Positions 1-64,000 of a stretch of DNA of 64,000 bases are shown here, piece after piece. The notes under the pieces are model-generated. The model did not search any database. It was given only the letters and a program-made list of their open reading frames with translations, and was not told the origin of the DNA. Numbering within the stretch: the stretch's first letter is position 1; every line of letters begins with the position of its first letter. The stretch is taken from the NCBI RefSeq assembly GCF_003058055.1, contig NZ_QBTZ01000001.1, positions 3,986,001-4,050,000 of the forward strand. Reading direction: 5' to 3'. This stretch comes from Acidovorax sp. 107 (GTDB lineage Bacteria; Pseudomonadota; Gammaproteobacteria; Burkholderiales; Burkholderiaceae_C). A program made the translations under genes and the position numbers.

Positions 1-594
1 TGCGGCTCCACCACCAACAACGCCGCCCGCCAGAAGGACGTGGCTTTTGCCGTGACCACCTACGTGGAAGAAGTGCGCACCGTGGTGAAGGCCAATTCGG
101 GCATCACCTCGATCAAGGACCTGAACGGCAAGACCGTGGCGACCACCACCGGCACAACCTCGGTGCAGACCCTGCGCAAGCACGAACGCGCTGGCGGCAT
201 CGACTTCAAGGAAGTGTTTGGCAAGGACCACGCTGACAGCTTCCTGATGCTGGAAACGGGCCGTGCCGACGCCTTCGTGATGGACGGTTCCATCCTGGCT
301 GCCAACGTTTCCAAGTCCAAGAACCCCGCCGACTACAAGATCGTGGGCGAAGTGCTGTCGGTGGAACCCATCGCTTGCATGCTGCGCAAGGACGACGCTG
401 CGTTCAAGAAGGCCGTGGATGACTCCATCAAGCGCCAGATCGCCGACGGTTCGCTGGCCAAGCTGTACGACAAGTGGTTCATGCAGCCCGTGCCACCGAC
501 CAACACCAAGATCGGCCTGCCGATGTCGGACGCTACCAAGGCTGCGTGGGCCTCGCCTAACGACAAGCCGATGGAAGACTACGCCAAGAAGTAA
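1..594 (+). CDS. gltI: Glutamate/aspartate ABC transporter substrate-binding protein (C-terminal part)
   Basis: The 5' end lies outside the window; 197 codons are visible and the frame is open from base 1. The protein is a periplasmic binding protein of SBP family 3, which captures acidic amino acids for the permease encoded downstream. The visible part includes the family pattern IKDLNGKTVATTTGTTS, the second-lobe segment GRADAFVMDGSILA, and a C-terminal LYDKWF motif typical of GltI-like proteins. It is followed by a hairpin terminator and then gltJKL on the same strand, the usual gene order. Substrate (glutamate/aspartate rather than another polar amino acid) is inferred from the permease pair and the overall resemblance. 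Confidence 0.88.
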   Translation, partial: CGSTTNNAARQKDVAFAVTTYVEEVRTVVKANSGITSIKDLNGKTVATTTGTTSVQTLRKHERAGGIDFKEVFGKDHADSFLMLETGRADAFVMDGSILAANVSKSKNPADYKIVGEVLSVEPIACMLRKDDAAFKKAVDDSIKRQIADGSLAKLYDKWFMQPVPPTNTKIGLPMSDATKAAWASPNDKPMEDYAKK

Positions 595-610
595 TCTTTG
601 CAACGCTTGT

Positions 611-645
611 GCCCCTTCGGCCAACCGGTTTGAAGGGGCTTTTTT
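611..645 (+). terminator. Hairpin terminator between gltI and gltJ
   Basis: A 7-bp stem (GCCCCTT at 611-617 with AAGGGGC at 633-639) is followed by a T-run. Its position after the binding-protein gene suggests partial termination, so that the binding protein is made in excess over the membrane components. The partial read-through is an inference. Confidence 0.7.
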
Positions 646-702
646 GTTGGGTCGGCCAAGGGTGGCGCCCAACGCATAACCAGAAATTAAAGGGGTGCTC
701 CT

Positions 703-1461
703 ATGAGTTGGGATTGGCAGGTGTTCTGCCAGGACACCATGGACCGGGAAGTGGTACAGGGCTGCTTTGGCAAGGGCGGCGATATCACCTACCTGGACTG
801 GATGCTGTCGGCCTGGGGCTGGACGGTGTCCGTTTCGCTGCTGGCCTTGCTGCTGGCGCTTGTGCTGGGTTCATTCATCGGTACGCTGCGCACCTTGCAG
901 GATCGCCCGATGATCGTCCGACTGGGCAATGCCTGGGTCGAGCTGTTTCGCAATATTCCGCTGCTGGTGCAGATCTTCCTGTGGTACCACGTGCTGCCCA
1001 GCCTGTTCCCGGTGCTGCGGGGCGTGCCCGGTTTTGCGCTGGTGGTGCTGGCGCTGGGCTTCTTCACCTCGGCACGGATTGCCGAGCAGGTGCGCTCGGG
1101 CATCCAGGCCCTGCCACGCGGCCAGCGTTATGCCGGTCTGGCCATGGGCTTCACCACGTTCCAGACCTACCGCTATGTGCTGCTGCCCATGGCGTTTCGC
1201 ATCATCATCCCGCCGCTGACCAGCGAGACGATGAACATCTTCAAGAATTCGTCCGTGGCGTTTGCGGTGTCGGTGGCCGAACTCACCATGTTCGCCATGC
1301 AGGCGCAGGAAGAGACCTCGCGCGGTATCGAGGTCTATCTGGCAGTGACCACGCTGTACATCATCTCGGCGTTTGCGATCAACCGCATCATGGCCTTCAT
1401 TGAAAAGCGCGCACGCATCCCGGGCATGGTCGTGAGTGGCGCGGCCGGAGGGGGGCATTGA
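703..1461 (+). CDS. gltJ: Glutamate/aspartate ABC transporter permease GltJ
   Basis: 252 residues. Inner-membrane permease of the HisM/GltJ family, one half of the transmembrane channel for periplasmic acidic amino acids. The N-terminus has the GltJ-type soluble segment (about residues 1-28), followed by several hydrophobic segments. The cytoplasmic EAA loop that contacts the ATPase is visible at about residues 127-150 (EQVRSGIQALPRGQ...AGLAMG). ATG is preceded by a GGGGTG-type ribosome site. The stop codon at 1459-1461 is one base from the gltK start, so the two are tightly coupled. Confidence 0.92.
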   Translation: MSWDWQVFCQDTMDREVVQGCFGKGGDITYLDWMLSAWGWTVSVSLLALLLALVLGSFIGTLRTLQDRPMIVRLGNAWVELFRNIPLLVQIFLWYHVLPSLFPVLRGVPGFALVVLALGFFTSARIAEQVRSGIQALPRGQRYAGLAMGFTTFQTYRYVLLPMAFRIIIPPLTSETMNIFKNSSVAFAVSVAELTMFAMQAQEETSRGIEVYLAVTTLYIISAFAINRIMAFIEKRARIPGMVVSGAAGGGH

Positions 1462-1462
1462 T

Positions 1463-2128
1463 ATGAATCTCGATTTCTCCTTCTACAACTGGGACCTGAT
1501 CTCCAACTTCGTGCTCAAGGGGCTGTACTTCAGCCTGATCCTCACGCTGGTGGCCACCATTGGGGGCGTGCTGTTCGGCACCGTGCTGGCGCTGATGCGC
1601 CTGTCGGGCAAGAAGTGGCTCGATGTGCCCGCCACCATCTACGTCAACGGCATGCGCTCCATTCCGCTGGTGATGGTGATCCTGTGGTTCTTCCTGCTGG
1701 TGCCGGCCATCATTGGCCGCCCCATTGGCGCGGAAGTGTCGGCGGTCGTCACCTTCATCGCCTTTGAGGCGGCGTACTTCAGCGAAATCATGCGCGCCGG
1801 TATCCAGTCCATCCCGCGCGGGCAGGTGTATGCCGGTCAGGCGCTGGGCATGACGTACAGCCAGAACATGAAGCTCGTGGTGCTGCCCCAGGCGTTCCGC
1901 AACATGCTGCCCGTGCTGCTCACGCAGACCATCATCCTGTTCCAGGACACGTCGCTGGTGTATGCCATCGGTGCCTACGACATGCTCAAGGGCTTTGAAG
2001 TGGCGGGCAAGAACTTTGGCCGTCCCATCGAGGCGTACCTGGCCGCTGCGGTTCTGTACTTCATCATGTGCTACGCGCTGTCCTGGGCCGTGAAGCGCCT
2101 ACACCAGAAGATCGCGATCATCCGCTGA
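1463..2128 (+). CDS. gltK: Glutamate/aspartate ABC transporter permease GltK
   Basis: 221 residues. Second inner-membrane permease, pairing with GltJ. It has hydrophobic segments from about residue 18 onward and an EAA loop at about residues 108-130 ([14 protein letters not shown]). The ATG at 1463 was chosen because it lies one base after the gltJ stop, has a purine-rich GGAGGGGGG stretch just upstream, and starts the family-typical [11 protein letters not shown] sequence. An in-frame upstream codon at 1436 would overlap gltJ and is less likely. Confidence 0.92.
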
Positions 2129-2168
2129 TCGAGGCCGGTGCAAAAGAGATTGGATTGAGGAAAAAGAA

Positions 2169-2906
2169 ATGATCGAACTCAAAAACGTATCCAAGTGGTA
2201 TGGCCCGGTGCAGGTGCTCAACGAGTGCTCGGCCACCATCAACAAGGGTGAAGTGGTGGTGGTGTGCGGCCCGTCGGGCTCGGGCAAGTCCACGCTCATC
2301 AAGACCATCAACGCGCTCGAACCCTTCCAGAAGGGCGAGATCACGGTCGATGGCGTGAAGCTGCACGACCCCAGCACCAACCTGCCCAAGCTGCGCAGCC
2401 GCGTGGGCATGGTGTTCCAGCACTTCGAGCTGTTCCCCCACCTGTCGGTGACGGACAACCTGACCATTGCGCAGATCAAGGTGCTCGGCCGCAGTGCGGA
2501 CGACGCCAAGAAGCGCGGCCTCAAGATGCTGGAGCGCGTGGGCCTGATTGCGCACAAGGACAAGTTCCCGGGCCAGCTCTCGGGCGGCCAGCAGCAGCGT
2601 GTGGCCATTGCGCGCGCGCTCTCCATGGACCCCATCGTGATGCTGTTCGACGAACCCACGTCGGCGCTCGACCCTGAAATGGTCGGCGAAGTGCTGGACG
2701 TGATGGTGGGCCTGGCCAACGAAGGCATGACCATGATGTGCGTGACCCACGAAATGGGCTTTGCCCGCAAGGTGAGCAACCGCGTGATCTTCATGGACGT
2801 GGGCGGCAAGATCCTGGAAGACTGCTCGAAGGACGAGTTCTTCAACAACCCCGATGCGCGCCAGCCCCGCACCAAGGATTTTCTCAACAAGATCCTGCAG
2901 CACTGA
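2169..2906 (+). CDS. gltL: Glutamate/aspartate ABC transporter ATP-binding protein GltL
   Basis: 245 residues, full length for a polar amino-acid importer ATPase (GlnQ/GltL family). Motifs: Walker [10 protein letters not shown] near residue 34, Q-loop [10 protein letters not shown], signature LSGGQQQR near 137, Walker [14 protein letters not shown] near 157-169, and the switch histidine in VTHEMGF near 193. It hydrolyses ATP to drive uptake through GltJK. A GGAAAAAG site precedes the ATG. It is the last gene of the operon and is followed by a strong terminator. Confidence 0.94.
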
Positions 2907-2946
2907 ACGGTGCCTTGCATCCGCATCCGCAAGCTGCGGTATTACG

Positions 2947-2975
2947 AAAAAAGCGCTCCGAGGAGCGCTTTTTTC
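2947..2975 (+). terminator. Rho-independent terminator after gltL
   Basis: A near-perfect hairpin: AAAAAAGCGCTCC, a GA turn, then GGAGCGCTTTTTT. The A-run and T-run make it potentially bidirectional, serving gltIJKL on the plus strand and the convergent rpiR-type gene on the minus strand. Confidence 0.85.
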
Positions 2976-3013
2976 ATGGACCCAGCAGTGCCGACAATGC
3001 CTTGGCGCGCAGG

Positions 3014-3934
3014 TTAGCGCTTGCCTCGCCGACCGGCTGGCGTGTGGCCTTCCACAATGAGCTGGGACTCAAAATCCGTCCACAGGTCGTCGCGCCGTTT
3101 CAGCGCCTCGGACACCGCCTTGTGCCGAAGCTGCGCCACGGCCGACACCAGCGCATTGCACAGGAAGAACGCGGCGGTGTACGAGTCGAACGGCGACGCG
3201 TTGGACGTGCGCACCTGCAGCCGGTGGTGAGACAGCGCGGCCAAGGGCGCTGCGGCGCTGTCGGTGATGGCCAGCACCTGGGCGCCCGCGTCGCGAAAGC
3301 GCTGCGCCACTTTCACCGGCCCGCTCGCGTAGCGGCGGATGCTGAACACCAGCAGGGCGTCCTCGGGCTGGATCCACAGCAGCTGGTCGGTGGCGTCCAC
3401 GGCGCCAGCCCCCAGTTCGTGCACGCCAGGGCGGCACATGTTCAGGTGCAGCGCCAGCCAGGCGGCCACCGGGGCGCTGTTGATCTGTGCCAGCACAAAA
3501 ATGCGTCCCTTGCCCTGCGCGATGCGCGCGACCATGGCCTCGAAGGCCGCCATGTCCAGCCCGTCGCGCGTGGTGGTGAGGTTGTGCTGGTCGTGCAGCA
3601 GCGCATCGTCCACGCACTGCTGCAGGCTGCGCCGGGTGCCGATGGTGACCGGTGCGCGCTGCCCCGCCGTTTGCAGCAGGGCGGTGACCTCGGCCCGCGC
3701 CTCGCGCTGCGCCTCGGCATAGCTGCCGTAGCCCAGCTTGGCAAACAGCCGCACCACCGTCGATGCACTGGTGCCGGTGCGGGCTGCGAGGGCCGTGGCG
3801 GACTCCAGCAGGGCATGGGGGTAGTCGCGCCCCAGCGCCTCGGCCAATGCACGTTCGCTCGCGGTCAGGTCGGCGTCCTGGCGGGCCAGCCGCTCGGTCA
3901 GCAAGGCGGTGGATTCTTGCAATGATGATTTCAT
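3014..3934 (-). CDS. MurR/RpiR family transcriptional regulator
   Basis: 306 residues. The N-terminal HTH_6 domain (about 1-80) contains the recognition region TGTSASTVVRLFAKLGYGSYAEAQ. A SIS sugar/phospho-ligand-type domain follows at about 125-270 (GRIFVLAQINSAPVAAW; DALLVFSIRRYASG). The open frame runs further upstream past the promoter, but the ATG at 3934 gives the natural family N-terminus (MKSSLQESTALL) and lies beside the AT-rich intergenic region. It is divergent from the M20 peptidase and Bug receptor genes, so it probably controls them, with a metabolite as inducer. The SIS ligand cannot be read from sequence. Confidence 0.85.
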   Translation of the reverse strand: MKSSLQESTALLTERLARQDADLTASERALAEALGRDYPHALLESATALAARTGTSASTVVRLFAKLGYGSYAEAQREARAEVTALLQTAGQRAPVTIGTRRSLQQCVDDALLHDQHNLTTTRDGLDMAAFEAMVARIAQGKGRIFVLAQINSAPVAAWLALHLNMCRPGVHELGAGAVDATDQLLWIQPEDALLVFSIRRYASGPVKVAQRFRDAGAQVLAITDSAAAPLAALSHHRLQVRTSNASPFDSYTAAFFLCNALVSAVAQLRHKAVSEALKRRDDLWTDFESQLIVEGHTPAGRRGKR

Positions 3935-4033
3935 AAAATACTCATTTGTGCAAAATACGTTGCAAAACCCGGAGTCACATACAACACTGCGACCCAAATT
4001 TTGCCCCCACTCGGGCGTTGCCCAAGGACAAAG
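3935..4033. promoter_or_regulatory. Divergent promoter region between rpiR-type regulator and M20 peptidase
   Basis: A 99-bp intergenic region, AT-rich at its left end (the stretch around 3931-3965), between two divergently transcribed genes. It must hold the promoters for both. I could not assign convincing -35/-10 pairs or the operator by eye. An AAGGAC ribosome site for the plus-strand gene is at 4024-4029. Confidence 0.45.
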
Positions 4034-5215
4034 ATGCTCAATACCCTGAACGAAACCCGACTGCCGGTGCATGCGCAGGTGCTGGACTGGCTGGCCCGGC
4101 AGCAGCAGGCCATGCAAGACCTGTTGCAAAAAGTGGTCAACATCGAGAGCGGCAGCCGCAATGAAGCGGGCGTGACGGCGGTGGCGCATGCTTTGGCAGA
4201 GCGCCTGCAGGCGGCCGGTGTGCCCGTGCAGTTCGAGCCCGTGCCCGGCTACGGCGTGCTGCTGCACGCGCAGGTCAACCCTGCGGAAGCTGCGGACACC
4301 GGCGGCGCCCCCATCATCCTCATGGGGCACATGGACACGGTGTTTCCAGATGGCACGGTGGCCAAGCGCCCCTACCGCGAAGAAGCGGGGCGCGCCTATG
4401 GCCCCGGCGTGGCCGACATGAAGTCGGGCCTGGTGCTCAACGTGTTTGTCGCCGAGGCCTTTGCACGCTGCGGCGGGCTGAAGGCGCCGCTGCACCTGTT
4501 CTTCTCGTGCGACGAAGAGGTCGGCTCGCCCGCCACGCGCGACCTCATCATGGCCCGAGTGCGTGGCGCGCGTGCGGTGTTCAATGCCGAGCCCGGCCGC
4601 GTGAGCGGCAACGTGGTCACCAGCCGCAAGGGCTCGATGGTGGTGGAGTTCGAGGTGCAGGGCGTGGCCGCACATGCGGGCATCAACCACGCTGCAGGTG
4701 CCAGCGCCATTGAGGCCCTGGCCCGCAAGACCCTGGCGCTGCATGCGCTGACCGATCCGGCCACGGGCATCACCTGCAACGTGGGTGTGGTGCAGGGCGG
4801 CATCGTGCCCAACATGGTGGCCCCCCATGCCCGTGCCGAGGTGGACTTGCGCTTCACGGCCGACACCAACCCCGACGACCTGCTGGAGCGCGTGCGCGCC
4901 ATCGTCGAAGAGGAGTCCGTGCCCCGCACCCAGGGCCGCATCACCACCGCGCGCCGCTCCCTGCCCATGAAGCCCACGCCCGACTACCTGCTGGCGCTGT
5001 ACCAGCAGGGCGCCTGTTCACTGGGCTTTGAGGTGCAAGGTGAGTTCACCGGCGGCGCGGCCGACAGCGGCCTCACCGCCTCGGTGGGCGTGCCCACCCT
5101 GTGCGCCACCGGCCCCGTGGGCGGCCATCCGCACACCGAACGCGAGTACTGCGAGCTGTCCACCTTCGTGCCCCGCGCGCAAGCCGTGGCACTGGCGGTG
5201 CTGGCACACCCCTGA
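4034..5215 (+). CDS. M20 family metallopeptidase (carboxypeptidase G2/glutamate carboxypeptidase-like)
   Basis: 393 residues. Zinc-dependent hydrolase of the ArgE/DapE/CPG2 type. The metal-ligand pattern is complete: GHMDTVF near residue 97, bridging Asp in VADMKSG near 127, the catalytic pair in CDEEVGS near 160, and a C-terminal His in GGHPHTERE near 364. A dimerisation domain lies at about 195-310 (VAAHAGINHAAGASAIEAL). No signal peptide, so it is cytoplasmic. The ATG at 4034 has AAGGAC upstream. It sits directly before a Bug solute receptor and opposite an RpiR regulator, which suggests catabolism of an imported N-acyl or glutamyl-type substrate (inference). Confidence 0.85.
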   Translation: MLNTLNETRLPVHAQVLDWLARQQQAMQDLLQKVVNIESGSRNEAGVTAVAHALAERLQAAGVPVQFEPVPGYGVLLHAQVNPAEAADTGGAPIILMGHMDTVFPDGTVAKRPYREEAGRAYGPGVADMKSGLVLNVFVAEAFARCGGLKAPLHLFFSCDEEVGSPATRDLIMARVRGARAVFNAEPGRVSGNVVTSRKGSMVVEFEVQGVAAHAGINHAAGASAIEALARKTLALHALTDPATGITCNVGVVQGGIVPNMVAPHARAEVDLRFTADTNPDDLLERVRAIVEEESVPRTQGRITTARRSLPMKPTPDYLLALYQQGACSLGFEVQGEFTGGAADSGLTASVGVPTLCATGPVGGHPHTEREYCELSTFVPRAQAVALAVLAHP

Positions 5216-5271
5216 TTCTTTCCGTCCCTGTTGGATCTGTTTTGACCCGTTTTCTGAGTTCCTTGACTGCC

Positions 5272-6261
5272 ATGACCGCCACACCTTCCCGCCGCCACCT
5301 CCTGACCACCGGCCTGGGCCTTGCAGGCCTTGCTGCATTGCCCGCCCTGGCGCAGGACAAGTTCCCTTCGCGCCCGATCACGCTGGTCGTGCCGTTCCCG
5401 CCCGGCGGGTCAGTGGACATCATGGCGCGCCAGTATTCCGAGCCGCTGTCGCGCGCTCTGGGCGTGCCCATCATTGTCGAAAACCGCGCAGGCGCCGGGG
5501 GCTCGGTCGGTGCGCTGTATGTGGCGCGCGCCAGGCCCGATGGCTACACGCTCGTGGTCTCGTCGCAAAGCAGTCACCTGGCCAACCCGCTCACGCAGCC
5601 CAAGGTGGGCTATGACGCGGTCAAAGACTTCGAGAACATCGCCATCCTGGGCCGCCAGCCCAACGCGCTGGTGGTGCACAGCAGCCTGCCCTTCAAGACC
5701 TTCAAGGAGTTCATCGATTACGCCAAGAAGAACCCTGGCAAGCTCAACTACGGCAGCGGCGGCGTGGGCAGCATGGGCCAGCTCAACGTGGAAATGCTCA
5801 AGGTCTCCACGGGCGTGTTCACCACCCACATCCCTTACCGGGGCGGCACACCGCTCATCACCGGCGTGCTGGCCAACGAGGTGCAGTTCATCCTCGACAA
5901 CCTGGTCATCATGTTGCCCCACATCCAGGCCGGCAAAGTGCGCGCCTTGGCCGTGGCCTCCGACCAGCGCTTGCCTCAGCTGCCCGATGTGCCCACCTTT
6001 GCCGAAGTGGGTTACCCCGAGCTGAACCTCACCTCCTGGACCGGTCTGGCCGCCCCTGCCGGCACGCCCGAGGCTGTGGTGCAGACCCTGTCCAAGGCCG
6101 TGCGCCAGGTGGCCACGTCGCCCGCCATGGTGGCCAACCTCAAGGACCGGGGGGTGATCGTGCCGGAAGAGATGCCGCCCGCTGCGTTTGAAAAGATGAT
6201 GGCCGACCGGCTGGTGAAGTTCGGCGCAGTCGTCAAACGTGCAGGCATCACGGCCGAATAA
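5272..6261 (+). CDS. Bug-family tripartite tricarboxylate transporter substrate-binding protein
   Basis: 329 residues. Periplasmic receptor of the TctC/Bug family. The N-terminus MTATPSRRHLLTTG carries an SRRHLL motif resembling twin-arginine signals, followed by a hydrophobic stretch and a likely cleavage after ALA. Mature-protein hallmarks are RPITLVVPFPPGGSVDIMAR, VVENRAGAGGSVGA and the conserved PFKTFKEFIDYAKKNPGKLNYGSGG region (quoted in part). No tctA/tctB membrane genes are nearby, as is common for Bug orphans. It lies 56 bases after the M20 gene and is probably co-transcribed, so the ligand may be the peptidase substrate. Confidence 0.9.
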   Translation: MTATPSRRHLLTTGLGLAGLAALPALAQDKFPSRPITLVVPFPPGGSVDIMARQYSEPLSRALGVPIIVENRAGAGGSVGALYVARARPDGYTLVVSSQSSHLANPLTQPKVGYDAVKDFENIAILGRQPNALVVHSSLPFKTFKEFIDYAKKNPGKLNYGSGGVGSMGQLNVEMLKVSTGVFTTHIPYRGGTPLITGVLANEVQFILDNLVIMLPHIQAGKVRALAVASDQRLPQLPDVPTFAEVGYPELNLTSWTGLAAPAGTPEAVVQTLSKAVRQVATSPAMVANLKDRGVIVPEEMPPAAFEKMMADRLVKFGAVVKRAGITAE

Positions 6262-6314
6262 ACCGGTCCACCTGTCCGTAGCGCACCTGCTTTGAGTCAT
6301 TGTGTGCGGTAGCG

Positions 6315-6352
6315 TTACGGCCATATGCCTTGCAAGCTATGAAAATGAGAGT
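6315..6352 (-). repeat. Degenerate copy of the dispersed imperfect palindrome (between Bug gene and pyrC)
   Basis: The forward strand reads GGTAGCGTTACGG..ATATGCCT, then GCAAGCTATGAAAATGAG. This parallels the copy inside dapF (GGTAGCGCTAGAGG..ATATGCCT). It lies just upstream of pyrC. Weak copy; membership rests on this partial match. Confidence 0.45.
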
Positions 6353-6391
6353 GTTTGGGCGCCTCGTGCCCACAATGGGACAATCACGCCC

Positions 6392-7432
6392 ATGACTGCA
6401 GCCCCCCAAACCCTCACCATCACCCGCCCCGACGACTGGCACCTGCATGTGCGCGACGGCGAGCCTCTGCACACCGTCGTGCCGCACACCGCCGCCCAGT
6501 TCGGCCGCGCGATCATCATGCCCAACCTGCGCCCACCGGTCACCACGGCCGAGCAGGCCCTGGCGTACAAGCAGCGCATCCTGGCCGCCGTGCCCGCTGG
6601 CATGAGCTTCGAGCCGCTGATGACGCTGTACCTGACGGACAACCTGCCGCCCGAAGAAATCGCGCGCGCCAAGGCCGCTGGCGTGGTGGCCTGCAAGCTC
6701 TACCCCGCAGGCGCCACCACCAACAGCGATGCGGGCGTGACTGACATCCGCAAGACCTATAAAACGCTCGAAGCCATGCAGAAGGCCGGCATGCTGCTGC
6801 TGGTGCACGGCGAGGTGACCAGCAGTGACATCGATCTGTTCGACCGCGAGGCCGTGTTCATCGAGCAGCAACTCATCCCGCTGCGCCGCGACTTCCCCGA
6901 GCTGAAGATCGTCTTCGAGCACATCACCACCAAGGACGCCGCTGACTACGTGATGCAGGCTGACCGCTACACGGCCGCCACCATCACCGCGCACCACCTG
7001 CTGTACAACCGCAACGCCATCTTTGTGGGCGGCGTGCGCCCGCACTACTACTGCCTGCCCGTGCTCAAGCGCGAAACGCACCGCGTGGCCCTGGTGCAGG
7101 CCGCCACCAGTGGCAGCAGCAAGTTCTTCCTGGGCACCGACAGCGCGCCGCACCCCGCGCACCTCAAGGAGCACGCCACCGGCTGTGCCGGCTGCTACAC
7201 CGCCCACGCGGCCATCGAGATGTATGCCGAGGCATTCGACAACGCGGGCGCGCTCGACCAGCTCGAAGGCTTTGCCAGCTTCCACGGCCCGGACTTCTAC
7301 AGCCTGCCGCGCAACACCGGCACCATCACTCTGCGCCGCGAGTCATGGACGCCACCCGACAGCTTTGCCTTTGGCGAAGCCGAACTCAAGCCCCTGCGCG
7401 CCGGTGAAGCCCTGCCGTGGCGGCTGGTGTAA
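6392..7432 (+). CDS. pyrC: Dihydroorotase (PyrC, type II)
   Basis: 346 residues, the length of E. coli PyrC. Catalyses reversible cyclisation of N-carbamoyl-aspartate to dihydroorotate in pyrimidine synthesis. The zinc motif HLHVRDG is at residues 17-23. The carboxylated Lys lies in [14 protein letters not shown] near 100, further ligands are in LLVHGE and FEHITTKDA, and the active-site Asp is in FLGTDSAPH. The ATG at 6392 gives the standard [19 protein letters not shown] start; the open frame extends upstream without homology. It overlaps the following DUF3025 gene by 16 bases. Confidence 0.95.
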
Positions 7433-8190
7433 GTCAGCCTTTCGACGCCATCGACTGGAGCGCTCCCTGGCTGGCGCCGTGGCGCGCCCAGGGCCAACCC
7501 CTGGCCCAGCAGCTGCTGCAGGATGACCCATCGGTGCACCAGGCATTGCAGACCGCAGCGCCACAGGCTGCCCCGGTGGTCTTTGTGCCCCAGTCCGACC
7601 TGCCCGAAGGCACCGCCTACGAGCAATACATCTGGGACACCCGCCGCGTGCCCACGCGCGACAACCTGCACGACTTCTTCAACGGCCTGGTCTGGCTGCA
7701 GTTTCCGCGCACCAAGCGGCGGCTGAACCAGCTGCAGGCCCAGGCCATTGCCGCCGATGGCGTGCAAGCCGTGCGCGGGCCGCTGCGCGATGCCCTCACG
7801 GTGTTCGATGAAAACGGCGCACTGCTGCAGGCGCCCGATGCCCTGTGGGGTGCGCTCCGGGCGCGAGACTGGCAGCGCCTGTTCATCGACCTGCGCCCGC
7901 TGTGGGCCGAGGCCCGGCTGGTGTTGTTCGGGCATGCGTTGCTTGAAAAGCTGGTTTTTCCGCGAAAACCCATGGTGGCGCACGTATTTCAAGTGCCGGT
8001 AGCTATGAATTCAATAGCAAATGTGGATGGATGGCTGGCCGATCAGGTCGATGCAGCGGCATGGTCCACCAAGCCCTTCACACCGCTGCCGGTGCTGGGC
8101 GTGCCCGGCTGGTGGTCTGCCAACGAGGCGCCGGGCTTCTATGACGATGCGCAGGTGTTCCGGCCCTTGCGGGCAGCGCCTGTGCCGTAA
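7417..8190 (+). CDS. DUF3025 domain-containing protein
   Basis: 257 residues with a GTG start inside the end of pyrC; no later in-frame start would keep the conserved N-terminal part. Conserved stretches include [39 protein letters not shown] and VFDENGALL, which I recognise as the DUF3025 family of unknown function. It is probably translated by coupling to pyrC. The segment around residues 190-203 ([11 protein letters not shown]) is encoded by an AT-richer copy of the dispersed repeat. No signal peptide or membrane segment seen. Confidence 0.8.
7989..8024 (-). repeat. Partial copy of the dispersed repeat inside the DUF3025 gene
   Basis: Minus-strand reading ATTTGCTATTGAATTCATAG then CTACCGGC matches the first half (GCT..AATT.ATAGCT) of the element. 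It is in frame and encodes residues near 190-203 of the DUF3025 protein. The inner part GCTAT-GAATTC-AATAGC is itself nearly palindromic. Confidence 0.55.
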
Positions 8191-8373
8191 TTCCCGCCAA
8201 GCCTTGTGTGATAAGGCCTTGGCCGGGGTTTGCACCTACCATAGCGCGATGCAATCGCGGCCATGGGGCGGGTGCCTTTGCCACCCAGGGTGGCGGCGCT
8301 TGAAGCGCGGCACCCGGCCCCCATCTGAGCCAGCAAACACTTGTTGTTGTTTACCCCACGGAGAAACCATTCC

Positions 8374-9252
8374 ATGAAGCGGATCCTTTTGTTTGTGATG
8401 ACCAACCTGGCCGTCGTTGTCGTGCTGGGGGTGGTGGCCAGCCTGCTGGGCGTCAACCGCTACCTCACGGCCAACGGCCTGAACCTGGGCGCGCTGCTGG
8501 GCTTCGCGCTGGTCATGGGTTTTGGCGGCGCGATCATCTCGCTGCTCATCAGCAAGCCCATGGCCAAGTGGACCTCGGGCGTGCGCGTGATCGACGGCTC
8601 CGGCTCGCCCGACGAGCGCTGGATCGTCGAGACGGTGCGCAAGTTCGCCGACCAGGCTCAGATCGGCATGCCCGAAGTCGGTATCTTTGAAGGCGACCCC
8701 AATGCGTTCGCCACGGGCGCGTTCAAGAACTCGGCGCTGGTGGCCGTGTCCACCGGCCTGCTGCAGGGCATGACCCGCGACGAGGTCGAGGCCGTGATCG
8801 GCCATGAGGTGGCCCACATCGCCAACGGCGACATGGTGACCATGACGCTGATCCAGGGCGTGATGAACACCTTTGTGGTGTTCCTGTCGCGTGTCATCGG
8901 CTACGCGGTGGACAGCTTTCTGCGCAAGAACGACGAGAACAGCTCGGGCCCTGGCATCGGCTACTACGTGACCACCATCGTGCTCGACATCGTGCTGGGC
9001 TTTGTGGCCGCGATGATCGTGGCCTGGTTCAGCCGCCAGCGCGAGTTCCGCGCCGACGCAGGCGCTGCCCAGCTGATGGGCCGCCGCCAGCCCATGATCA
9101 ACGCGCTGGCCCGCCTGGGCGGCATGCACCCCGGCGAGCTGCCCAAGAGCGTGGCCGCCATGGGCATTGCCGGTGGCATTGGCAAGCTGTTCAGCACCCA
9201 CCCACCCATCGAAGAGCGCATTGCTGCGCTGCAAAACGCACAGCAGCAATAA
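8374..9252 (+). CDS. htpX: Membrane zinc protease HtpX
   Basis: 292 residues. M48B heat-shock protease of the inner membrane, involved in membrane-protein quality control. Two N-terminal hydrophobic segments (about 4-24 and 34-58), the zinc motif HEVAH near residue 143, two more hydrophobic segments (about 153-175 and 193-217), then the third-ligand region [13 protein letters not shown]. The ATG at 8374 follows an ACGGAGA ribosome site at 8359-8365. It is a single-gene unit ending in a strong terminator. I could not identify a convincing heat-shock promoter in the 183 bases upstream. Confidence 0.93.
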
Positions 9253-9286
9253 GCAGCGCCGGGCGCACCGCCTTCTCGGCCTCCAG

Positions 9287-9325
9287 GGCCGCCACAGTCT
9301 TGCACTGTGGCGGCCTTTGGTTTTT
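9287..9325 (+). terminator. Rho-independent terminator after htpX
   Basis: A perfect 12-bp stem (GGCCGCCACAGT at 9287-9298 with its complement at 9304-9315), a 5-base loop, then TTTGGTTTTT. Confidence 0.9.
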
Positions 9326-9472
9326 GCGCCCGCGCTGTTGCTTTGCCGCTCCTGCAATGGGGGGCATCTTGTGGGGCGGATCAAGGACTTGTAACCTTTT
9401 GTCTAGACCACGCAGGCGGCTGCCGAAGCGGACCCCGTTGCGTTGCCCCTTTCATCTTCACGAGGGCCTCCC

Positions 9473-11056
9473 ATGTCCATCTCCCACGCACGTGTTGCTG
9501 TCCGCCTGGCCCTGGCCTTTGGTGTGGTCTGCCTCGTCATGTCCCTGTCGGCGGCGGTGGGCATCTGGCGGCTGGCTGGGCTGCAGGACATTGCGGACGA
9601 CCTGGGGGGCGCATCGTCCGAGCGCGCGCTGCTGGCGCGCGAGCTGCATGCCATCGTGGTGCTCAGCTCCGCCCGCGCCGAAACGCTGCTGGAGATCGAC
9701 AACAACCCCAGCTATGCGGCACGCATCGACGCCGACCGCAAGACCACGTCGGCCCGCTCGTCCGAAGTGCGCAAGCGCCTGGACGAGCTGGCCGCAGACC
9801 CCGAATCCCAGGCCTTGTTCGACGCCATCGACAAGGCCGGCAACGGCTTCCGTACGGTGCGGGACGATCTGGTCAAGCGCCGCAAGGCGGGCGAGGCGTT
9901 GCCGCCCGACGCCATTGCCAAGCAGCTGCGTCCTGCGGCCGACGCCTACGCCGCTGCCGTGGACAAGCTGGCCGACTACCAGCGCCAGCGCGTGGCCGAG
10001 GCGCGTGCCGCCGCCGCCCGCAGCGAGAGTCAGGGCATCACGCTGCTGGCGGCGGGCTCGGTGGTGGGCTTGCTGCTGAGCCTGGCCTGTGCCTGGCTGC
10101 TGTCGCGCTCCATCCTGCACCCGTTGGCGCATGCGTCCGAAGTGACCGACCGCATTGCCGAGGGCGACCTCACCTCCCCCGTGCCTGCGCCGCAGGCGGG
10201 CAACCGCGACGAACTGCAGGCCCTGCTGGCGCGCCTGGGCGGCATGCAGGCCAGGTTGGCCGAGCTGGTGGTGGGCATGCGCCAGGCCAGCACCTCGGTG
10301 GCCGGTGCCAGCAGCGAGATTGCGGCGGGCAACAGCGACCTGTCGGCCCGCACCGAGCAGACGGCCTCCAACCTCGAAGAGATCGCCGCCAGCATGGAGG
10401 AGCTGCTGGCCACCGTGCGCCACAGCGCCGACGCCGCCGCGCAGGCCAGCACCCTGGCCACTGGCGCCAGCAGCGTCGCCCAGCGCGGGCGCGAGGCCGT
10501 GGACCGCGTCGTGGGCACCATGGATGGCATTGCGCTGTCGTCGCGCCGCATAGCGGACATCACCAGCGTCATCGATGGCATTGCCTTCCAGACCAATATC
10601 CTGGCGCTGAACGCTGCCGTGGAGGCGGCCCGTGCTGGCGAGCAGGGGCGGGGCTTTGCGGTGGTGGCCAGCGAAGTGCGCAGCCTGGCCCAGCGCTCGG
10701 CCACGGCGGCCAAGGAGATCGGGGGCCTGATCAGCGACAGCGTGCGGCAGGTGGACGAGGGCGCCCAGCTGGTCCACGCGGCTGGTGGCACCATGGGCGA
10801 GATTGTTCAGTCTGTGCAGCAGGTGGCCACCATCATTGGCGAGATCAGCACCGCCGCCCGCGAACAGACCACGGGTCTCAGCCAGGTGAGCGAGGCGGTC
10901 TCGCAGCTTGACCAGATGACGCAGCAGAACGCCGCGCTGGTCGAGGAGTCGTCAGCCGCCGCGCAAGGCCTGCGCGTGCAGGCGCAGCAGCTGGCAGGGT
11001 TGGTGGAGGCGTTCCGCCTGCCTGCAACGGCCGGGGGCCAGAAGGCGCTGCGGTAA
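9473..11056 (+). CDS. Methyl-accepting chemotaxis protein (four-helix-bundle sensor)
   Basis: 527 residues. Layout: membrane segment about 10-30, an all-alpha periplasmic region about 31-188 (4HB_MCP-like, low in aromatics), second membrane segment about 190-211, HAMP about 212-265, and a signalling domain to the end. The conserved hairpin tip region appears as [20 protein letters not shown] followed by [14 protein letters not shown]. The ATG at 9473 has GAGGG 7-11 bases upstream. It lacks a C-terminal CheR/CheB pentapeptide. The ligand is unknown. It converges on the DASS transporter gene 9 bases away, with no visible terminator between them. Confidence 0.9.
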
Positions 11057-11065
11057 ACCTGCAGG

Positions 11066-12586
11066 TCAGGTGCGGGCCACCATCAGCCCCAGCCACGGCC
11101 AGTAGGTCAGCGCAAAAACCACCAGCAGGACCACTCCGGTCAGCGTGATGACGATGCCGGTGCGCACGAAGTCGTGCGCGTCAAAGGTGTCGGTGCCGTA
11201 GGCGATCATGTTCTGCGGCGCATTCACCGGCAGGATGAAACCAAAGCTCACCACGAACTGCAGGATCATCGTCATGCCCACGACGTTGATGCCGGGCGTC
11301 TGCACGGTGGACAACACGCTGATGACGATGGGAATCATGGTGGACGCCAGCGCCGTGGCGCTGGCAAAGCCCAGGTGAATGACGATCAGGAACGCGGACA
11401 GCAGCATCAGGATGGCAAAGGCCGACGCCATCTGCAGGCCCAGGTGGCCCACGATGAGCTGGGCCAGCCAGCCCGCCGCCTTGGTCTGCAGCAGCGCAGA
11501 GCCCACGCTGATGCCCACCGCAAACAGCACAACCGTACCCCACGGGAACCCCTTTTGCGACTGCTTCCAGTCCATCACGCCCACGCGTGGAAACAGCATC
11601 AGCGCCACGGCCGCAATGGTGGTGGAGGTGGTGTCAAAGTCGTGCAGCACCTTCTCGGTGGACCAGAACCCCAGCAGCACCAGCACCACGGCCAGCAGCT
11701 TCCACTGGTTCAGCGTCATCGGACCCAGTTCGGCCAGCTGCTGCCGAATGGTCTCCTGCCCGCCCGCAATTTCCTTCATCTCGGGCTTCATCATGCGCGT
11801 CATGATGAAGAACAGTGCCACCGTCATCAGGGCTGCAAACGGGGCGGCCGCTACAAACCATTCCCCCCAGGTGATCTCGGCGCCCAGCTGTTTTTCGATG
11901 AACCCGATGGCCACCATGTTCTGCGCGGCGGCGGTCTTGACGCCCACGTTCCAGATGCTGGCTGTCTGCGCCGTGGTGATGACCAGCAGCGCGGCAAAGC
12001 GGCTCTTGCGGTCTACCTTGAAGGCGAGCACGAAGCCCATCATGATCGGCATCAGGCAGGCTACGCGCGCCGTGGTGCTGGGCACGATGAACGACAGCAG
12101 AAAGCCCACCACCATGGCACCGATCACGATGTGGTGGGTCTGGGCGCCGACCTTGGACAGCACCGTGAGCGCGATGCGCCGGTCCAGCCCCGTAGCGGTC
12201 ATGGCCGACGCAATGAAACACGCGGCAGCGACCAGCGCCACGGCACTGTTGGCAAAGCCCGAGAGCGCGAGGTTCAGCGCCGCGCCCGTGCCCATGTCTG
12301 CGCCATCGGGTTTGGCCACGCTGGGTGCATAGGCCAGCAAGAACACCATCAGTGCGGCGATCACCACCGCGCTCACCGAGTATTCGAGCGCCTCGGTCAT
12401 CCAGACGATCACCGCGAACGCGAGGATGGCCAGCATGGTCTGCCCCGCCACCGGCAACCCGGCCGGGGTGGGCAAGGCCAGCACCGCCAGCAGCGCCACC
12501 AGGGCGCCGAGCAGGCCGAGCCGTTTGGCGAGGCTCGCCGATGCGGGGGCGGAGGCCGGGGATGTGGTCGGTGCGGCAGTGAACAT
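11066..12586 (-). CDS. SLC13/DASS family anion or dicarboxylate transporter
   Basis: 506 residues with about a dozen hydrophobic segments. Family features: an SxTTARxA-type stretch (SFIVPSTTARVACLMPIMMG), the mid-protein NVGVKTAAAQNMVAIGF, and the C-terminal LPVNAPQNMIAYGTDTF corresponding to the second SNT-type motif of CitT/DASS carriers. It likely imports a di- or tricarboxylate or sulfate with Na+ or in exchange; the substrate cannot be decided. The ATG at 12586 has a GGAG site upstream in the transcript; a longer in-frame extension to 12646 is Arg/His-rich and unlikely to be translated. It is encoded 173 bases downstream of the AraC regulator on the same strand. Confidence 0.82.
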   Translation of the reverse strand: MFTAAPTTSPASAPASASLAKRLGLLGALVALLAVLALPTPAGLPVAGQTMLAILAFAVIVWMTEALEYSVSAVVIAALMVFLLAYAPSVAKPDGADMGTGAALNLALSGFANSAVALVAAACFIASAMTATGLDRRIALTVLSKVGAQTHHIVIGAMVVGFLLSFIVPSTTARVACLMPIMMGFVLAFKVDRKSRFAALLVITTAQTASIWNVGVKTAAAQNMVAIGFIEKQLGAEITWGEWFVAAAPFAALMTVALFFIMTRMMKPEMKEIAGGQETIRQQLAELGPMTLNQWKLLAVVLVLLGFWSTEKVLHDFDTTSTTIAAVALMLFPRVGVMDWKQSQKGFPWGTVVLFAVGISVGSALLQTKAAGWLAQLIVGHLGLQMASAFAILMLLSAFLIVIHLGFASATALASTMIPIVISVLSTVQTPGINVVGMTMILQFVVSFGFILPVNAPQNMIAYGTDTFDAHDFVRTGIVITLTGVVLLVVFALTYWPWLGLMVART

Positions 12587-12759
12587 GGGGTGGCTCCGGT
12601 GGGGGCGCACTGGGCGCGAATCCTTGCGCAGCGCGTGCGGATGCATGGCCGGCCCAAGGGCTTCCAGTGTTGCGCGCTGTCCGCTGCGGGTGTTGATTCA
12701 GGTCAAGGAGGGACGGTGGTGGAGCCGCGTTCGCAGCGGGGCAGAGAGGCTGCTGCGTC

Positions 12760-13854
12760 TCAAGCCCCCACATCCACCCGCCAGCGCCTGCGGGGCGCGC
12801 GCAAGGCGTGGCGCTTGCGGTACTCCCCCGGTGCCATGCCGGTGTGGCGCACAAAGATGCGGCGGAACGCAGCCGGGTCGGCATAGCCGCAGGCCACCGC
12901 AATGCTGGGCACGCTCTCCAGCGTCACCTCCAGCAGCACCTTGGCGCGTGCGCAGCGCAGGCTGTGCAGGTGGTCCAGCGGCGACTGCGACAGCTCCTGC
13001 TGGAAGTGCCGCAGCAAGGTGCGCGGGCTCACCGCCGCCGCCTCGGCCAGTCGGGCCAGCGAGTAGGGCTCGTCCAGATGGGTCTCCATCCAGGCCATGG
13101 CGCGGGCCAGGGTGCTGTCGCGTGTGGCGGGGATGTGCTGCTGCGCGTTGGCCTGCAGCGCAGCTTGGGCGCGTTCGTGGTCGGGCCGCAGCACGCTGGC
13201 GCAGGTCTGGGCCAGCGCATCGCCCAGTGCATGGCGCACCAGGGCAACGGCCATTTCACCCAGGCTGTGGGGCAGCGCGCAGCTGAGCCAGGAGCCGTCA
13301 TCGCTCAGGTCGTGGCCGGCGTCCAGCACCACCTCGGGAAAGTCCCGCTCAAACCCGGCCAGGTAGAACCACGGCAGGCAGCCGCGGCGGCCCTGCAGGC
13401 GCCCGCTCTGCGCCGCCAGCCAGGCACCATTGCCCACGGTAAGCACCTTGTGCCCGGCATCCAGCGCAATGCCGATCTGGCGCGAGAGGGCCCTGTGGCG
13501 CGCCGCCACATCGCGGATGGCCGGGATGTCGGCTGCGTGGAACGAAGGGATGAACCAGGCCAGCGCGGGGCCGTCGGCCAGTGCCGCCGCAGGCTGCGTG
13601 TAGGCCGCCAGCGGGCCCGGCTGGTGCTGCAGGGGCCGGCCCTGGGCATCCAGCAGCCGCCAAGTCAAACGGGGCGAGCCGGCTCCTCCCCGCAAGCCGG
13701 CCAGCAGATTGGCGCTGCGCAAGAGGTCGATGAACTGCAGTGCGTTGCCCACCGCCGATTCGGGCAGCAGCGGGATGTCGATGCGAAAAACCGGTGCCGT
13801 CGCAGACAGGACAGAAGAACGGGGCATGGCGATATTGGCTTTGTGGATGGCCAT
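12760..13854 (-). CDS. GlxA-type AraC family transcriptional regulator
   Basis: About 364 residues. An N-terminal DJ-1/PfpI-like (GATase-1-like) domain, about 15-215 (FRIDIPLLPESAVGNALQF; HKVLTVGNGAWLAAQSG), then a double helix-turn-helix AraC domain, about 245-345 (SLARLAEAAAVSPRTLLRHF; VPSIAVACGYADPAAFRRIF). This is the GlxA architecture. Starts at 13860 (GTG), 13854 (ATG) and 13827 (ATG) are possible; 13854 was chosen as the first ATG. It is divergent from the exported M20D amidohydrolase and upstream of the DASS transporter, so it may control either (inference). Confidence 0.83.
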   Translation of the reverse strand: MAIHKANIAMPRSSVLSATAPVFRIDIPLLPESAVGNALQFIDLLRSANLLAGLRGGAGSPRLTWRLLDAQGRPLQHQPGPLAAYTQPAAALADGPALAWFIPSFHAADIPAIRDVAARHRALSRQIGIALDAGHKVLTVGNGAWLAAQSGRLQGRRGCLPWFYLAGFERDFPEVVLDAGHDLSDDGSWLSCALPHSLGEMAVALVRHALGDALAQTCASVLRPDHERAQAALQANAQQHIPATRDSTLARAMAWMETHLDEPYSLARLAEAAAVSPRTLLRHFQQELSQSPLDHLHSLRCARAKVLLEVTLESVPSIAVACGYADPAAFRRIFVRHTGMAPGEYRKRHALRAPRRRWRVDVGA

Positions 13855-13950
13855 TTTCACTTGCCTACAGCGTGGGGTGGGCCCGTAGCATGAACGTGCG
13901 GTTTTTTGCTGCGTTCCTTTTTGTTTTCACTTCCTGCACGGATCTGCCTC

Positions 13951-15294
13951 ATGCACAAACCCCTCTCTGCCATCTCGCTGGCCACCGGCCTGCTTCTCAG
14001 CGGGCTGACGTTCGCATCGTCCGCCCAGGCCCAGGCCCTGGATGCCACCGGCCTGCAGGCCATCGACGCCGCCGTGACGGCCGTGGCGCCCAAGATGGTC
14101 AACTGGCGCCGCGACATCCATGCCCACCCCGAACTCTCGGGCCAGGAGGTGCGCACCGCTAAGCTCGTGGCCGAGCACCTGAAGAAGCTGGGCATGGAGG
14201 TGCAGACCGGCGTGGGCGGCACCGGCGTGGTGGGCACGCTCAAGGGCGGCCTGCCTGGCAAGGTGGTGGCCCTGCGCGCCGACATGGACGCGCTGCCGGT
14301 GCTGGAGAACACCGGCCTGCCATTTGCCAGTAAGGCCAAGGCCACCTACCTGGGCAAGGAAGTGCCCGTGATGCACGCCTGCGGCCATGACGCCCACACC
14401 GCCATGCTGATGGGCGCGGCCGAGGTGCTGGCGGGCATGAAGGCCCAGCTGCCCGGCACGATCAAGTTCATCTTCCAGCCCGCCGAAGAGGGCGCGCCGG
14501 TGGAGCCCGATGCCAACGGCAAGGTGCCCAGCTTCGGCGCCAAGGCCATGATTGAAGCCGGTGCGCTCAAGGACGTGCAGGCCATCTACGGCCTGCACAT
14601 CACCTCCAACCTGCCGGGTGGCGTGGTGGGCTACCGCAGCGGCCCGCTGATGGCAGGGTCGGACAACATCACCATCCATGTGGAAGGGCGCGGCGGCCAT
14701 GGCTCGTCGCCCTGGGCCACCATCGACCCCATCGTGGCCGCCAGCCAGGTGGTGATGGGCCTGCAGACCGTGGTGAGCCGCCAGCTCAACATCAGCCAGG
14801 AACCGGCCGTGGTCACCATCGGCCAGATCCAGGGCGGCACGCGCTACAACATCATCCCCGACAAGGTGGAGATGATGGGCACGCTGCGCACCTTTGACGA
14901 AGACATGCGCCAGGAAGCGCTCAAGCGCATCACCACCACGGCCGAGTCGATCGCCGCCGCCAGCGGCGCCAAGGCCAGCGTGCGTTTTGGCCCCGTGGCC
15001 TACCCCGTGACCACCAACCCCGCGCAACTCACGCAGGCCTCGCTGCCCGCGCTGAACCTGGCCATGGGCGGCAAGACCATGGTGATCCCCAAGGTGGCCG
15101 GGTCGGAGGACTTCTCGGAGTTCCAGAAGGTCGTGCCGGGCTTCTTCTACTTCCTGGGCGCGCCGCCCAAGGGCAAGGAGTTTGCCAAGGCCCCGCCCAA
15201 CCACTCTGCGCTGTTCGACATCGATGAAGATCAGCTGCCCGTGGGTGCGCGCTCGCTGGCGGCGCTGGCCGTGGACTTTTTGCAGCGCAAGTAA
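13951..15294 (+). CDS. Exported M20D amidohydrolase (hippurate hydrolase/IAA-amino acid hydrolase-like)
   Basis: 447 residues. A clear Sec signal peptide: positive N-terminus MHKPL, hydrophobic core, cleavage near SSAQAQA|LD. Mature protein motifs for the M20D metal centre: RRDIHAHPELSGQE, ALRADMDALPV, HACGHDAHTAMLMG, FQPAEEGAP, a GGHGSSPW lid-domain histidine and C-terminal PPNHSALFDIDE. Predicted periplasmic hydrolysis of N-acyl or N-aroyl amino acids. The ATG at 13951 was chosen because it begins the signal peptide; an upstream TTG at 13906 is in frame but adds a non-homologous stretch. It is divergent from the GlxA regulator and converges on the FAD oxidoreductase gene. Confidence 0.88.
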   Translation: MHKPLSAISLATGLLLSGLTFASSAQAQALDATGLQAIDAAVTAVAPKMVNWRRDIHAHPELSGQEVRTAKLVAEHLKKLGMEVQTGVGGTGVVGTLKGGLPGKVVALRADMDALPVLENTGLPFASKAKATYLGKEVPVMHACGHDAHTAMLMGAAEVLAGMKAQLPGTIKFIFQPAEEGAPVEPDANGKVPSFGAKAMIEAGALKDVQAIYGLHITSNLPGGVVGYRSGPLMAGSDNITIHVEGRGGHGSSPWATIDPIVAASQVVMGLQTVVSRQLNISQEPAVVTIGQIQGGTRYNIIPDKVEMMGTLRTFDEDMRQEALKRITTTAESIAAASGAKASVRFGPVAYPVTTNPAQLTQASLPALNLAMGGKTMVIPKVAGSEDFSEFQKVVPGFFYFLGAPPKGKEFAKAPPNHSALFDIDEDQLPVGARSLAALAVDFLQRK

Positions 15295-15328
15295 GCGGTG
15301 CCACTGGCCTGCACCGCCCGGAGGCAGG

Positions 15329-17047
15329 TCAGCCTGCTGCGCCCAGCAGGCTGCGGGCCACGGCCTCGCCCACCTTGATGCCATCCACGCCGGCCGACAG
15401 AATGCCGCCCGCGTAGCTGGCGCCTTCGCCCGCCGGGTACAGGCCGGGCGTGTTCAGGCTTTGCAGGTTGTCGCCACGCCCGATCTTGAGCGGCGACGAG
15501 GTGCGTGTCTCCACGCCCGTGAGCACCGCATCGTGCATGTCAAAGCCCTTGATCTTGCGGCCAAACACGGGCAGCGCCTCGCGCAGCGCCTCGATGGCGT
15601 AGCCGGGCAGGGCGGCGTGCAGGTCGCCCAGGGCCACGCCGGGCTTGTACGACGGCTCCACATCGCCCAGCTGGGTAGAGGGCTTGCCGGCGATGAAGTC
15701 GCCCACCAGCTGGCCTGGCGCGCTGTAGTCGCGCCCGCCCAGCACAAAGGCGTTGGATTCGAGCTGGCGCTGCAGCACGCTGCCCGCCAGCGAGTGGAAC
15801 TGCCCTGCGGGCAGGCTTTCCGCGCCGTAGGTCTGGCCCAGATGCATCTCAAAAGCTGCGGGGTCGGTGGGGTAGTCGCGTGGATCGATGCCGACCACCA
15901 TGCCCGCGTTGGCGTTGCGTTCGTTGCGCGAGTACTGGCTCATGCCGTTGGTCACCACGCGGTTCGGCTCGCTGGTGGCGGCCACCACGGTGCCGCCGGG
16001 GCACATGCAAAAGCTGTACACCGCACGCCCATTGGCGGCGTGGTGCACCAGCTTGTAGTCGGCCGCGCCTAGCAGCGGGTGGCCCGCGTGGCGGCCCCAG
16101 CGCGCGCGGTCGATCACGCCCTGCGGATGCTCGATGCGAAAGCCAATGGAAAACGGCTTGGCCTCCATGGCCACGCCGCGCTGGTACAGCATGGCAAAGG
16201 TGTCCCGCGAGCTGTGGCCCAGCGCCATCACCACGTGGTCGGCACGCAGCTCGGTGGTCTCGCCCGTGGCCTGGTTCAGCACCTTCAGGCCGCGCAGGTG
16301 GCGCGCGTCGCCTGTGCCTTCCACAATGACGTCCGTCACGCGCTGTTCAAAGCGCACCTCGCCGCCCAGCGCAATGATCTGTTCGCGCAGGCTCTCCACC
16401 ACCTTCACCAGCTTGAAGGTGCCGATGTGCGGGTGGGCTACGTACAGGATTTCTTCAGGCGCACCGGCCTTGACGAACTCGTTCATCACCTTGCGGCCCA
16501 GGTGGCGCGGGTCCTTGATCTGGCTGTAGAGCTTGCCGTCGCTGAAGGTGCCAGCGCCGCCTTCACCAAACTGCACATTGCTTTCGGCATGCAGCTCGCG
16601 CTTGCGCCACAGGCCCCAGGTGTCCTTGGTGCGCTCGCGCACGGTCTTGCCGCGCTCCAGCACGATGGGCTTGAAGCCCATCTGCGCCAGCACCAGGGCG
16701 GCAAAGATGCCGCAGGGGCCAAAGCCCACCACCACGGGGCGCAGGGGCAGGTCGGCAGGCGCCTGGCCCACGGGGTGCCAGGCCATGTCGGGCGTGGGCT
16801 GGATGTGCGGGTTGCCTGCAAACTGGGCCAGCAGCGCGGCCTCGCGGCCGGGCTGGGCCAGCGTGATGTCCACGATGTACACCGCCAGCAGGTCGGCCTT
16901 GCGGGCATCAAAGCTGCGCTTGAAGACGTGCAGGTGGGCGATGTCGGCGTCGGAGATGCCCAGGATTTGGGCGACAGCGGCGCGCAGGGGCGCCTCAGGG
17001 GCTTCGGCAGCTGTGAAGGGCAGCCGGATTTCAGAGAGTCGGATCAT
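15329..17047 (-). CDS. FAD-dependent dehydrogenase of the COG2509 type
   Basis: 572 residues. An N-terminal ~95-residue alpha/beta domain precedes a Rossmann dinucleotide site VVVGFGPCGIFAALVLAQMG near residues 105-125, followed by VLERG. Other conserved elements are FGEGGAGTFSDGKLYSQIKD and the C-terminal GLYPAGEGASYAGGILSAGVDG. This matches uncharacterised NAD(P)/FAD-dependent oxidoreductases (COG2509); the substrate is not known. The ATG at 17047 gives the family-typical MIRLSEIRLP start. It appears to be transcribed alone; the 201 bases upstream hold a copy of the dispersed repeat. Confidence 0.85.
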   Translation of the reverse strand: MIRLSEIRLPFTAAEAPEAPLRAAVAQILGISDADIAHLHVFKRSFDARKADLLAVYIVDITLAQPGREAALLAQFAGNPHIQPTPDMAWHPVGQAPADLPLRPVVVGFGPCGIFAALVLAQMGFKPIVLERGKTVRERTKDTWGLWRKRELHAESNVQFGEGGAGTFSDGKLYSQIKDPRHLGRKVMNEFVKAGAPEEILYVAHPHIGTFKLVKVVESLREQIIALGGEVRFEQRVTDVIVEGTGDARHLRGLKVLNQATGETTELRADHVVMALGHSSRDTFAMLYQRGVAMEAKPFSIGFRIEHPQGVIDRARWGRHAGHPLLGAADYKLVHHAANGRAVYSFCMCPGGTVVAATSEPNRVVTNGMSQYSRNERNANAGMVVGIDPRDYPTDPAAFEMHLGQTYGAESLPAGQFHSLAGSVLQRQLESNAFVLGGRDYSAPGQLVGDFIAGKPSTQLGDVEPSYKPGVALGDLHAALPGYAIEALREALPVFGRKIKGFDMHDAVLTGVETRTSSPLKIGRGDNLQSLNTPGLYPAGEGASYAGGILSAGVDGIKVGEAVARSLLGAAG

Positions 17048-17164
17048 GGTCTTGCGGGCCCGTGTCGATCGGGCGAAAAGCAATGGCGTGGGGCCGGGAT
17101 GATACGGGGTCTGCGCAGCGGGCGGAACCCCGTCGGCCTACGCGACCGGGGTGTAGGCTGCGCT

Positions 17165-17205
17165 GGCTATATAAAAATGATAGCAATCAAGGCATGTTGC
17201 ACTAA
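17165..17205 (+). repeat. Copy of the dispersed repeat upstream of the COG2509 gene
   Basis: GCTATATAAAAATGATAGC at 17167-17185, then AATCAAGGCATG and GCACTAACGC. The GCTAT...ATAGC half matches the element's AT-rich half. This intergenic region (17048-17248) otherwise shows nothing recognisable apart from the AT-rich stretch, which could also serve as promoter for the minus-strand oxidoreductase. Confidence 0.5.
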
Positions 17206-17248
17206 CGCATCCGGCGGTTTTGGCTGAATTTTTGTTGTCAGGACGTAT

Positions 17249-18265
17249 TTAGGCGTCCTGGGCAGGCCGCTGGCGCCAGCGCAGCTCGGCCACGCCCAGT
17301 GCAAAGGCCGCCAGCACCAGCGGCCCAAAGTAGTACAGCGCCCGGTAGGCCAGCAGGGCCGCCAGCACCTGTTCCTGCCCCAATGCGTCGGTGGCCAGCA
17401 GCGCCACGCCCACGGCCTCCAGCACGCCCAGGCCTGCAGGCACGCGCAGCACCAGCCCCGCCACGGCCCCCAGCAGCACGGTGGCCAGGGCGGCGGGGTA
17501 GGGCACCTGGTGTTGCAGCACCGTCCACAGCGCGGCGCCCATCAGCATCCAGTTGGTGGCCGATGCTGCGATTTGCCACAGCGCCACCGGCCAGCGCGGC
17601 AGCGGAAAAGCGTGGCCCCGCAGCGTGAGCGCGCGGCCCCTGCGCACCGCGCACAGTGCCAGGTACGCCAGCGGCAAGCTGCCCAGCACCGTGCCGCCCA
17701 GGTGCCACTGCCACGGCGCCACCGTCCACCCGGCCACCGCAGGCGGCTGCCACAACCAGGCCAGTACCCCGGCCAGCAGCAGGTAGCCCACCCAGTTGGT
17801 CACGATGCTGGTGCCCACCACCTGGCCGATGGTGCCGGGGTCCACGCCGCGCCGGGCATACAGCCGGTAGCGCACGCCCACGCCGCCAATCAGCGAGCCC
17901 AGGTTGAGCGTGAACGGATAGCTCGTCATGGCGATGGCCAGGGTGGTACCACGCGGCAGGCGGTGGCCGCTGCAATGGCGGCCCACCCAGTCAAAGCTGC
18001 CGTAGGTGAAGTGGCTCAGCAGCGCCAGCGCGCCGCCCAGCGCCAGTGCGGCGGTGGGCAGATCGCGTAGCGCCTGCAGCACGGCGGGCCAGTCCACCGT
18101 GCGCGCCTGCCGAAAGATCAGCGCGGCCACCACCGCAAAGAAGGCGATGGCGACCCCCCGCGTGAGCCAGGGCCACCAGACCTGCTGTGACCAGTGGCGC
18201 CAGCCGCTGGTGGTGTGCCGGTTGCTGCCCACTTGGGTGTCCGCGTGCAGCGTGGGGGTGGCCAT
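17249..18265 (-). CDS. ybhN: YbhN/AglD-family (UPF0104) integral membrane protein
   Basis: 338 residues with about eight hydrophobic segments. It belongs to the lysylphosphatidylglycerol synthase transmembrane-region family; recognisable stretches are LNLGSLIGGVGVRYRLYARRG, the small-residue GTSIVTNWVGYL segment and VPAGLGVLEAVGVALL. No C-terminal aminoacyl-transfer domain, so it is the membrane half only. It is the third gene of ybhP-clsB-ybhN, the same order as in E. coli. The family is thought to act on lipids or as a membrane carrier; its activity is unproven. Confidence 0.85.
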   Translation of the reverse strand: MATPTLHADTQVGSNRHTTSGWRHWSQQVWWPWLTRGVAIAFFAVVAALIFRQARTVDWPAVLQALRDLPTAALALGGALALLSHFTYGSFDWVGRHCSGHRLPRGTTLAIAMTSYPFTLNLGSLIGGVGVRYRLYARRGVDPGTIGQVVGTSIVTNWVGYLLLAGVLAWLWQPPAVAGWTVAPWQWHLGGTVLGSLPLAYLALCAVRRGRALTLRGHAFPLPRWPVALWQIAASATNWMLMGAALWTVLQHQVPYPAALATVLLGAVAGLVLRVPAGLGVLEAVGVALLATDALGQEQVLAALLAYRALYYFGPLVLAAFALGVAELRWRQRPAQDA

Positions 18266-18282
18266 GGGGTGCGCCTGCCCGC

Positions 18283-19533
18283 TCAGGTGGCGGGGCTGCC
18301 TGCGGGCTCTGCGGCACCCGGGTTGGCGAGCGTGATGTGGGGCTCGTGCCGGGGCAGCCAGCCCGCCCAGGCGGGGAACCAGCGCAGCAGATGGAACACC
18401 GCATAGCTGCGCAGCAGGCGCAGGCCGTTCCAGCGCCCTGGCGCGGTGGCTTCCACCTGCTTGCAGCTGTGCTCCATCAGGTGCGACAGGCGCCTGTGCA
18501 GGTGGGCGTTGAAGGCGCGGTCCTGGATGATGACATTGGCCTCCAGGTTCAGCGACAGGCTCAACGGGTCGAGGTTGCTGGAGCCCACGGTGGACCAGTC
18601 CTCGTCCACCAGCGCCACCTTGCCGTGCAGAGGGCGGTCGCAGTATTCGTACACCCGCACGCCAGCGCGCTGCAGGTGGTCATACAGCAGGCTGGCCGCC
18701 GTCTTCACGATGGGCATGTCGGGCTGGCCTTGCAGGATGATGCGCACATCCACCCCCCGTTTTGCGGCGCGCCGCATCTCGCGGATGAAGCGGTAGCCGG
18801 GGAAGAAGTAGGCATTCGCAATCACCACCCGGCTGCGCGCTGCGCGCAGGGCCACGCGGTAGTGGCGCTCGATGTCGTTGGTGTGCTGCTGGTTGTCCCG
18901 TGTCACAAACATCGCGTGCGCTGTACCCGCGTGCGGGCGCCCGGTGATGCCGGCAGCCTGGTGGCGCTTGCGCTCCTGGCGGCTGAGCACCGCCTCGCGG
19001 GTGAAGTGGTGCATCTGCGCCACGATAGGGCCGCGCACCTGCACGGCGTAGTCTTGCTTGGCCTCGGGGCCAAAGTCGGCCACATGGTCGGCCGAGTAGT
19101 TGATGCCGCCAATGAACCCCAGGTGCCCGTCCACCACCACGATCTTGCGGTGCATGCGGCGCAACATATTCAGCCGCTGGCCCAGGAAGCGGCGACCTGG
19201 GTCAAAGATGCGAAAGTGCACGCCCGCCTCCACCAGGCTGCCGACAAACCGGTCCGACAGATCGGGTGAGCCAAAGCCGTCCACCAGCACATGCACCTCC
19301 ACACCCCGCTGGGCGGCCGCCAGCAGCGCGGCGTGCAATTGCTGGCCGATCTTGTCCTCGAACAGGATGAATGTCTCCAGCATCACCTCGCGCCGGGCGT
19401 CGGCAATGGCCTGGAACACGCGCGGAAAAAACTCCTCGCCGTTTTCCAGCAACTCGAAATGGTTGCCGGGCACCCAGCGCGAGGACCGGGGTGCGCGCAG
19501 GGCGCGGGGCGTGCTGAAGGCAGGGCGTTTCAT
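18283..19533 (-). CDS. clsB: Cardiolipin synthase ClsB (phospholipase D family)
   Basis: 416 residues. Two HKD motifs: HRKIVVVDG at about 128-136 and HGKVALVDE near 303-311, each followed by the conserved Gly/Asn region (GFIGGINYS and VGSSNLDPLS). The N-terminus lacks the two transmembrane helices of ClsA, as in ClsB. The enzyme condenses phospholipids to form cardiolipin at the inner membrane. It overlaps ybhP by 4 bases and is 17 bases from ybhN, so the three form an operon. Confidence 0.92.
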   Translation of the reverse strand: MKRPAFSTPRALRAPRSSRWVPGNHFELLENGEEFFPRVFQAIADARREVMLETFILFEDKIGQQLHAALLAAAQRGVEVHVLVDGFGSPDLSDRFVGSLVEAGVHFRIFDPGRRFLGQRLNMLRRMHRKIVVVDGHLGFIGGINYSADHVADFGPEAKQDYAVQVRGPIVAQMHHFTREAVLSRQERKRHQAAGITGRPHAGTAHAMFVTRDNQQHTNDIERHYRVALRAARSRVVIANAYFFPGYRFIREMRRAAKRGVDVRIILQGQPDMPIVKTAASLLYDHLQRAGVRVYEYCDRPLHGKVALVDEDWSTVGSSNLDPLSLSLNLEANVIIQDRAFNAHLHRRLSHLMEHSCKQVEATAPGRWNGLRLLRSYAVFHLLRWFPAWAGWLPRHEPHITLANPGAAEPAGSPAT

Positions 19534-20303
19534 AGCAGGATCTCCGCAGCCAGGGGCGCATGGTCCGAGAGCTTGTCCCAGGGCTTCTTGGGCAGCGCCA
19601 GCGGCGAGTGCACGGTGGCGTTGCGTACATAAATGCGGTCGAGCGCCAGCAGCGGCATCGCCGCGGGAAACGTGCGCACCGCCCGGCCAAAGGCCTGCAC
19701 AAACACCTCCTGCAAGCCCGCTTCGCGGTGCAGGATGTCGTGTGCGCGGTTGCGCCAGTCGTTGAAATCGCCGGCCAGCACTACGGCCTCATTGGCGGGA
19801 AAGCTGTTGACCAGATCGCATACGCGGCGCAGCTGGTGCTGCCGATGCGACTCCTGCAGGCCCAGGTGCACACACACGGCGTGCACCGGCAGGTGGTGCC
19901 CGGGGGGCTGCAGCACAGAGTGCAGCATGCCGCGCCGTTCGGGCCCGCTGATCGAGATGTCGTGGTTCTCGTAATGCGTGATCGGAAACTTGGACAGCAG
20001 CGCGTTGCCGTGGTCGCCGTTGTCATACACCGCGTTGCGCCCGTAGGCGTACTGCGACCAGATGCTGTCGGCCAGAAACTCGTAATGCGGGACCTGCGGA
20101 AAGTTGGCCAGCCGGCTGGCGTGCCGGTGGTGCGTGCCCAGCACCTCCTGCAAGAACACTAGGTCGGCCGCCACGTCGCGCACGGCCTCGCGCAGCTCAT
20201 GCAGCATGAAGCGCCGGTTGAAGGTGGTGAAACCCTTGTGCACGTTCACGGTGAGCACCTTGAACGCAATAGGCTGGGAGTCTGTCGCGGAGGTCGTGGC
20301 CAT
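19530..20303 (-). CDS. ybhP: Endonuclease/exonuclease/phosphatase family protein YbhP
   Basis: About 257 residues. EEP fold: KVLTVNVHKGFT at the N-terminus, metal-binding FLQEV, the internal VCVHLGL and VLAGDFNDWR, and the C-terminal LSDHAPLAAEI with the catalytic His. The ATG at 20303 is preferred to a TTG at 20315. The 4-base ATGA overlap with clsB indicates coupling. In such clusters the EEP protein may be a phospholipid or phosphodiester hydrolase, which is inference; no substrate can be assigned from sequence. Confidence 0.85.
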   Translation of the reverse strand: MATTSATDSQPIAFKVLTVNVHKGFTTFNRRFMLHELREAVRDVAADLVFLQEVLGTHHRHASRLANFPQVPHYEFLADSIWSQYAYGRNAVYDNGDHGNALLSKFPITHYENHDISISGPERRGMLHSVLQPPGHHLPVHAVCVHLGLQESHRQHQLRRVCDLVNSFPANEAVVLAGDFNDWRNRAHDILHREAGLQEVFVQAFGRAVRTFPAAMPLLALDRIYVRNATVHSPLALPKKPWDKLSDHAPLAAEILL

Positions 20304-20436
20304 GGGCAGTTGCAATCGTTGGAAGGGGCTCCGGCGAAATCACCGCAAGGGTGCGGCCGGGGCGAATCCTGATTGTTCTGGTCCGTATGCGTTGCCGCTG
20401 TAGGACGGCTGGCCGTAGCCTTGTGCTGCGCAGCCC

Positions 20437-20461
20437 AAAAAAAAGGGCCCCGAAGGGCCCT
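20437..20461 (-). terminator. Rho-independent terminator after cysteine synthase
   Basis: On the minus strand AGGGCCC, a TTCGGGG-type tetraloop region and GGGCCC form a stem followed by eight T residues. It separates cysK from the ybhP operon promoter region (20304-20436), in which I see nothing else. Confidence 0.85.
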
Positions 20462-20490
20462 GGTGATAGCGCGCTGCGCGGGGGCGGCCA

Positions 20491-21408
20491 TCAGGCCGGC
20501 AGGAAGCCTTCCACCGACAGGTAGCGCTCGCCCGTGTCGTAGTTGAAACCCAGCACCTTGGCGCCCGCGGGCAGCTCGGGCAGCTTCTGGGCAATGGCGG
20601 CCAGGGTGGCGCCGGACGAGATGCCCACCAGCATGCCCTCTTCGCGTGCGCAGCGGCGGGCATATTCGCGGGCCGGTTCGGCATCGACCTGGATCACGCC
20701 TTCGAGCACGCTGGTGTCCAGGTTCTTGGGGATGAAGCCCGCGCCAATGCCCTGGATGGGGTGGGGCGAAGGGGCGCCGCCCGAGATCACGGGCGATGCC
20801 GTGGGCTCCACCGCAAACACCTTGAGTTGCGGAAATTTGGCCTTCAGCACCCGCGCGGTGCCCGTGAGGTGACCGCCCGTACCGACGCCAGTGATGATCG
20901 CGTCCAGCCCGTCGGGGAAGTCCGCCAGGATCTCCTGTGCGGTGGTGCGCACGTGCACGTCGATGTTGGCGGGGTTTTCGAACTGCTGCGGAATCCACGA
21001 GTCTGGCGTCTGCGCCTGCAGCTCCTGCGCGCGGGCAATCGCGCCCTTCATGCCTTTCTCGCGCGGTGTCAGGTCAAACTGCGCGCCATAGGCCAACATC
21101 AGGCGGCGGCGCTCGATGCTCATGCTGTCGGGCATCACGAGGATCAGCTTGTAGCCCTTGACGGCTGCCACCAGCGCCAGGCCGATGCCCGTGTTGCCGC
21201 TGGTGGGCTCGATGATGGTGCCACCCGGTTTGAGCGCACCAGACTTCTCCGCGTCTTCCACCATCGACAGCGCAATGCGGTCCTTGATGGAGCCGCCGGG
21301 GTTGCTGCGTTCGGACTTCACCCACACGTTGGCCGACGGACCGAACAGGCGGTTGATGCGCACGTGGGGTGTGTTGCCGATGGTTTGCAGAATGTTGTCA
21401 ACTTTCAT
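20491..21408 (-). CDS. cysK: Cysteine synthase A (O-acetylserine sulfhydrylase)
   Basis: 305 residues. PLP enzyme that makes cysteine from O-acetylserine and sulfide. The Schiff-base lysine is in NPGGSIKDR (K42), the substrate loop is [12 protein letters not shown], and the phosphate-binding Gly loop is [11 protein letters not shown]. The C-terminal [11 protein letters not shown] carries the ring-nitrogen Ser. The ATG at 21408 has an ideal AGGAG site. It could be named CysM in some annotations; the length and N-terminus [18 protein letters not shown] fit the CysK-like group of Burkholderiales. Confidence 0.9.
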
Positions 21409-21640
21409 GGCGTCTCCTGTGAAGTGTCGGGTTGGACAAAAGGGGAAGGTTGTGGAGCGCATTCTGAACCAGTTGTTCTACGGCCCTGGTGATATGGATA
21501 TAGCCAGGGAATGGGTTCAGGCCGCGCCCGACCGTGCAGGGCGCGGGCCATATCGCGATGTGCATCGCGCGTTGCACTGGCGTGATCTGATCCGCACAGG
21601 CCGACACAGCGCGCACTCATGCGCCCGGCCGCTGGTGGGC

Positions 21641-21646
21641 GATAAT
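21641..21646 (+). promoter_or_regulatory. Probable -10 element of rnpB
   Basis: GATAAT lies 8 bases before the predicted 5' end of the RNase P RNA, the right spacing for a transcription start at about 21654. The matching -35 is not obvious. The rest of the 245-base region between cysK and rnpB holds only a small hairpin (CCCTGG...CCAGGG at about 21483-21508). Confidence 0.55.
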
Positions 21647-21653
21647 CCACCCT

Positions 21654-21993
21654 GTGAAGCGCGCCAGACCGCCGCTGGTGCAATCTGGGAAACCAGGCAC
21701 TGGAGGAACGTCCGGACTGCACAGGACAGCGTAGCAGCTAACGGCTGCCCACCGTGAGGTGAGGATCAGAGCAACAGAGACGAGTCCCGGGGGAGTGCCG
21801 CAAGGCAAACCACCGGGGGTGAAACGGGCAATCTCTACGCGCAGCAATACCAAGTAGGCCAGCGTTGATGTGGTTCCGCAGAGCTGGCGGGTAGGTAGCA
21901 CCGAGCCGTGGTGGCGACACCCGGCCCAGATTAATGGCGGTCACACTGCGGGCAACCGTGGTGCACAGAATCCGGCTTATCGGCGCGCTTCAC
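21654..21993 (+). ncRNA. rnpB: RNase P RNA (class A)
   Basis: Catalytic RNA that trims the 5' leader of tRNA precursors. The ends pair perfectly over 12 bp (P1: GTGAAGCGCGCC at 21654-21665 with GGCGCGCTTCAC at 21982-21993). Universal elements are present in order: GAGGAACGTCCGGACT with CACAGGAC (P4/CR-I region), AGAGCAACAGAGACGAG (CR-II/III), and ACAGAATCCGGCTTATCGGC near the 3' end (CR-V and P4 3' strand). Length about 340 nt, normal for beta-proteobacteria. A T-rich stretch follows immediately (ACTTTATTTC). No protein-coding frame here is credible. Confidence 0.97.
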
Positions 21994-22061
21994 ACTTTAT
22001 TTCTGACCCCGCCCGCACAGGGTTGCGTGGTGGGCGCATCAGCCCCTTCGCGCCGCTGCGC

Positions 22062-23282
22062 TCAGCTTTTCGGGCAATGGGGTGCTTGTCCCCGCTCCAG
22101 TTCGGTCGCGCGCTCCACCGTGTCCGGGTGGCTGCTCAGCAGCGACCAGACAGGGTGCGATGCGGCATCCTCGGCGGTCTTGCGCTTGCGGGCTGCGCTG
22201 TCGGGCGCACGGGCGCTGGATGACGGCGTGGATGCACCCGCGGCAGGGCCTTCGCTCGAGTCCTTTTTCTCGGTGTCCTCGTTGTCCTCATCGCGCGCAA
22301 TCGCCAGCAGCAGCTGGCCCATGGGCGCCGTGGGCAGTGCGGCGTGGCGCATGACGGCTATGGCGTAGCAGTCGGCCTCGCGCTCGTGGCTGCGGCTGTA
22401 GGCCAGGCCGGTGAGCAAGGACGCGCCGGTAGAGACGACGCCCGACACATCCCCCAGCGCCAGCCCCAGGCCCATGCTGAGTACGCCCTGCTGCACCACC
22501 ATGCGCGTGGTGTGGCGTTGCACCACGTGTCCCACCTCGTGGGCCAGCACGCCCACCAGGGCGTTGTCGTCCAGGCCCTTTTTAGCGGCTGCCTTGACGA
22601 TGCCGTCGGTCATCACGATCTTGCCGCCGGGCAGGGCAAAGGCATTGGCGCCCATGCCGGACCGGAACTCCAGCGACAGCGGCGGCCGGTAGCCGGCATA
22701 GCGCTGCAGTCCGGGGGGTGTGTGCTGCACCAGGGCGTCAAAGCGCGCCTTGAGCTGCTCCTGCCGGGCCGAAGGCAGCTTGCTGGGCTTCAGGGTGCCG
22801 TTGTCCATCTGCTGGAGCACGTTCTCGGCCACGCTGGTCTCCCAGCTGAGGGGCACAAACCGCGTGAGCTGCGTGGCCGCCCAGGGCGTGCCGTAGCGGT
22901 AGAACAGCGTAAGGCCGACGACGGCGGCGACCGTCACGCCCAGCAGCACGGGCCAGCGGGTCTGCATGCGTTGTGCGATGCCGGGGCGCTCGCCCGCAGC
23001 GGCCAGGGCCGCGCGCCATTCGGTCACGGCGTCGATCTCCACGCTGCCATGGTCGCGCAGATCGACGACCACGCGGGGCTGGGGCTTGCGTTCGTTCCAG
23101 GCCTCGGGCCAGCCCACCTGCTTCCAGGCGAACACGACCGGCTCGGCACCCGGCTGCGAGAGCGGGTGCAGCACCAGCGATGGGCCTTGTGGCGCGGGCC
23201 GCAGGCTCACCATCACCGGCCGGGCCTTGCTGCTCTGGCCGTCAAACCAGCGCCCGGGGAGCAGGGCGGTGTGCTCGGGCAT
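22062..23282 (-). CDS. M48 family metallopeptidase, membrane-anchored
   Basis: 406 residues. An N-terminal ~105-residue soluble region, one membrane segment about 112-130 (WPVLLGVTVAAVVGLTLFY), then the peptidase with zinc motif HEVGH at 248-252 and third-ligand HEREADCYA. A charged linker of ~50 residues (DEDNEDTEKKDSSEG...) precedes a C-terminal SHPDTVERA, the S/THPxxxxR signature of M48. The ATG at 23282 begins 2 bases after the stop of the DUF898 gene, so the two are coupled. The partner gene and the family suggest membrane-protein or envelope quality control (inference). Confidence 0.88.
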   Translation of the reverse strand: MPEHTALLPGRWFDGQSSKARPVMVSLRPAPQGPSLVLHPLSQPGAEPVVFAWKQVGWPEAWNERKPQPRVVVDLRDHGSVEIDAVTEWRAALAAAGERPGIAQRMQTRWPVLLGVTVAAVVGLTLFYRYGTPWAATQLTRFVPLSWETSVAENVLQQMDNGTLKPSKLPSARQEQLKARFDALVQHTPPGLQRYAGYRPPLSLEFRSGMGANAFALPGGKIVMTDGIVKAAAKKGLDDNALVGVLAHEVGHVVQRHTTRMVVQQGVLSMGLGLALGDVSGVVSTGASLLTGLAYSRSHEREADCYAIAVMRHAALPTAPMGQLLLAIARDEDNEDTEKKDSSEGPAAGASTPSSSARAPDSAARKRKTAEDAASHPVWSLLSSHPDTVERATELERGQAPHCPKS

Positions 23283-23284
23283 GC

Positions 23285-24550
23285 TCAACCGATGAGGTCC
23301 AGGCCCGCAGCGTCGGCCAGCGCATCACCCAGGCCCCCTTGCTGCTGGCGCACCATGGCGCCGGTCACCTGTTCCACGCCGCCCTTGACGTGCAGGGTGA
23401 CGGACTCGCACTTCATGCGGTATTCGCTCACCCGCGCAAACGGGCGGTACAGCCCCAGCGTCAGCAGGGTGAGCAGCATGTTCTTGATGCGCAGCCACAC
23501 GTACTGGCCGCTTTTCAGGTGGCACTTGAAGCGCGCCACATGGCTCACGCCGATGTTGTTCCACATCAGCTGGAACATTCGCGCCTCGCGGTACGCGCGG
23601 GCGGGGGCCGATGCCAGGATCAGCATGAAGATGCCCGCGATGATGGACACGATGATCACCACAAACATCCAAAGGCCCAGCCGGTTGCTCTGGCTGGCCA
23701 CCAGGGCGATGGAGCTGCCTGCCAGGATGCCGATCAGTGCCGAGAAACCCACCACGCACAGGATGAACACGGCCACGGTGGCCATCCACACCTTGACGAA
23801 GTCCATGTACACCGGCTTCCAGCGGCCCCGCTCGGCGCCCACCTGGGCCTTGAGCACCAGGAGGCTCTTGAAGTTGTACTCGGTGCGGATCACGCAGAGC
23901 ACTGACAGCACCAGGCCCAGCAGCACCAGGCCGCCCATGGCGGGCGTGAAGCGGGGCATGGGTTGCTTCTTGCCTTCTTCTTCAATGGCTTCGAGGGCCT
24001 GCGCCAGGTCGGGCGACAGCAACTGCAGGCCGTAGAACACGCCAAACCACAACAGCGCCAGCGCAAACACCGGCCAGCTGGCGAGATAGACCTCTTTCCA
24101 GCTGGCGGCAAATTGCAGCCGCAGCCCGCGCCAGCGCGTGGCCCCCAGGCGAAACCGCATGGCGCTGGCCCAGATGAAGGGCGCCAGCGCTGCGCCCGCC
24201 AGCAGGAACAGGCCCACTGCCGTGTCCTGCCCGGTGTTGGCGGCCAGGTTGTAGGCAATGGTCAGCAGCATCAGCAGCACAAAGCCCATCACCATCTTGC
24301 GCTGCTGTGCGGTGAATTCGAGGGGACTGCCAGCCACCAGCGTGTGGCCATAGAAATACTGGGCGGTGCGGCGACGCGCCCAGGGGGTGTAGATGCCGAG
24401 CGTGACGATGGACAGCAGCACGTTGACGATCCAGACCCGGAAATACTCGCCCCCGCTGCCGGTGAATTCGAGCGGGTGGGCGTCGATGTTCATCGGCATG
24501 AAGGTGGACATCGGCCCCGCTGCGCCGCCTGACGATTGGTTTGTGTGCAT
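23285..24550 (-). CDS. DUF898 (YjgN family) membrane protein
   Basis: 421 residues. A repeated family motif occurs twice: near the N-terminus FTGSGGEYFRVWIVNVLLSI...TPWARRRTAQYFYGHT, and near the C-terminus LKSGQYVWLRIKNMLLTLLT...RPFARVSEYRMKCES. About eight hydrophobic segments lie between and around. The function of YjgN is unknown. It is immediately upstream of the M48 peptidase gene in the transcript, a pairing I have seen in other proteobacteria (recollection, not checked). The start has GGAG upstream. Confidence 0.85.
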   Translation of the reverse strand: MHTNQSSGGAAGPMSTFMPMNIDAHPLEFTGSGGEYFRVWIVNVLLSIVTLGIYTPWARRRTAQYFYGHTLVAGSPLEFTAQQRKMVMGFVLLMLLTIAYNLAANTGQDTAVGLFLLAGAALAPFIWASAMRFRLGATRWRGLRLQFAASWKEVYLASWPVFALALLWFGVFYGLQLLSPDLAQALEAIEEEGKKQPMPRFTPAMGGLVLLGLVLSVLCVIRTEYNFKSLLVLKAQVGAERGRWKPVYMDFVKVWMATVAVFILCVVGFSALIGILAGSSIALVASQSNRLGLWMFVVIIVSIIAGIFMLILASAPARAYREARMFQLMWNNIGVSHVARFKCHLKSGQYVWLRIKNMLLTLLTLGLYRPFARVSEYRMKCESVTLHVKGGVEQVTGAMVRQQQGGLGDALADAAGLDLIG

Positions 24551-24607
24551 GAACTCCCTCCAGAGTGCTGCGCAGTGTAGCAGCGGCGCGGGACCAGGAA
24601 ATTCAAG

Positions 24608-24666
24608 TCAAAAAGGCCTGAAGCGCTTGTTTTTAAAGCGCTGGAAGCTATGTATTTAGGAGCATG
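24608..24666 (-). repeat. Dispersed imperfect palindrome, well-formed intergenic copy
   Basis: Minus-strand reading: GCTCCTAAATACATAGCTTC, CAGCGCTTTAAAAA, CAAGCGCTTCAGG, CCTTTTTGAC. The two AGCGCTT/AAGCGCT blocks can pair to form a hairpin. It lies between the RluF-like gene and the DUF898 gene, which are both on the minus strand. It could act as an attenuator or terminator-like hairpin for neither or either; no direct evidence. Confidence 0.65.
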
Positions 24667-24717
24667 CGTGTGCCGCGCCCATGTGGGTGGGCGGGGCGCA
24701 GCGCGGCGGAGGACGCG

Positions 24718-25512
24718 TCAGAACTTCTCCCACGGCTGCAGGTAGCGCCATTGCCCCTCGGGCACCTTGGCCAGCGGCACGCGGCCAATGCGGATGCGCT
24801 TGATGCCCACCACGGTCAGGCCCACGGCTTCGCACATGGCCGGGATCTGGCCCGGGCGAATGCCCTTGAGCGCAAAGCGCAGCTTGGTCTCGTTCTGCCA
24901 GCTCACCTTGATGGGGGGCAGGGGGCGGCCATTGAACGTGAGGCCGTGGCACAGGCGCTGCAGGCCGTTGGGCGCGATGTCGCCCTTGACCTCGACGATG
25001 CATTCCTGCTCCAGCGACTCGATGTCTTCGGCCAGCTTGCGCGCGATGCGCTTGTCCTGCGTGTACACCACCAGCCCACTGGCCTCGGTGGGCAGGGGGG
25101 TGAAGCATTCGAGCTGCTTGAAGTGGCGCTGCAGCACGCGGATGCCCGAGGCGTCTTCCGGCAGGTGCGACGCGGCGTTGAGCAGCGTGAGCGCCTGTGG
25201 CGCACCCTGGCTGCGGCTGGCGTGGGCCGCTTGCCCTGTGGATGCGCCTGGCAGGCCCAGGCCGGCTTCAAACCCTGCCGGTTTGTGCAGCAGCAAGGTC
25301 ACCGGGGTCAGCTCCAGCAAGCTGGCATCGGGCGCCACGGCCACGGCCTGATCGGGGCGCACGCGGGCGCCAGGGGCTTCCTCAATCTGGCCGTCCACGC
25401 TCACAAAGCCGCCCTCGATGAATTGCTCGGCCGTGCTGCGCGAGCAGTTCAGTTGTTCGGCCACGCGTTTGGCCAGGCGGATGTGGGTGGGGTCGGGGTT
25501 CTTGTCGGTCAT
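24718..25512 (-). CDS. S4-domain RsuA/RluF-family pseudouridine synthase homologue, catalytic Asp not conserved
   Basis: 264 residues. An N-terminal S4 RNA-binding domain (about 8-65: RLAKRVAEQLNCSRSTAEQFIEGG, shown in part) and an RsuA-like catalytic domain (about 70-260), with LLLHKPAG and the C-terminal GIKRIRIGRVPL typical of RluB/E/F. The catalytic motif normally reads GRLDxxTSGLLL; here the aligned segment is TPLPTEASGLVVYTQD, so the essential Asp is replaced by Pro. The protein may bind RNA without making pseudouridine, or use another residue. It lies 33 bases downstream of the NUDIX-MBL gene on the same strand. Confidence 0.8.
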   Translation of the reverse strand: MTDKNPDPTHIRLAKRVAEQLNCSRSTAEQFIEGGFVSVDGQIEEAPGARVRPDQAVAVAPDASLLELTPVTLLLHKPAGFEAGLGLPGASTGQAAHASRSQGAPQALTLLNAASHLPEDASGIRVLQRHFKQLECFTPLPTEASGLVVYTQDKRIARKLAEDIESLEQECIVEVKGDIAPNGLQRLCHGLTFNGRPLPPIKVSWQNETKLRFALKGIRPGQIPAMCEAVGLTVVGIKRIRIGRVPLAKVPEGQWRYLQPWEKF

Positions 25513-25545
25513 TGAATATGAAGGCGGTCTTGGTGTTCTTGTGGC

Positions 25546-27285
25546 TCAGTTGTTGCCGGGTTGCAGCGAGCGGATGCGCTCCACATGCGCCAGCAGCGAG
25601 CGCTGGGCCACCGGCCACATGCGCTGCGGCACGTCGTCGTAGGCTTGCCGCACCCAGTCGTCCATGCTGCCTTGTGGCAGCGCCTGCATGGCGGCCAGCA
25701 CCTTGGCCTCGCGCGCCAGGCGGTGGGCCTTGAGCTTGGCGATGGCATGGCGGGCGCCGAGGACAGGGCCCCCCAGCACGTAGCCGTGCGCGGGCAGGAT
25801 GAACTCCACGCCGTGCTCGGCGCAGGCCGCGTCGAGCCGGTCCAGCGAATCCAGGTAGTCGGCCATGTTGCCGTCTGGCGGGTCGATCACGGTGGTGCTG
25901 CCGTTCAGGATGTGGTCGCCGCTGAACAGCAGCGCGTCTTCCACCAGCAGCATGCACAGGTGGTTGGCGGCATGGCCGGGGGTGTGGACCACCTGCAGGG
26001 TGTGGGTGATTTTGCCCTCAGGTGCCAGTCCTTCAAGCACGAGCAGCTCATTATTTTGTAGCGCCCGGTCGGGGGTGAACTGGCTGGCCGCGCGGGCCGT
26101 GGGGGCGGACGGCAGGCCCAGGACGGGCGGGCGCGCCTTGCCGGCCTGCACGCACATCGCCTGCAGCGGCGCGGCGCCGGGGGAATGGTCGGCGTGCGAG
26201 TGGGTGCACACAATCATGCGGATGTCGCCCCCCGCTGCACGCCAGAGCTTGTCCAGGTGCTCGGTATCGGCCGGGCCGGGGTCGATGGCGATGAAGCCCG
26301 TGGCCGGGTCGCCCACCAGGTAGCTGTTGGTGCCGGGGCCGGTCATCACACCGGGGTTGGGCGCGGTCAGGCGCATCACGTTGCGCAGCAGCGGCACTGG
26401 GCGTTCGGTCTGCCAGTCCAGCGGGTGCACGATCTGGCCGTCGGGGCAGACCAGCGCCAGCTCGCCAAACGGCATGTCGTCTTCCATGTAGCGCGCTTCC
26501 TTGCCCGCCAGCAGGCCTGCGCGCGGGCAGCTCACCCACAGGGGCTGCTCGTGCGCCACGGCGTCCAGCACCGCCTGGGTGCTGGCAAATTGGGCCAGGC
26601 GCTGCAGCGTGCGGATGGTGGGGAAGATCATGAAGAACTGCCCCGCCTCGTGCCGCGCCAGCGCGTCGGCCGGGCGCACCCACACGGGCTCGAACTGCTC
26701 GGCCTCGTCGGCCACGGGCTCCTGGCCCTCGGGCATGCGGGCCACCAGAAAGGGCACCTCAAAGCGGCGGGCCAGGTCGCGGTCGGCCGTCCAGTGGGCC
26801 AGCAGGTACACCCCATCGGCCGCCAGGCGCAGTCCGCGTGCGGTGCACTGCGCGGCAAACGGCTGGTGGCGGTCGATGGCGGCAATGTCCTGCGCGTCGG
26901 CCATCTGCCCCTGGCGGGGGCCCTCGGCATGGCGTGCCAGCAGCACGCCCAGTTCTTCAAAACTCTCGCGGATGGCGGCAATCGCCTGGGTGAGGTGCAG
27001 GTCGCTCTGCGTGGCGCGCCGGTCGGCGGCCGCGTGGGTGGCGGGTGCAGCATCCAGCGCATCAATGCCCCCGCCGGGGAACACATAGGCGCCAGGCGCA
27101 AAACTGGCCGTGGCCGAGCGCCGGGTCATGAGGACTTCGAGCCCGCCGCCGTCAGGCACATCGCGCAGCAGCAGCACGGTGGCGGCGGGGCGGGTGGCTA
27201 CGGGTTCGCGGAGGGGGTGGAGTTGTTGGCTGGAGCGGGGCATCGGGCCATTATCAGCACTGGCAGGCTGTACAGCCGTCGGCAT
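25546..27285 (-). CDS. NUDIX hydrolase-metallo-beta-lactamase fusion protein
   Basis: About 579 residues. The N-terminal half (about 20-280) is NUDIX-like: ATVLLLRD, FPGGGIDALD and the core REsFEELGVLLA of the Nudix box. The C-terminal half (about 300-540) is an MBL-fold hydrolase of the LACTB2/glyoxalase II type, with CTHSHADHSPGAA, HTPGHAANH, FSGDHILNG and LPAHGYV. An acyl-CoA or nucleotide-linked substrate is plausible for such fusions but not shown. The ATG at 27285 is used; an ATG at 27243 is also possible, and a GATAAT box just before it weakens certainty. Residues near ALQNNELLVLEGLAPEGK are encoded by a dispersed repeat copy. Confidence 0.8.
   Translation of the reverse strand: MPTAVQPASADNGPMPRSSQQLHPLREPVATRPAATVLLLRDVPDGGGLEVLMTRRSATASFAPGAYVFPGGGIDALDAAPATHAAADRRATQSDLHLTQAIAAIRESFEELGVLLARHAEGPRQGQMADAQDIAAIDRHQPFAAQCTARGLRLAADGVYLLAHWTADRDLARRFEVPFLVARMPEGQEPVADEAEQFEPVWVRPADALARHEAGQFFMIFPTIRTLQRLAQFASTQAVLDAVAHEQPLWVSCPRAGLLAGKEARYMEDDMPFGELALVCPDGQIVHPLDWQTERPVPLLRNVMRLTAPNPGVMTGPGTNSYLVGDPATGFIAIDPGPADTEHLDKLWRAAGGDIRMIVCTHSHADHSPGAAPLQAMCVQAGKARPPVLGLPSAPTARAASQFTPDRALQNNELLVLEGLAPEGKITHTLQVVHTPGHAANHLCMLLVEDALLFSGDHILNGSTTVIDPPDGNMADYLDSLDRLDAACAEHGVEFILPAHGYVLGGPVLGARHAIAKLKAHRLAREAKVLAAMQALPQGSMDDWVRQAYDDVPQRMWPVAQRSLLAHVERIRSLQPGNN
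26010..26064 (-). repeat. Dispersed repeat copy inside the NUDIX-MBL gene
   Basis: On the minus strand GCTACAAAATAATGAGCTG is identical over 19 bases to a copy at the 3' end of murC. A looser second half follows (CTTGAAGGACTGGCACCTGA, then GGGCAAAAT). It is in frame in the MBL half. Confidence 0.7.
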
Positions 27286-27362
27286 CGCCGTGAAACCTGC
27301 GAAAACCGAGGGCCCGGGGGGTTGCAGGCTTGCAGGCCGGCCTCCGGCCGACCACGCCCGGC

Positions 27363-28067
27363 TCAGCCGCGGGCCGGGATCGCGAGGCCCCGGGCCACCG
27401 CCGGGCGCGCCACAAAGGCATCCAGCACGCGCTGCACTTCTGTGAACTGGCCAAACTCCACCAGATCGCCCGCGCCATAAAAGCCGATCAGGTTGCGCAC
27501 CCAGGGCAGGATGGCAATGTCGGCGATGGTGTACTGCTCGCCCATCACCCACTGGCGGCCTGCCAGGCGCTGGTTCAGCACGCCCAGCAGGCGTTTGGAC
27601 TCGGCCACGTAGCGGTCGCGCGGGCGCTTGTCCTCATAGTCCTTGCCCGCGAATTTGTGGAAGAAGCCGAGCTGGCCGAACATGGGGCCCACGCCGCCCA
27701 TCTGCCACATCACCCACTGGATGGTTTCGTAGCGCGCGGCAGCGTCCTGGGGGATCAGCTGGCCGGTCTTGTCGGCCAGGTACAGCAGGATGGCTCCCGA
27801 CTCGAACAGCGCCAGCGGCTGGCCGCCGGGGCCTTGGGGGTCCAGAATGGCGGGGATCTTGTTGTTGGGGTTGAGTGACAGGAACTCGGGCGAGGTCTGG
27901 TCGTTGGTCTCAAAGCTCACCAGGTGCGGTTCGTACGGCAGGCCCAGTTCTTCGAGCGCAATCGACACCTTCACGCCATTGGGTGTGGGCAGCGAATACA
28001 GCTGCAGGCGGTCCGGGTGCCGGGCGGGCCATTTGCGGGTGATGGCGAAGGCGGACAAATCGGTCAT
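27363..28067 (-). CDS. Glutathione S-transferase of the YfcG/YghU (Nu) type
   Basis: 234 residues. Thioredoxin-like N-terminal domain, about 20-105 (LQLYSLPTPNGVKVSIALEE; NPNNKIPAI; LFESGAILLYLA with the ESxA glutathione-binding motif), then an alpha-helical C-terminal domain with YTIADIAILPWV. The TPNGxKV segment in place of a catalytic Cys/Tyr/Ser is typical of the YfcG/YghU group, which has disulfide-bond reductase activity. An AGGA ribosome site precedes the ATG. It is divergent from dapF, 124 bases apart. Confidence 0.88.
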   Translation of the reverse strand: MTDLSAFAITRKWPARHPDRLQLYSLPTPNGVKVSIALEELGLPYEPHLVSFETNDQTSPEFLSLNPNNKIPAILDPQGPGGQPLALFESGAILLYLADKTGQLIPQDAAARYETIQWVMWQMGGVGPMFGQLGFFHKFAGKDYEDKRPRDRYVAESKRLLGVLNQRLAGRQWVMGEQYTIADIAILPWVRNLIGFYGAGDLVEFGQFTEVQRVLDAFVARPAVARGLAIPARG

Positions 28068-28191
28068 GGTGGGGTCCTGGTGGCTGCGGCGCGGGGCCGG
28101 TGTGGTGGTGACAGGCGCGCAGAGGTGGAAAAGGCGCCAAGCCTACGCCGCCTGGCCGTTCGGCGCAGGCCCGAGGCCATAATCCCATCCC

Positions 28192-29073
28192 ATGCAGATT
28201 CGCTTCACCAAAATGCAAGGCGCGGGCAACGATTTTGTGGTGCTCGACGAGACCCAGGGCCGCCTGGGGCTGAGCACGGCCCAATACCGCTTTCTGGCAG
28301 ACCGACACTTCGGCGTGGGGGCCGACCAGATTCTCACAGTGCGTCCTTCGCCGGGTGACGGCATCGATTTTGAATACGTGATCCACAACGCCGACGGCGG
28401 CGAGGTGGAGCAGTGCGGCAACGGCGCGCGCTGCTTTGCGCGCTTTGTGCACGACCGGGGCCTGTCGGGCAAGGACACCCTCCGCGTGCAGACCAAAAGC
28501 GGCGTGATTGCGCCCCGCCTCACAGGCGACGGCCGCGTCACGGTGGACATGGGGCGGCCCGAGTTCGACCCCGCCAAGGTGCCGTTCGACACCACCGGTC
28601 TCACGCCTGTGCAGCAGGGTTTGGGACAAAAATGGCCGGTAGCGCTAGAGGAATATGCCTCTGGCGCTTCTGTTTTGGTAGCAGTAGCCTCCATGGGCAA
28701 CCCGCATGCGGTGCAGCTGGTGGACGACGTGGACACCGCTCCCGTCGCGCAGACCGGGCCGCTGATCGAGCGCCATGCGCGCTTTCCCCAGCGGGTGAAC
28801 GCGGGCTACCTGCAGATCGTGGACCGCTCCCATGTGCGCCTGCGCGTGTTTGAGCGCGGCGCGGGCGAAACCCTGGCCTGCGGCACCGGAGCCTGCGCGG
28901 CCGTGGCCAGCGGCATCCGGCTGGGCCTGCTCGACCCCGAGGTGCATGTGGACACGCGTGGCGGCCGCCTCACCATTGCCTGGAGCGGCCAGGAGGCTGA
29001 TTCCGTTTTCATGACCGGCCCGGCCACCACGGTGTTCGAAGGCCAGATCGACATTCCCGACACGCTCGTATGA
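28192..29073 (+). CDS. dapF: Diaminopimelate epimerase
   Basis: 293 residues. Converts LL- to meso-diaminopimelate for lysine and peptidoglycan. Both catalytic cysteines are present: [16 protein letters not shown] (first Cys near 75) and [12 protein letters not shown] (second near 230). GNDFVVLDE is at the N-terminus, SMGNPHAV in the middle. The region just before SMGNPH ([19 protein letters not shown]) is encoded by a copy of the dispersed repeat, in frame. A CATAAT box sits 12 bases before the ATG. First gene of dapF-DUF484-xerC, as in E. coli. Confidence 0.96.
28626..28691 (-). repeat. Dispersed repeat copy inside dapF
   Basis: Minus-strand reading: GCTACTGCTACCAAAACAG, AAGCGCCAGAGGC, ATATTCCTCTAGCGCTA, CCGGCCATTTTTG. 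It contains an inverted pair (AGCGCCAGAGGCATAT with ATATGCCTCTGGCGCT on the other strand) and is visibly AT-richer than the gene around it. It adds about 15-20 codons without breaking the frame. Confidence 0.7.
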
Positions 29074-29759
29074 CTACCCACATCCCACCGATCACCGAAG
29101 ACGACATCGCCCAGTTCCTCACCAACACGCCGGGTTTCTTCGAACGCCATGCCGAGGTGCTGGCCAGCGTGCAGATCACCAGCCCCCACGGTGCGCGCGC
29201 CGTGAGCCTGCAGGAGCGCCAGGCCGAGATGCTGCGCGAGAAGATCAAGGGCCTGGAGCATCGCATCATGGAAATGGTGCGCAACAGCACCGAGAACGCC
29301 GCCATTGCCCACAAGGTGCACCAGTGGACCAGCAGCCTGCTGCAGGTGCGCGACCCGTTCGACCTGCCCCAGGCCGTGGTCGATGGCGTGCGCACCCTGT
29401 TCGATGTGCCCCAGGCAGCGGTGCGCGTGTGGGAGGTGGCCGCACCCTACATCGACGCCGATTTCACCCAGGGCGCGAGCGAGGACGCGCGTGCGTTTGC
29501 CTCGTCGCTGACCATGCCGTTCTGCGGCCCCAACCTGGGCTTTGAGCCCTCCGGCTGGCTGGCGCAGGAAGGCGGCGAGCCCGCGCAGTCGCTGGCCCTG
29601 CTGCCGCTGCGCGAAGGGGCCATCGACAGCGCCACGCCCGCGTTTGGCCTGCTGGTGCTGGGCTCGCAAGACCCGCAGCGTTTTGATGCCACCATGGGCA
29701 CCGACTTCTTGTCGCGCATGGCCGAGCTGGCCAGTGCCGCCCTGCTGCGCCTGAAGTAG
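29070..29759 (+). CDS. DUF484 family protein
   Basis: 229 residues. The N-terminal helical part [21 protein letters not shown] and [14 protein letters not shown] are hallmarks of DUF484, a GAF-like fold, with the C-terminal LLPLREG...[16 protein letters not shown]. The family function is unknown; it is conserved between dapF and xerC in many gamma- and beta-proteobacteria. It overlaps dapF by 4 bases (ATGA). Confidence 0.92.
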
Positions 29760-29814
29760 TCCCGGCCACCAGGGCGCACTGCAACTCGGCGTTGGCGCGG
29801 CCCAGGCAACAACC

Positions 29815-30783
29815 ATGTCTGAAAAGCCTCCCGCCCCGGACCCCCACGTCCTGCGCTACCTGGAGCATGTGCGCGTCGAAAAGCGGCTGGCCGCGCGCAC
29901 GCTCACGCTCTACACGCTGGACCTTGAAAAGCTGGCGCAGTTTGCGGCTGGCGTGAATGTGCCGATGCTGCAGTTGCAGACCGCTCACATCCGCCGCTTT
30001 GTCGCGCAGATGCACAGCGGCGGGCGCAGCGGGCGGGGCATTGCGCTCATCCTCTCGGGCTGGCGCGGGTTTTTCATCTGGGCGGGGCGGCAGGGGCTGA
30101 TCCCGCACAACCCGGTGCAAGACGTACGTGCCCCCAAGGCCCCCAAACCCTTGCCCAAGGCGCTGGGCGTGGACGACGCCGTAAGGCTCGCAGAATTCGA
30201 CAACACCGGCGCCGACCCCTGGCTGGAGGCGCGCGACGCCGCCATGGTGGAGCTGCTGTACGGCTGCGGTCTGCGCGTGGGTGAACTCGCGGGGCTGGAC
30301 GCCATCCCCAATGCCGACACCCAGCGCCAGGGCCGCGGCTGGGTGGACCTGCAGGCGGGCGAAGCCCATGTGTTCGGCAAAGGCAGCAAGCGCCGCAGCG
30401 TGCCGGTGGGCGCCGCCGCCACGGCCGCGCTGCAGGCATGGCTGCAGCTGCGGGCCACACCGTTTGGTGGCGAAGGCTCTGCGCGGCTCGATACCGCCCT
30501 GTTTGTCGGCCAGCGTGGCAAGCGGCTCACGGCCCAGTCGATCTGGCTGCGCCTGCGCCAGCGCAGCCAGCTGGCAGGGCTGACCACGCCGGTACATCCG
30601 CACATGCTGCGCCACTCGTTCGCCAGCCACCTGCTGCAAAGCAGCGGCGACCTGCGCGCGGTGCAGGAGCTGCTGGGCCACGCCAACATCACCACTACGC
30701 AGGTCTATACGCGGCTCGACTTTCAGCACCTGGCCAAGGTGTACGACGCCGCCCACCCGCGTGCGCGGAAGAAGCCCCCGTAA
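29815..30783 (+). CDS. xerC: Site-specific tyrosine recombinase XerC
   Basis: 322 residues. Resolves chromosome dimers at dif together with XerD and FtsK. An N-terminal SAM-like core-binding domain (about 8-95), then the catalytic domain. The catalytic pentad is readable: Arg in GCGLRVGELAG near 152, Lys in VFGKGSKRRSVPVG, HMLRHSFASHLL (His and second Arg), LLGHANITTT (His), and the nucleophile Tyr in QVYTRLD near 297. It follows DUF484 by 55 bases. XerC rather than XerD is assigned from the gene neighbourhood. Confidence 0.93.
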   Translation: MSEKPPAPDPHVLRYLEHVRVEKRLAARTLTLYTLDLEKLAQFAAGVNVPMLQLQTAHIRRFVAQMHSGGRSGRGIALILSGWRGFFIWAGRQGLIPHNPVQDVRAPKAPKPLPKALGVDDAVRLAEFDNTGADPWLEARDAAMVELLYGCGLRVGELAGLDAIPNADTQRQGRGWVDLQAGEAHVFGKGSKRRSVPVGAAATAALQAWLQLRATPFGGEGSARLDTALFVGQRGKRLTAQSIWLRLRQRSQLAGLTTPVHPHMLRHSFASHLLQSSGDLRAVQELLGHANITTTQVYTRLDFQHLAKVYDAAHPRARKKPP

Positions 30784-30903
30784 GCCGCTGGGCTGCTTTC
30801 CGGGAAGGCGAAGCAACCGCCCGCCCGCCGGGCGGAACCAAGTGGCCTCCCGGCGTCTCCGAGCACACTGGCGCCTGCTGTGGAGCGCCCTGGAGTTGTC
30901 GTC

Positions 30904-31572
30904 ATGCTGCTGAACTGGATCAAATCGAACCGATGGTTCATCGTGCTGCTGTTGTGCTTTGGCGTCTTTCGCACCGCCGTGGCCGACTGGAACCCCATCC
31001 CTTCGGGCTCGATGCGGCCCACGCTGCTGGAGGGGGACGTGGTGCTGGTCAACCGCCTGGCCTACGACGTGAAGCTGCCGCTCACGGACGTGATCCTGGC
31101 GCACATCGACGACCCGCAGCGCGGCGATGTGGTCACCTTCTCTTCGCCGCAGGACGGCACCCGCCTGATCAAGCGCATTGCCGCGTTGCCCGGCGACACG
31201 GTGGAAATGCGCAACGAGGTGCTCTACATCAACGGTCAGGCGGCCGAATACGAGATGCCCGATTCTGTGCAGGAGCCAGCGTTGCTGGGCCACACGCTCA
31301 CTGCCACGCGCTGGACGGAGCGCCTGCTGGGGCATGAGCGCCGCGTGCAGTGGCTGCAGGGCGTGACGGCCCGCAGCAGCTTCGATCCGGTGCAAGTGCC
31401 CGAGGGCGAATATCTCGTGTTGGGTGACAACCGGGACAACAGTGCCGACTCCCGCTACATCGGCCTGGTGCCGCGCCACCTGCTCATCGGGCAAGCGCAC
31501 CGCGTGCTGCTGTCGGCCGATGTGCTGGGCCATTGGGCGCCGCGCCTGGAGCGCTTCGGCAAGGCGCTGTAG
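30904..31572 (+). CDS. lepB: Signal peptidase I
   Basis: 222 residues. One N-terminal membrane anchor (about 10-26), then the S26 catalytic domain. The catalytic Ser is in PSGSMRPTL (S36), the Lys in RLIKRIAALPGD (about 90), and the box E motif is GDNRDNSADSR. This is shorter than E. coli LepB (324), with one membrane span only. It is not next to lepA or rnc as the main lepB usually is, so it may be a second, accessory signal peptidase. The ATG at 30904 starts the family N-terminus MLLNWIKSNRWF. Confidence 0.88.
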   Translation: MLLNWIKSNRWFIVLLLCFGVFRTAVADWNPIPSGSMRPTLLEGDVVLVNRLAYDVKLPLTDVILAHIDDPQRGDVVTFSSPQDGTRLIKRIAALPGDTVEMRNEVLYINGQAAEYEMPDSVQEPALLGHTLTATRWTERLLGHERRVQWLQGVTARSSFDPVQVPEGEYLVLGDNRDNSADSRYIGLVPRHLLIGQAHRVLLSADVLGHWAPRLERFGKAL

Positions 31573-31630
31573 CCCGGCCCGGCCAGCGCGCCGACGACCT
31601 CGCTCATGGTGGTTTGACCGGCACGGTGCA

Positions 31631-31765
31631 TCAGGGCGGACCTGGCTTCCACGGAGGTTGAACACCTTGGGGAAAGCGGTCGTCGATGATGGAGTGAAAA
31701 GCCGCATCGGGGCCGTGAGCCAGCGCTATGGACAGCGGGCCCATGATGCCCATGAGCAGCGCCAT
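31631..31765 (-). CDS. Possible small hydrophobic protein downstream of cheW
   Basis: A 44-codon reading frame beginning MALLMGIMGPLSIALAH and ending QPPWKPGPP. The same frame upstream of the ATG (LEDFDPAPTGFGL) also looks protein-like, so a longer product from a TTG or a degraded larger gene is possible. No good ribosome site. I do not recognise it. The rest of the 252-base region between lepB and cheW shows no terminator or other feature. Confidence 0.3.
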   Translation of the reverse strand: MALLMGIMGPLSIALAHGPDAAFHSIIDDRFPQGVQPPWKPGPP

Positions 31766-31824
31766 CAAGCCAAAGCCAGTGGGAGCCGGGTCGAAATCTT
31801 CCAGTCGTAGCAGTGCAGGGTGGC

Positions 31825-32352
31825 TCAGTGGCAGGGGGCCGGGGTCTCGCCCGCCACCGACTTGGCCAGGAATTTCTCGATGTCGAGCAGGATCAGCATG
31901 CGCTGGCCGACCGAGCCGATGGCCAGCAGGTGCTCGGGCCTGACGTTGCCGCGCAGGGCGGGCACGGGGCGCAGCTGCTCGCGCTCCAGCGTGAGCACGT
32001 CGGACACGCCGTCCACCACCACGCCCACCGTCCGCTGGCCGATGTGCAGCACGATCACCACCTTGAGGTGGTCGTACCGCACGGCGGTCTGCCCCAGCTT
32101 CAGGCGCAGGTCCAGGATGGGCACGATCACGCCGCGCAGGTTCATCACGCCCAGCCACTCGCCCGTGGCATTGGCGATGGTGGTGGGCTTTTCGTACGAC
32201 CGGATCTCCTGCACCCGCAGGATGTCCACCCCGTATTCCTCGTTGCCGATCTGGAAGGTCAGAAATTCGCGAAGCTCGGTCATCACGGACTGGGCCGTGC
32301 CGGGCGCGGGGGCCAGGCGGGTGGTGCTGGGGGCTGTGGCGGAGGCGGCCAT
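31825..32352 (-). CDS. CheW-type chemotaxis coupling protein
   Basis: 175 residues. A complete CheW-like SH3-pair domain (about 26-165): FLTFQIGNEEYGVDILRVQEI, MNLRGVIVPILDLR (shown in part) and VVVDGVSDVL. It links chemoreceptors to the CheA kinase. It is encoded alone, divergent from rlmI, not in a che operon, so it is either an extra coupling protein or serves a non-flagellar pathway. The strong AT-rich promoter upstream suggests substantial or regulated expression. An N-terminal ~25-residue Ala/Thr/Pro tail is unusual but minor. Confidence 0.88.
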   Translation of the reverse strand: MAASATAPSTTRLAPAPGTAQSVMTELREFLTFQIGNEEYGVDILRVQEIRSYEKPTTIANATGEWLGVMNLRGVIVPILDLRLKLGQTAVRYDHLKVVIVLHIGQRTVGVVVDGVSDVLTLEREQLRPVPALRGNVRPEHLLAIGSVGQRMLILLDIEKFLAKSVAGETPAPCH

Positions 32353-32384
32353 TGATTGTTTGATAAAAATGATAATTTACGTAA

Positions 32385-32413
32385 TTTTATCGATCACAAA
32401 TCATATTTGTCAA
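32385..32413 (-). promoter_or_regulatory. Sigma-70 promoter of cheW with an operator-like inverted repeat
   Basis: On the minus strand TTGACA (32408-32413), a 17-bp spacer, and ATAAAA (32385-32390). A perfect inverted repeat ACAAAT-CAT-ATTTGT at 32396-32410 overlaps the -35 and spacer. The palindrome TTACGTAA (32377-32384) lies at the expected start point. The whole 32353-32435 stretch is strongly AT-rich compared with the genome around it. Confidence 0.65.
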
Positions 32414-32595
32414 ATATCAAATTCCTAAATGACAGATCGGTCGCGTGCATTCGGGGGCGAAGAGCGTGAAGTGGCCCTTGGAGCCTGTGAAAGAGGGCCG
32501 GCCGGACGCGGTCGTGACGGGGCGGTACCTCGTTGGCTGCGTTTTTCCCTCGCCAAGGGGCTCTGCCGCGTCCGCCAGCCCGCACAATCCGGGGC

Positions 32596-33831
32596 ATGAA
32601 AACCCTTCGACTTCGCGCGGGCAAAGAGCGCTCGCTGTTGCGCCGCCATCCCTGGATCTTTGAATCGGCCATCGCCAAGGGCGGCGGCGACAGTGGAGAG
32701 ACCGTGCGCGTCGAGTCGCACGAAGGCCAGTTTCTGGCTTGGGCGGCCTACAGCCCCAGCTCGCGCATCCGAGCACGGGTGTGGAGCTTTGACGAGGCGC
32801 AGCGCATTGATGCTCCGTTTTTTATAGCTGCTTGCGCACGTTCCATCATCGCCAGAGCCCGTTTTGATGTGCAAAGCGACGGTGTGCGCCTGGTGCACGG
32901 CGAGTCCGACGGCCTGCCCGGCCTCATCGTGGACCGCTATGGCGATACGCTGGTGGCGCAGTTCACCAGCGCGGGCACCGAGCGCTGGAAGGGCGTGATT
33001 GCCGATGCGCTGCTGCGCGAGACGGGCCTGACCAAACTGTATGAGCGTTCGGACGCCAGCGTGCGTTCGCTGGAAGGCCTGGAGCCCGCCACCGGCTGGC
33101 TGCGCGGCGGGCCCACGGGCGCGGCGGGCGATGGCGAAGGGCCGCCGCTGGAGCTGACGATCCGTGAGCACCAGTGGCGCCTGACCCTCAACATTGCCGA
33201 GGGCCACAAGACGGGCTTTTATCTGGACCAGCGCGACAGCCGCAAGCGCTTTGCCGACTACACGCAGCGCCTGGGCTTCAAACATGTGCTCAACTGCTTT
33301 TGTTACACCGGCGGCTTCAGCGTGGCAGCGCTGGCGGGCATGCGTGCGGCGGGCGCAGCCGCCGATGGCCATGTGACGTCCATTGACTCGTCCGGCCCCG
33401 CCTTGGAGCGCGCCCGTGCGCACGTGGCGCTCAACGGGTTCGACCCGAACCGCGCAAGCTTTATGGACGCTGATGTGAACGCCTCGCTGCGCCAGTTTCT
33501 CAAGGAGGGCCAGCGCTTCGATGCCATCATCCTGGACCCGCCCAAGTTCGCGCCCACGGCGGCCCACGCCGAGCGGGCAGCCCGCGCTTACAAGGACATC
33601 AACCGGCTGGCGCTGCAACTGCTGTCGCCTGGCGGGGTGCTGTTCACCTTCTCCTGCTCGGGCGGTATCAGCGCCGACCTGTTCCACAAGATCGTGGCGT
33701 CGGCCGGCGCAGATGCCGGAGTGGACGGCTACATCCTGGAGCGCCTGGGCGGCGCGCCCGACCACCCGATGACGCTGGAGTTTCCGGAGGGCGAGTACCT
33801 CAAGGGGCTGGTGGTGATGCGCAAGGGGTGA
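32596..33831 (+). CDS. rlmI: 23S rRNA (cytosine-C5)-methyltransferase, RlmI family
   Basis: 411 residues. An N-terminal PUA domain, about 1-85 (MKTLRLRAGKERSLLRRHPWIF), a central EEHD-like domain, and a SAM-dependent methyltransferase domain (about 215-400) with LNCFCYTGGFSVAA (motif I) and DAIILDPPKFAP (motif IV). The ATG at 32596 matches the family start. Residues near 74-92 (APFFIAACARSIIARARFDV) are encoded by a dispersed repeat copy lying in frame between the PUA and next domain. The open frame upstream of the ATG is not homologous. Confidence 0.9.
   Translation: MKTLRLRAGKERSLLRRHPWIFESAIAKGGGDSGETVRVESHEGQFLAWAAYSPSSRIRARVWSFDEAQRIDAPFFIAACARSIIARARFDVQSDGVRLVHGESDGLPGLIVDRYGDTLVAQFTSAGTERWKGVIADALLRETGLTKLYERSDASVRSLEGLEPATGWLRGGPTGAAGDGEGPPLELTIREHQWRLTLNIAEGHKTGFYLDQRDSRKRFADYTQRLGFKHVLNCFCYTGGFSVAALAGMRAAGAAADGHVTSIDSSGPALERARAHVALNGFDPNRASFMDADVNASLRQFLKEGQRFDAIILDPPKFAPTAAHAERAARAYKDINRLALQLLSPGGVLFTFSCSGGISADLFHKIVASAGADAGVDGYILERLGGAPDHPMTLEFPEGEYLKGLVVMRKG
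32817..32872 (+). repeat. Dispersed repeat copy inside rlmI
   Basis: The first 22 bases (32817-32838, core TTATAGCTGCTTGCGCA) are identical to the intergenic copy between hslV and hslU at 38566-38587. The second half CGCCAGAGCCCGTTTTGAT resembles the other copy's TGGCGCTACAGCC and TTTGAT. It is in frame. Confidence 0.8.
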
Positions 33832-33943
33832 ACGTTCCGGCGTCAGCAGGGGCTTGACAGCCTCGGTACACTGAAAAAGATGCCCCTGGGTGGGGCACTG
33901 CGCCGCGCAGCGCAAGTATTTGATTCCCTTGAAAGACAGATTT

Positions 33944-35005
33944 ATGGCACTGATCCCCGTTACCATCCTCACCGGCTTTCTGGGCTCTGGCAAAACCACC
34001 TTGCTCAAGCGCCTCTTGAGCGAAGCCCACGGCCAGAAGATCGCCGTGATCGAGAACGAATTCGGCGAAGAGAACATCGACAACGACATCCTCGTGACCG
34101 AGTCCAAGGAGCAGATCGTGCAGATGAGCAATGGCTGCATCTGCTGCACCATCCGCGAAGACCTGCGCGAAACCCTGCAGTTGCTGGCCGCCAAGAAGCG
34201 CAAGGGCCTGCTCGACTTTGATCGCATCGTGATCGAGACCACCGGCGTGGCCGACCCCGGCCCCGTGGCCCAGACCTTCTTCATGGACGAAGAGATCGCC
34301 GAAACCTATCTGATCGACTCGATCATCACGCTGGTGGACGCCAAGCATGCGCCCCAGCAGCTCAATGACCGCCAGGAGGCACGCCGCCAGGTGGGTTTTG
34401 CGGACCAGATCTTCCTGTCCAAGACCGACCTGGTGTCCCAGGATGAGACCGAGGCGTTGATCCATCGCCTGAAGCACATGAACCCGCGCGCGCCCATCAA
34501 GGCCGTGCATTTTGGCGAGGTGCCGCTCAAGGAGGTGCTGGACCTGCGGGGCTTCAATCTCAATGCCAAGCTGGACATTGACCCCGACTTCCTGAAGGAG
34601 GAAGGGGAGGGGCACGACCACCACGACCATGACCACGAGCACGGCGAGCACTGCAGCCACCCTTCGCACCAGCACGACCACGGGCATGGCCACCACCATC
34701 ACCACGACGATGACGTGAAGAGTTTTGTCTACCGTTCGGACCGCCCGTTCGACCCGGCCAAGCTCGAAGACTTCCTCGGGGCCATCGTCAACATTTACGG
34801 CCCGCGCATGCTGCGTTACAAAGGCGTACTGAATATGAAGGGCACTGAGCGCAAGGTGATCTTCCAGGGCGTGCACCAGCTCATGGGCAGTGACCTGGGC
34901 CCCCAGTGGGCCGAGGGCGAGCCGCGCACGAGCAAGATGGTGTTCATTGGCATTGATCTGCCCAAGGACATCTTTCTGCAAGGGCTGGAGCAAAGCCTGG
35001 TCTGA
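33944..35005 (+). CDS. COG0523-family GTP-binding metallochaperone (CobW/YjiA/ZigA-like)
   Basis: 353 residues. P-loop GFLGSGKTT at 11-19, the metal-binding motif GCICC near 64-68, the G3-type VIETTGVADPGP and the guanine-specificity loop SKTDL. A histidine-rich loop of ~35 residues follows at about 223-258 (EGHDHHDHDHEHGEHCSHP then SHQHDHGHGHHHHHDDD), and a CobW C-terminal domain ends the protein. The family delivers Zn, Co or Ni using GTP. No Zur site or cobalamin gene is visible nearby, so the metal is undecided; zinc is the best guess from the CxCC plus His-rich loop. Confidence 0.9.
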   Translation: MALIPVTILTGFLGSGKTTLLKRLLSEAHGQKIAVIENEFGEENIDNDILVTESKEQIVQMSNGCICCTIREDLRETLQLLAAKKRKGLLDFDRIVIETTGVADPGPVAQTFFMDEEIAETYLIDSIITLVDAKHAPQQLNDRQEARRQVGFADQIFLSKTDLVSQDETEALIHRLKHMNPRAPIKAVHFGEVPLKEVLDLRGFNLNAKLDIDPDFLKEEGEGHDHHDHDHEHGEHCSHPSHQHDHGHGHHHHHDDDVKSFVYRSDRPFDPAKLEDFLGAIVNIYGPRMLRYKGVLNMKGTERKVIFQGVHQLMGSDLGPQWAEGEPRTSKMVFIGIDLPKDIFLQGLEQSLV

Positions 35006-35182
35006 TCTGCTTGCCGGTTTTGAGGGGCGATGGACCCCGATTTGTGTTGTATCTGCAACGTTTCCGTTTGCGTGAGCTCAGGTCGATACAATCGCGCCCC
35101 GGTAAAACCACCCAAGGCTTGCCACCAGTCCCGGGCCGTGAGAGCGGCCAAGGGCCCGCCCGTACTGCGAGGAGACCAGGAA

Positions 35183-35983
35183 GTGAAAGCCGATACCAGC
35201 AAACCCAAGGGGGCCACCAAGGTAACCCCTGCCGCGGCAAAAAGCGCCGCCGCCCCAGCGGCATCCAAAGTTGCTGCGAAGGCCACTGCCAAAACTGCTG
35301 CGGCGCCCAAGGTGACCGCACCCCCTGCCGCCGTGGCGGCACCTGCTGCGGCGCCCGCGCTGCAAGCGGGCTCGCAGGTACCCGTGCGCACAACCCGGCC
35401 TTCTTCCCGATTGGCCCAATTGACCGTACCATCCATGGCACAGACGGTGGCCTCCACAGCTGCCAAAGCCAGTTACCAACACACCATGCCCACGACCGCG
35501 CAAGCGCAGCCCACTTACATGGCTGCCAAAAAAGACCCCAAGCTGGCGAACAACTGGAAAACCAAGTCCGTTGCCGAGCTGACCGACGCTGAAGTCATGG
35601 CCATGCCCGACAGCGAGTATATGAACGAAAAGCAGATGGCGTTCTTCCGTCTCAAGCTCGTTCAGCTCAAGCAGGACATCCACAACAGTGCCGGTGAAAC
35701 CACCGAACACCTGCGTGAAGACACGGTGGTCGTGCCCGACCCGGCCGACCGCGCCACCATCGAAGAAGAACACGCGCTGGAGCTGCGCACCCGCGACCGC
35801 GAGCGCAAGCTGCTCAAGAAGATCGAGCAGTCGATCGCCCGCATCGACGCAGGTGACTATGGCTACTGCGACGAGACCGGTGAGCCCATTGGTGTCGGCC
35901 GCCTGATCGCGCGCCCCACGGCCACGCTGTCGCTGGAAGCGCAGCAGCGCCGCGAACTCAAGCAGAAGATGTTCGGAGATTGA
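35183..35983 (+). CDS. dksA: RNA polymerase-binding protein DksA with long N-terminal extension
   Basis: 266 residues from a GTG preceded by GAGGAG. The C-terminal ~140 residues are DksA: a coiled-coil region (YMNEKQMAFFRLKLVQLKQD ... RERKLLKKIEQSIARI) and the zinc-finger-like end YGYCDETGEPIGVGRLIARP. Only one of the four finger cysteines remains (C, then Thr and Ser/Glu positions), as in low-cysteine DksA forms. The first ~115 residues are Ala/Lys/Pro/Thr-rich and probably disordered; an internal ATG (MAQTVAST, at about 35434) could give a shorter form. A TACAAT box lies at about 35086-35091. It mediates the stringent response with ppGpp. Confidence 0.88.
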   Translation: MKADTSKPKGATKVTPAAAKSAAAPAASKVAAKATAKTAAAPKVTAPPAAVAAPAAAPALQAGSQVPVRTTRPSSRLAQLTVPSMAQTVASTAAKASYQHTMPTTAQAQPTYMAAKKDPKLANNWKTKSVAELTDAEVMAMPDSEYMNEKQMAFFRLKLVQLKQDIHNSAGETTEHLREDTVVVPDPADRATIEEEHALELRTRDRERKLLKKIEQSIARIDAGDYGYCDETGEPIGVGRLIARPTATLSLEAQQRRELKQKMFGD

Positions 35984-36030
35984 ACAGGCTGCGGCCTGTT
36001 GATCCACGCGCGCACACTGCACCCTGAGCC

Positions 36031-37770
36031 ATGAGCAAGGAAGAAACCACCCCTGGCGGCCTGCTATCGAAGGTGGTGCGGTTCGTGAAAAATCCGACCG
36101 TGAACTGGACGGAGCTCGACTCCATCCAGGACGACCGGGAGAGCCAGTACAGCAAGCAGATGCTCAAGGAGATGATCGAGCGCAAGCGCCGCAACGACTT
36201 CGTGCGGCGCCGTGAGTTCGATCAGCTGCGCAAGCTGCGCCAGCGCGAGGTGCTGCAGGGGCAGCGCGTGGAAGACGCCGCCGGTCGTCCTTCGTTCTTC
36301 CAGAGCAGCATGGCGTCACCCGACGAACGGGCCGTCACGCTCAAGAAGATCGATGAGATCGAAGCGCAGATGTCCCAGCAGTGGTGGAAGAGCAAGCAGG
36401 GCGCCGACGCCCCCACCCAGCCCGGCGTGATGCCCGATTCCAGCACGGAAGCCTCTTCGGAAGAGCACGCCCGTGCCTATGCACCCACGGTGCCCGGGAG
36501 CCTGTCGGCCCCGCTGGACACCAAGCCCGCCGTTCAGCCCCTGTTTGCCGATGACAGCATGGCCATTGGCCGCTTTGGTGGCACGGACGCCACCATGCTG
36601 CCGGGCAGCACCCCACCCGTCGAAGCATCCTTCAGCCCTGCGGCACCTACGGCTGCGCCCGCGCCCGCATTCGAACCGGAGGAATTCGTGCACGAACCCG
36701 ACCTTGAAGAAGCCGCGATCCGGTTTGCCAATGGTGACCATGCAGGGGCCGAGTCCGGCCTGCTGGAAGTGCTGGCCCAGCACCAGCAGGACGACCCCGC
36801 CCAGCAGCTCGAAATCTGGATGACGCTGTTCGACCTGTATCGGGCCACCGGGCGGCACGACGGTTTCGACACCCTGGCCATCGACTTTGCCGCGCAGTAT
36901 GGCCGCTCGGCCCCGCTGTGGTTCTCCATCCCGGCGCAGCTGGGCCTTGTGGTGGAGGCTGCACCGGCTGCCGCCGAACCCGCCCCCGCCATGCGCCGCG
37001 ATTTCAGCTGGAACGCCCCGCCCACCGTGGCCGTGTCTTCGGTGGCGGCCCTGCAGGCCTCGCTGGCCCGTGCGGCATCGCCCTGGACGCTGTCCTGGTC
37101 GCGCCTCACGGCCATCGACGAGGCTGCGGTGCCCCTGTTGGCCGACCAGGTCAGCCTGTGGGCCGACCGGGATGTCCAGATTGTGTTTTCAGGGGTGGAA
37201 AAGCTCCATGCTCTGCTGGATGCCAAGACCCAGTCAGGCGACCGCTCCAACAGCCCCGAATGGTGGCGCTTGCGCATGGCCGCCATGCGCCTCATGGGCA
37301 AACCCGACGAGTTTGAACTGGTGGCGCTGGACTACTGCGTGACCTACGAGGTCTCTCCGCCCTCCTGGGTATCGCCGCGCTGCGGATATTCGGACAATGA
37401 GGGTGTGTCGTCTGGCTCGGCCCCCCTGGCGGTCGACAGCGACTTTGTGGCGTCCGATCTGGGTGAATCGTCGATTTCCCCTGTGGATGCCGGGCCCATC
37501 GCACAGCTCAGTGGCCATATCGATGGCGATGCCACGCCCCTGCTGCAGCCGTTCGAGGTGCACCTCAAGCCCGGTGTGCCACTGACCATCGCCTGCGACA
37601 AACTGATCCGGGTGGACTTTGCTGCCGCGGGCTCCGTGCTCAACTGGGCGGCCGAGCAACAGGGTCACGGCCATGTGATCCAGTTCCACAACCTGCAGCG
37701 ACTGGTGGCGATCTTCTTCAACGTGATCGGCATCAACGAGCACGCCTGGGTGGTGCCCCGAAAGAACTAG
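36031..37770 (+). CDS. STAS-domain-like protein of unknown function
   Basis: 579 residues. Positively charged N-terminus with a helical, Arg/Lys/Gln-rich segment (about 45-75), a Pro/Ala/Ser-rich linker (about 125-215), and a TPR/FimV-C-like helical segment near 222-300 (FANGDHAGAESGLLEVLAQH). Two regions look like STAS folds, about 340-395 and 490-579 (IAQLSGHIDGDATPLLQPFE; ... FHNLQRLVAIFFNVIGIN). No membrane segment or signal. It sits 47 bases after dksA and before hslV, with a terminator after it, so it is probably co-transcribed with dksA. I cannot assign a function; a scaffold or lipid/regulatory STAS role is speculative. Confidence 0.7.
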   Translation: MSKEETTPGGLLSKVVRFVKNPTVNWTELDSIQDDRESQYSKQMLKEMIERKRRNDFVRRREFDQLRKLRQREVLQGQRVEDAAGRPSFFQSSMASPDERAVTLKKIDEIEAQMSQQWWKSKQGADAPTQPGVMPDSSTEASSEEHARAYAPTVPGSLSAPLDTKPAVQPLFADDSMAIGRFGGTDATMLPGSTPPVEASFSPAAPTAAPAPAFEPEEFVHEPDLEEAAIRFANGDHAGAESGLLEVLAQHQQDDPAQQLEIWMTLFDLYRATGRHDGFDTLAIDFAAQYGRSAPLWFSIPAQLGLVVEAAPAAAEPAPAMRRDFSWNAPPTVAVSSVAALQASLARAASPWTLSWSRLTAIDEAAVPLLADQVSLWADRDVQIVFSGVEKLHALLDAKTQSGDRSNSPEWWRLRMAAMRLMGKPDEFELVALDYCVTYEVSPPSWVSPRCGYSDNEGVSSGSAPLAVDSDFVASDLGESSISPVDAGPIAQLSGHIDGDATPLLQPFEVHLKPGVPLTIACDKLIRVDFAAAGSVLNWAAEQQGHGHVIQFHNLQRLVAIFFNVIGINEHAWVVPRKN

Positions 37771-37786
37771 CGGGACTTTCCGCCAT

Positions 37787-37813
37787 GGGCCGCTCTGCGG
37801 CCCTCTCTTTTTT
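37787..37813 (+). terminator. Rho-independent terminator after the STAS-like gene
   Basis: GGGCCGC, loop TCT, GCGGCCC, then TCTCTTTTTT: a perfect 7-bp stem with T-run. It separates the dksA unit from hslVU. Confidence 0.85.
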
Positions 37814-37933
37814 GACCCTTCGGGGTTTCCTGGCAAAGCGGCCTGACCGCTACGCAGAGCGATCGGGACAGGGCGCCGCCCGTCTGGGGCGGCTGGCTTG
37901 CAAAATGGGCGGTAACCCCCATCTGCCGCAGCT

Positions 37934-38500
37934 ATGGACTCATCACAAGACAACCATCCGGTGTTCCACGGCACCACCATCCTCAGTGTGCGTCGCCAGA
38001 CGCCTTCCGGGCTCCAGGTCGCCATTGGCGGCGACGGGCAGGTCACGCTGGGCAACATCGTGGTCAAGGGCACGGCGCGCAAGGTGCGCAAGCTTTACCA
38101 CGGCAAGGTGCTGGCCGGCTTTGCCGGGGCCACGGCGGATGCCTTCACGCTGTTCGAGCGTTTCGAGGCCAAGCTGGAAAAGCACCAGGGCCACCTGACG
38201 CGCGCTGCCATCGAACTCACCAAGGACTGGCGTACCGACCGCGTGCTGCGCCGCCTCGAGGCCATGCTGGCCGTGGCCGACGCCAGCGCGTCGCTCATCA
38301 TCACCGGCAATGGCGACGTGCTGGAGCCCGAGCAGGGCATCGTGGCGATTGGCTCCGGGGGCGCCTATGCGCACTCGGCGGCCAAGGCGCTGCTGGTGAA
38401 CACCGAGTTGTCCGCTGAAGAGATCGTGAAGAAGTCGCTCGAAATCGCGGGCGAACTCTGCATTTACACCAACATGAACCACACCATCGAGACGCTCTGA
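37934..38500 (+). CDS. hslV: ATP-dependent protease subunit HslV
   Basis: 188 residues. Ntn-hydrolase protease ring of HslUV. The nucleophile Thr follows a 13-residue leader ([21 protein letters not shown]), which must be removed by autoprocessing, unlike the E. coli form where only Met is removed. Conserved [33 protein letters not shown] and the C-terminal [10 protein letters not shown] are present. It is followed by hslU after 132 bases. Confidence 0.95.
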
Positions 38501-38565
38501 GCGTACGGCGGTGGAACCGGCCCCAGGCTGGCCGCACGGTCAGCCCCTGATGGGCTGATTGCTCT

Positions 38566-38622
38566 GTTTTTTATAGCTGCTTGCGCATGATTCACTGGCG
38601 CTACAGCCCCATTTGATACCAG
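38566..38622 (+). repeat. Dispersed repeat copy between hslV and hslU
   Basis: The 22 bases 38566-38587 (core TTATAGCTGCTTGCGCA) are identical to the copy inside rlmI. Then TGATTCACTGGCGCTACAG, CCCCATTTGAT. It lies in the hslV-hslU gap and ends about 10 bases before the hslU start codon, so it is transcribed in the mRNA and could fold just ahead of the hslU ribosome site. Confidence 0.8.
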
Positions 38623-38632
38623 GAAGACCTGT

Positions 38633-39958
38633 ATGTCGTCCATGACCCCCCAGGAAATCGTCTCCGAGCTGGACCACCACATCGTGGGCCAGGCCAGCGC
38701 CAAGCGCGCCGTGGCCATTGCACTGCGTAACCGCTGGCGCCGCCAGCAGGTCGAGGGCAGCCTGCGCCAGGAGATCACGCCCAAGAACATCCTCATGATC
38801 GGCCCCACCGGCGTGGGCAAGACCGAGATCGCACGCCGCCTGGCCAAGCTGGCTGATGCGCCCTTCATCAAGGTCGAGGCCACCAAGTTCACCGAGGTGG
38901 GCTACGTGGGCAAGGACGTGGACTCCATCATCCGCGACCTGGCCGAGATGGCCGTCAAGCAGACGCGCGAGACCGAGATGAAGAAGGTGCGCGCCCGCGC
39001 CGAAGATGCTGCCGAGGAGCGCATCCTGGACGTGCTGATCCCCCCGGCCCGCGCCGCAGCAGGCACCGAGCCTGTCGCTGACAACACGGCTCGCCAGGTC
39101 TTTCGCAAGAAGCTGCGCGAAGGCGCGCTGGCCGACAAGGAGATCGAGATCGACGTGGCCGAGGCCCGTCCGTCGCTTGAGATCATGGGCCCGCAGGGCA
39201 TGGAAGAGATGACCGAGCAGCTGCGCGGTATGTTCAGCCAACTGGGGCAGGACAAGCGCAAGACCCGCAAGCTCAAAATCGCCGAGGCCTTGAAGCTCAT
39301 CACCGACGAAGAGGCTGGCAAGCTGGTCAACGAAGAGGAAATCAAGACCCGCGCTGTGCAGAACGCTGAGCAGAACGGCATCGTCTTCATCGATGAGATC
39401 GACAAGGTGGCCGCGCGGCAGGAAAGCAGTGGCGCGGACGTGTCGCGCCAGGGCGTGCAGCGCGACCTGCTGCCGCTGGTGGAGGGCACCACGGTGTCCA
39501 CCAAGTACGGCATGATCAAGACGGACCACATCCTGTTCATCGCGTCGGGCGCCTTCCACCTGTCCAAGCCCAGCGACCTGATTCCAGAGCTGCAGGGGCG
39601 TTTCCCGATCCGGGTGGAACTGGAATCGCTGTCGGTCAAGGACTTCGAAGCCATCCTCACGCAGACCCACGCGTCGCTGGTCAAGCAATACCAGGCGCTG
39701 CTGGCCACCGAGGGCGTCACGCTGGAGTTCGCGCCCGAGGGCATCACCCGCCTGGCGCGCATCGCGTTCGAGGTGAACGAGCGCACCGAGAACATCGGCG
39801 CGCGCCGCCTGTCCACGGTGATGGAGCGCCTGCTGGATGAGGTGAGTTTTGACGCCACGCGCCTGTCTGGCCAGACCATCACCATCGACGCCGCCTACGT
39901 CGATGCGCGCCTGCAGACCCTGAGCCAGGACGAGGACCTGTCGCGCTACATCCTGTGA
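38633..39958 (+). CDS. hslU: HslU ATPase subunit of HslUV protease
   Basis: 441 residues, standard length. AAA+ unfoldase that feeds substrates to HslV. N-terminal [16 protein letters not shown], Walker [10 protein letters not shown] near 57, the I-domain insert (about 110-245), Walker [11 protein letters not shown] near 250, sensor region [18 protein letters not shown] stretch, and the C-terminal tail ending DEDLSRYIL, which inserts between HslV subunits. ATG with no strong Shine-Dalgarno other than AGGAAG at 38619-38624, partly contributed by the repeat edge. Confidence 0.96.
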
Positions 39959-40014
39959 CCACTCGGTCAAGCCTTGAGAGGTCACTTTCATAGGCCTCTC
40001 TAAGTGCTTCTTTT

Positions 40015-40065
40015 TCAACGACTTTTGACGTTTTAGTGGCTGAAAAAACGCATCTAAGTCGTTGA
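40015..40065. promoter_or_regulatory. 51-bp interrupted inverted repeat upstream of mraZ
   Basis: Outer arms TCAACGACTT (40015-40024) and AAGTCGTTGA (40056-40065) pair perfectly over 10 bp. Inner arms CGTTTT (40029-40034) and AAAACG (40045-40050) add a second stem. It lies 56 bases after hslU and upstream of the mra promoter. It could be an hslU terminator without a clean T-run, a regulatory site, or an RNA structure. Together with the operator below it makes up most of the 252-base gap 39959-40210. Confidence 0.6.
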
Positions 40066-40095
40066 TTTCATTGAAAAGTTTGTGGGACACCCCCC

Positions 40096-40123
40096 TTGTT
40101 CGGTGTGCTTTTCCTGCTACAGT
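40096..40123 (+). promoter_or_regulatory. Candidate mra (dcw) promoter
   Basis: TTGTTC at 40096-40101, 16-bp spacer, TACAGT at 40118-40123. The -10 overlaps the first operator repeat, a natural arrangement for repression by MraZ. Assigned by eye only. Confidence 0.5.
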
Positions 40124-40160
40124 GCAAAAAAGTGCAATTAAGTGGTGAAAAGTGCCCTCA
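40121..40160 (+). promoter_or_regulatory. MraZ operator: four direct repeats on a 10-bp period
   Basis: Four consecutive 10-base blocks begin AGTGC, AGTGC, AGTGG and AGTGC at 40121, 40131, 40141 and 40151. MraZ is known to bind direct repeats of a GTG/TGGG-type core spaced one helical turn apart upstream of its own gene. The array ends 51 bases before the mraZ start codon. Confidence 0.8.
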
Positions 40161-40210
40161 AGGTCCGGTTCTGGACCTCCGAGGCGCAAAACCGAACTGG
40201 GAATCTGTCC

Positions 40211-40639
40211 GTGTTTCAAGGTGCCTCGTCGCTGAGTCTCGATGCGAAGGGTCGGCTGTCCGTGCCGACCCGGCATCGTGACGTCCTCGCGGCCACGGCA
40301 TCGGGTCAGCTCACCATCACCAAGCACCCGCACGGCTGCCTCATGGTCTTCCCTCGCCCTGAATGGGAGAAGTTCCGCGAACGCATTGCCCAGTTGCCCA
40401 TGTCCGCCCAGTGGTGGAAGCGCATCTTCCTGGGCAACGCCATGGATGTAGACATGGACGCCACCGGCCGTGTGCTGATTTCCCCCGAGCTGCGCGAAGC
40501 CGCCGGCATCTCCAAAGACACCATGCTGCTGGGCATGGGCAACCATTTCGAACTCTGGGACAAGGCCACCTACGACGAGCAGGAAGCCAAGGCCATGCAG
40601 GGCGAGATGCCGGATGTCTTCAAGGACTTCTCCTTCTGA
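40211..40639 (+). CDS. mraZ: Transcriptional regulator MraZ
   Basis: 142 residues. Two tandem SpoVT/AbrB-like domains, about 1-60 ([20 protein letters not shown]) and 75-130 ([20 protein letters not shown]). It represses its own dcw promoter. The GTG at 40211 was chosen because it starts exactly at the family N-terminus ([11 protein letters not shown]). An in-frame codon at 40142 would place the start inside the operator and add 23 non-homologous residues. Confidence 0.93.
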
Positions 40640-40647
40640 GGCGCGCT

Positions 40648-41574
40648 GTGACATCCCCCTTGCAACACACCACCGTTCTGCTCAACGAGGCCGTGGACGC
40701 TCTTCTCGGCGGCGCAGGCCCGGAGCCCGCGGGCACCTGGGTCGATGCGACCTTCGGACGCGGCGGGCACTCCCGCCTCATCCTGCTTCGGCTGGGCCCC
40801 CAGGGGCGCTTGGTGGCCTTTGACAAGGACCCCGAAGCCATCGCCGAAGCAACGCGCATCACCGATGCGCGTTTTTCCATTCGGCACGAAGGTTTTCGCC
40901 ATTTGGCCGACCTGCCACCCGCCAGCGCTGCGGGCGTGCTGATGGACCTGGGTGTGAGCTCGCCCCAGATCGACAGCCCCGAGCGGGGCTTCAGTTTCCG
41001 TTTTGACGGCCCGCTGGACATGCGCATGGACACCACGCGCGGTGAAAGCGTGGCCGATTGGTTGGCCACGGCCGAAGTCGGTCAGATTGCGGAGGTGATA
41101 CGTGACTACGGTGAAGAACGGTTTGCTGGCCCCATTGCAAAGGCGATTGTTGCTCGGCGCGAAGAACGGGGTCCTCTTGCAACCACCGCAGAACTGGCCG
41201 ACCTCGTGGCTGGCGCGGTCAAAACCCGCGAGCCGGGCCAGAACCCTGCAACGCGCACATTTCAAGCTCTTCGGATTTTCATCAACGCCGAGCTTGAAGA
41301 GCTGCAACAGGCGCTAGAGGCCAGTCTCTCGGTGCTGCAGCCGGGTGGGCGGCTGGCGGTCATCAGCTTTCACTCGCTTGAAGACCGCATCGTCAAGCAG
41401 TTCATCGCCAAGCACTCCAAGGAGGTGTATGACCGCCGCGCGCCGTTTGCCGCGCCGCAGGCGATGAAGCTCGTCGTGCTCGACCGCATCAAGCCCAGTG
41501 CGGCCGAGGTCGAGGCCAACCCCCGCTCGCGCAGCGCCATCATGCGCGTGGCCGAGCGCACGGCGGTCGTCTGA
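40648..41574 (+). CDS. rsmH: 16S rRNA (cytosine-1402-N4)-methyltransferase RsmH (MraW)
   Basis: 308 residues from a GTG 8 bases after mraZ. SAM-dependent methyltransferase acting on C1402 of 16S rRNA. N-terminus [18 protein letters not shown], motif [17 protein letters not shown], motif [16 protein letters not shown], and the C-terminal [17 protein letters not shown] with the family-typical [17 protein letters not shown] and the GTG start agree with the normal MraW length. Confidence 0.95.
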
Positions 41575-41575
41575 C

Positions 41576-41896
41576 ATGACGCGGCTCAACGTGGTCCTGT
41601 TGCTGGCGGTACTGGCCAGCGCGATCTATCTGGTGCACACCCAGTACGAATCGCGCCGCCTGTTCACCGAGCTGGACCGCGCGGTGGCCGAGGCCCGTCG
41701 CCTGGAGACAGAGCACCAGCGCCTGCAGGTCGAAAAACGTGCCCAGGCCACGCCGCTGCGGGTGGAGAAGATCGCGCGTGCGCAGCTGAACATGCGCACC
41801 GCCACGCCCGCCATCACGCAGTACGTTTCCGACCCGCAGGGCGTCGCGGCAGCGGCGGCCGCTGCTGCATCGCAACCGGCAGGGGCGCAGCCATGA
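41576..41896 (+). CDS. ftsL: Cell division protein FtsL
   Basis: 106 residues. Short N-terminal tail, one membrane helix (about 4-21, LNVVLLLAVLASAIYLV), then a periplasmic coiled coil (LFTELDRAVAEARRLETEHQ) that pairs with FtsB and FtsQ, and an Ala-rich end. It starts one base after the rsmH stop; its stop overlaps the ftsI start (ATGA). Confidence 0.9.
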   Translation: MTRLNVVLLLAVLASAIYLVHTQYESRRLFTELDRAVAEARRLETEHQRLQVEKRAQATPLRVEKIARAQLNMRTATPAITQYVSDPQGVAAAAAAAASQPAGAQP

Positions 41897-43638
41897 GCCG
41901 CAGCGTGCTCTACACGTCAAGCCCTCTGCTGGCCAGCAAGACGCCGGTCTGGCGCAGCAAGTTCATCGTGGCGGTGATTGCGCTGGGATTTTTGGGGCTG
42001 GCCGGGCGGGCGGCCTATGTGCAGGTGTTTGGCAATGCGTTTTTTCAGCGCCAGGGCGAGGTGCGGTTTGCCCGCACGCTCGAGCTGCCTGCCAACCGCG
42101 GCAAGATCGTGGACCGCAATGGCCTGATCCTCGCGTCCAGCGTGCCGGCCGCCAGCATCTGGGCCATCCCAGAGGACGTGGACCAGGACAAGCCCGAAGT
42201 CCGTGCCAAGCTCAAGCAGTTGGCCAAACTGCTGGACATGCCGCAGGCCGACCTGCTGAAGAAGCTGGCGGATGAGGACAAGACCTTTGTCTGGATCAAA
42301 CGCCAGCTGGACTGGGACGTGGGTCAGCAGATCGCCGCCCTGGATATCAAGGGCATCTACCAGCGCAAGGAATACCGGCGCCAGTACCCCGAAGGGGAGG
42401 CCTCAGCCCATGTGGTGGGGTTTACCAATGTGGAAGACCATGGCCAGGAAGGCATGGAGCTGGCCTTCGATAAGGATCTGGCGGGCAAGCCCGGTTCGCG
42501 CCGCGTGATCAAGGATCGCCTGGGCCGGGTGGTCGAGGGCGTGGGTGAGACGGTGCCCCCGGTGGACGGCAAGGACATGCAGCTGTCCATCGACAGCAAG
42601 GTGCAATTCTTTGCGTACCAGAAGCTGCGCGATCAGGTGACGGCGCACAAGGCCAAGGCTGGCAGTGTCGTGGTGCTGGATGCCCACACCGGCGAACTGC
42701 TCGCGCTGGCCAACTACCCGAGCTACGTGCCCGACAAGCGCCAGAACCTCACGGGCGAGCAGCTGCGCAACCGCGCACTCACCGACGTGTTCGAACCTGG
42801 CTCGACCATGAAGCCGTTCACCATTGGTCTGGCACTGGAGTCGGGTCGCGTGCGCCCCGAGACCATCGTAGACACCAACCCCGGGCGCATCACCATCACG
42901 GGCTCCACCATCTCCGACACGCACAACTACGGGGTGCTGACGGTGGAGGGCGTGATCCAGAAGTCCAGCAATGTGGGCACCACCAAGCTGGCCATGCAGA
43001 TGCCTGCGCGCGAGATGTGGGAGACCTTCTCGGCGGCTGGCTTCGGGCAAAAGCCGCAGCTGCATTTCCCTGGTGTGGTGACGGGCCGCCTTCGCCCCTA
43101 CAAGACCTGGCGCCCGGTGGAGCAGGCCACGATGTCGTATGGCTACGGCCTCTCGGCCAGCCTGTTCCAGATGGCGCGCTCGTACACCGTGTTTGCCAAC
43201 GGCGGGCGGGTGATTCCGGCCACCATGCTCAAGACCAGCGAACCTGCGGTGGGCGTGCCCGTGTTCTCCGAACGCACGGCCGACCAGGTGCGCAAGATGC
43301 TGCAGATGGCTGCAGGCCCCGGCGGCACCGGCCAGAAGGCGCAGACACTGGGCTATTCGGTGGGCGGCAAGTCGGGCACCGCGCGCAAGCAGGTGGGCAA
43401 GAACTATGCGTCGGGCAAATACCGCGCGTGGTTCACCGGCATGGCACCTATCGACAAGCCCCGCATCATCGTCGCCGTGATGATCGACGAGCCCAGCGCG
43501 GGCCAGGTGTATGGCGGCCTGGTGGCTGCGCCGGTCTTCAGCGAGGTGGTGCAACAAACGCTGCGCATGATGGGCGTGCAGCCCGACATGGCCGTCAAGC
43601 CACAGATCGTGGCCAATGCGGTGGAGGAGTCGCTGTGA
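41893..43638 (+). CDS. ftsI: Peptidoglycan transpeptidase FtsI (PBP3)
   Basis: 581 residues. Cytoplasmic tail, one membrane anchor (about 24-42), a pedestal domain, and the transpeptidase domain. Active-site motifs: SxxK as GSTMKPF (Ser near 304), SxN as KSSNVGT, and KSGT in GGKSGTARK. It crosslinks septal peptidoglycan together with FtsW. It overlaps ftsL by 4 bases and murE by 4 bases (GTGA). Confidence 0.95.
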   Translation: MSRSVLYTSSPLLASKTPVWRSKFIVAVIALGFLGLAGRAAYVQVFGNAFFQRQGEVRFARTLELPANRGKIVDRNGLILASSVPAASIWAIPEDVDQDKPEVRAKLKQLAKLLDMPQADLLKKLADEDKTFVWIKRQLDWDVGQQIAALDIKGIYQRKEYRRQYPEGEASAHVVGFTNVEDHGQEGMELAFDKDLAGKPGSRRVIKDRLGRVVEGVGETVPPVDGKDMQLSIDSKVQFFAYQKLRDQVTAHKAKAGSVVVLDAHTGELLALANYPSYVPDKRQNLTGEQLRNRALTDVFEPGSTMKPFTIGLALESGRVRPETIVDTNPGRITITGSTISDTHNYGVLTVEGVIQKSSNVGTTKLAMQMPAREMWETFSAAGFGQKPQLHFPGVVTGRLRPYKTWRPVEQATMSYGYGLSASLFQMARSYTVFANGGRVIPATMLKTSEPAVGVPVFSERTADQVRKMLQMAAGPGGTGQKAQTLGYSVGGKSGTARKQVGKNYASGKYRAWFTGMAPIDKPRIIVAVMIDEPSAGQVYGGLVAAPVFSEVVQQTLRMMGVQPDMAVKPQIVANAVEESL

Positions 43639-45152
43639 CACCCGCGCCGCTCCACGCCCTGCAGTCCGCTAGTGAGGCCGTGCAATGGCTGCGCTCGCGT
43701 GTGACCGGCACCCTGCACACCGACAGCCGCCAGATCACACCCGGCGATGGCTTCATCGCCTGGCCCGGCGCCGCCACGGACGGCCGCGCGCATGTGGCCG
43801 ATGCCATGGTGCGCGGTGCCACGGCCTGCCTGGTCGAACAAACCGGCGTCGAGGCCTTCGGCTTGGTGGGCGACCACCTAGCCGCGCTGCAGGGCCTCAA
43901 GGCCGCCACGGGGCCCATCGCCGCCGAATGGTTTGCGCAGCCGACCCAGCAGCTCAAGGTGCTGGCAGTGACGGGAACCAACGGCAAGACCAGCACGGCC
44001 TGGTGGCTCGCGGGTGCCCTGAATGTGCTATCGAATGAGGAGCATTCAGGGCAGGAGCAATGTGCGCTTGTGGGCACTTTGGGCATGGGAGTGCCTCCCG
44101 CGCTGATTTCCACCGGCATGACCACCCCTGACCCAGTGCGCCTGCAGCGCGCGTTTGCACAGTTTGGGGCTCAGGGGCTGGGCGCCTGCGCCATCGAGGC
44201 ATCGTCCATTGGACTGGCAGAGGCCCGGTTGGACGGCACGCACATCCACGCGGCCATCTTCACCAACTTCACGCAGGACCACCTGGACTACCACGGCAGC
44301 ATGGCCGACTACTGGCTGGCCAAGCGGGCGCTTTTCGACTGGCCTGGACTGCAGTCCGCCATCGTCAATGTAGACGACCCTGCGGGCGCCCAATTGCATG
44401 GCGAACTCGAAGGCAGTGCGCTGGATCTGTGGAGCTTCTCGGCCCAGGGCCCCGCGCGCCTGGCCGCACAGGACATTGCCCTGGGTGACCAGGGCCTGCG
44501 CTTCATGGTGGTCGAGGGCGCTGACCGCCAGTGGCTGCAAACCCGCGTCATCGGTCAGTACAACGTGCAAAACCTGCTGGGTGTGCTGGCCACGCTGCGC
44601 AGTCTGGGCGTGCCGCTGGACCGCGCCGTGCACGCCTGCGCCAGCCTGCAGCCGGTGCCGGGTCGCATGCAGCGGTTGGTGGCGGCGGGCCAACCCCTGG
44701 TGGCGGTGGACTATGCCCACACCCCCGACGCTTTGGACAAGGCTCTGCAAGCCCTGCGCCCCCTGGCCATCGAGCGTGGTGGACGGCTGTGGTGCGTATT
44801 CGGCTGCGGTGGCGACCGCGACGCAGGCAAGCGCCCCCTGATGGGCGCGGTGGCCCAACAGCAGGCCGACCAGGTGCTGGTGACCAGCGACAACCCCCGC
44901 AGCGAAGACCCTGCGGCCATCCTGCACCAGATCCTGCAGGGCACGATTGCCGGCGGCACGGTGCGCGCCGAGCCCGACCGTGCAGCCGCCATCGCCCAGG
45001 CCATTGCCGAAGCTGCGCCCGCCGATGTGGTGCTGATTGCCGGCAAGGGCCACGAAGACACCCAGGAGGCGGCAGGCGTGCGCGTGCCGTTCTCTGACAT
45101 GGCCCATGCGCAGGCTGCGCTGCAGGCCCGAGGAGCCCACACATGGGCATGA
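43635..45152 (+). CDS. murE: UDP-MurNAc-tripeptide ligase MurE
   Basis: 505 residues from a GTG overlapping the ftsI stop. Adds meso-diaminopimelate to UDP-MurNAc-dipeptide; the DNPR motif (VTSDNPRSED, near 419) marks the DAP-specific type. ATP loop TGTNGKTSTAWW, a central domain with FTQDHLDYHG, and the C-terminal domain DYAHTPDALDKAL. Residues near 131-147 (NVLSNEEHSGQEQ) form an extra loop encoded by a dispersed repeat copy. It overlaps murF by 10 bases. Confidence 0.95.
   Translation: MTPAPLHALQSASEAVQWLRSRVTGTLHTDSRQITPGDGFIAWPGAATDGRAHVADAMVRGATACLVEQTGVEAFGLVGDHLAALQGLKAATGPIAAEWFAQPTQQLKVLAVTGTNGKTSTAWWLAGALNVLSNEEHSGQEQCALVGTLGMGVPPALISTGMTTPDPVRLQRAFAQFGAQGLGACAIEASSIGLAEARLDGTHIHAAIFTNFTQDHLDYHGSMADYWLAKRALFDWPGLQSAIVNVDDPAGAQLHGELEGSALDLWSFSAQGPARLAAQDIALGDQGLRFMVVEGADRQWLQTRVIGQYNVQNLLGVLATLRSLGVPLDRAVHACASLQPVPGRMQRLVAAGQPLVAVDYAHTPDALDKALQALRPLAIERGGRLWCVFGCGGDRDAGKRPLMGAVAQQQADQVLVTSDNPRSEDPAAILHQILQGTIAGGTVRAEPDRAAAIAQAIAEAAPADVVLIAGKGHEDTQEAAGVRVPFSDMAHAQAALQARGAHTWA
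44026..44086 (+). repeat. Dispersed repeat copy inside murE
   Basis: GCTATCGAATGAGGAGC, then ATTCAGGGCAGGAGCAATG and TGCGCTTGTGG. It matches the element's AT-rich half and the GCGCTTG block, and encodes a loop just after the first helix following the ATP-binding site. Divergent copy. Confidence 0.5.
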
Positions 45153-46609
45153 ACAGTTTTGAACCCGTCATGACTCTGCAGCAAGCCTGGGCGCTGCTGC
45201 AGCCGCGTATTCCCACTGCCCGTCTGGTGGGCGATGGCGCCACCCCGCTGGCGCGCGTGCACACCGACACGCGTACGCTGCAGCCGGGCGATTTGTTTGT
45301 GGCACTCAAGGGCGAGCGTTTTGACGCCAACGCCTTCCTGGCCGATGCCCGTGCAGGCGGCGCTGCTGCCGCCATTGCACACGGTGGCCTGGAGGGGGCT
45401 GGTTTGCCAGGTATCGAGGTACCCGACAGCCTGGCCGCGCTGGGTGCGCTGGCCACGGCCTGGCGCGCGCAGCTACCCCTGCCGCTGATTGGCGTGACTG
45501 GCAGCAATGGCAAGACCACGGTGACGCAGATGATTGCGTCCATCCTGCGCGCCTGGCAGGGCGAGGCCGCGTTTGCCACGCAGGGCAACTTCAACAACGA
45601 CATCGGTGTGCCACTGATGCTGATGCGCCTGCGCGCCAGCCACCGCGCCGCCGTGATCGAGATGGGCATGAACCACCCTGGCGAGATCGCCACGCTGGCC
45701 GCCATGGCCCGGCCCACGGTGGCCTTGGTCAACAACGCGCAGCGCGAGCATCTGGAGTTCATGCACACCGTCGAGGCGGTGGCCCGCGAAAACGGTTCGG
45801 TGTTTGCCAGCCTGCCCGCCGATGGTGTGGCTGTGTTCCCGGCAGGGGATGTCTACACGGGCCTGTGGCAGTCGCTGGCCATGGAGCAACCCGGCCGCCG
45901 CACAGTCACCTTTGGCGATGGCGGCGATGTGCGCTGTGCGCAGGCCGCCTGGGAGCGTGGCGCCTGGGCGGTCACCCTGGCCACGTCACGCGGCGAGATC
46001 ACGACCCGCCTGCACATCGCTGGCCGCCACAACGTCACCAATGCGCTGGCAGCCACGGCGTGCACGCTGGCAGCCGGCGCACCCGTTGCGGCCATTGCCC
46101 AGGGGCTGCGTGACTTCACACCCGTCAAGGGCCGTTCGCGCGCGTTCAGCGTGTCCGTTGCAGGGCGCGACATCACGGTGGTGGACGACACCTACAACGC
46201 CAACCCCGATTCCATGCACGCTGCCATCCAGGTACTGGCCGAACTGCCGGGCCCGCAACTGCTGGTGATGGGCGACATGGGCGAGGTGGGCGACCAAGGC
46301 CCGCAGTTCCATGCCGAGGCGGGCGCACTGGCCCGTGAGGCTGGCATCCCCACGATGTTTGCGCTGGGCGCGCAGTCGGTGCATGCCGCGTCGGCCTATG
46401 GCGATGGGGCCCGACATTTCAACGAGATGGGCGCCCTGCTGGATGCCGTGCGCAGCGCATTGCCCGCGGTGGGCAGTGTGCTGGTCAAAGGGTCGCGATT
46501 CATGAAGATGGAACAGGTGGTCGAGGCCATTGCGGCCGCCGCACCGCCGTCAGAACAACAACAAAAGCCGATCAATCCACGGGAGGGACACCATGGCGCA
46601 ACGCATTGA
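45143..46609 (+). CDS. murF: UDP-MurNAc-tripeptide:D-Ala-D-Ala ligase MurF
   Basis: 488 residues. Adds D-Ala-D-Ala to make the pentapeptide. ATP loop GVTGSNGKTTVTQM near 114-127, IEMGMNHPGEI, the carbamylated-Lys region NFNNDIGVPLMLMRL, and the C-terminal VVDDTYNANPDSMHAA. The ATG at 45143 has AGGAG at 45131-45135, 7 bases upstream; a second ATG at 45149 is possible. It ends with a Gln/Pro tail whose codons overlap a small frame and the mraY leader. Confidence 0.95.
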   Translation: MGMNSFEPVMTLQQAWALLQPRIPTARLVGDGATPLARVHTDTRTLQPGDLFVALKGERFDANAFLADARAGGAAAAIAHGGLEGAGLPGIEVPDSLAALGALATAWRAQLPLPLIGVTGSNGKTTVTQMIASILRAWQGEAAFATQGNFNNDIGVPLMLMRLRASHRAAVIEMGMNHPGEIATLAAMARPTVALVNNAQREHLEFMHTVEAVARENGSVFASLPADGVAVFPAGDVYTGLWQSLAMEQPGRRTVTFGDGGDVRCAQAAWERGAWAVTLATSRGEITTRLHIAGRHNVTNALAATACTLAAGAPVAAIAQGLRDFTPVKGRSRAFSVSVAGRDITVVDDTYNANPDSMHAAIQVLAELPGPQLLVMGDMGEVGDQGPQFHAEAGALAREAGIPTMFALGAQSVHAASAYGDGARHFNEMGALLDAVRSALPAVGSVLVKGSRFMKMEQVVEAIAAAAPPSEQQQKPINPREGHHGATH

Positions 46610-46658
46610 AATCGCCCGCACGGTGCCAGCCCATACCGGAGGTGCCACATGCTGCTGA
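46593..46658 (+). CDS. Candidate 21-codon mini-ORF bridging murF and mraY
   Basis: An ATG at 46593 follows a very strong GGGAGGG site at 46581-46587 and encodes [21 protein letters not shown], stopping at 46656-46658 just inside mraY. It overlaps the murF end in another frame. A ribosome terminating here would be placed over the mraY start, so a coupling or leader role is possible. It may equally be a chance frame. Confidence 0.35.
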
Positions 46659-47827
46659 TGCTGTCGCAATGGCTGCAGGGGCTGTCGCCTGAGTTCGGCT
46701 TTTTCCGGGTGTTCCAGTACCTCACCTTCCGTGCGGTGATGGCGGCCTTGACGGCGCTGCTCATCGGGCTGGTGGCAGGCCCCAAGGTGATCCGCGTGCT
46801 CACCTCGCTCAAGATCGGCCAGCCCATCCGGGGCTATGCCATGCAGTCGCACCTGTCCAAGAGCGGCACGCCCACCATGGGGGGGGTGCTGATCCTGCTG
46901 TCGATCGCCATTTCCACCCTGCTGTGGTTTGACCTGTCCAACCGCTTTGTGTGGATCGTGCTCATCGTCACGCTGGGCTTTGGTGCCATTGGCTGGGCGG
47001 ACGACTGGCGCAAGGTGGTCAACAAGGACCCCGAGGGCATGCGTTCGCGCGAAAAGTATTTCTGGCAGTCCGTCATCGGCTTGGTTGCAGCGCTGTACCT
47101 GGCGTTCAGCATTTCCGAAAGCTCCAACGCCAAGGTGTGGGAGCTGTTCGTGGCGTGGGTGCAGTCCGGCTTCTCGCTCGACCTGCCTCCCAAGGCCGGG
47201 CTGCAGCTGCCATTCTTCAAGGAAATCAGCTACCCGCTGGGGGTGCTGGGCTTTGTGGTTCTGACCTACCTCGTCATCGTGGGTTCAAGCAATGCGGTGA
47301 ACCTGACCGACGGCCTGGACGGCCTGGCCATCATGCCCGTGGTGATGGTGGGCTCGGCCCTGGGCGTGTTCGCCTATGTCACCGGCAGCTCGGTGTATTC
47401 CAAGTACCTGTTCTTCCCGCACATTCCGGGTTCGGGCGAGTTGCTGATCTTCTGCGCGGCCATGGCGGGCGCGGGCCTGGCCTTTCTGTGGTTCAACGCG
47501 CACCCGGCGCAGGTGTTCATGGGCGACGTGGGCGCACTGGCCCTCGGTGGCGCCTTGGGCACCATCGCCGTGATCGTGCGCCAGGAAATCGTGCTCGCCA
47601 TCATGGGTGGCATCTTTGTGGTCGAGGCCCTGTCGGTGATGCTGCAGGTGACCTGGTTCAAATACACCAAGAAGCGCTACGGCGAGGGCCGCCGTCTGCT
47701 CAAGATGGCGCCGCTGCACCACCACTTTGAAAAGAGCGGCTGGAAGGAGACGCAGGTGGTCGTGCGCTTCTGGATCATCACCATGCTGCTGTGCTTGATT
47801 GGTCTGTCCACGCTGAAACTGCGATGA
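46649..47827 (+). CDS. mraY: Phospho-MurNAc-pentapeptide translocase MraY
   Basis: 392 residues, ten predicted membrane segments. Transfers phospho-MurNAc-pentapeptide to undecaprenyl phosphate, giving lipid I. Conserved motifs: [23 protein letters not shown] (Asp pair), [23 protein letters not shown] and the histidine loop [22 protein letters not shown] site precedes the ATG. The stop overlaps the murD start (ATGA). Confidence 0.96.
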
Positions 47828-49797
47828 ACCCGAACGAGCCCCTTCTTCCCGACCCCCTCGGCACACCCGAGGCCGTGCCCCCGATGGCAGGGGCCGGGGT
47901 GGACGCTGACGGCGCTCCAGAGGTCAATTCCGGAACGCAGGACGCTGCGCCCCTGGCACCTGACGTGAATGCGGCCCAGGACGTTGCCGATCCAGCGACG
48001 GAGAGCAGTGAAGTAACAGACGCTCCGCTCGTCGCTGGGGACACCGAGGTGGCCCCAGGCGCGCCTGCAGCGAAAGGCACCACCGCTGCCTGGAATCCCG
48101 AGGCGGTGCCTGCCGTCTCCGCCGCCAAGGCGGCTGCGGACTTTGTGGCCCAGATCTTTGCCGAGGTGGCCGCACCCGAGTCGGGAGCCTCTGACAGTAC
48201 GGATGCCCCCGACGCCGTGGAGGCCGACGAGCCCGTGACTCCCGATGTGCCTGCAGGCCCCGCGCGTGAGGGCGTTGCGAACCTGCTGCACAACCAGCCC
48301 ATCCTGATCCTGGGCCTGGGTGCCTCGGGCTTGGCGATGGCACGCTGGTGCGTGCGCTGCGGTGCGCAGGTCACCGTGGCCGATACCCGCGCGGCCCCAC
48401 CGCAACTGCCCACGCTGCAACAGGAGCTCCCCCAGGTACGGTTTGTGTCGGGCGCATTCGACGCCAGCCTGGTGCAAGAGCAGGGCCTGCACGCGGTTTA
48501 TCGTTCACCCGGGCTGAGCCTCGAAGCAGTTGCTCCTGTTTTGGAAGCGGCTCGTGCAAATGACATCAGCACTGGCGGCGAATTGAGCCTGTACGCCCAG
48601 GCCCTGGCAGTCTTGCGTGGATCGCACGCGTATGCACCGGCCGTGCTGGCCATCACCGGGACCAATGGCAAGACCACCGTGACCTCGCTCACCGGCCAGC
48701 TGGTGGAGCGTTCAGGCAAACGCGTCGCCGTGGCCGGCAACATCGGCCCCACCCTGCTCGACACGCTGGCTGAGCACCTGGATGCAGACACCTTGCCCGA
48801 CGTGTGGGTGCTGGAACTGTCGAGCTTTCAGCTGGATGGCATCACGGGCTTCGAGCCCACGGCCGCCACGGTGCTCAACATCACGCAGGACCACCTGGAC
48901 TGGCACGGCAGCATCGAGGCCTATGCGGCCGCCAAGGCGCGCATCTTTGGTCAGACGGGCTTGATGATCCTGAACCGCGAAGACACGGCGGTGATGGCCA
49001 TGCTTCCGCCCCCCGTCAAAGTCAAGCTGCAAAAGCCGCAGGTGCGTGCGCACCTCACCTTTGGTGGCGACATGCCGCGGCGTCCGGGCGACTTTGGCAT
49101 CGAAGTGGTGAGCGGCATGCCCTGGCTGGTGCGCGCGATGGACGCGGACGAAACCCGCAAGCGCGGTCGCAACGAGGTCGAGGAAGACCTGCACATCCAG
49201 CGGCTCATTCCGGCGGATGCGCTGCGCATCCGCGGCCGCCACAACGCCACCAATGCGCTGGCGGCGCTTGCACTGGCTTCGGCGGCCGGTTGTCCGCTGG
49301 CTCCCATGTTGTACGGCCTGCGCGAGTACCGGGGTGAGCCTCACCGTGTGGAGCCCGTGGCCATCATCCACGGTGTGGAATATTTCGACGACAGCAAGGG
49401 CACCAACGTGGGCGCTACGGCGGCAGCGCTGGTCGGGCTGGGCACGGAGCGGCGCCTGGTGGTCATCCTGGGCGGAGAAGGCAAGGGGCAGGACTTTGCG
49501 CCCCTGGCGGCGCCCGTGGCGCGTTATGCGCGTGCGGTGGTGTTGATCGGCCGCGATGCGCCACTGATCCGCGCGGCATTACAGGACGCAGGTGTGCCGC
49601 TGCTGGATGCCGAAACCTTGCCCCAGGCCGTGGCACTGGCCGCGCAGCGTGCCCATTCGGGCGACGCGGTGCTGATGTCACCCGCCTGCGCGAGCTTTGA
49701 CATGTTCAAGGACTACGAACACCGCGCGCAGGTCTTCTGCGAGACGGTGCGGACCATGGCCGACGACGCCGGCCAGCCGACGGAGGGTATGCAATGA
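47824..49797 (+). CDS. murD: UDP-MurNAc-L-Ala:D-Glu ligase MurD with acidic N-terminal extension
   Basis: 657 residues, about 200 more than E. coli MurD (438). Roughly the first 155 residues are Ala/Pro/Asp/Glu-rich and probably disordered. The catalytic part then begins at [17 protein letters not shown] (near 159), with ATP loop [25 protein letters not shown], and the C-terminal [14 protein letters not shown]. The ATG at 47824 is in an ATGA overlap with mraY, which supports translation of the extension; an internal start cannot be excluded. The enzyme adds D-Glu to UDP-MurNAc-L-Ala. Confidence 0.92.
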
Positions 49798-51068
49798 CCG
49801 CCAAGGCCAGCACCCTGACCCTGCTGCAACGCGTGACCGGCTGGTTCGGTGGCCTGCCCGGCAAGGCGGCCGATGTGCTGCCCGTGCGCGTGGGCGGCAC
49901 CGAGTACCGCCAGTCGTCGAGCACGCCCGCGAGTGTGCTGGGCTTTGACCAGGCCTTGCTCTGGGTGGTGGTGGCGTTGCTGGCGTGGGGGCTGGTGATG
50001 GTGTATTCCGCGTCGATTGCCATGCCGGACAACCCCCGGTTTGCCAACTACGCGTCCACGCACTTCCTGACCCGCCACATGATGTACCTGGTCGTGGGGT
50101 TTGTGGCGGCGCTGCTGGCGTTCCAGATACCCATGGCGCTGTGGGAGCGCGTGGCGCCCTGGTTGTTCATCGTGGCGCTGCTCATGCTTGTGGCGGTGCT
50201 GATCCCCGGCGTGGGCAAGGTGGTCAATGGTGCGCGCCGCTGGTTGTCCATCGGGCCCGTGGGCTTCCAGCCCTCCGAGGTGGCGAAGTTTGCGGTGCTT
50301 GTCTACGCTGCCGACTACATGGTGCGCAAGATGGAGGTGAAGGAGCGTTTCTTCCGCGCCGTGCTGCCCATGGGCGCGGCGGTGGCCATCGTGGGCGTGT
50401 TGCTGCTGGCCGAGCCCGACATGGGCGCCTTCATGGTGGTCGCCGTGATCGCCATGGGCATCCTGTTCCTGGGCGGTGTGAATGCCCGCATGTTCTTCCT
50501 GATCGCGGGCGTGCTGGTGGGGGCCTTTGCGCTGATGATTGCCAGCTCGCCCTGGCGCCGCGAGCGCGTGTTTGCGTACCTGGACCCCTTCAGCGACCAG
50601 CACGCGTTGGGCAAGGGCTACCAGCTGTCGCACTCGCTGATCGCCATCGGACGCGGCGAGGTGTTTGGCGTGGGCCTGGGGGGCAGTGTGGAGAAGCTGC
50701 ACTGGCTGCCCGAGGCGCACACCGACTTCCTGATGGCGGTGATCGGTGAAGAGTTTGGCCTGGTGGGCGTGGTCGCGCTCATCATCCTGTTCCTGTGGAT
50801 GACCCGCCGCATCATGCACATTGGTCGCCAGGCCATTGCGCTGGACCGCGTTTTCTCGGGCCTCGTCGCGCAGGGCGTGGCGATCTGGATCGGTTTCCAG
50901 GCTTTCATCAACATGGGCGTGAACCTGGGCGCACTGCCGACCAAGGGGCTCACGCTGCCGCTGATGAGTTTTGGCGGGTCGGCGATTCTGATGAACCTGG
51001 TGGCGCTGGCGGTGGTGCTGCGCGTGGACTATGAAAACAAGCTGCTCATGCGCGGAGGCCGCGTATGA
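49794..51068 (+). CDS. ftsW: Septal peptidoglycan glycosyltransferase FtsW
   Basis: 424 residues, SEDS family with about ten membrane segments after a ~45-residue N-terminal cytoplasmic part. Conserved features: [29 protein letters not shown], the catalytic Asp loop [28 protein letters not shown] and [15 protein letters not shown]. It polymerises septal glycan in partnership with FtsI. ATGA overlaps on both sides. Confidence 0.95.
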
Positions 51069-52135
51069 GCAAGCAAAAGACCGCACTCATCATGGCCGGT
51101 GGCACCGGTGGCCACATCTTCCCCGGCTTGGCCGTGGCCGAAGAGCTGCGTACGCGTGGCTGGCGCGTGCATTGGCTGGGCGCGCCCGGCAGCATGGAGT
51201 CGCGCATCGTGCCGCAGCACGGCTTTGCGCTGGAACTCATCGATTTCTCGGGTGTGCGCGGCAAGGGGCTCGTCACGCTGGCCCTGCTGCCGCTGCGTCT
51301 GTTGCGCGCGTTCTGGCAGGCGCTGCAGGTCGTGCGCCGTGTGAAGCCCGACGTGGTGGTAGGCCTGGGCGGCTACATCACCTTTCCGGGCGGGATGATG
51401 GGCGTGCTCGCGGGCAAGCCTCTGGTGCTGCACGAGCAGAACTCCGTGGCCGGCATGGCCAACAAGGTACTGGCCGGTGTGGCCGACCGGGTGTTCACGG
51501 CCTTCCCCCATGTGTTCAACAAAGGTCAGTGGGTGGGCAACCCCCTGCGCACCGCCTTCACGCAGCAGCCCGGCCCGGCCGAGCGGTTTGCGGGCCGCAC
51601 CGGCCCCCTGCGCCTTCTGGTGGTGGGCGGCAGCCTGGGCGCGCGTGCACTCAACGAGATCGTGCCCCAGGCCATCACCCTCATGCCTGCCGAACAACGA
51701 CCCACCGTGGTCCATCAAAGCGGAGCGACGCAGATCGATGCGCTGCGCGCCAACTACGCCGCCGCCGGGGTCGAGGCAGAGTTGACGCCTTTCATCGACG
51801 ACACCGCCAGCGCGTTTGCAGCGGCCGACATCATCGTTTGCCGGGCGGGGGCGAGCACCGTCACCGAGATCGCGGCCGTGGGCGCCGCATCCATCTTTGT
51901 GCCCTTCCCGTCGGCCGTGGACGACCACCAGACCACCAACGCGCAGTTCCTGGTGAATGCGGGCGGCGGCTGGCTGGTGCAGCAGCGCGACCTGACGCCG
52001 CAAGGGCTGTCTGAAATGCTATTGAAATTGGAGCGATCCACGCTTGTGGATGTAGCGCTCAAGGCCAAAAACATGCAAAAAATCAACGCCACCCGCGAGG
52101 TGGTGACTGCCTGCGAGGAGTTGGCCCAACCATGA
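51065..52135 (+). CDS. murG: Undecaprenyl-PP-MurNAc-pentapeptide GlcNAc transferase MurG
   Basis: 356 residues. GT28 enzyme at the inner face of the membrane that makes lipid II. N-terminal [43 protein letters not shown] and the UDP-GlcNAc region [20 protein letters not shown] are present. The C-terminal helix region (about 315-340, [19 protein letters not shown]) is encoded by a copy of the dispersed repeat. Confidence 0.96.
52015..52078 (+). repeat. Dispersed repeat copy inside murG
   Basis: TGCTATTGAAATTGGAGC, GATCCACGCTTGTGGAT with a small inverted repeat (ATCCAC/GTGGAT), then GTAGCGCTCAAGGCC and AAAAAC. The order of blocks (GCTATT..AATT, CGCTTG, AGCGCT, AAGGCC, A-run) matches other copies. 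In frame, near the C-terminus. Confidence 0.7.
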
Positions 52136-53565
52136 AACATGCGATTCGCCATATCCATTTCGTAGGCCTGGGCGGTGCCGGCATGAGCGGCATCGCCGAA
52201 GTGCTGTTCAACCTGGGCTATCGCATCTCGGGCTCGGACCTGGCCGACAGCGCCACGCTGCGCCGTCTGGCAGATCTGGGCATCAAGACCTGCCTCGGCC
52301 ACGCGGCAGCGCACATCGATGGCGCCGACGCCGTGGTCACGTCCACAGCGGTCACTTCGGACAACCCCGAGGTGCTGGCCGCGCGCGAAAAGAAGATTCC
52401 CGTGGTGCCGCGCGCACTGATGCTGGCCGAGCTGATGCGCCTGAAGCAGGGCATTGCCATTGCGGGCACACACGGCAAGACCACCACCACCAGCCTCGTG
52501 ACCAGCGTGCTGGCCGAGGCGGGGCTGGATCCGACCTTTGTGATTGGCGGCAAGCTCAACAGCGCGGGCGCCAATGCCAAGCTGGGCAGCGGTGACTACA
52601 TCGTGGTCGAGGCGGACGAGTCCGACGCGTCGTTTCTGAACCTGCTGCCCGTGATGGCGGTGGTGACCAACATCGACGCCGACCACATGGAGACCTACGG
52701 CCACGACTTCGGCCGGCTCAAGGGCGCGTTTGTCGACTTTCTGCACCGCATGCCGTTCTACGGCACGGCCGTCCTCTGTGTGGACAGCCCGGCCGTGCGC
52801 GACATCCTGCAAAGCGTGACCTGCCCCATCACCAGCTACGGCTTCTCGGAAGACGCGCAGGTGCGTGCCATCAACGTGCGTGCCGAGGCCGGCCAGATGC
52901 GCTTCACGGTGCAGCGGCGCAATGGCGTCACGCTGCCCGACATGGAGATCGTGCTCAACCTGGCGGGCGAGCACAACGTGCTCAACGCGTTGTCGGCCAT
53001 TGCCGTGGCGGTGGAGCTGAACATCCCCGACGAAGCGGTGCAACGCGCGCTGGCAGGCTTCAAGGGCGTAGGCCGGCGCTTCCAGCGCTATGGCGATCTG
53101 CCCGCGAAGGACGGCGGCACCTTCACCGTCATCGACGACTACGGCCACCACCCAGTGGAGATGGCCGCCACGCTGGCGGCCGCACGCGGTGCCTTCCCCG
53201 GGCGGCGCCTGGTGCTGGCCTTCCAGCCGCACCGCTACAGCCGCACGCGCGATTGCTTCGAGGATTTCGTCAAGGTCATCGGCAATGCCGACGCGGTGCT
53301 GCTCACCGAGGTGTACGCCGCTGGTGAGGCGCCAGTCGTGGCCGCCGACGGTCGCTCGCTGGCCCGTGCCCTGCGGGTGGCAGGGCGGGTGGAGCCGGTG
53401 TTTGTGGACAACGTGGCCGACATGCCGCAGGCCATCGCCGACAACGCACGCGCGGGCGACGTGGTGATGTGCATGGGCGCGGGCTCCATTGGCGCCGTGC
53501 CCGGCAAGGTGGTTGAAATGCTACAAAATAATGAGCTGAAAGCGCACGAAGGGAGCGCACCATGA
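52132..53565 (+). CDS. murC: UDP-MurNAc:L-Ala ligase MurC
   Basis: 477 residues. First amino-acid addition to UDP-MurNAc. N-terminal [21 protein letters not shown] loop [24 protein letters not shown], the E-loop [14 protein letters not shown] and FQPHRYSRT. The extreme C-terminus ([15 protein letters not shown]) is encoded by a dispersed repeat copy and replaces the usual tail. It overlaps murG and ddl by 4 bases each. Confidence 0.95.
53515..53553 (+). repeat. Dispersed repeat copy at the 3' end of murC
   Basis: GCTACAAAATAATGAGCTG (53520-53538) is identical to the copy inside the NUDIX-MBL gene at 26044-26062 (opposite strand). AAAGCGCACGAAGG follows. Only the first half of the element is clear; it ends about 10 bases before the ddl start. 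Confidence 0.7.
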
Positions 53566-54551
53566 CCCTTCCTGAATCGAATATCGACGTGAAATCGCTG
53601 GGCAAGGTGGCCGTCCTGATGGGCGGAGACTCGGCCGAGCGCGAGGTGTCGCTGATGTCGGGCAGCGGCGTGCTGCAGGCGCTGCGCTCGCGTGGCGTGG
53701 ATGCCCATGCGTTTGACCCCGCACAGAACGCGCTGGGCGATTTGAAGCGCGATGGCTATGCGCGCTGCTTCATCGCACTGCACGGCCGCCATGGCGAAGA
53801 CGGCACGGTGCAGGGCGCGCTGGAGCTGCTGCGCATTCCGTATACCGGTCCCGGCGTGATGGCATCCGCAATCGCCATGGACAAGGTCATGACCAAACGG
53901 GTATGGCTGGCCGAGGGCCTGCCCACGCCACGTTACGTGTGGCTGGCCCCTGACCGTCAACAGCGTGAAGTAGTGCGCACGGTGCCCGATGAACTGGGCT
54001 TGCCCCTCATCGTCAAGCCGCCGCGCGAAGGCTCGTCCATCGGCGTGACCAAGGTGCGCGGCTATTCGGACATGCAGGAGGCCGTGCAGCTGTCGGCCCA
54101 GTACGACCCCGACGTGCTGTGTGAAGAGTTCATCGAAGGCGAAGAGGTGACCTGCCCCGTGCTGGGCCAGGGCGCCAGCGCCCGTGCGCTGCCGGTGATC
54201 CGCATCGTGGCGCCCGATGGCGCCTACGACTACCAGAACAAGTACTTCACCGACGACGTGAAGTACCAGTGCCCGAGCGGCCTGCCCGAGGCCGAGGAGC
54301 GCGAGATCCAGCGCATCGTGCTGGAGGCCTACCGCACCCTGGGCTGCCGTGGCTGGGGCCGTGCCGACCTGATGATCCGCGCGAGCGACCGCAAGCCCTT
54401 CCTCCTGGAGATGAACACATCCCCAGGCATGACAGGCCATTCGCTCGTGCCCATGTCGGCCCGGGCCTCGGGCATCAGCTACGAAGAGCTGTGCCTGCGC
54501 ATCCTCGCGGATGCGGCACTGGACACGCCCGCAAAGCCAAAGGCTGCCTGA
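53562..54551 (+). CDS. ddl: D-alanine--D-alanine ligase
   Basis: 329 residues. ATP-grasp enzyme. N-terminal [19 protein letters not shown] with [17 protein letters not shown]-binding [19 protein letters not shown], and the metal-binding C-terminus [18 protein letters not shown]. The stop TGA shares its A with the ATG of ftsQ (TGATG), so translation is coupled. Confidence 0.95.
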
Positions 54552-55357
54552 TGAATCAGACGCTGCCCGCACCCCTGGACGTCAAGCTCATGAACCTGAC
54601 CGCGTCGGTCCTGTTCGTGGGCTGCGCCATGGCGGTGCTGGCAGCGGGGGCATGGTGGGTACTGCGCTACCCGGGCTTTGCCATCGCACGCATCGTGGTG
54701 CAGGGCGAGCTGGTGCACAACAACGCGGTGACGCTGCGGGCCAATGTGGCGCCGCACCTGGTGGGCAACTTCTTCACGGTGGACCTGCGGGCCGCCCGCG
54801 AGGCCTTCGAGCAGGTGCCCTGGGTGCGCCGCGCGCAAGTGCGTCGGGTCTACCCCGGCAGCCTGCGCGTGGAGTTGCAGGAGCACGACGCCGTGGCGTA
54901 TTGGGGCCCAGACACTGGCTCAGCGCTGGTCAACAGCCAGGGTGAAGTCTTCGAGGCGAATGTGGGCGATGTGGAGCAGGAAGGCCTGCCGCGCCTGTTA
55001 GGGCCTGCAGGTAGTTCGGCCGAGGTGCTGCAGATGTATGGCCTGCTGGAGCCGGTGTTCAAGCCCCTGGGGCTGGACGTGGAAGAACTGGAGCTGACGG
55101 GGCGGGGCGGCTGGCGCGTCACCCTCGACAGCGAGGCGGTGGTGGAGCTGGGGGGCGGCACGCCACAGGAAGTGGTGCAACGCACACAGCGGTTTGTGCG
55201 CACCCTCACCCAGGTGGCCGCGCAGTACGGCCGCCGCGTGGATGCGCTGGAGTCTGCGGACTTGCGCCACGCGGGGGGCTATGCGCTGCGTTTGCGGGGC
55301 GTGACCACGGTGAGCGCGGACGCCGCTGGCGGCGCTGCGGGTGTGCGCCGGAGGTGA
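54551..55357 (+). CDS. ftsQ: Cell division protein FtsQ
   Basis: 268 residues. Short cytoplasmic tail, one membrane helix (about 17-38), a POTRA domain (about 42-115: FAIARIVVQGELVHNNAV; VPWVRRAQVRRVYPGSLRV) and a beta domain (to about 240). It recruits FtsB/FtsL to the divisome. The Arg-rich tail GVRRR ends the protein. The ATG at 54551 overlaps the ddl stop. Confidence 0.93.
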   Translation: MNQTLPAPLDVKLMNLTASVLFVGCAMAVLAAGAWWVLRYPGFAIARIVVQGELVHNNAVTLRANVAPHLVGNFFTVDLRAAREAFEQVPWVRRAQVRRVYPGSLRVELQEHDAVAYWGPDTGSALVNSQGEVFEANVGDVEQEGLPRLLGPAGSSAEVLQMYGLLEPVFKPLGLDVEELELTGRGGWRVTLDSEAVVELGGGTPQEVVQRTQRFVRTLTQVAAQYGRRVDALESADLRHAGGYALRLRGVTTVSADAAGGAAGVRRR

Positions 55358-55458
55358 TGGCATGGACCGCAGCGAATCGGTGGTGGTGTGGTGCGTGACG
55401 GGGCGGGCGGGGTGGGCCGCAGTGCCACAGGCAAGAACAGAGAAGGGCAGAGACTGAT

Positions 55459-56688
55459 ATGGCAAGAGAATACAAAGACGTGGTGGTGGGGCTGGACATC
55501 GGCACGGCCAAGGTCATGGCCGTGGTGGCCGAGGTTCTGCCCAGTGGCGAGCTCAAGCTGGCGGGCCTGGGCGTGGCGCCCAGCAATGGCCTCAAGCGCG
55601 GCGTGGTGGTGAACATCGACGCCACGGTGCAGAGCATCCAGCAGGCGCTCAAGGAGGCCGAGCTGATGGCGGACTGCAAGATCCAGCGCGTGTACACCGG
55701 CATCACGGGCAGCCATATCCGCGGGCTGAACTCCAGCGGCATGGTGGCCGTGAAGGACAAGGAAGTCACCTCGGCCGACGTGGCGCGCGTGGTGGAGACG
55801 GCCAAGGCCATCAACATCAGCAGCGACCAGCGCCTGTTGCTGGTGGAGCCGCAGGAATTCGTGATCGACGGGCAGGACGTGAAGGAGCCCATCGGCATGA
55901 GCGGCATCCGCCTCGAGGCCAAGATCCATATCGTGACCGGCGCGCAAAGCGCCGCCGAGAACATCATCAAGTGCGTGCGCCGCTGCGGCCTGGAGGTCGA
56001 GCAGCTCATGCTGAACCCGCTCGCCAGCAGCCAGGCGGTGCTGACCGACGACGAGCGCGAGCTGGGCGTGGTGGTGGTGGACATCGGCGCAGGCACGACC
56101 GACGTGGCCATCTTCACCGGCGGTGCCATCCGCCACACAGCGGTGATTCCGATTGCGGGCGACCTCATCACCAGCGACATCGCGATGGCGCTGCGCACCC
56201 CTACGAAGGACGCCGAAGACATCAAGGTGGAAAGCGGCTACGCCAAGCAGCTGCTGGCGGACCCCGAGGCGCAGGTGGAAGTGCCCGGCCTGGGCGACCG
56301 CAGCCCGCGCATGCTGAGCAAGCAGGCGCTGGCCGGTGTGATCGAGCCGCGTGTCGAAGAAATCTTCTCGCTCGTGCAGCAGGTGGTGCGCGAGTCGGGT
56401 TACGAGGAAGTGCTGTCGTCGGGCATCGTGCTCACGGGCGGCAGCTCGGTGATGCCCGGCATGATCGAACTGGGCGAAGACATCTTCCTCAAGCCCGTGC
56501 GGCGCGGCATCCCCAAGTATTCGAGCGCGCTGGCGGACATGGTGGCCCAACCCCGTGCGGCCACGGTCATGGGCTTGCTGGAAGAGGCCCGACTGGCGCG
56601 CCTGCGCGGCTTCAAGGTGGCCCAGAAGAGCGGGTCGATGAAGACCGCATTCGGGCGCTTCAAGGATTTCATCGTGGGGAATTTCTGA
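55459..56688 (+). CDS. ftsA: Cell division protein FtsA
   Basis: 409 residues. Actin-like ATPase that tethers FtsZ to the membrane. Phosphate-1 motif GLDIGTAKVMAVVAE, the 1C domain, VVVVDIGAGTTDVAIF (phosphate 2) and the ATP motif LTGGSSVMPGMIEL. The C-terminal amphipathic helix is the end FGRFKDFIVGNF. A 101-base gap separates it from ftsQ, with a GGGCAGAGA-type site upstream; I saw no clear promoter there. Confidence 0.95.
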   Translation: MAREYKDVVVGLDIGTAKVMAVVAEVLPSGELKLAGLGVAPSNGLKRGVVVNIDATVQSIQQALKEAELMADCKIQRVYTGITGSHIRGLNSSGMVAVKDKEVTSADVARVVETAKAINISSDQRLLLVEPQEFVIDGQDVKEPIGMSGIRLEAKIHIVTGAQSAAENIIKCVRRCGLEVEQLMLNPLASSQAVLTDDERELGVVVVDIGAGTTDVAIFTGGAIRHTAVIPIAGDLITSDIAMALRTPTKDAEDIKVESGYAKQLLADPEAQVEVPGLGDRSPRMLSKQALAGVIEPRVEEIFSLVQQVVRESGYEEVLSSGIVLTGGSSVMPGMIELGEDIFLKPVRRGIPKYSSALADMVAQPRAATVMGLLEEARLARLRGFKVAQKSGSMKTAFGRFKDFIVGNF

Positions 56689-56839
56689 CCATGAAATACC
56701 CCCTGTGGCTAGCGCGTGGGAGCCCTCACCAGATACCGCGCGAGCGATGGCGATGTACAGGACCGCCACGCACTACAAAAAAAATGATCCCATCTCTCAA
56801 TTGGCAATTGCATACGAATTTAGAACCAGGAGCTCCAAG

Positions 56840-58081
56840 ATGACCATCGAAATGATCGAAGCCGAAGAATTCAACCAGGGCACCCAGATCAAGGTGATCG
56901 GTGTGGGCGGCGGCGGCAGCAATGCCGTCGAGCACATGATTGCCCGCAGTGTCCAGGGTGTGGAGTTTGTCAGCGCCAACACCGATGCGCAGGCGCTCAC
57001 GCGCAGCTCGGCGCACCGCGTCATCCAGCTCGGCAACAGCGGCCTGGGAGCAGGCGGCAAGCCAGAGAAGGCGCGCGATGCCGCCGAGGCAGCGGCGGAA
57101 GATATCCGCGAGGCCATCGCTGGCGCACACATGCTGTTCATCACGGCCGGCATGGGCGGCGGCACGGGCACTGGCGCGGCACCCGTGATCGCGCGTGTGG
57201 CCAAGGAAATGGGCATCCTGACGGTGGGTGTGGTCACCAAGCCCTTCGATTGGGAAGGCGGTCGCCGCATGAAGAACGCCGACGATGGCCTGGCCGAGCT
57301 GGAAGCCAACGTGGATTCGCTGATCGTGGTGCTCAACGAAAAGCTGCTGGACGTGCTGGGCGACGACATCACCCAGGACGAGGCCTTTGCCCATGCCAAC
57401 GACGTGCTCAAGAACGCCGTGGGCGGCATTGCCGAGATCATCAACGAGTACGGCCAGGTGAACGTAGACTTTGAAGACGTGCGCACCGTGATGGGCGAGC
57501 CCGGCAAGGCCATGATGGGTACGGCCACCGCCAGCGGCCCGGACCGCGCGCGCATCGCTGCCGAGCAGGCCATTGCCTGCCCGCTGCTCGAAGGCATCGA
57601 CCTGTCGGGCGCAAAGGGGGTGCTGGTGCTGGTCACGGCCAGCAAGGGCAGCCTCAAGCTGTCCGAGTCGCGCCAGGCCATGAACACCATCAACGCCTAC
57701 GCCTCGACCGATGCGCATGTGATCTTCGGTGCCGCCTACGACGAAAGCCTGGGCGACGAGATCCGTGTGACCGTGGTGGCCACAGGCCTGTCGCGTGCCA
57801 ACGCACGCCGCCAGCCCATCTCCGTGGTGCAGGGTGGCTTGCGCACGGGTACGGACAACATGGCCTACCAGATGCCTGTTGCAGGCGTTGGTACCCTGGG
57901 TGGCGCGGTGGGCGTGCAAGGTGGCCATGCAGGCAGCACACAGGCCGACTACGGCAGCATGTCGGTGCCCAGCGTGTGGCGCACCAACCGCACGCAGGCC
58001 GCGGCCCGCGTGGATGCCCTGTCGTCGGGCGGCATGGATGACCTGGAGATCCCCGCCTTCCTGCGCAAGCAGGCCGACTGA
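56840..58081 (+). CDS. ftsZ: Cell division protein FtsZ
   Basis: 413 residues. Tubulin-like GTPase that forms the Z ring. Tubulin signature GGGTGTGAAPV near 107-117, N-terminal VIGVGGGGSNAVEHMI, the T7 loop VNVDFEDVRTVM, and the conserved C-terminal peptide DDLEIPAFLRKQ that binds FtsA. The ATG at 56840 has AGGAG 8 bases upstream and gives the family start MTIEMIEAEEFNQG. The 151-base gap after ftsA ends in an AT-rich patch (about 56763-56822) that may hold an internal promoter. Confidence 0.96.
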   Translation: MTIEMIEAEEFNQGTQIKVIGVGGGGSNAVEHMIARSVQGVEFVSANTDAQALTRSSAHRVIQLGNSGLGAGGKPEKARDAAEAAAEDIREAIAGAHMLFITAGMGGGTGTGAAPVIARVAKEMGILTVGVVTKPFDWEGGRRMKNADDGLAELEANVDSLIVVLNEKLLDVLGDDITQDEAFAHANDVLKNAVGGIAEIINEYGQVNVDFEDVRTVMGEPGKAMMGTATASGPDRARIAAEQAIACPLLEGIDLSGAKGVLVLVTASKGSLKLSESRQAMNTINAYASTDAHVIFGAAYDESLGDEIRVTVVATGLSRANARRQPISVVQGGLRTGTDNMAYQMPVAGVGTLGGAVGVQGGHAGSTQADYGSMSVPSVWRTNRTQAAARVDALSSGGMDDLEIPAFLRKQAD

Positions 58082-58126
58082 AAGCCCGGCTGATCGCATC
58101 TCGCCGCCCCTTCCCGGGGCTGCAAG

Positions 58127-58165
58127 AAAAAAGTCCTGCCAGCGCAAGCTGGCAGGACTTTTTTT
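58127..58165. terminator. Bidirectional terminator between ftsZ and a chemoreceptor gene
   Basis: A perfect 13-bp stem (AAGTCCTGCCAGC at 58131-58143 with GCTGGCAGGACTT at 58148-58160), loop GCAA, A-run on the left and T-run on the right. It can terminate ftsZ on the plus strand and the convergent chemoreceptor on the minus strand. Confidence 0.92.
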
Positions 58166-58223
58166 CTGGGTTGGCGTGATTCTGTGCGCGCTCAGGCCTG
58201 GGTGGCCCCTGGCCTCTCAGTGA

Positions 58224-60005
58224 TCAGAAAGATTCCCAATCGTCGTTGTTGTCTGCCGAAGGCTTGGGGCTGCTTGCCTTGGGGGGCAATGCTGCCGCTG
58301 GGGCCGGTGAAGGCGCAGCAGGGCGAGGTGCTGCCGGCGCCTTGGCCAGGGCAGGGCGCGGCGCTGCCGCACGCACCGCAGGAGCCGCAGCCGGACGCCG
58401 GGCTGGCGCGGGTCGGCTGGCCGGGGCGTGCGCCGAGGTGCTGCCGTTCACTCGGAACAGCGCCACCACCTGGGTGAGCTTCATGGCCTGCTCGCGCAGG
58501 CTGTCGGCGGCGGCCGTGGATTCTTCCACGAGCGCCGAATTCTGCTGGGTCATCTGGTCCAGCTGGTTCATGGCGGTATTGACCTGTGCAATGCCCTGGC
58601 TCTGTTCGGACGTGGCCGCACGGATCTCGCCAATGATGTCGGTCACGCGCTGCACACTGGCCACGATCTCGGTCATGGTGGCGCCCGCATTGCCCACCAG
58701 GGCCGTTCCGGATTCGACCTTTTCGACCGACGCGCCGATCAGCGACTTGATCTCCTTGGCGGCCTCGGCGCTGCGCTGCGCCAGGCTGCGCACCTCGCCC
58801 GCCACCACAGCAAAGCCCCGGCCCTGCTCTCCAGCGCGGGCGGCTTCCACGGCGGCGTTGAGCGCGAGGATGTTGGTCTGGAACGCGATACCGTCGATGA
58901 CGCCGATGATGTCGCTGATCTTCTTGCTGCTGGCGTTGATGTCCTGCATGGTGGACACCACCTGCGACACCACCTCGCCCCCGCGCGCGGCCACCTCGGC
59001 GGCGGACGTGGCCATCTGGTTGGCGGTCTGCGCGGAGTCGGAGGTCTGCTTCACGGTGCTGGTCAGCTCCTCCATGCTGCTGGCCGTGGTCTGCAGGTTG
59101 CTGGCCGTGTCTTCGGTGCGGTGGGCCAGGTCGTTGTTGCCCTGGGCAATCTCGCTGGACGCGGTGGCGATGCTGTCGGTGGCCGAGCGCACTTCGGTCA
59201 CCAGCTTGCGCAACGAGGTCACCATGTGGGCCAGGCCGTCGAGCATGGAGCCCGGCGGGGCGGCCGGGATCTGCGCGTCCAGGTTGCCTTCGGCCACCTC
59301 CGACATGATGGCAATGGCATGGGTGGGCTCGCCGCCAATCTGGCGCAACACCGAGCGCGACACCAGCAGGCCGATCACCCCCACCGCCACAAACACGGCC
59401 AGCACCAGTGCCAGGCTCGACCACAGGGCCTGGCGCAGCATGACATCCACGTCATCTGTGTACAGCCCGGAGCCGACCATCCAGTTCCAGCCCTCCACCT
59501 TGACGATGTACTGCAGCTTGGGCACGGGCGTCTGCTGACCGGGGCGCGCAAACATGGTGGGCACAAAGGCCTTGCCGTCCTTGCTGCTGCGCATACCGTT
59601 GACCAGCAAGCCAATGATGTCCACGCCCGAGCCGTCCTTGACCTTGCCGAGCATGTCCTGCCCGTCCCACTCGGTCTTGAAGGGGTGCATCACGCCCACG
59701 CCCTCTGTGGTCCAGATGTAGAAGTATTCGGTCTTGCCCTCGGGCCCGCCGTACCGGGCAATGCGCAAGGCATCCTTGGCGGCTTTCTGCGCGTCTTCCA
59801 CCGACATGGCGCCGCTGGCGGCCTTGGCCTGGTAGCCGACGACGATGCTGTGGGCGGACTGTACGGCGGTGGTCAGCAAGTCCTTGCGGGACTCGGTGAT
59901 CAGCCGCCGCTCCTGGAGGAGTGACAGGATGGCCATGATCAGCAGCGCCGTGAGCGCGGTGCCGATCATGAGCATGACCTTCATCTTGAAACTGAGTTTG
60001 CTCAT
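58224..60005 (-). CDS. Methyl-accepting chemotaxis protein with single Cache domain
   Basis: 593 residues. Membrane segments about 8-30 and 195-217. Between them is an sCache_2 sensor ([32 protein letters not shown]), a common site for small organic acids. Then HAMP (about 218-270) and the signalling domain with [20 protein letters not shown] and [15 protein letters not shown] Pro/Ala-rich linker (about 515-580) ends in DDWESF, resembling the NWETF-type CheR/CheB tether. The ATG at 60005 has AGGAG upstream. Its 3' end shares a terminator with ftsZ. Confidence 0.92.
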
Positions 60006-60200
60006 GGGAGTCTCCTGTGGGGCGGGTGTAGTGAGTTCATGTTGTGTATTTTCAAGGCCCTCAGACTGCAAATTGTGCGGCGAAGCATGGGGCCTGCACA
60101 GTAGGTGAAAACGCGGCGGTAGCTCGACGTACGCATTGCTTTGAGAAGCGACAAGACCTCTGCGTGTGCGGGGCAGTGCCGCAGAAACTAAAATGCGCAG

Positions 60201-61124
60201 ATGCTCCAGCAACGCACCCTCAAGACCCTGACCCGCGCCGTAGGCGTGGGCCTGCACAGCGGCCAGCGGGTCGAGTTGACCCTGCGGCCCGCGCAGCCGG
60301 ACACGGGCATCGTGTTCCGGCGGGTGGACCTGCCGCAGCCGGTGGACATTCCCATCCGTGCCGAGGCGGTGACGGATACGCGGCTGGCGTCCACCATCGC
60401 GGTGGGCAATGCCAAGGTGCACACCGTGGAGCATCTGATGTCGGCCTGTGCGGGGCTGGGCATTGACAACCTCTATGTGGACATCACGGCCGAAGAGGTC
60501 CCCATCCTCGACGGGTCTTCGGCCTCGTTCGTGTTCCTGCTGCAGAGCGCCGGGGTGGAGTTGCAGAATGCGCCCAAGCGCTTCATCCGCGTCACCCGCC
60601 CCGTGGAGGTGCGCGAGGGCGAAGGCGCCAACGCCAAGTGGGCGCGCCTCACGCCGTACCACGGCTACAAGCTCAGTTTTGAAATCGACTTTGACCACCC
60701 GGCCGTGGACTCCACCGGCCAGCGCGTGGAGTTTGACCTGGGGCAAGGCAACTACAGCCGCGACATTGCTCGCGCGCGCACCTTTGGCTTCACCCGCGAT
60801 GTCGAAATGATGCGCTCCAACGGCCTGGCGCTGGGCGGCGGACTGGACAACGCCATCGTCATGGACGACTACAAGGTGCTCAACAGCGACGGCCTGCGCT
60901 ACGACGACGAGTTCGTGAAGCACAAGATCCTGGATGCGATGGGTGACCTGTACCTTATCGGCAAGCCGCTGCTGGCCGCCTACAGCGCCTTCCGCTCGGG
61001 CCATGCCATGAACAACCAGCTGCTGCGCGAGTTGCTGGCCCAGCGCGATGCCTGGGAGGTGGTCACGTTCGAAGACGAACGCCAAGCCCCCACCGGCTTT
61101 GCGCAGCCCGCGCGCGCCTGGTAA
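60201..61124 (+). CDS. lpxC: UDP-3-O-acyl-N-acetylglucosamine deacetylase LpxC
   Basis: 307 residues. Committed zinc deacetylase of lipid A synthesis. The zinc His is in [10 protein letters not shown] (H78), with the catalytic Glu next to it; [12 protein letters not shown], the active-site [10 protein letters not shown] (His and Asp) and [13 protein letters not shown] follow. It sits after ftsZ as usual, but here a chemoreceptor on the other strand has been inserted between them. A TAAAAT box just before the ATG (about 60189-60194) hints at a promoter and a very short leader. Confidence 0.95.
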
Positions 61125-61136
61125 GGCCCGCCCGCC

Positions 61137-61313
61137 ATGTTGATCTTTCGCTGGCTGGCCATGCTGCTGCTTCTGGCCGCGGCCGTGTCGTTTGCGTTTT
61201 ATGCCGGCACCGGGCAGCCGCGCTACAAGCGCCTGGGGCTCGTCATCCTCAAGTGGACGGTGATCGCCGCCGTTTTCTTCTTCGCAGTGATCCTCATCGG
61301 CCGCCTGGCCTGA
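61137..61313 (+). CDS. Small two-helix membrane protein
   Basis: 58 residues, beginning [20 protein letters not shown]. Two hydrophobic helices (about 5-21 and 34-54) are separated by a basic turn ([12 protein letters not shown]). It starts 12 bases after the lpxC stop, so it is likely co-transcribed. I recognise the layout as that of a conserved small inner-membrane protein of beta-proteobacteria but cannot name it. Function unknown. Confidence 0.65.
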
Positions 61314-61370
61314 TGCGCTGATACAGGGGGCTCTGCAGCCCCGGTTTTCCTCTGCCCTATACTCGCGCCT

Positions 61371-63507
<2,137 letters not shown>

Positions 63508-63535
63508 TGGCTGCGGCGCAATAAGCGCAGCTACT

Positions 63536-63571
63536 GGCCCCGAGGATTCCCTGCAACCGGGCCTCGGGGCC
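63536..63571 (+). terminator. Hairpin after thiC, no T-run
   Basis: GGCCCCGAGG (63536-63545) and CCTCGGGGCC (63562-63571) pair perfectly over 10 bp. No T-run follows, so it may be a Rho-assisted stop or an mRNA 3' stabiliser. Confidence 0.45.
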
Positions 63572-63650
63572 GTGCTTACCCTGTGCGGCCGACGGCCCGG
63601 CCCGGCATATAGTCCCGCCCACCCCCGGCCCAGAAGGTAGGGGGTGTGTG

Positions 63651-63666
63651 TGGCACCAAATTTGCT
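63651..63666 (+). promoter_or_regulatory. Sigma-54 (-24/-12) promoter of the chemoreceptor
   Basis: TGGCACCAAATTTGCT matches the TGGCAC-N5-TTGCW consensus with exact spacing (GG at 63652-63653, GC at 63664-63665). The start of transcription would be near 63677, 27 bases before the ATG. Confidence 0.75.
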
Positions 63667-63703
63667 ATGCTGGACTGTCTGTTAAAAAATGTAAGGAAGA
63701 GCA

Positions 63704-64000
63704 ATGAACGCTCTCGGCCGCTTCTCGATTCGCACGCGTCTCTATTTCGGAACCGTCTTTTCCCTGATCCTTCTGGTCGTCATTGGAGCCATGGGTTATG
63801 TGGCCCTCGACCGAACGCGCGGCACGCTGCAGGTGCTGTTCTCGGAGCGCGTGCAGACCCTGACCGACATGTCCGAACTGCGCACCACCCTGGGTGACCT
63901 GCGCCGGACCGAAAAAGACATCATCATCAACTTCAACAACTCGGTCGAGGTGTCCGCCTTGCGCGAGACCTGGGCCAAGACACTGGCTGCGTTGCGCAAG
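63704..64000 (+). CDS. Methyl-accepting chemotaxis protein (N-terminal part)
   Basis: 99 codons are present; the gene continues past the right edge. An AAGGAAG ribosome site precedes the ATG. It starts MNALGRFSIRTRLYFGTVF, has a membrane helix at about 13-33 (LYFGTVFSLILLVVIGAMGY) and then an alpha-helical periplasmic region (ELRTTLGDLRRTEKDIIINF) resembling four-helix-bundle chemoreceptor sensors. HAMP and signalling domains are not visible, so a histidine kinase is not excluded. The sigma-54 promoter sets it apart from the other receptors here. Confidence 0.78.
   Translation, partial: MNALGRFSIRTRLYFGTVFSLILLVVIGAMGYVALDRTRGTLQVLFSERVQTLTDMSELRTTLGDLRRTEKDIIINFNNSVEVSALRETWAKTLAALRK

Follow-up and report, generated by a model that had tools for sequence, protein, structure and literature searches.

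A chromosome-wide 67-bp motif, a putative DNA recognition site, includes the repeat copies of rlmI and the hslV-hslU gap in Acidovorax sp. 107

The similar sequences inside rlmI and between hslV and hslU of Acidovorax sp. 107 belong to a motif family that is real, unusual and maintained, and that represents a putative recognition site, for which functions resembling DNA uptake signals and functions in chromosome organisation are both live candidates. The reading we favour, and to which we give about an even chance of being right, is that these copies are two of roughly 700 chromosomal 67-bp DNA recognition motifs, whose likeliest role would be that of a nucleoprotein site, architectural or topological in kind. 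Sites are common to related genomes, conserved bases are held in place, synonymous ones included, and certain relatives show a near-total loss of the motif along with erasure of the rlmI copy. Current mobility of the family is not supported. Coordinates below refer to the window, the whole 64-kb stretch of DNA analysed, unless a genome and contig (G000:C1 for the chromosome of Acidovorax sp. 107) are named.

A first-pass annotation of the window reported 22 bases shared by the two copies, followed by the same order of blocks. Alignment within the window bears this out: 32817-32838 and 38566-38587 are identical, and 41 of 56 bases agree between 32817-32872 and 38566-38621. The profile matches extend further, to 32804-32879 and 38551-38622. 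Across the genome, TNATAGCTGCTTGCGC occurs nine times, against zero in the reversed reading, and ATAGCTNCNNGCGC, allowing at most one mismatch, matches 405 times where its reversed form matches 115 times. An iterated profile search of 1.264 Mb, comprising three 400-kb blocks of the genome plus the window, recovered 184 copies at E <= 0.01, with no copy in reversed sequence, a count far above chance, as the first-pass annotation had anticipated; extrapolated to the 4.92-Mb chromosome, this gives about 700 copies. Clustering along the chromosome was considered and rejected, as counts per 20 kb (mean 2.88, variance 3.17, 60 bins) are near Poisson. The second contig, 190 kb in length, has no copy at E <= 0.01 by profile search, and one weak match at E 0.038.

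The motif comprises 67 sharply bounded positions, profile columns 11-77, with almost no information in the flanking columns. Its conserved blocks are GCT, ATAGC, GC-AT, AGCGCTA, GGCC and A/T runs, with AA and TT interchanging within the runs (columns 65-67 and 21-23); three GC anchors stand in register in 151 of the 184 copies, and mean GC of the copies is 0.44. Dyad symmetry is weak and centred on column 45. A 10.8-bp period of A+T is visible, but it is non-significant (p 0.095 and 0.24) and weaker than peaks at 7.8 and 24 bp, and helical phasing was therefore rejected. The information content, about 56 bits, exceeds what a single simple site would require for binding, which counts against the favoured reading. 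Copies also resemble one another slightly beyond what the profile imposes, with a mean nearest-neighbour identity of 0.704 versus 0.646 after column shuffling, which leaves room for past duplication; an ancient amplification followed by selection is a possible source of both the excess information and the similarity. Separately, two copies 3.8 kb apart, at about G000:C1 2386855 and 2390613, are 99% identical and probably reflect one segmental duplication. Columns 40, 46, 48 and 49 are correlated and define two sub-types, GCGCAT...CTAGCGC and GCGCTT...TAAGCGC, the latter alone being able to pair as a longer hairpin.

The profile search recovers eleven copies in the window. Outside predicted genes, in addition to the hslV-hslU copy, copies lie at 6289-6361 (minus strand, 21.3 bits), 17170-17231 (plus, 37.7 bits) and 24596-24669 (minus, 48.3 bits). 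Within genes, a copy at 7951-8024 (minus, 33.1 bits) is antisense in a gene with a DUF3025 domain by Pfam, another at 26002-26067 (minus, 31.6 bits) lies in a gene of the NUDIX/metallo-beta-lactamase fold by Pfam, and a third at 28615-28690 (minus, 39.5 bits) is antisense in dapF (Pfam DAP_epimerase). Weak in-gene copies, all on the plus strand, are found at 44021-44081 (20.5 bits), at 48525-48591 (27.1 bits) in a Mur ligase gene by Pfam, and at 52008-52082 (24.9 bits). The hslV-hslU copy itself (38551-38622, plus strand, 46.1 bits) begins 50 nt beyond hslV (37934-38500, plus strand; a proteasome-type subunit, with Pfam Proteasome over 37961-38500) and ends 10 nt ahead of the start of hslU (38633-39958, plus strand; an AAA ATPase, Pfam AAA_2). 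The strongest in-gene copy recorded, at 56.6 bits, is antisense in a purL-like gene with FGAR-AT domains, at about G000:C1 2358713-2358788 (L157:18713-18788).

By genes called with a home-made codon-usage caller, 145 of the 184 copies lie in gaps between genes, 38 lie inside predicted genes, and one lies at an edge. Gap copies divide into 54 in convergent gaps, 10 in divergent gaps, and 40 and 41 in the two orientations in co-directional gaps, while in-gene copies are split between the same strand (22) and the opposite strand (16). In co-directional gaps, a copy in either orientation lies a median of 12.5-13 nt from the stop codon that precedes it, and in convergent gaps the median distances to the two stop codons are 11 and 26 nt. 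Such placement, with medians of 11-13 nt after stop codons, is what might be expected of an element acting as RNA, or of a bidirectional transcription terminator, and some measures lean the same way. Folding z-scores for the 184 copies average -1.33, with 29% below -2; in a stem set by the dyad, 61.0% of cells are paired, compared with 26-41% when the stem is slid and 59.4% after shuffling, with slight covariation; and separate terminators are predicted in 9 of 42 convergent gaps that contain a copy, versus 29 of 59 otherwise. Against this stand the lack of any consensus pair from RNAalifold on 89 copies, a first stem that shows no covariation, copies placed midway in housekeeping genes, and a terminator difference that becomes non-significant in length-limited sets (p 0.06-0.19). 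No strand bias is seen, and the lack of orientation preference makes a double-stranded DNA signal likelier than an RNA signal. We consider a role at the RNA level very improbable, and rejected structure and termination as explanations on the grounds of the missing consensus pair, the absent first-stem covariation and the non-significant terminator difference. Membership in an Rfam family was rejected as well, since covariance models applied to 30000-41000 gave four weak, sub-threshold matches, none of them on a motif copy.

Rickettsia palindromic elements are inserted in frame, add residues to proteins, and occur in both coding and non-coding DNA. The first-pass annotation likened the rlmI repeat to these, as a mobile element inserted in frame that adds residues between two domains of RlmI. 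The likeness extends to the presence of coding and untranslated copies within one family, of which the rlmI and hslV-hslU copies are examples; it ends at the gain of residues, as the motif adds none to RlmI. The rlmI reading frame (32599-33831, plus strand) encodes a protein of the 23S rRNA methyltransferase RlmI family according to Pfam and to a match at E 3e-102 with E. coli RlmI (3c0k). Its motif copy (32804-32879, plus strand, 35.8 bits) spans roughly codons 69-94, lying after the PUA-like domain (Pfam PUA_3, ending at residue 64) and before the methyltransferase domain. Among 80 named rlmI loci, 62 have a motif copy scored by the profile at E <= 0.05, in Acidovorax, Rhodoferax, Giesbergeria, Simplicispira, Curvibacter and Diaphorobacter among others, and in the 79 relatives that could be read (all but L059) the stretch is equally long with or without the motif. 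For 18 RlmIs taken from other members of the order, 17 of them from other families and all from a set of 24 loci of which the script left six unread, length at this stretch differs by -4 to +2 residues, and E. coli RlmI is two residues longer. With length this constant, the motif looks to have been introduced into a segment that RlmI already had, leaving its length unchanged. The residues IAACA, found at the motif stretch, occur in none of the 18, so the annotation's concern that unrelated RlmIs might carry the same residues did not materialise.

Two other genes with copies are in agreement as regards match length: purL matches are 12 nt shorter in the nearest motif-poor genomes G031 and G039 (in G005 the gene is split between contigs), dapF matches are 6 nt shorter in motif-poor G005, G031 and G039, and other genera without a motif match differ by -57 to +24 nt for purL and by -42 to 0 nt for dapF.

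Plain synonymous identity does not single out the rlmI stretch. It is 0.653 versus 0.602 in the set of rows with the motif, ranking 42 of 391 windows, and 0.596 versus 0.605 over all 80 rows, ranking 211. Conservation of rare codons was used in its place. In 71 rows with the motif (the window included, nine motif-less rows dropped by eye and L059 removed for a bad frame), one arginine is encoded by AGA in 69 and one isoleucine by ATA in 54. In the rest of rlmI these two codons have frequencies of 0.3 and 0.5 per 1000, respectively.

Comparison with two close relatives shows that copies stay where they are. For the 73 copies of one 400-kb block, G004 (about 92% identical to Acidovorax sp. 107 in aligned DNA) has 58 present, two absent (a single palindromic site found on both strands) and 13 untestable, so that 58 of 60 testable sites are common to both genomes; in G007 (about 86% identity) one is absent and 24 are untestable, leaving 48 of 49 testable sites in common. 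In the reverse direction, 55 of 68 G004 copies are present in Acidovorax sp. 107, with three absent and 10 untestable, and 58 of 90 G007 copies are present, with nine absent and 23 untestable. Four of these nine absences involve no change in length. One site differs by -95; differences of this size, about 91-95 bp, are rare among the relatives and lie in gaps between genes. At about G007:C1 1148222, where G007 has a copy, the gap is about 95 bp shorter in both Acidovorax sp. 107 and G004 and contains a terminator-like hairpin and a T run. The empty sites and added residues expected of in-frame insertion like that of the Rickettsia elements are not what these comparisons show, and few presence/absence differences, constant RlmI length and constrained coding copies together argue against the mobile in-frame insert that the first-pass annotation had proposed.

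Constraint within the copies is applied base by base. Substitution rates were computed for copies scoring 25 bits or more that the search recovered in the partner genome as well, a choice that should introduce little bias because nearly all testable sites are present in both genomes. Between orthologous copies of Acidovorax sp. 107 and G007, conserved columns are substituted at 13 of 190 positions and variable columns at 111 of 277 (Fisher 3e-17). At third codon positions inside genes, conserved columns differ at 2 of 49 positions, whereas the flanking codons differ at 156 of 507 (1.7e-5); the corresponding counts are 3 of 36 versus 120 of 382 for G007 and G004 (0.003), and 2 of 37 versus 56 of 389 for Acidovorax sp. 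107 and G004, which is non-significant (p 0.21). Base-by-base constraint that includes synonymous sites is unlike what unselected inserted DNA would show, and such site-by-site constraint at the DNA level is the behaviour looked for in a site of the nucleoid or topology type. Small gaps are fairly frequent in copies between genes, a point against the favoured reading: three genome comparisons show at least one in 14 of 41, 20 of 32 and 22 of 37 copies aligned, but in-gene comparisons in only 2 of 33; for copies lying between genes, the gap rate is below that of their flanks.

Conserved repeats of this number could also be an old mobile family of the REP type that no longer moves and in which gene conversion maintains the similarity among copies. 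High copy number with placement mostly 3' of genes, as in REPs, together with the excess information and slight excess similarity described above and the few sites that differ by about 91-95 bp, are consistent with such an origin. Variable columns differ at 0.40 between Acidovorax sp. 107 and G007 where flanking gap DNA differs at 0.30, a faster change that conversion could cause and that leaves it some room. Per-copy divergence, however, is graded and tracks the flanks (r 0.42-0.64) rather than being all-or-none, which favours point mutation over wholesale conversion; presence/absence differences are few, and in-gene copies show no insertion in RlmI. The genome has one RAYT-like Y1_Tnp gene, but no core match with at most two mismatches lies within about 1.5 kb of it, and Y1_Tnp genes occur in motif-rich and motif-poor genomes alike (37 of 40). 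Membership in the REP/RAYT group was rejected on those last two grounds, and the broader REP-like origin appears unlikely. A degenerate motif-like stretch was noted by eye just downstream of the Y1_Tnp gene (L180, G000:C1:4165331-4165618).

The motif is widespread within the genus and nearly missing from part of it. Among 40 genomes of the genus, 35 are motif-rich (34 with at least 125 matches, and G012, which is 75% complete, with 117) and five are motif-poor: G002 with 15 matches, G005 and G031 with five each, G039 with four and G030 with two. Across the wider family, matches occur in 41 of 120 genomes: at least 41 per genome in 21, between 36 and 40 in four, and 1-30 in the remaining sixteen. 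We cut rlmI loci for 30 genomes of the genus, three other motif-rich genomes having a full match that was left uncut and five motif-rich genomes having no full-length match. All 27 motif-rich genomes with a cut locus score for the motif in rlmI, at 14-41 bits. In G005, G031 and G039 the motif has no score, while their residues, FFIAACARAIIARARFDVQ, are nearly the same and are encoded by GC-rich codons; these three are tied to A. soli-type loci (L066-L069) by rlmI sequence only. The residues look like the fossil of a motif once present, a reading that follows from the absence of those residues in the sampled outgroups. No RlmI match was obtained from the other two motif-poor genomes, G002 and G030, and the rlmI match of G026 (L209) contains one in-frame stop.

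A single shared trans-acting requirement would account for joint loss more simply than would hundreds of independent losses. Under the model we propose, a putative clade-specific trans-acting factor would read the motif as double-stranded DNA, selection or a drive process dependent on that losable factor would hold the long recognition site, and loss or change of the factor would leave sites to decay by point mutation. We put forward, as a tentative account somewhat short of an even chance, that a clade-specific system keeping roughly 700 copies of this exceptionally long 67-bp motif was strong enough to rewrite parts of housekeeping genes, rlmI among them, by substituting bases and not by inserting them, and that the losing relatives are natural knock-outs in which sites have decayed and the residues persist as a fossil.

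The drive process could be the one that maintains uptake signals such as DUS and USS, in which a motif that favours uptake of self-DNA is spread by recombination of the DNA taken up and is retained at permissive positions, also inside genes, without having to serve the cell. The motif is orientation-neutral, lies mostly between genes, and has no copy on the second contig at E <= 0.01; its interchange of AA and TT in A/T runs resembles the shape-read A/T tracts of USS, and a drive would account for rewritten coding sequence (both points drawing on portions of PMC7811141). Known uptake cores, however, are 9-12 bp as against 67 bp here, and the motif is about tenfold sparser than a DUS spacing of roughly one per kb, by the figures in the part of PMC2397512 used here. 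The uptake gene product ComEC was found in 37 of 40 genomes of the genus, including four of the five motif-poor ones (none was found in G005, a fragmented assembly), and its loss was rejected as the cause of motif loss. An uptake signal is, in our judgement, improbable but to be taken seriously; an architectural or topological function would be the likeliest, though only somewhat ahead of it by the comparisons made here.

Taken together, the length of the motif, its copy number, its base-by-base constraint inside and between genes and its near-disappearance from some genomes of the genus point to a chromosome-wide system for reading DNA, so far unrecognised, in Comamonadaceae-type bacteria. 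The putative factor could be sought by comparing the motif-rich with the motif-poor genomes of Acidovorax, a contrast already at hand, and the rlmI copy cautions against taking every repeat within a gene for an insertion.

In the literature searched, mostly outside subscription journals, no description of a 67-bp family of this kind was found; the letters of the motif gave no match, and for shorter strings no title among the matches listed concerned a repeat in these bacteria. REP and BIME elements with their RAYTs, as described in sections of PMC2817692, resemble the motif in having hundreds of copies, mostly by gene 3' ends, in either orientation and with imperfect inverted symmetry. They differ in being 20-40 bp hairpins with a GTAG-type head, whereas the motif is 67 bp, shows no such head and has no conserved structure; rayt genes are flanked by REPs (PMC2817692), whereas no copy flanks the Y1_Tnp gene, and the motif copies, unlike REPs, are constrained in place and inside genes. 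A term search of PMC3733652, on REP/RAYT, gave no match. The Beta-proteobacterial repeat element (BRE), in the portion of PMC3110155 consulted, likewise occurs in Bordetella and Comamonadaceae, mostly between genes and in some cases within coding sequences, but it is about 90 bp long, 69% GC in Bordetella, tandem, and present at no more than 29 per genome; a 67-bp motif of 44% GC with hundreds of copies per genome, 184 of them in 1.264 Mb, is set apart from it by description. DUS and USS, in extracts from PMC7811141 and PMC2397512, share with the motif an over-represented, orientation-neutral sequence in permissive places, retention in place, scarcity in acquired DNA, and a GC core with A/T tracts. 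Their cores are short, 9-12 bp with 1,465-2,206 copies, in contrast to 67 bounded positions and roughly 700 copies here. The binding motif of E. coli DNA gyrase, as given in part of PMC6379681, is 130 bp, degenerate and phased by GC at 10.75 bp, whereas the present motif is 67 bp, sharply bounded, without significant phasing, and nearly lost in some genomes of its genus. Both are nevertheless long, symmetric, double-stranded DNA motifs with sites enriched downstream of transcribed units (PMC6379681, same part).
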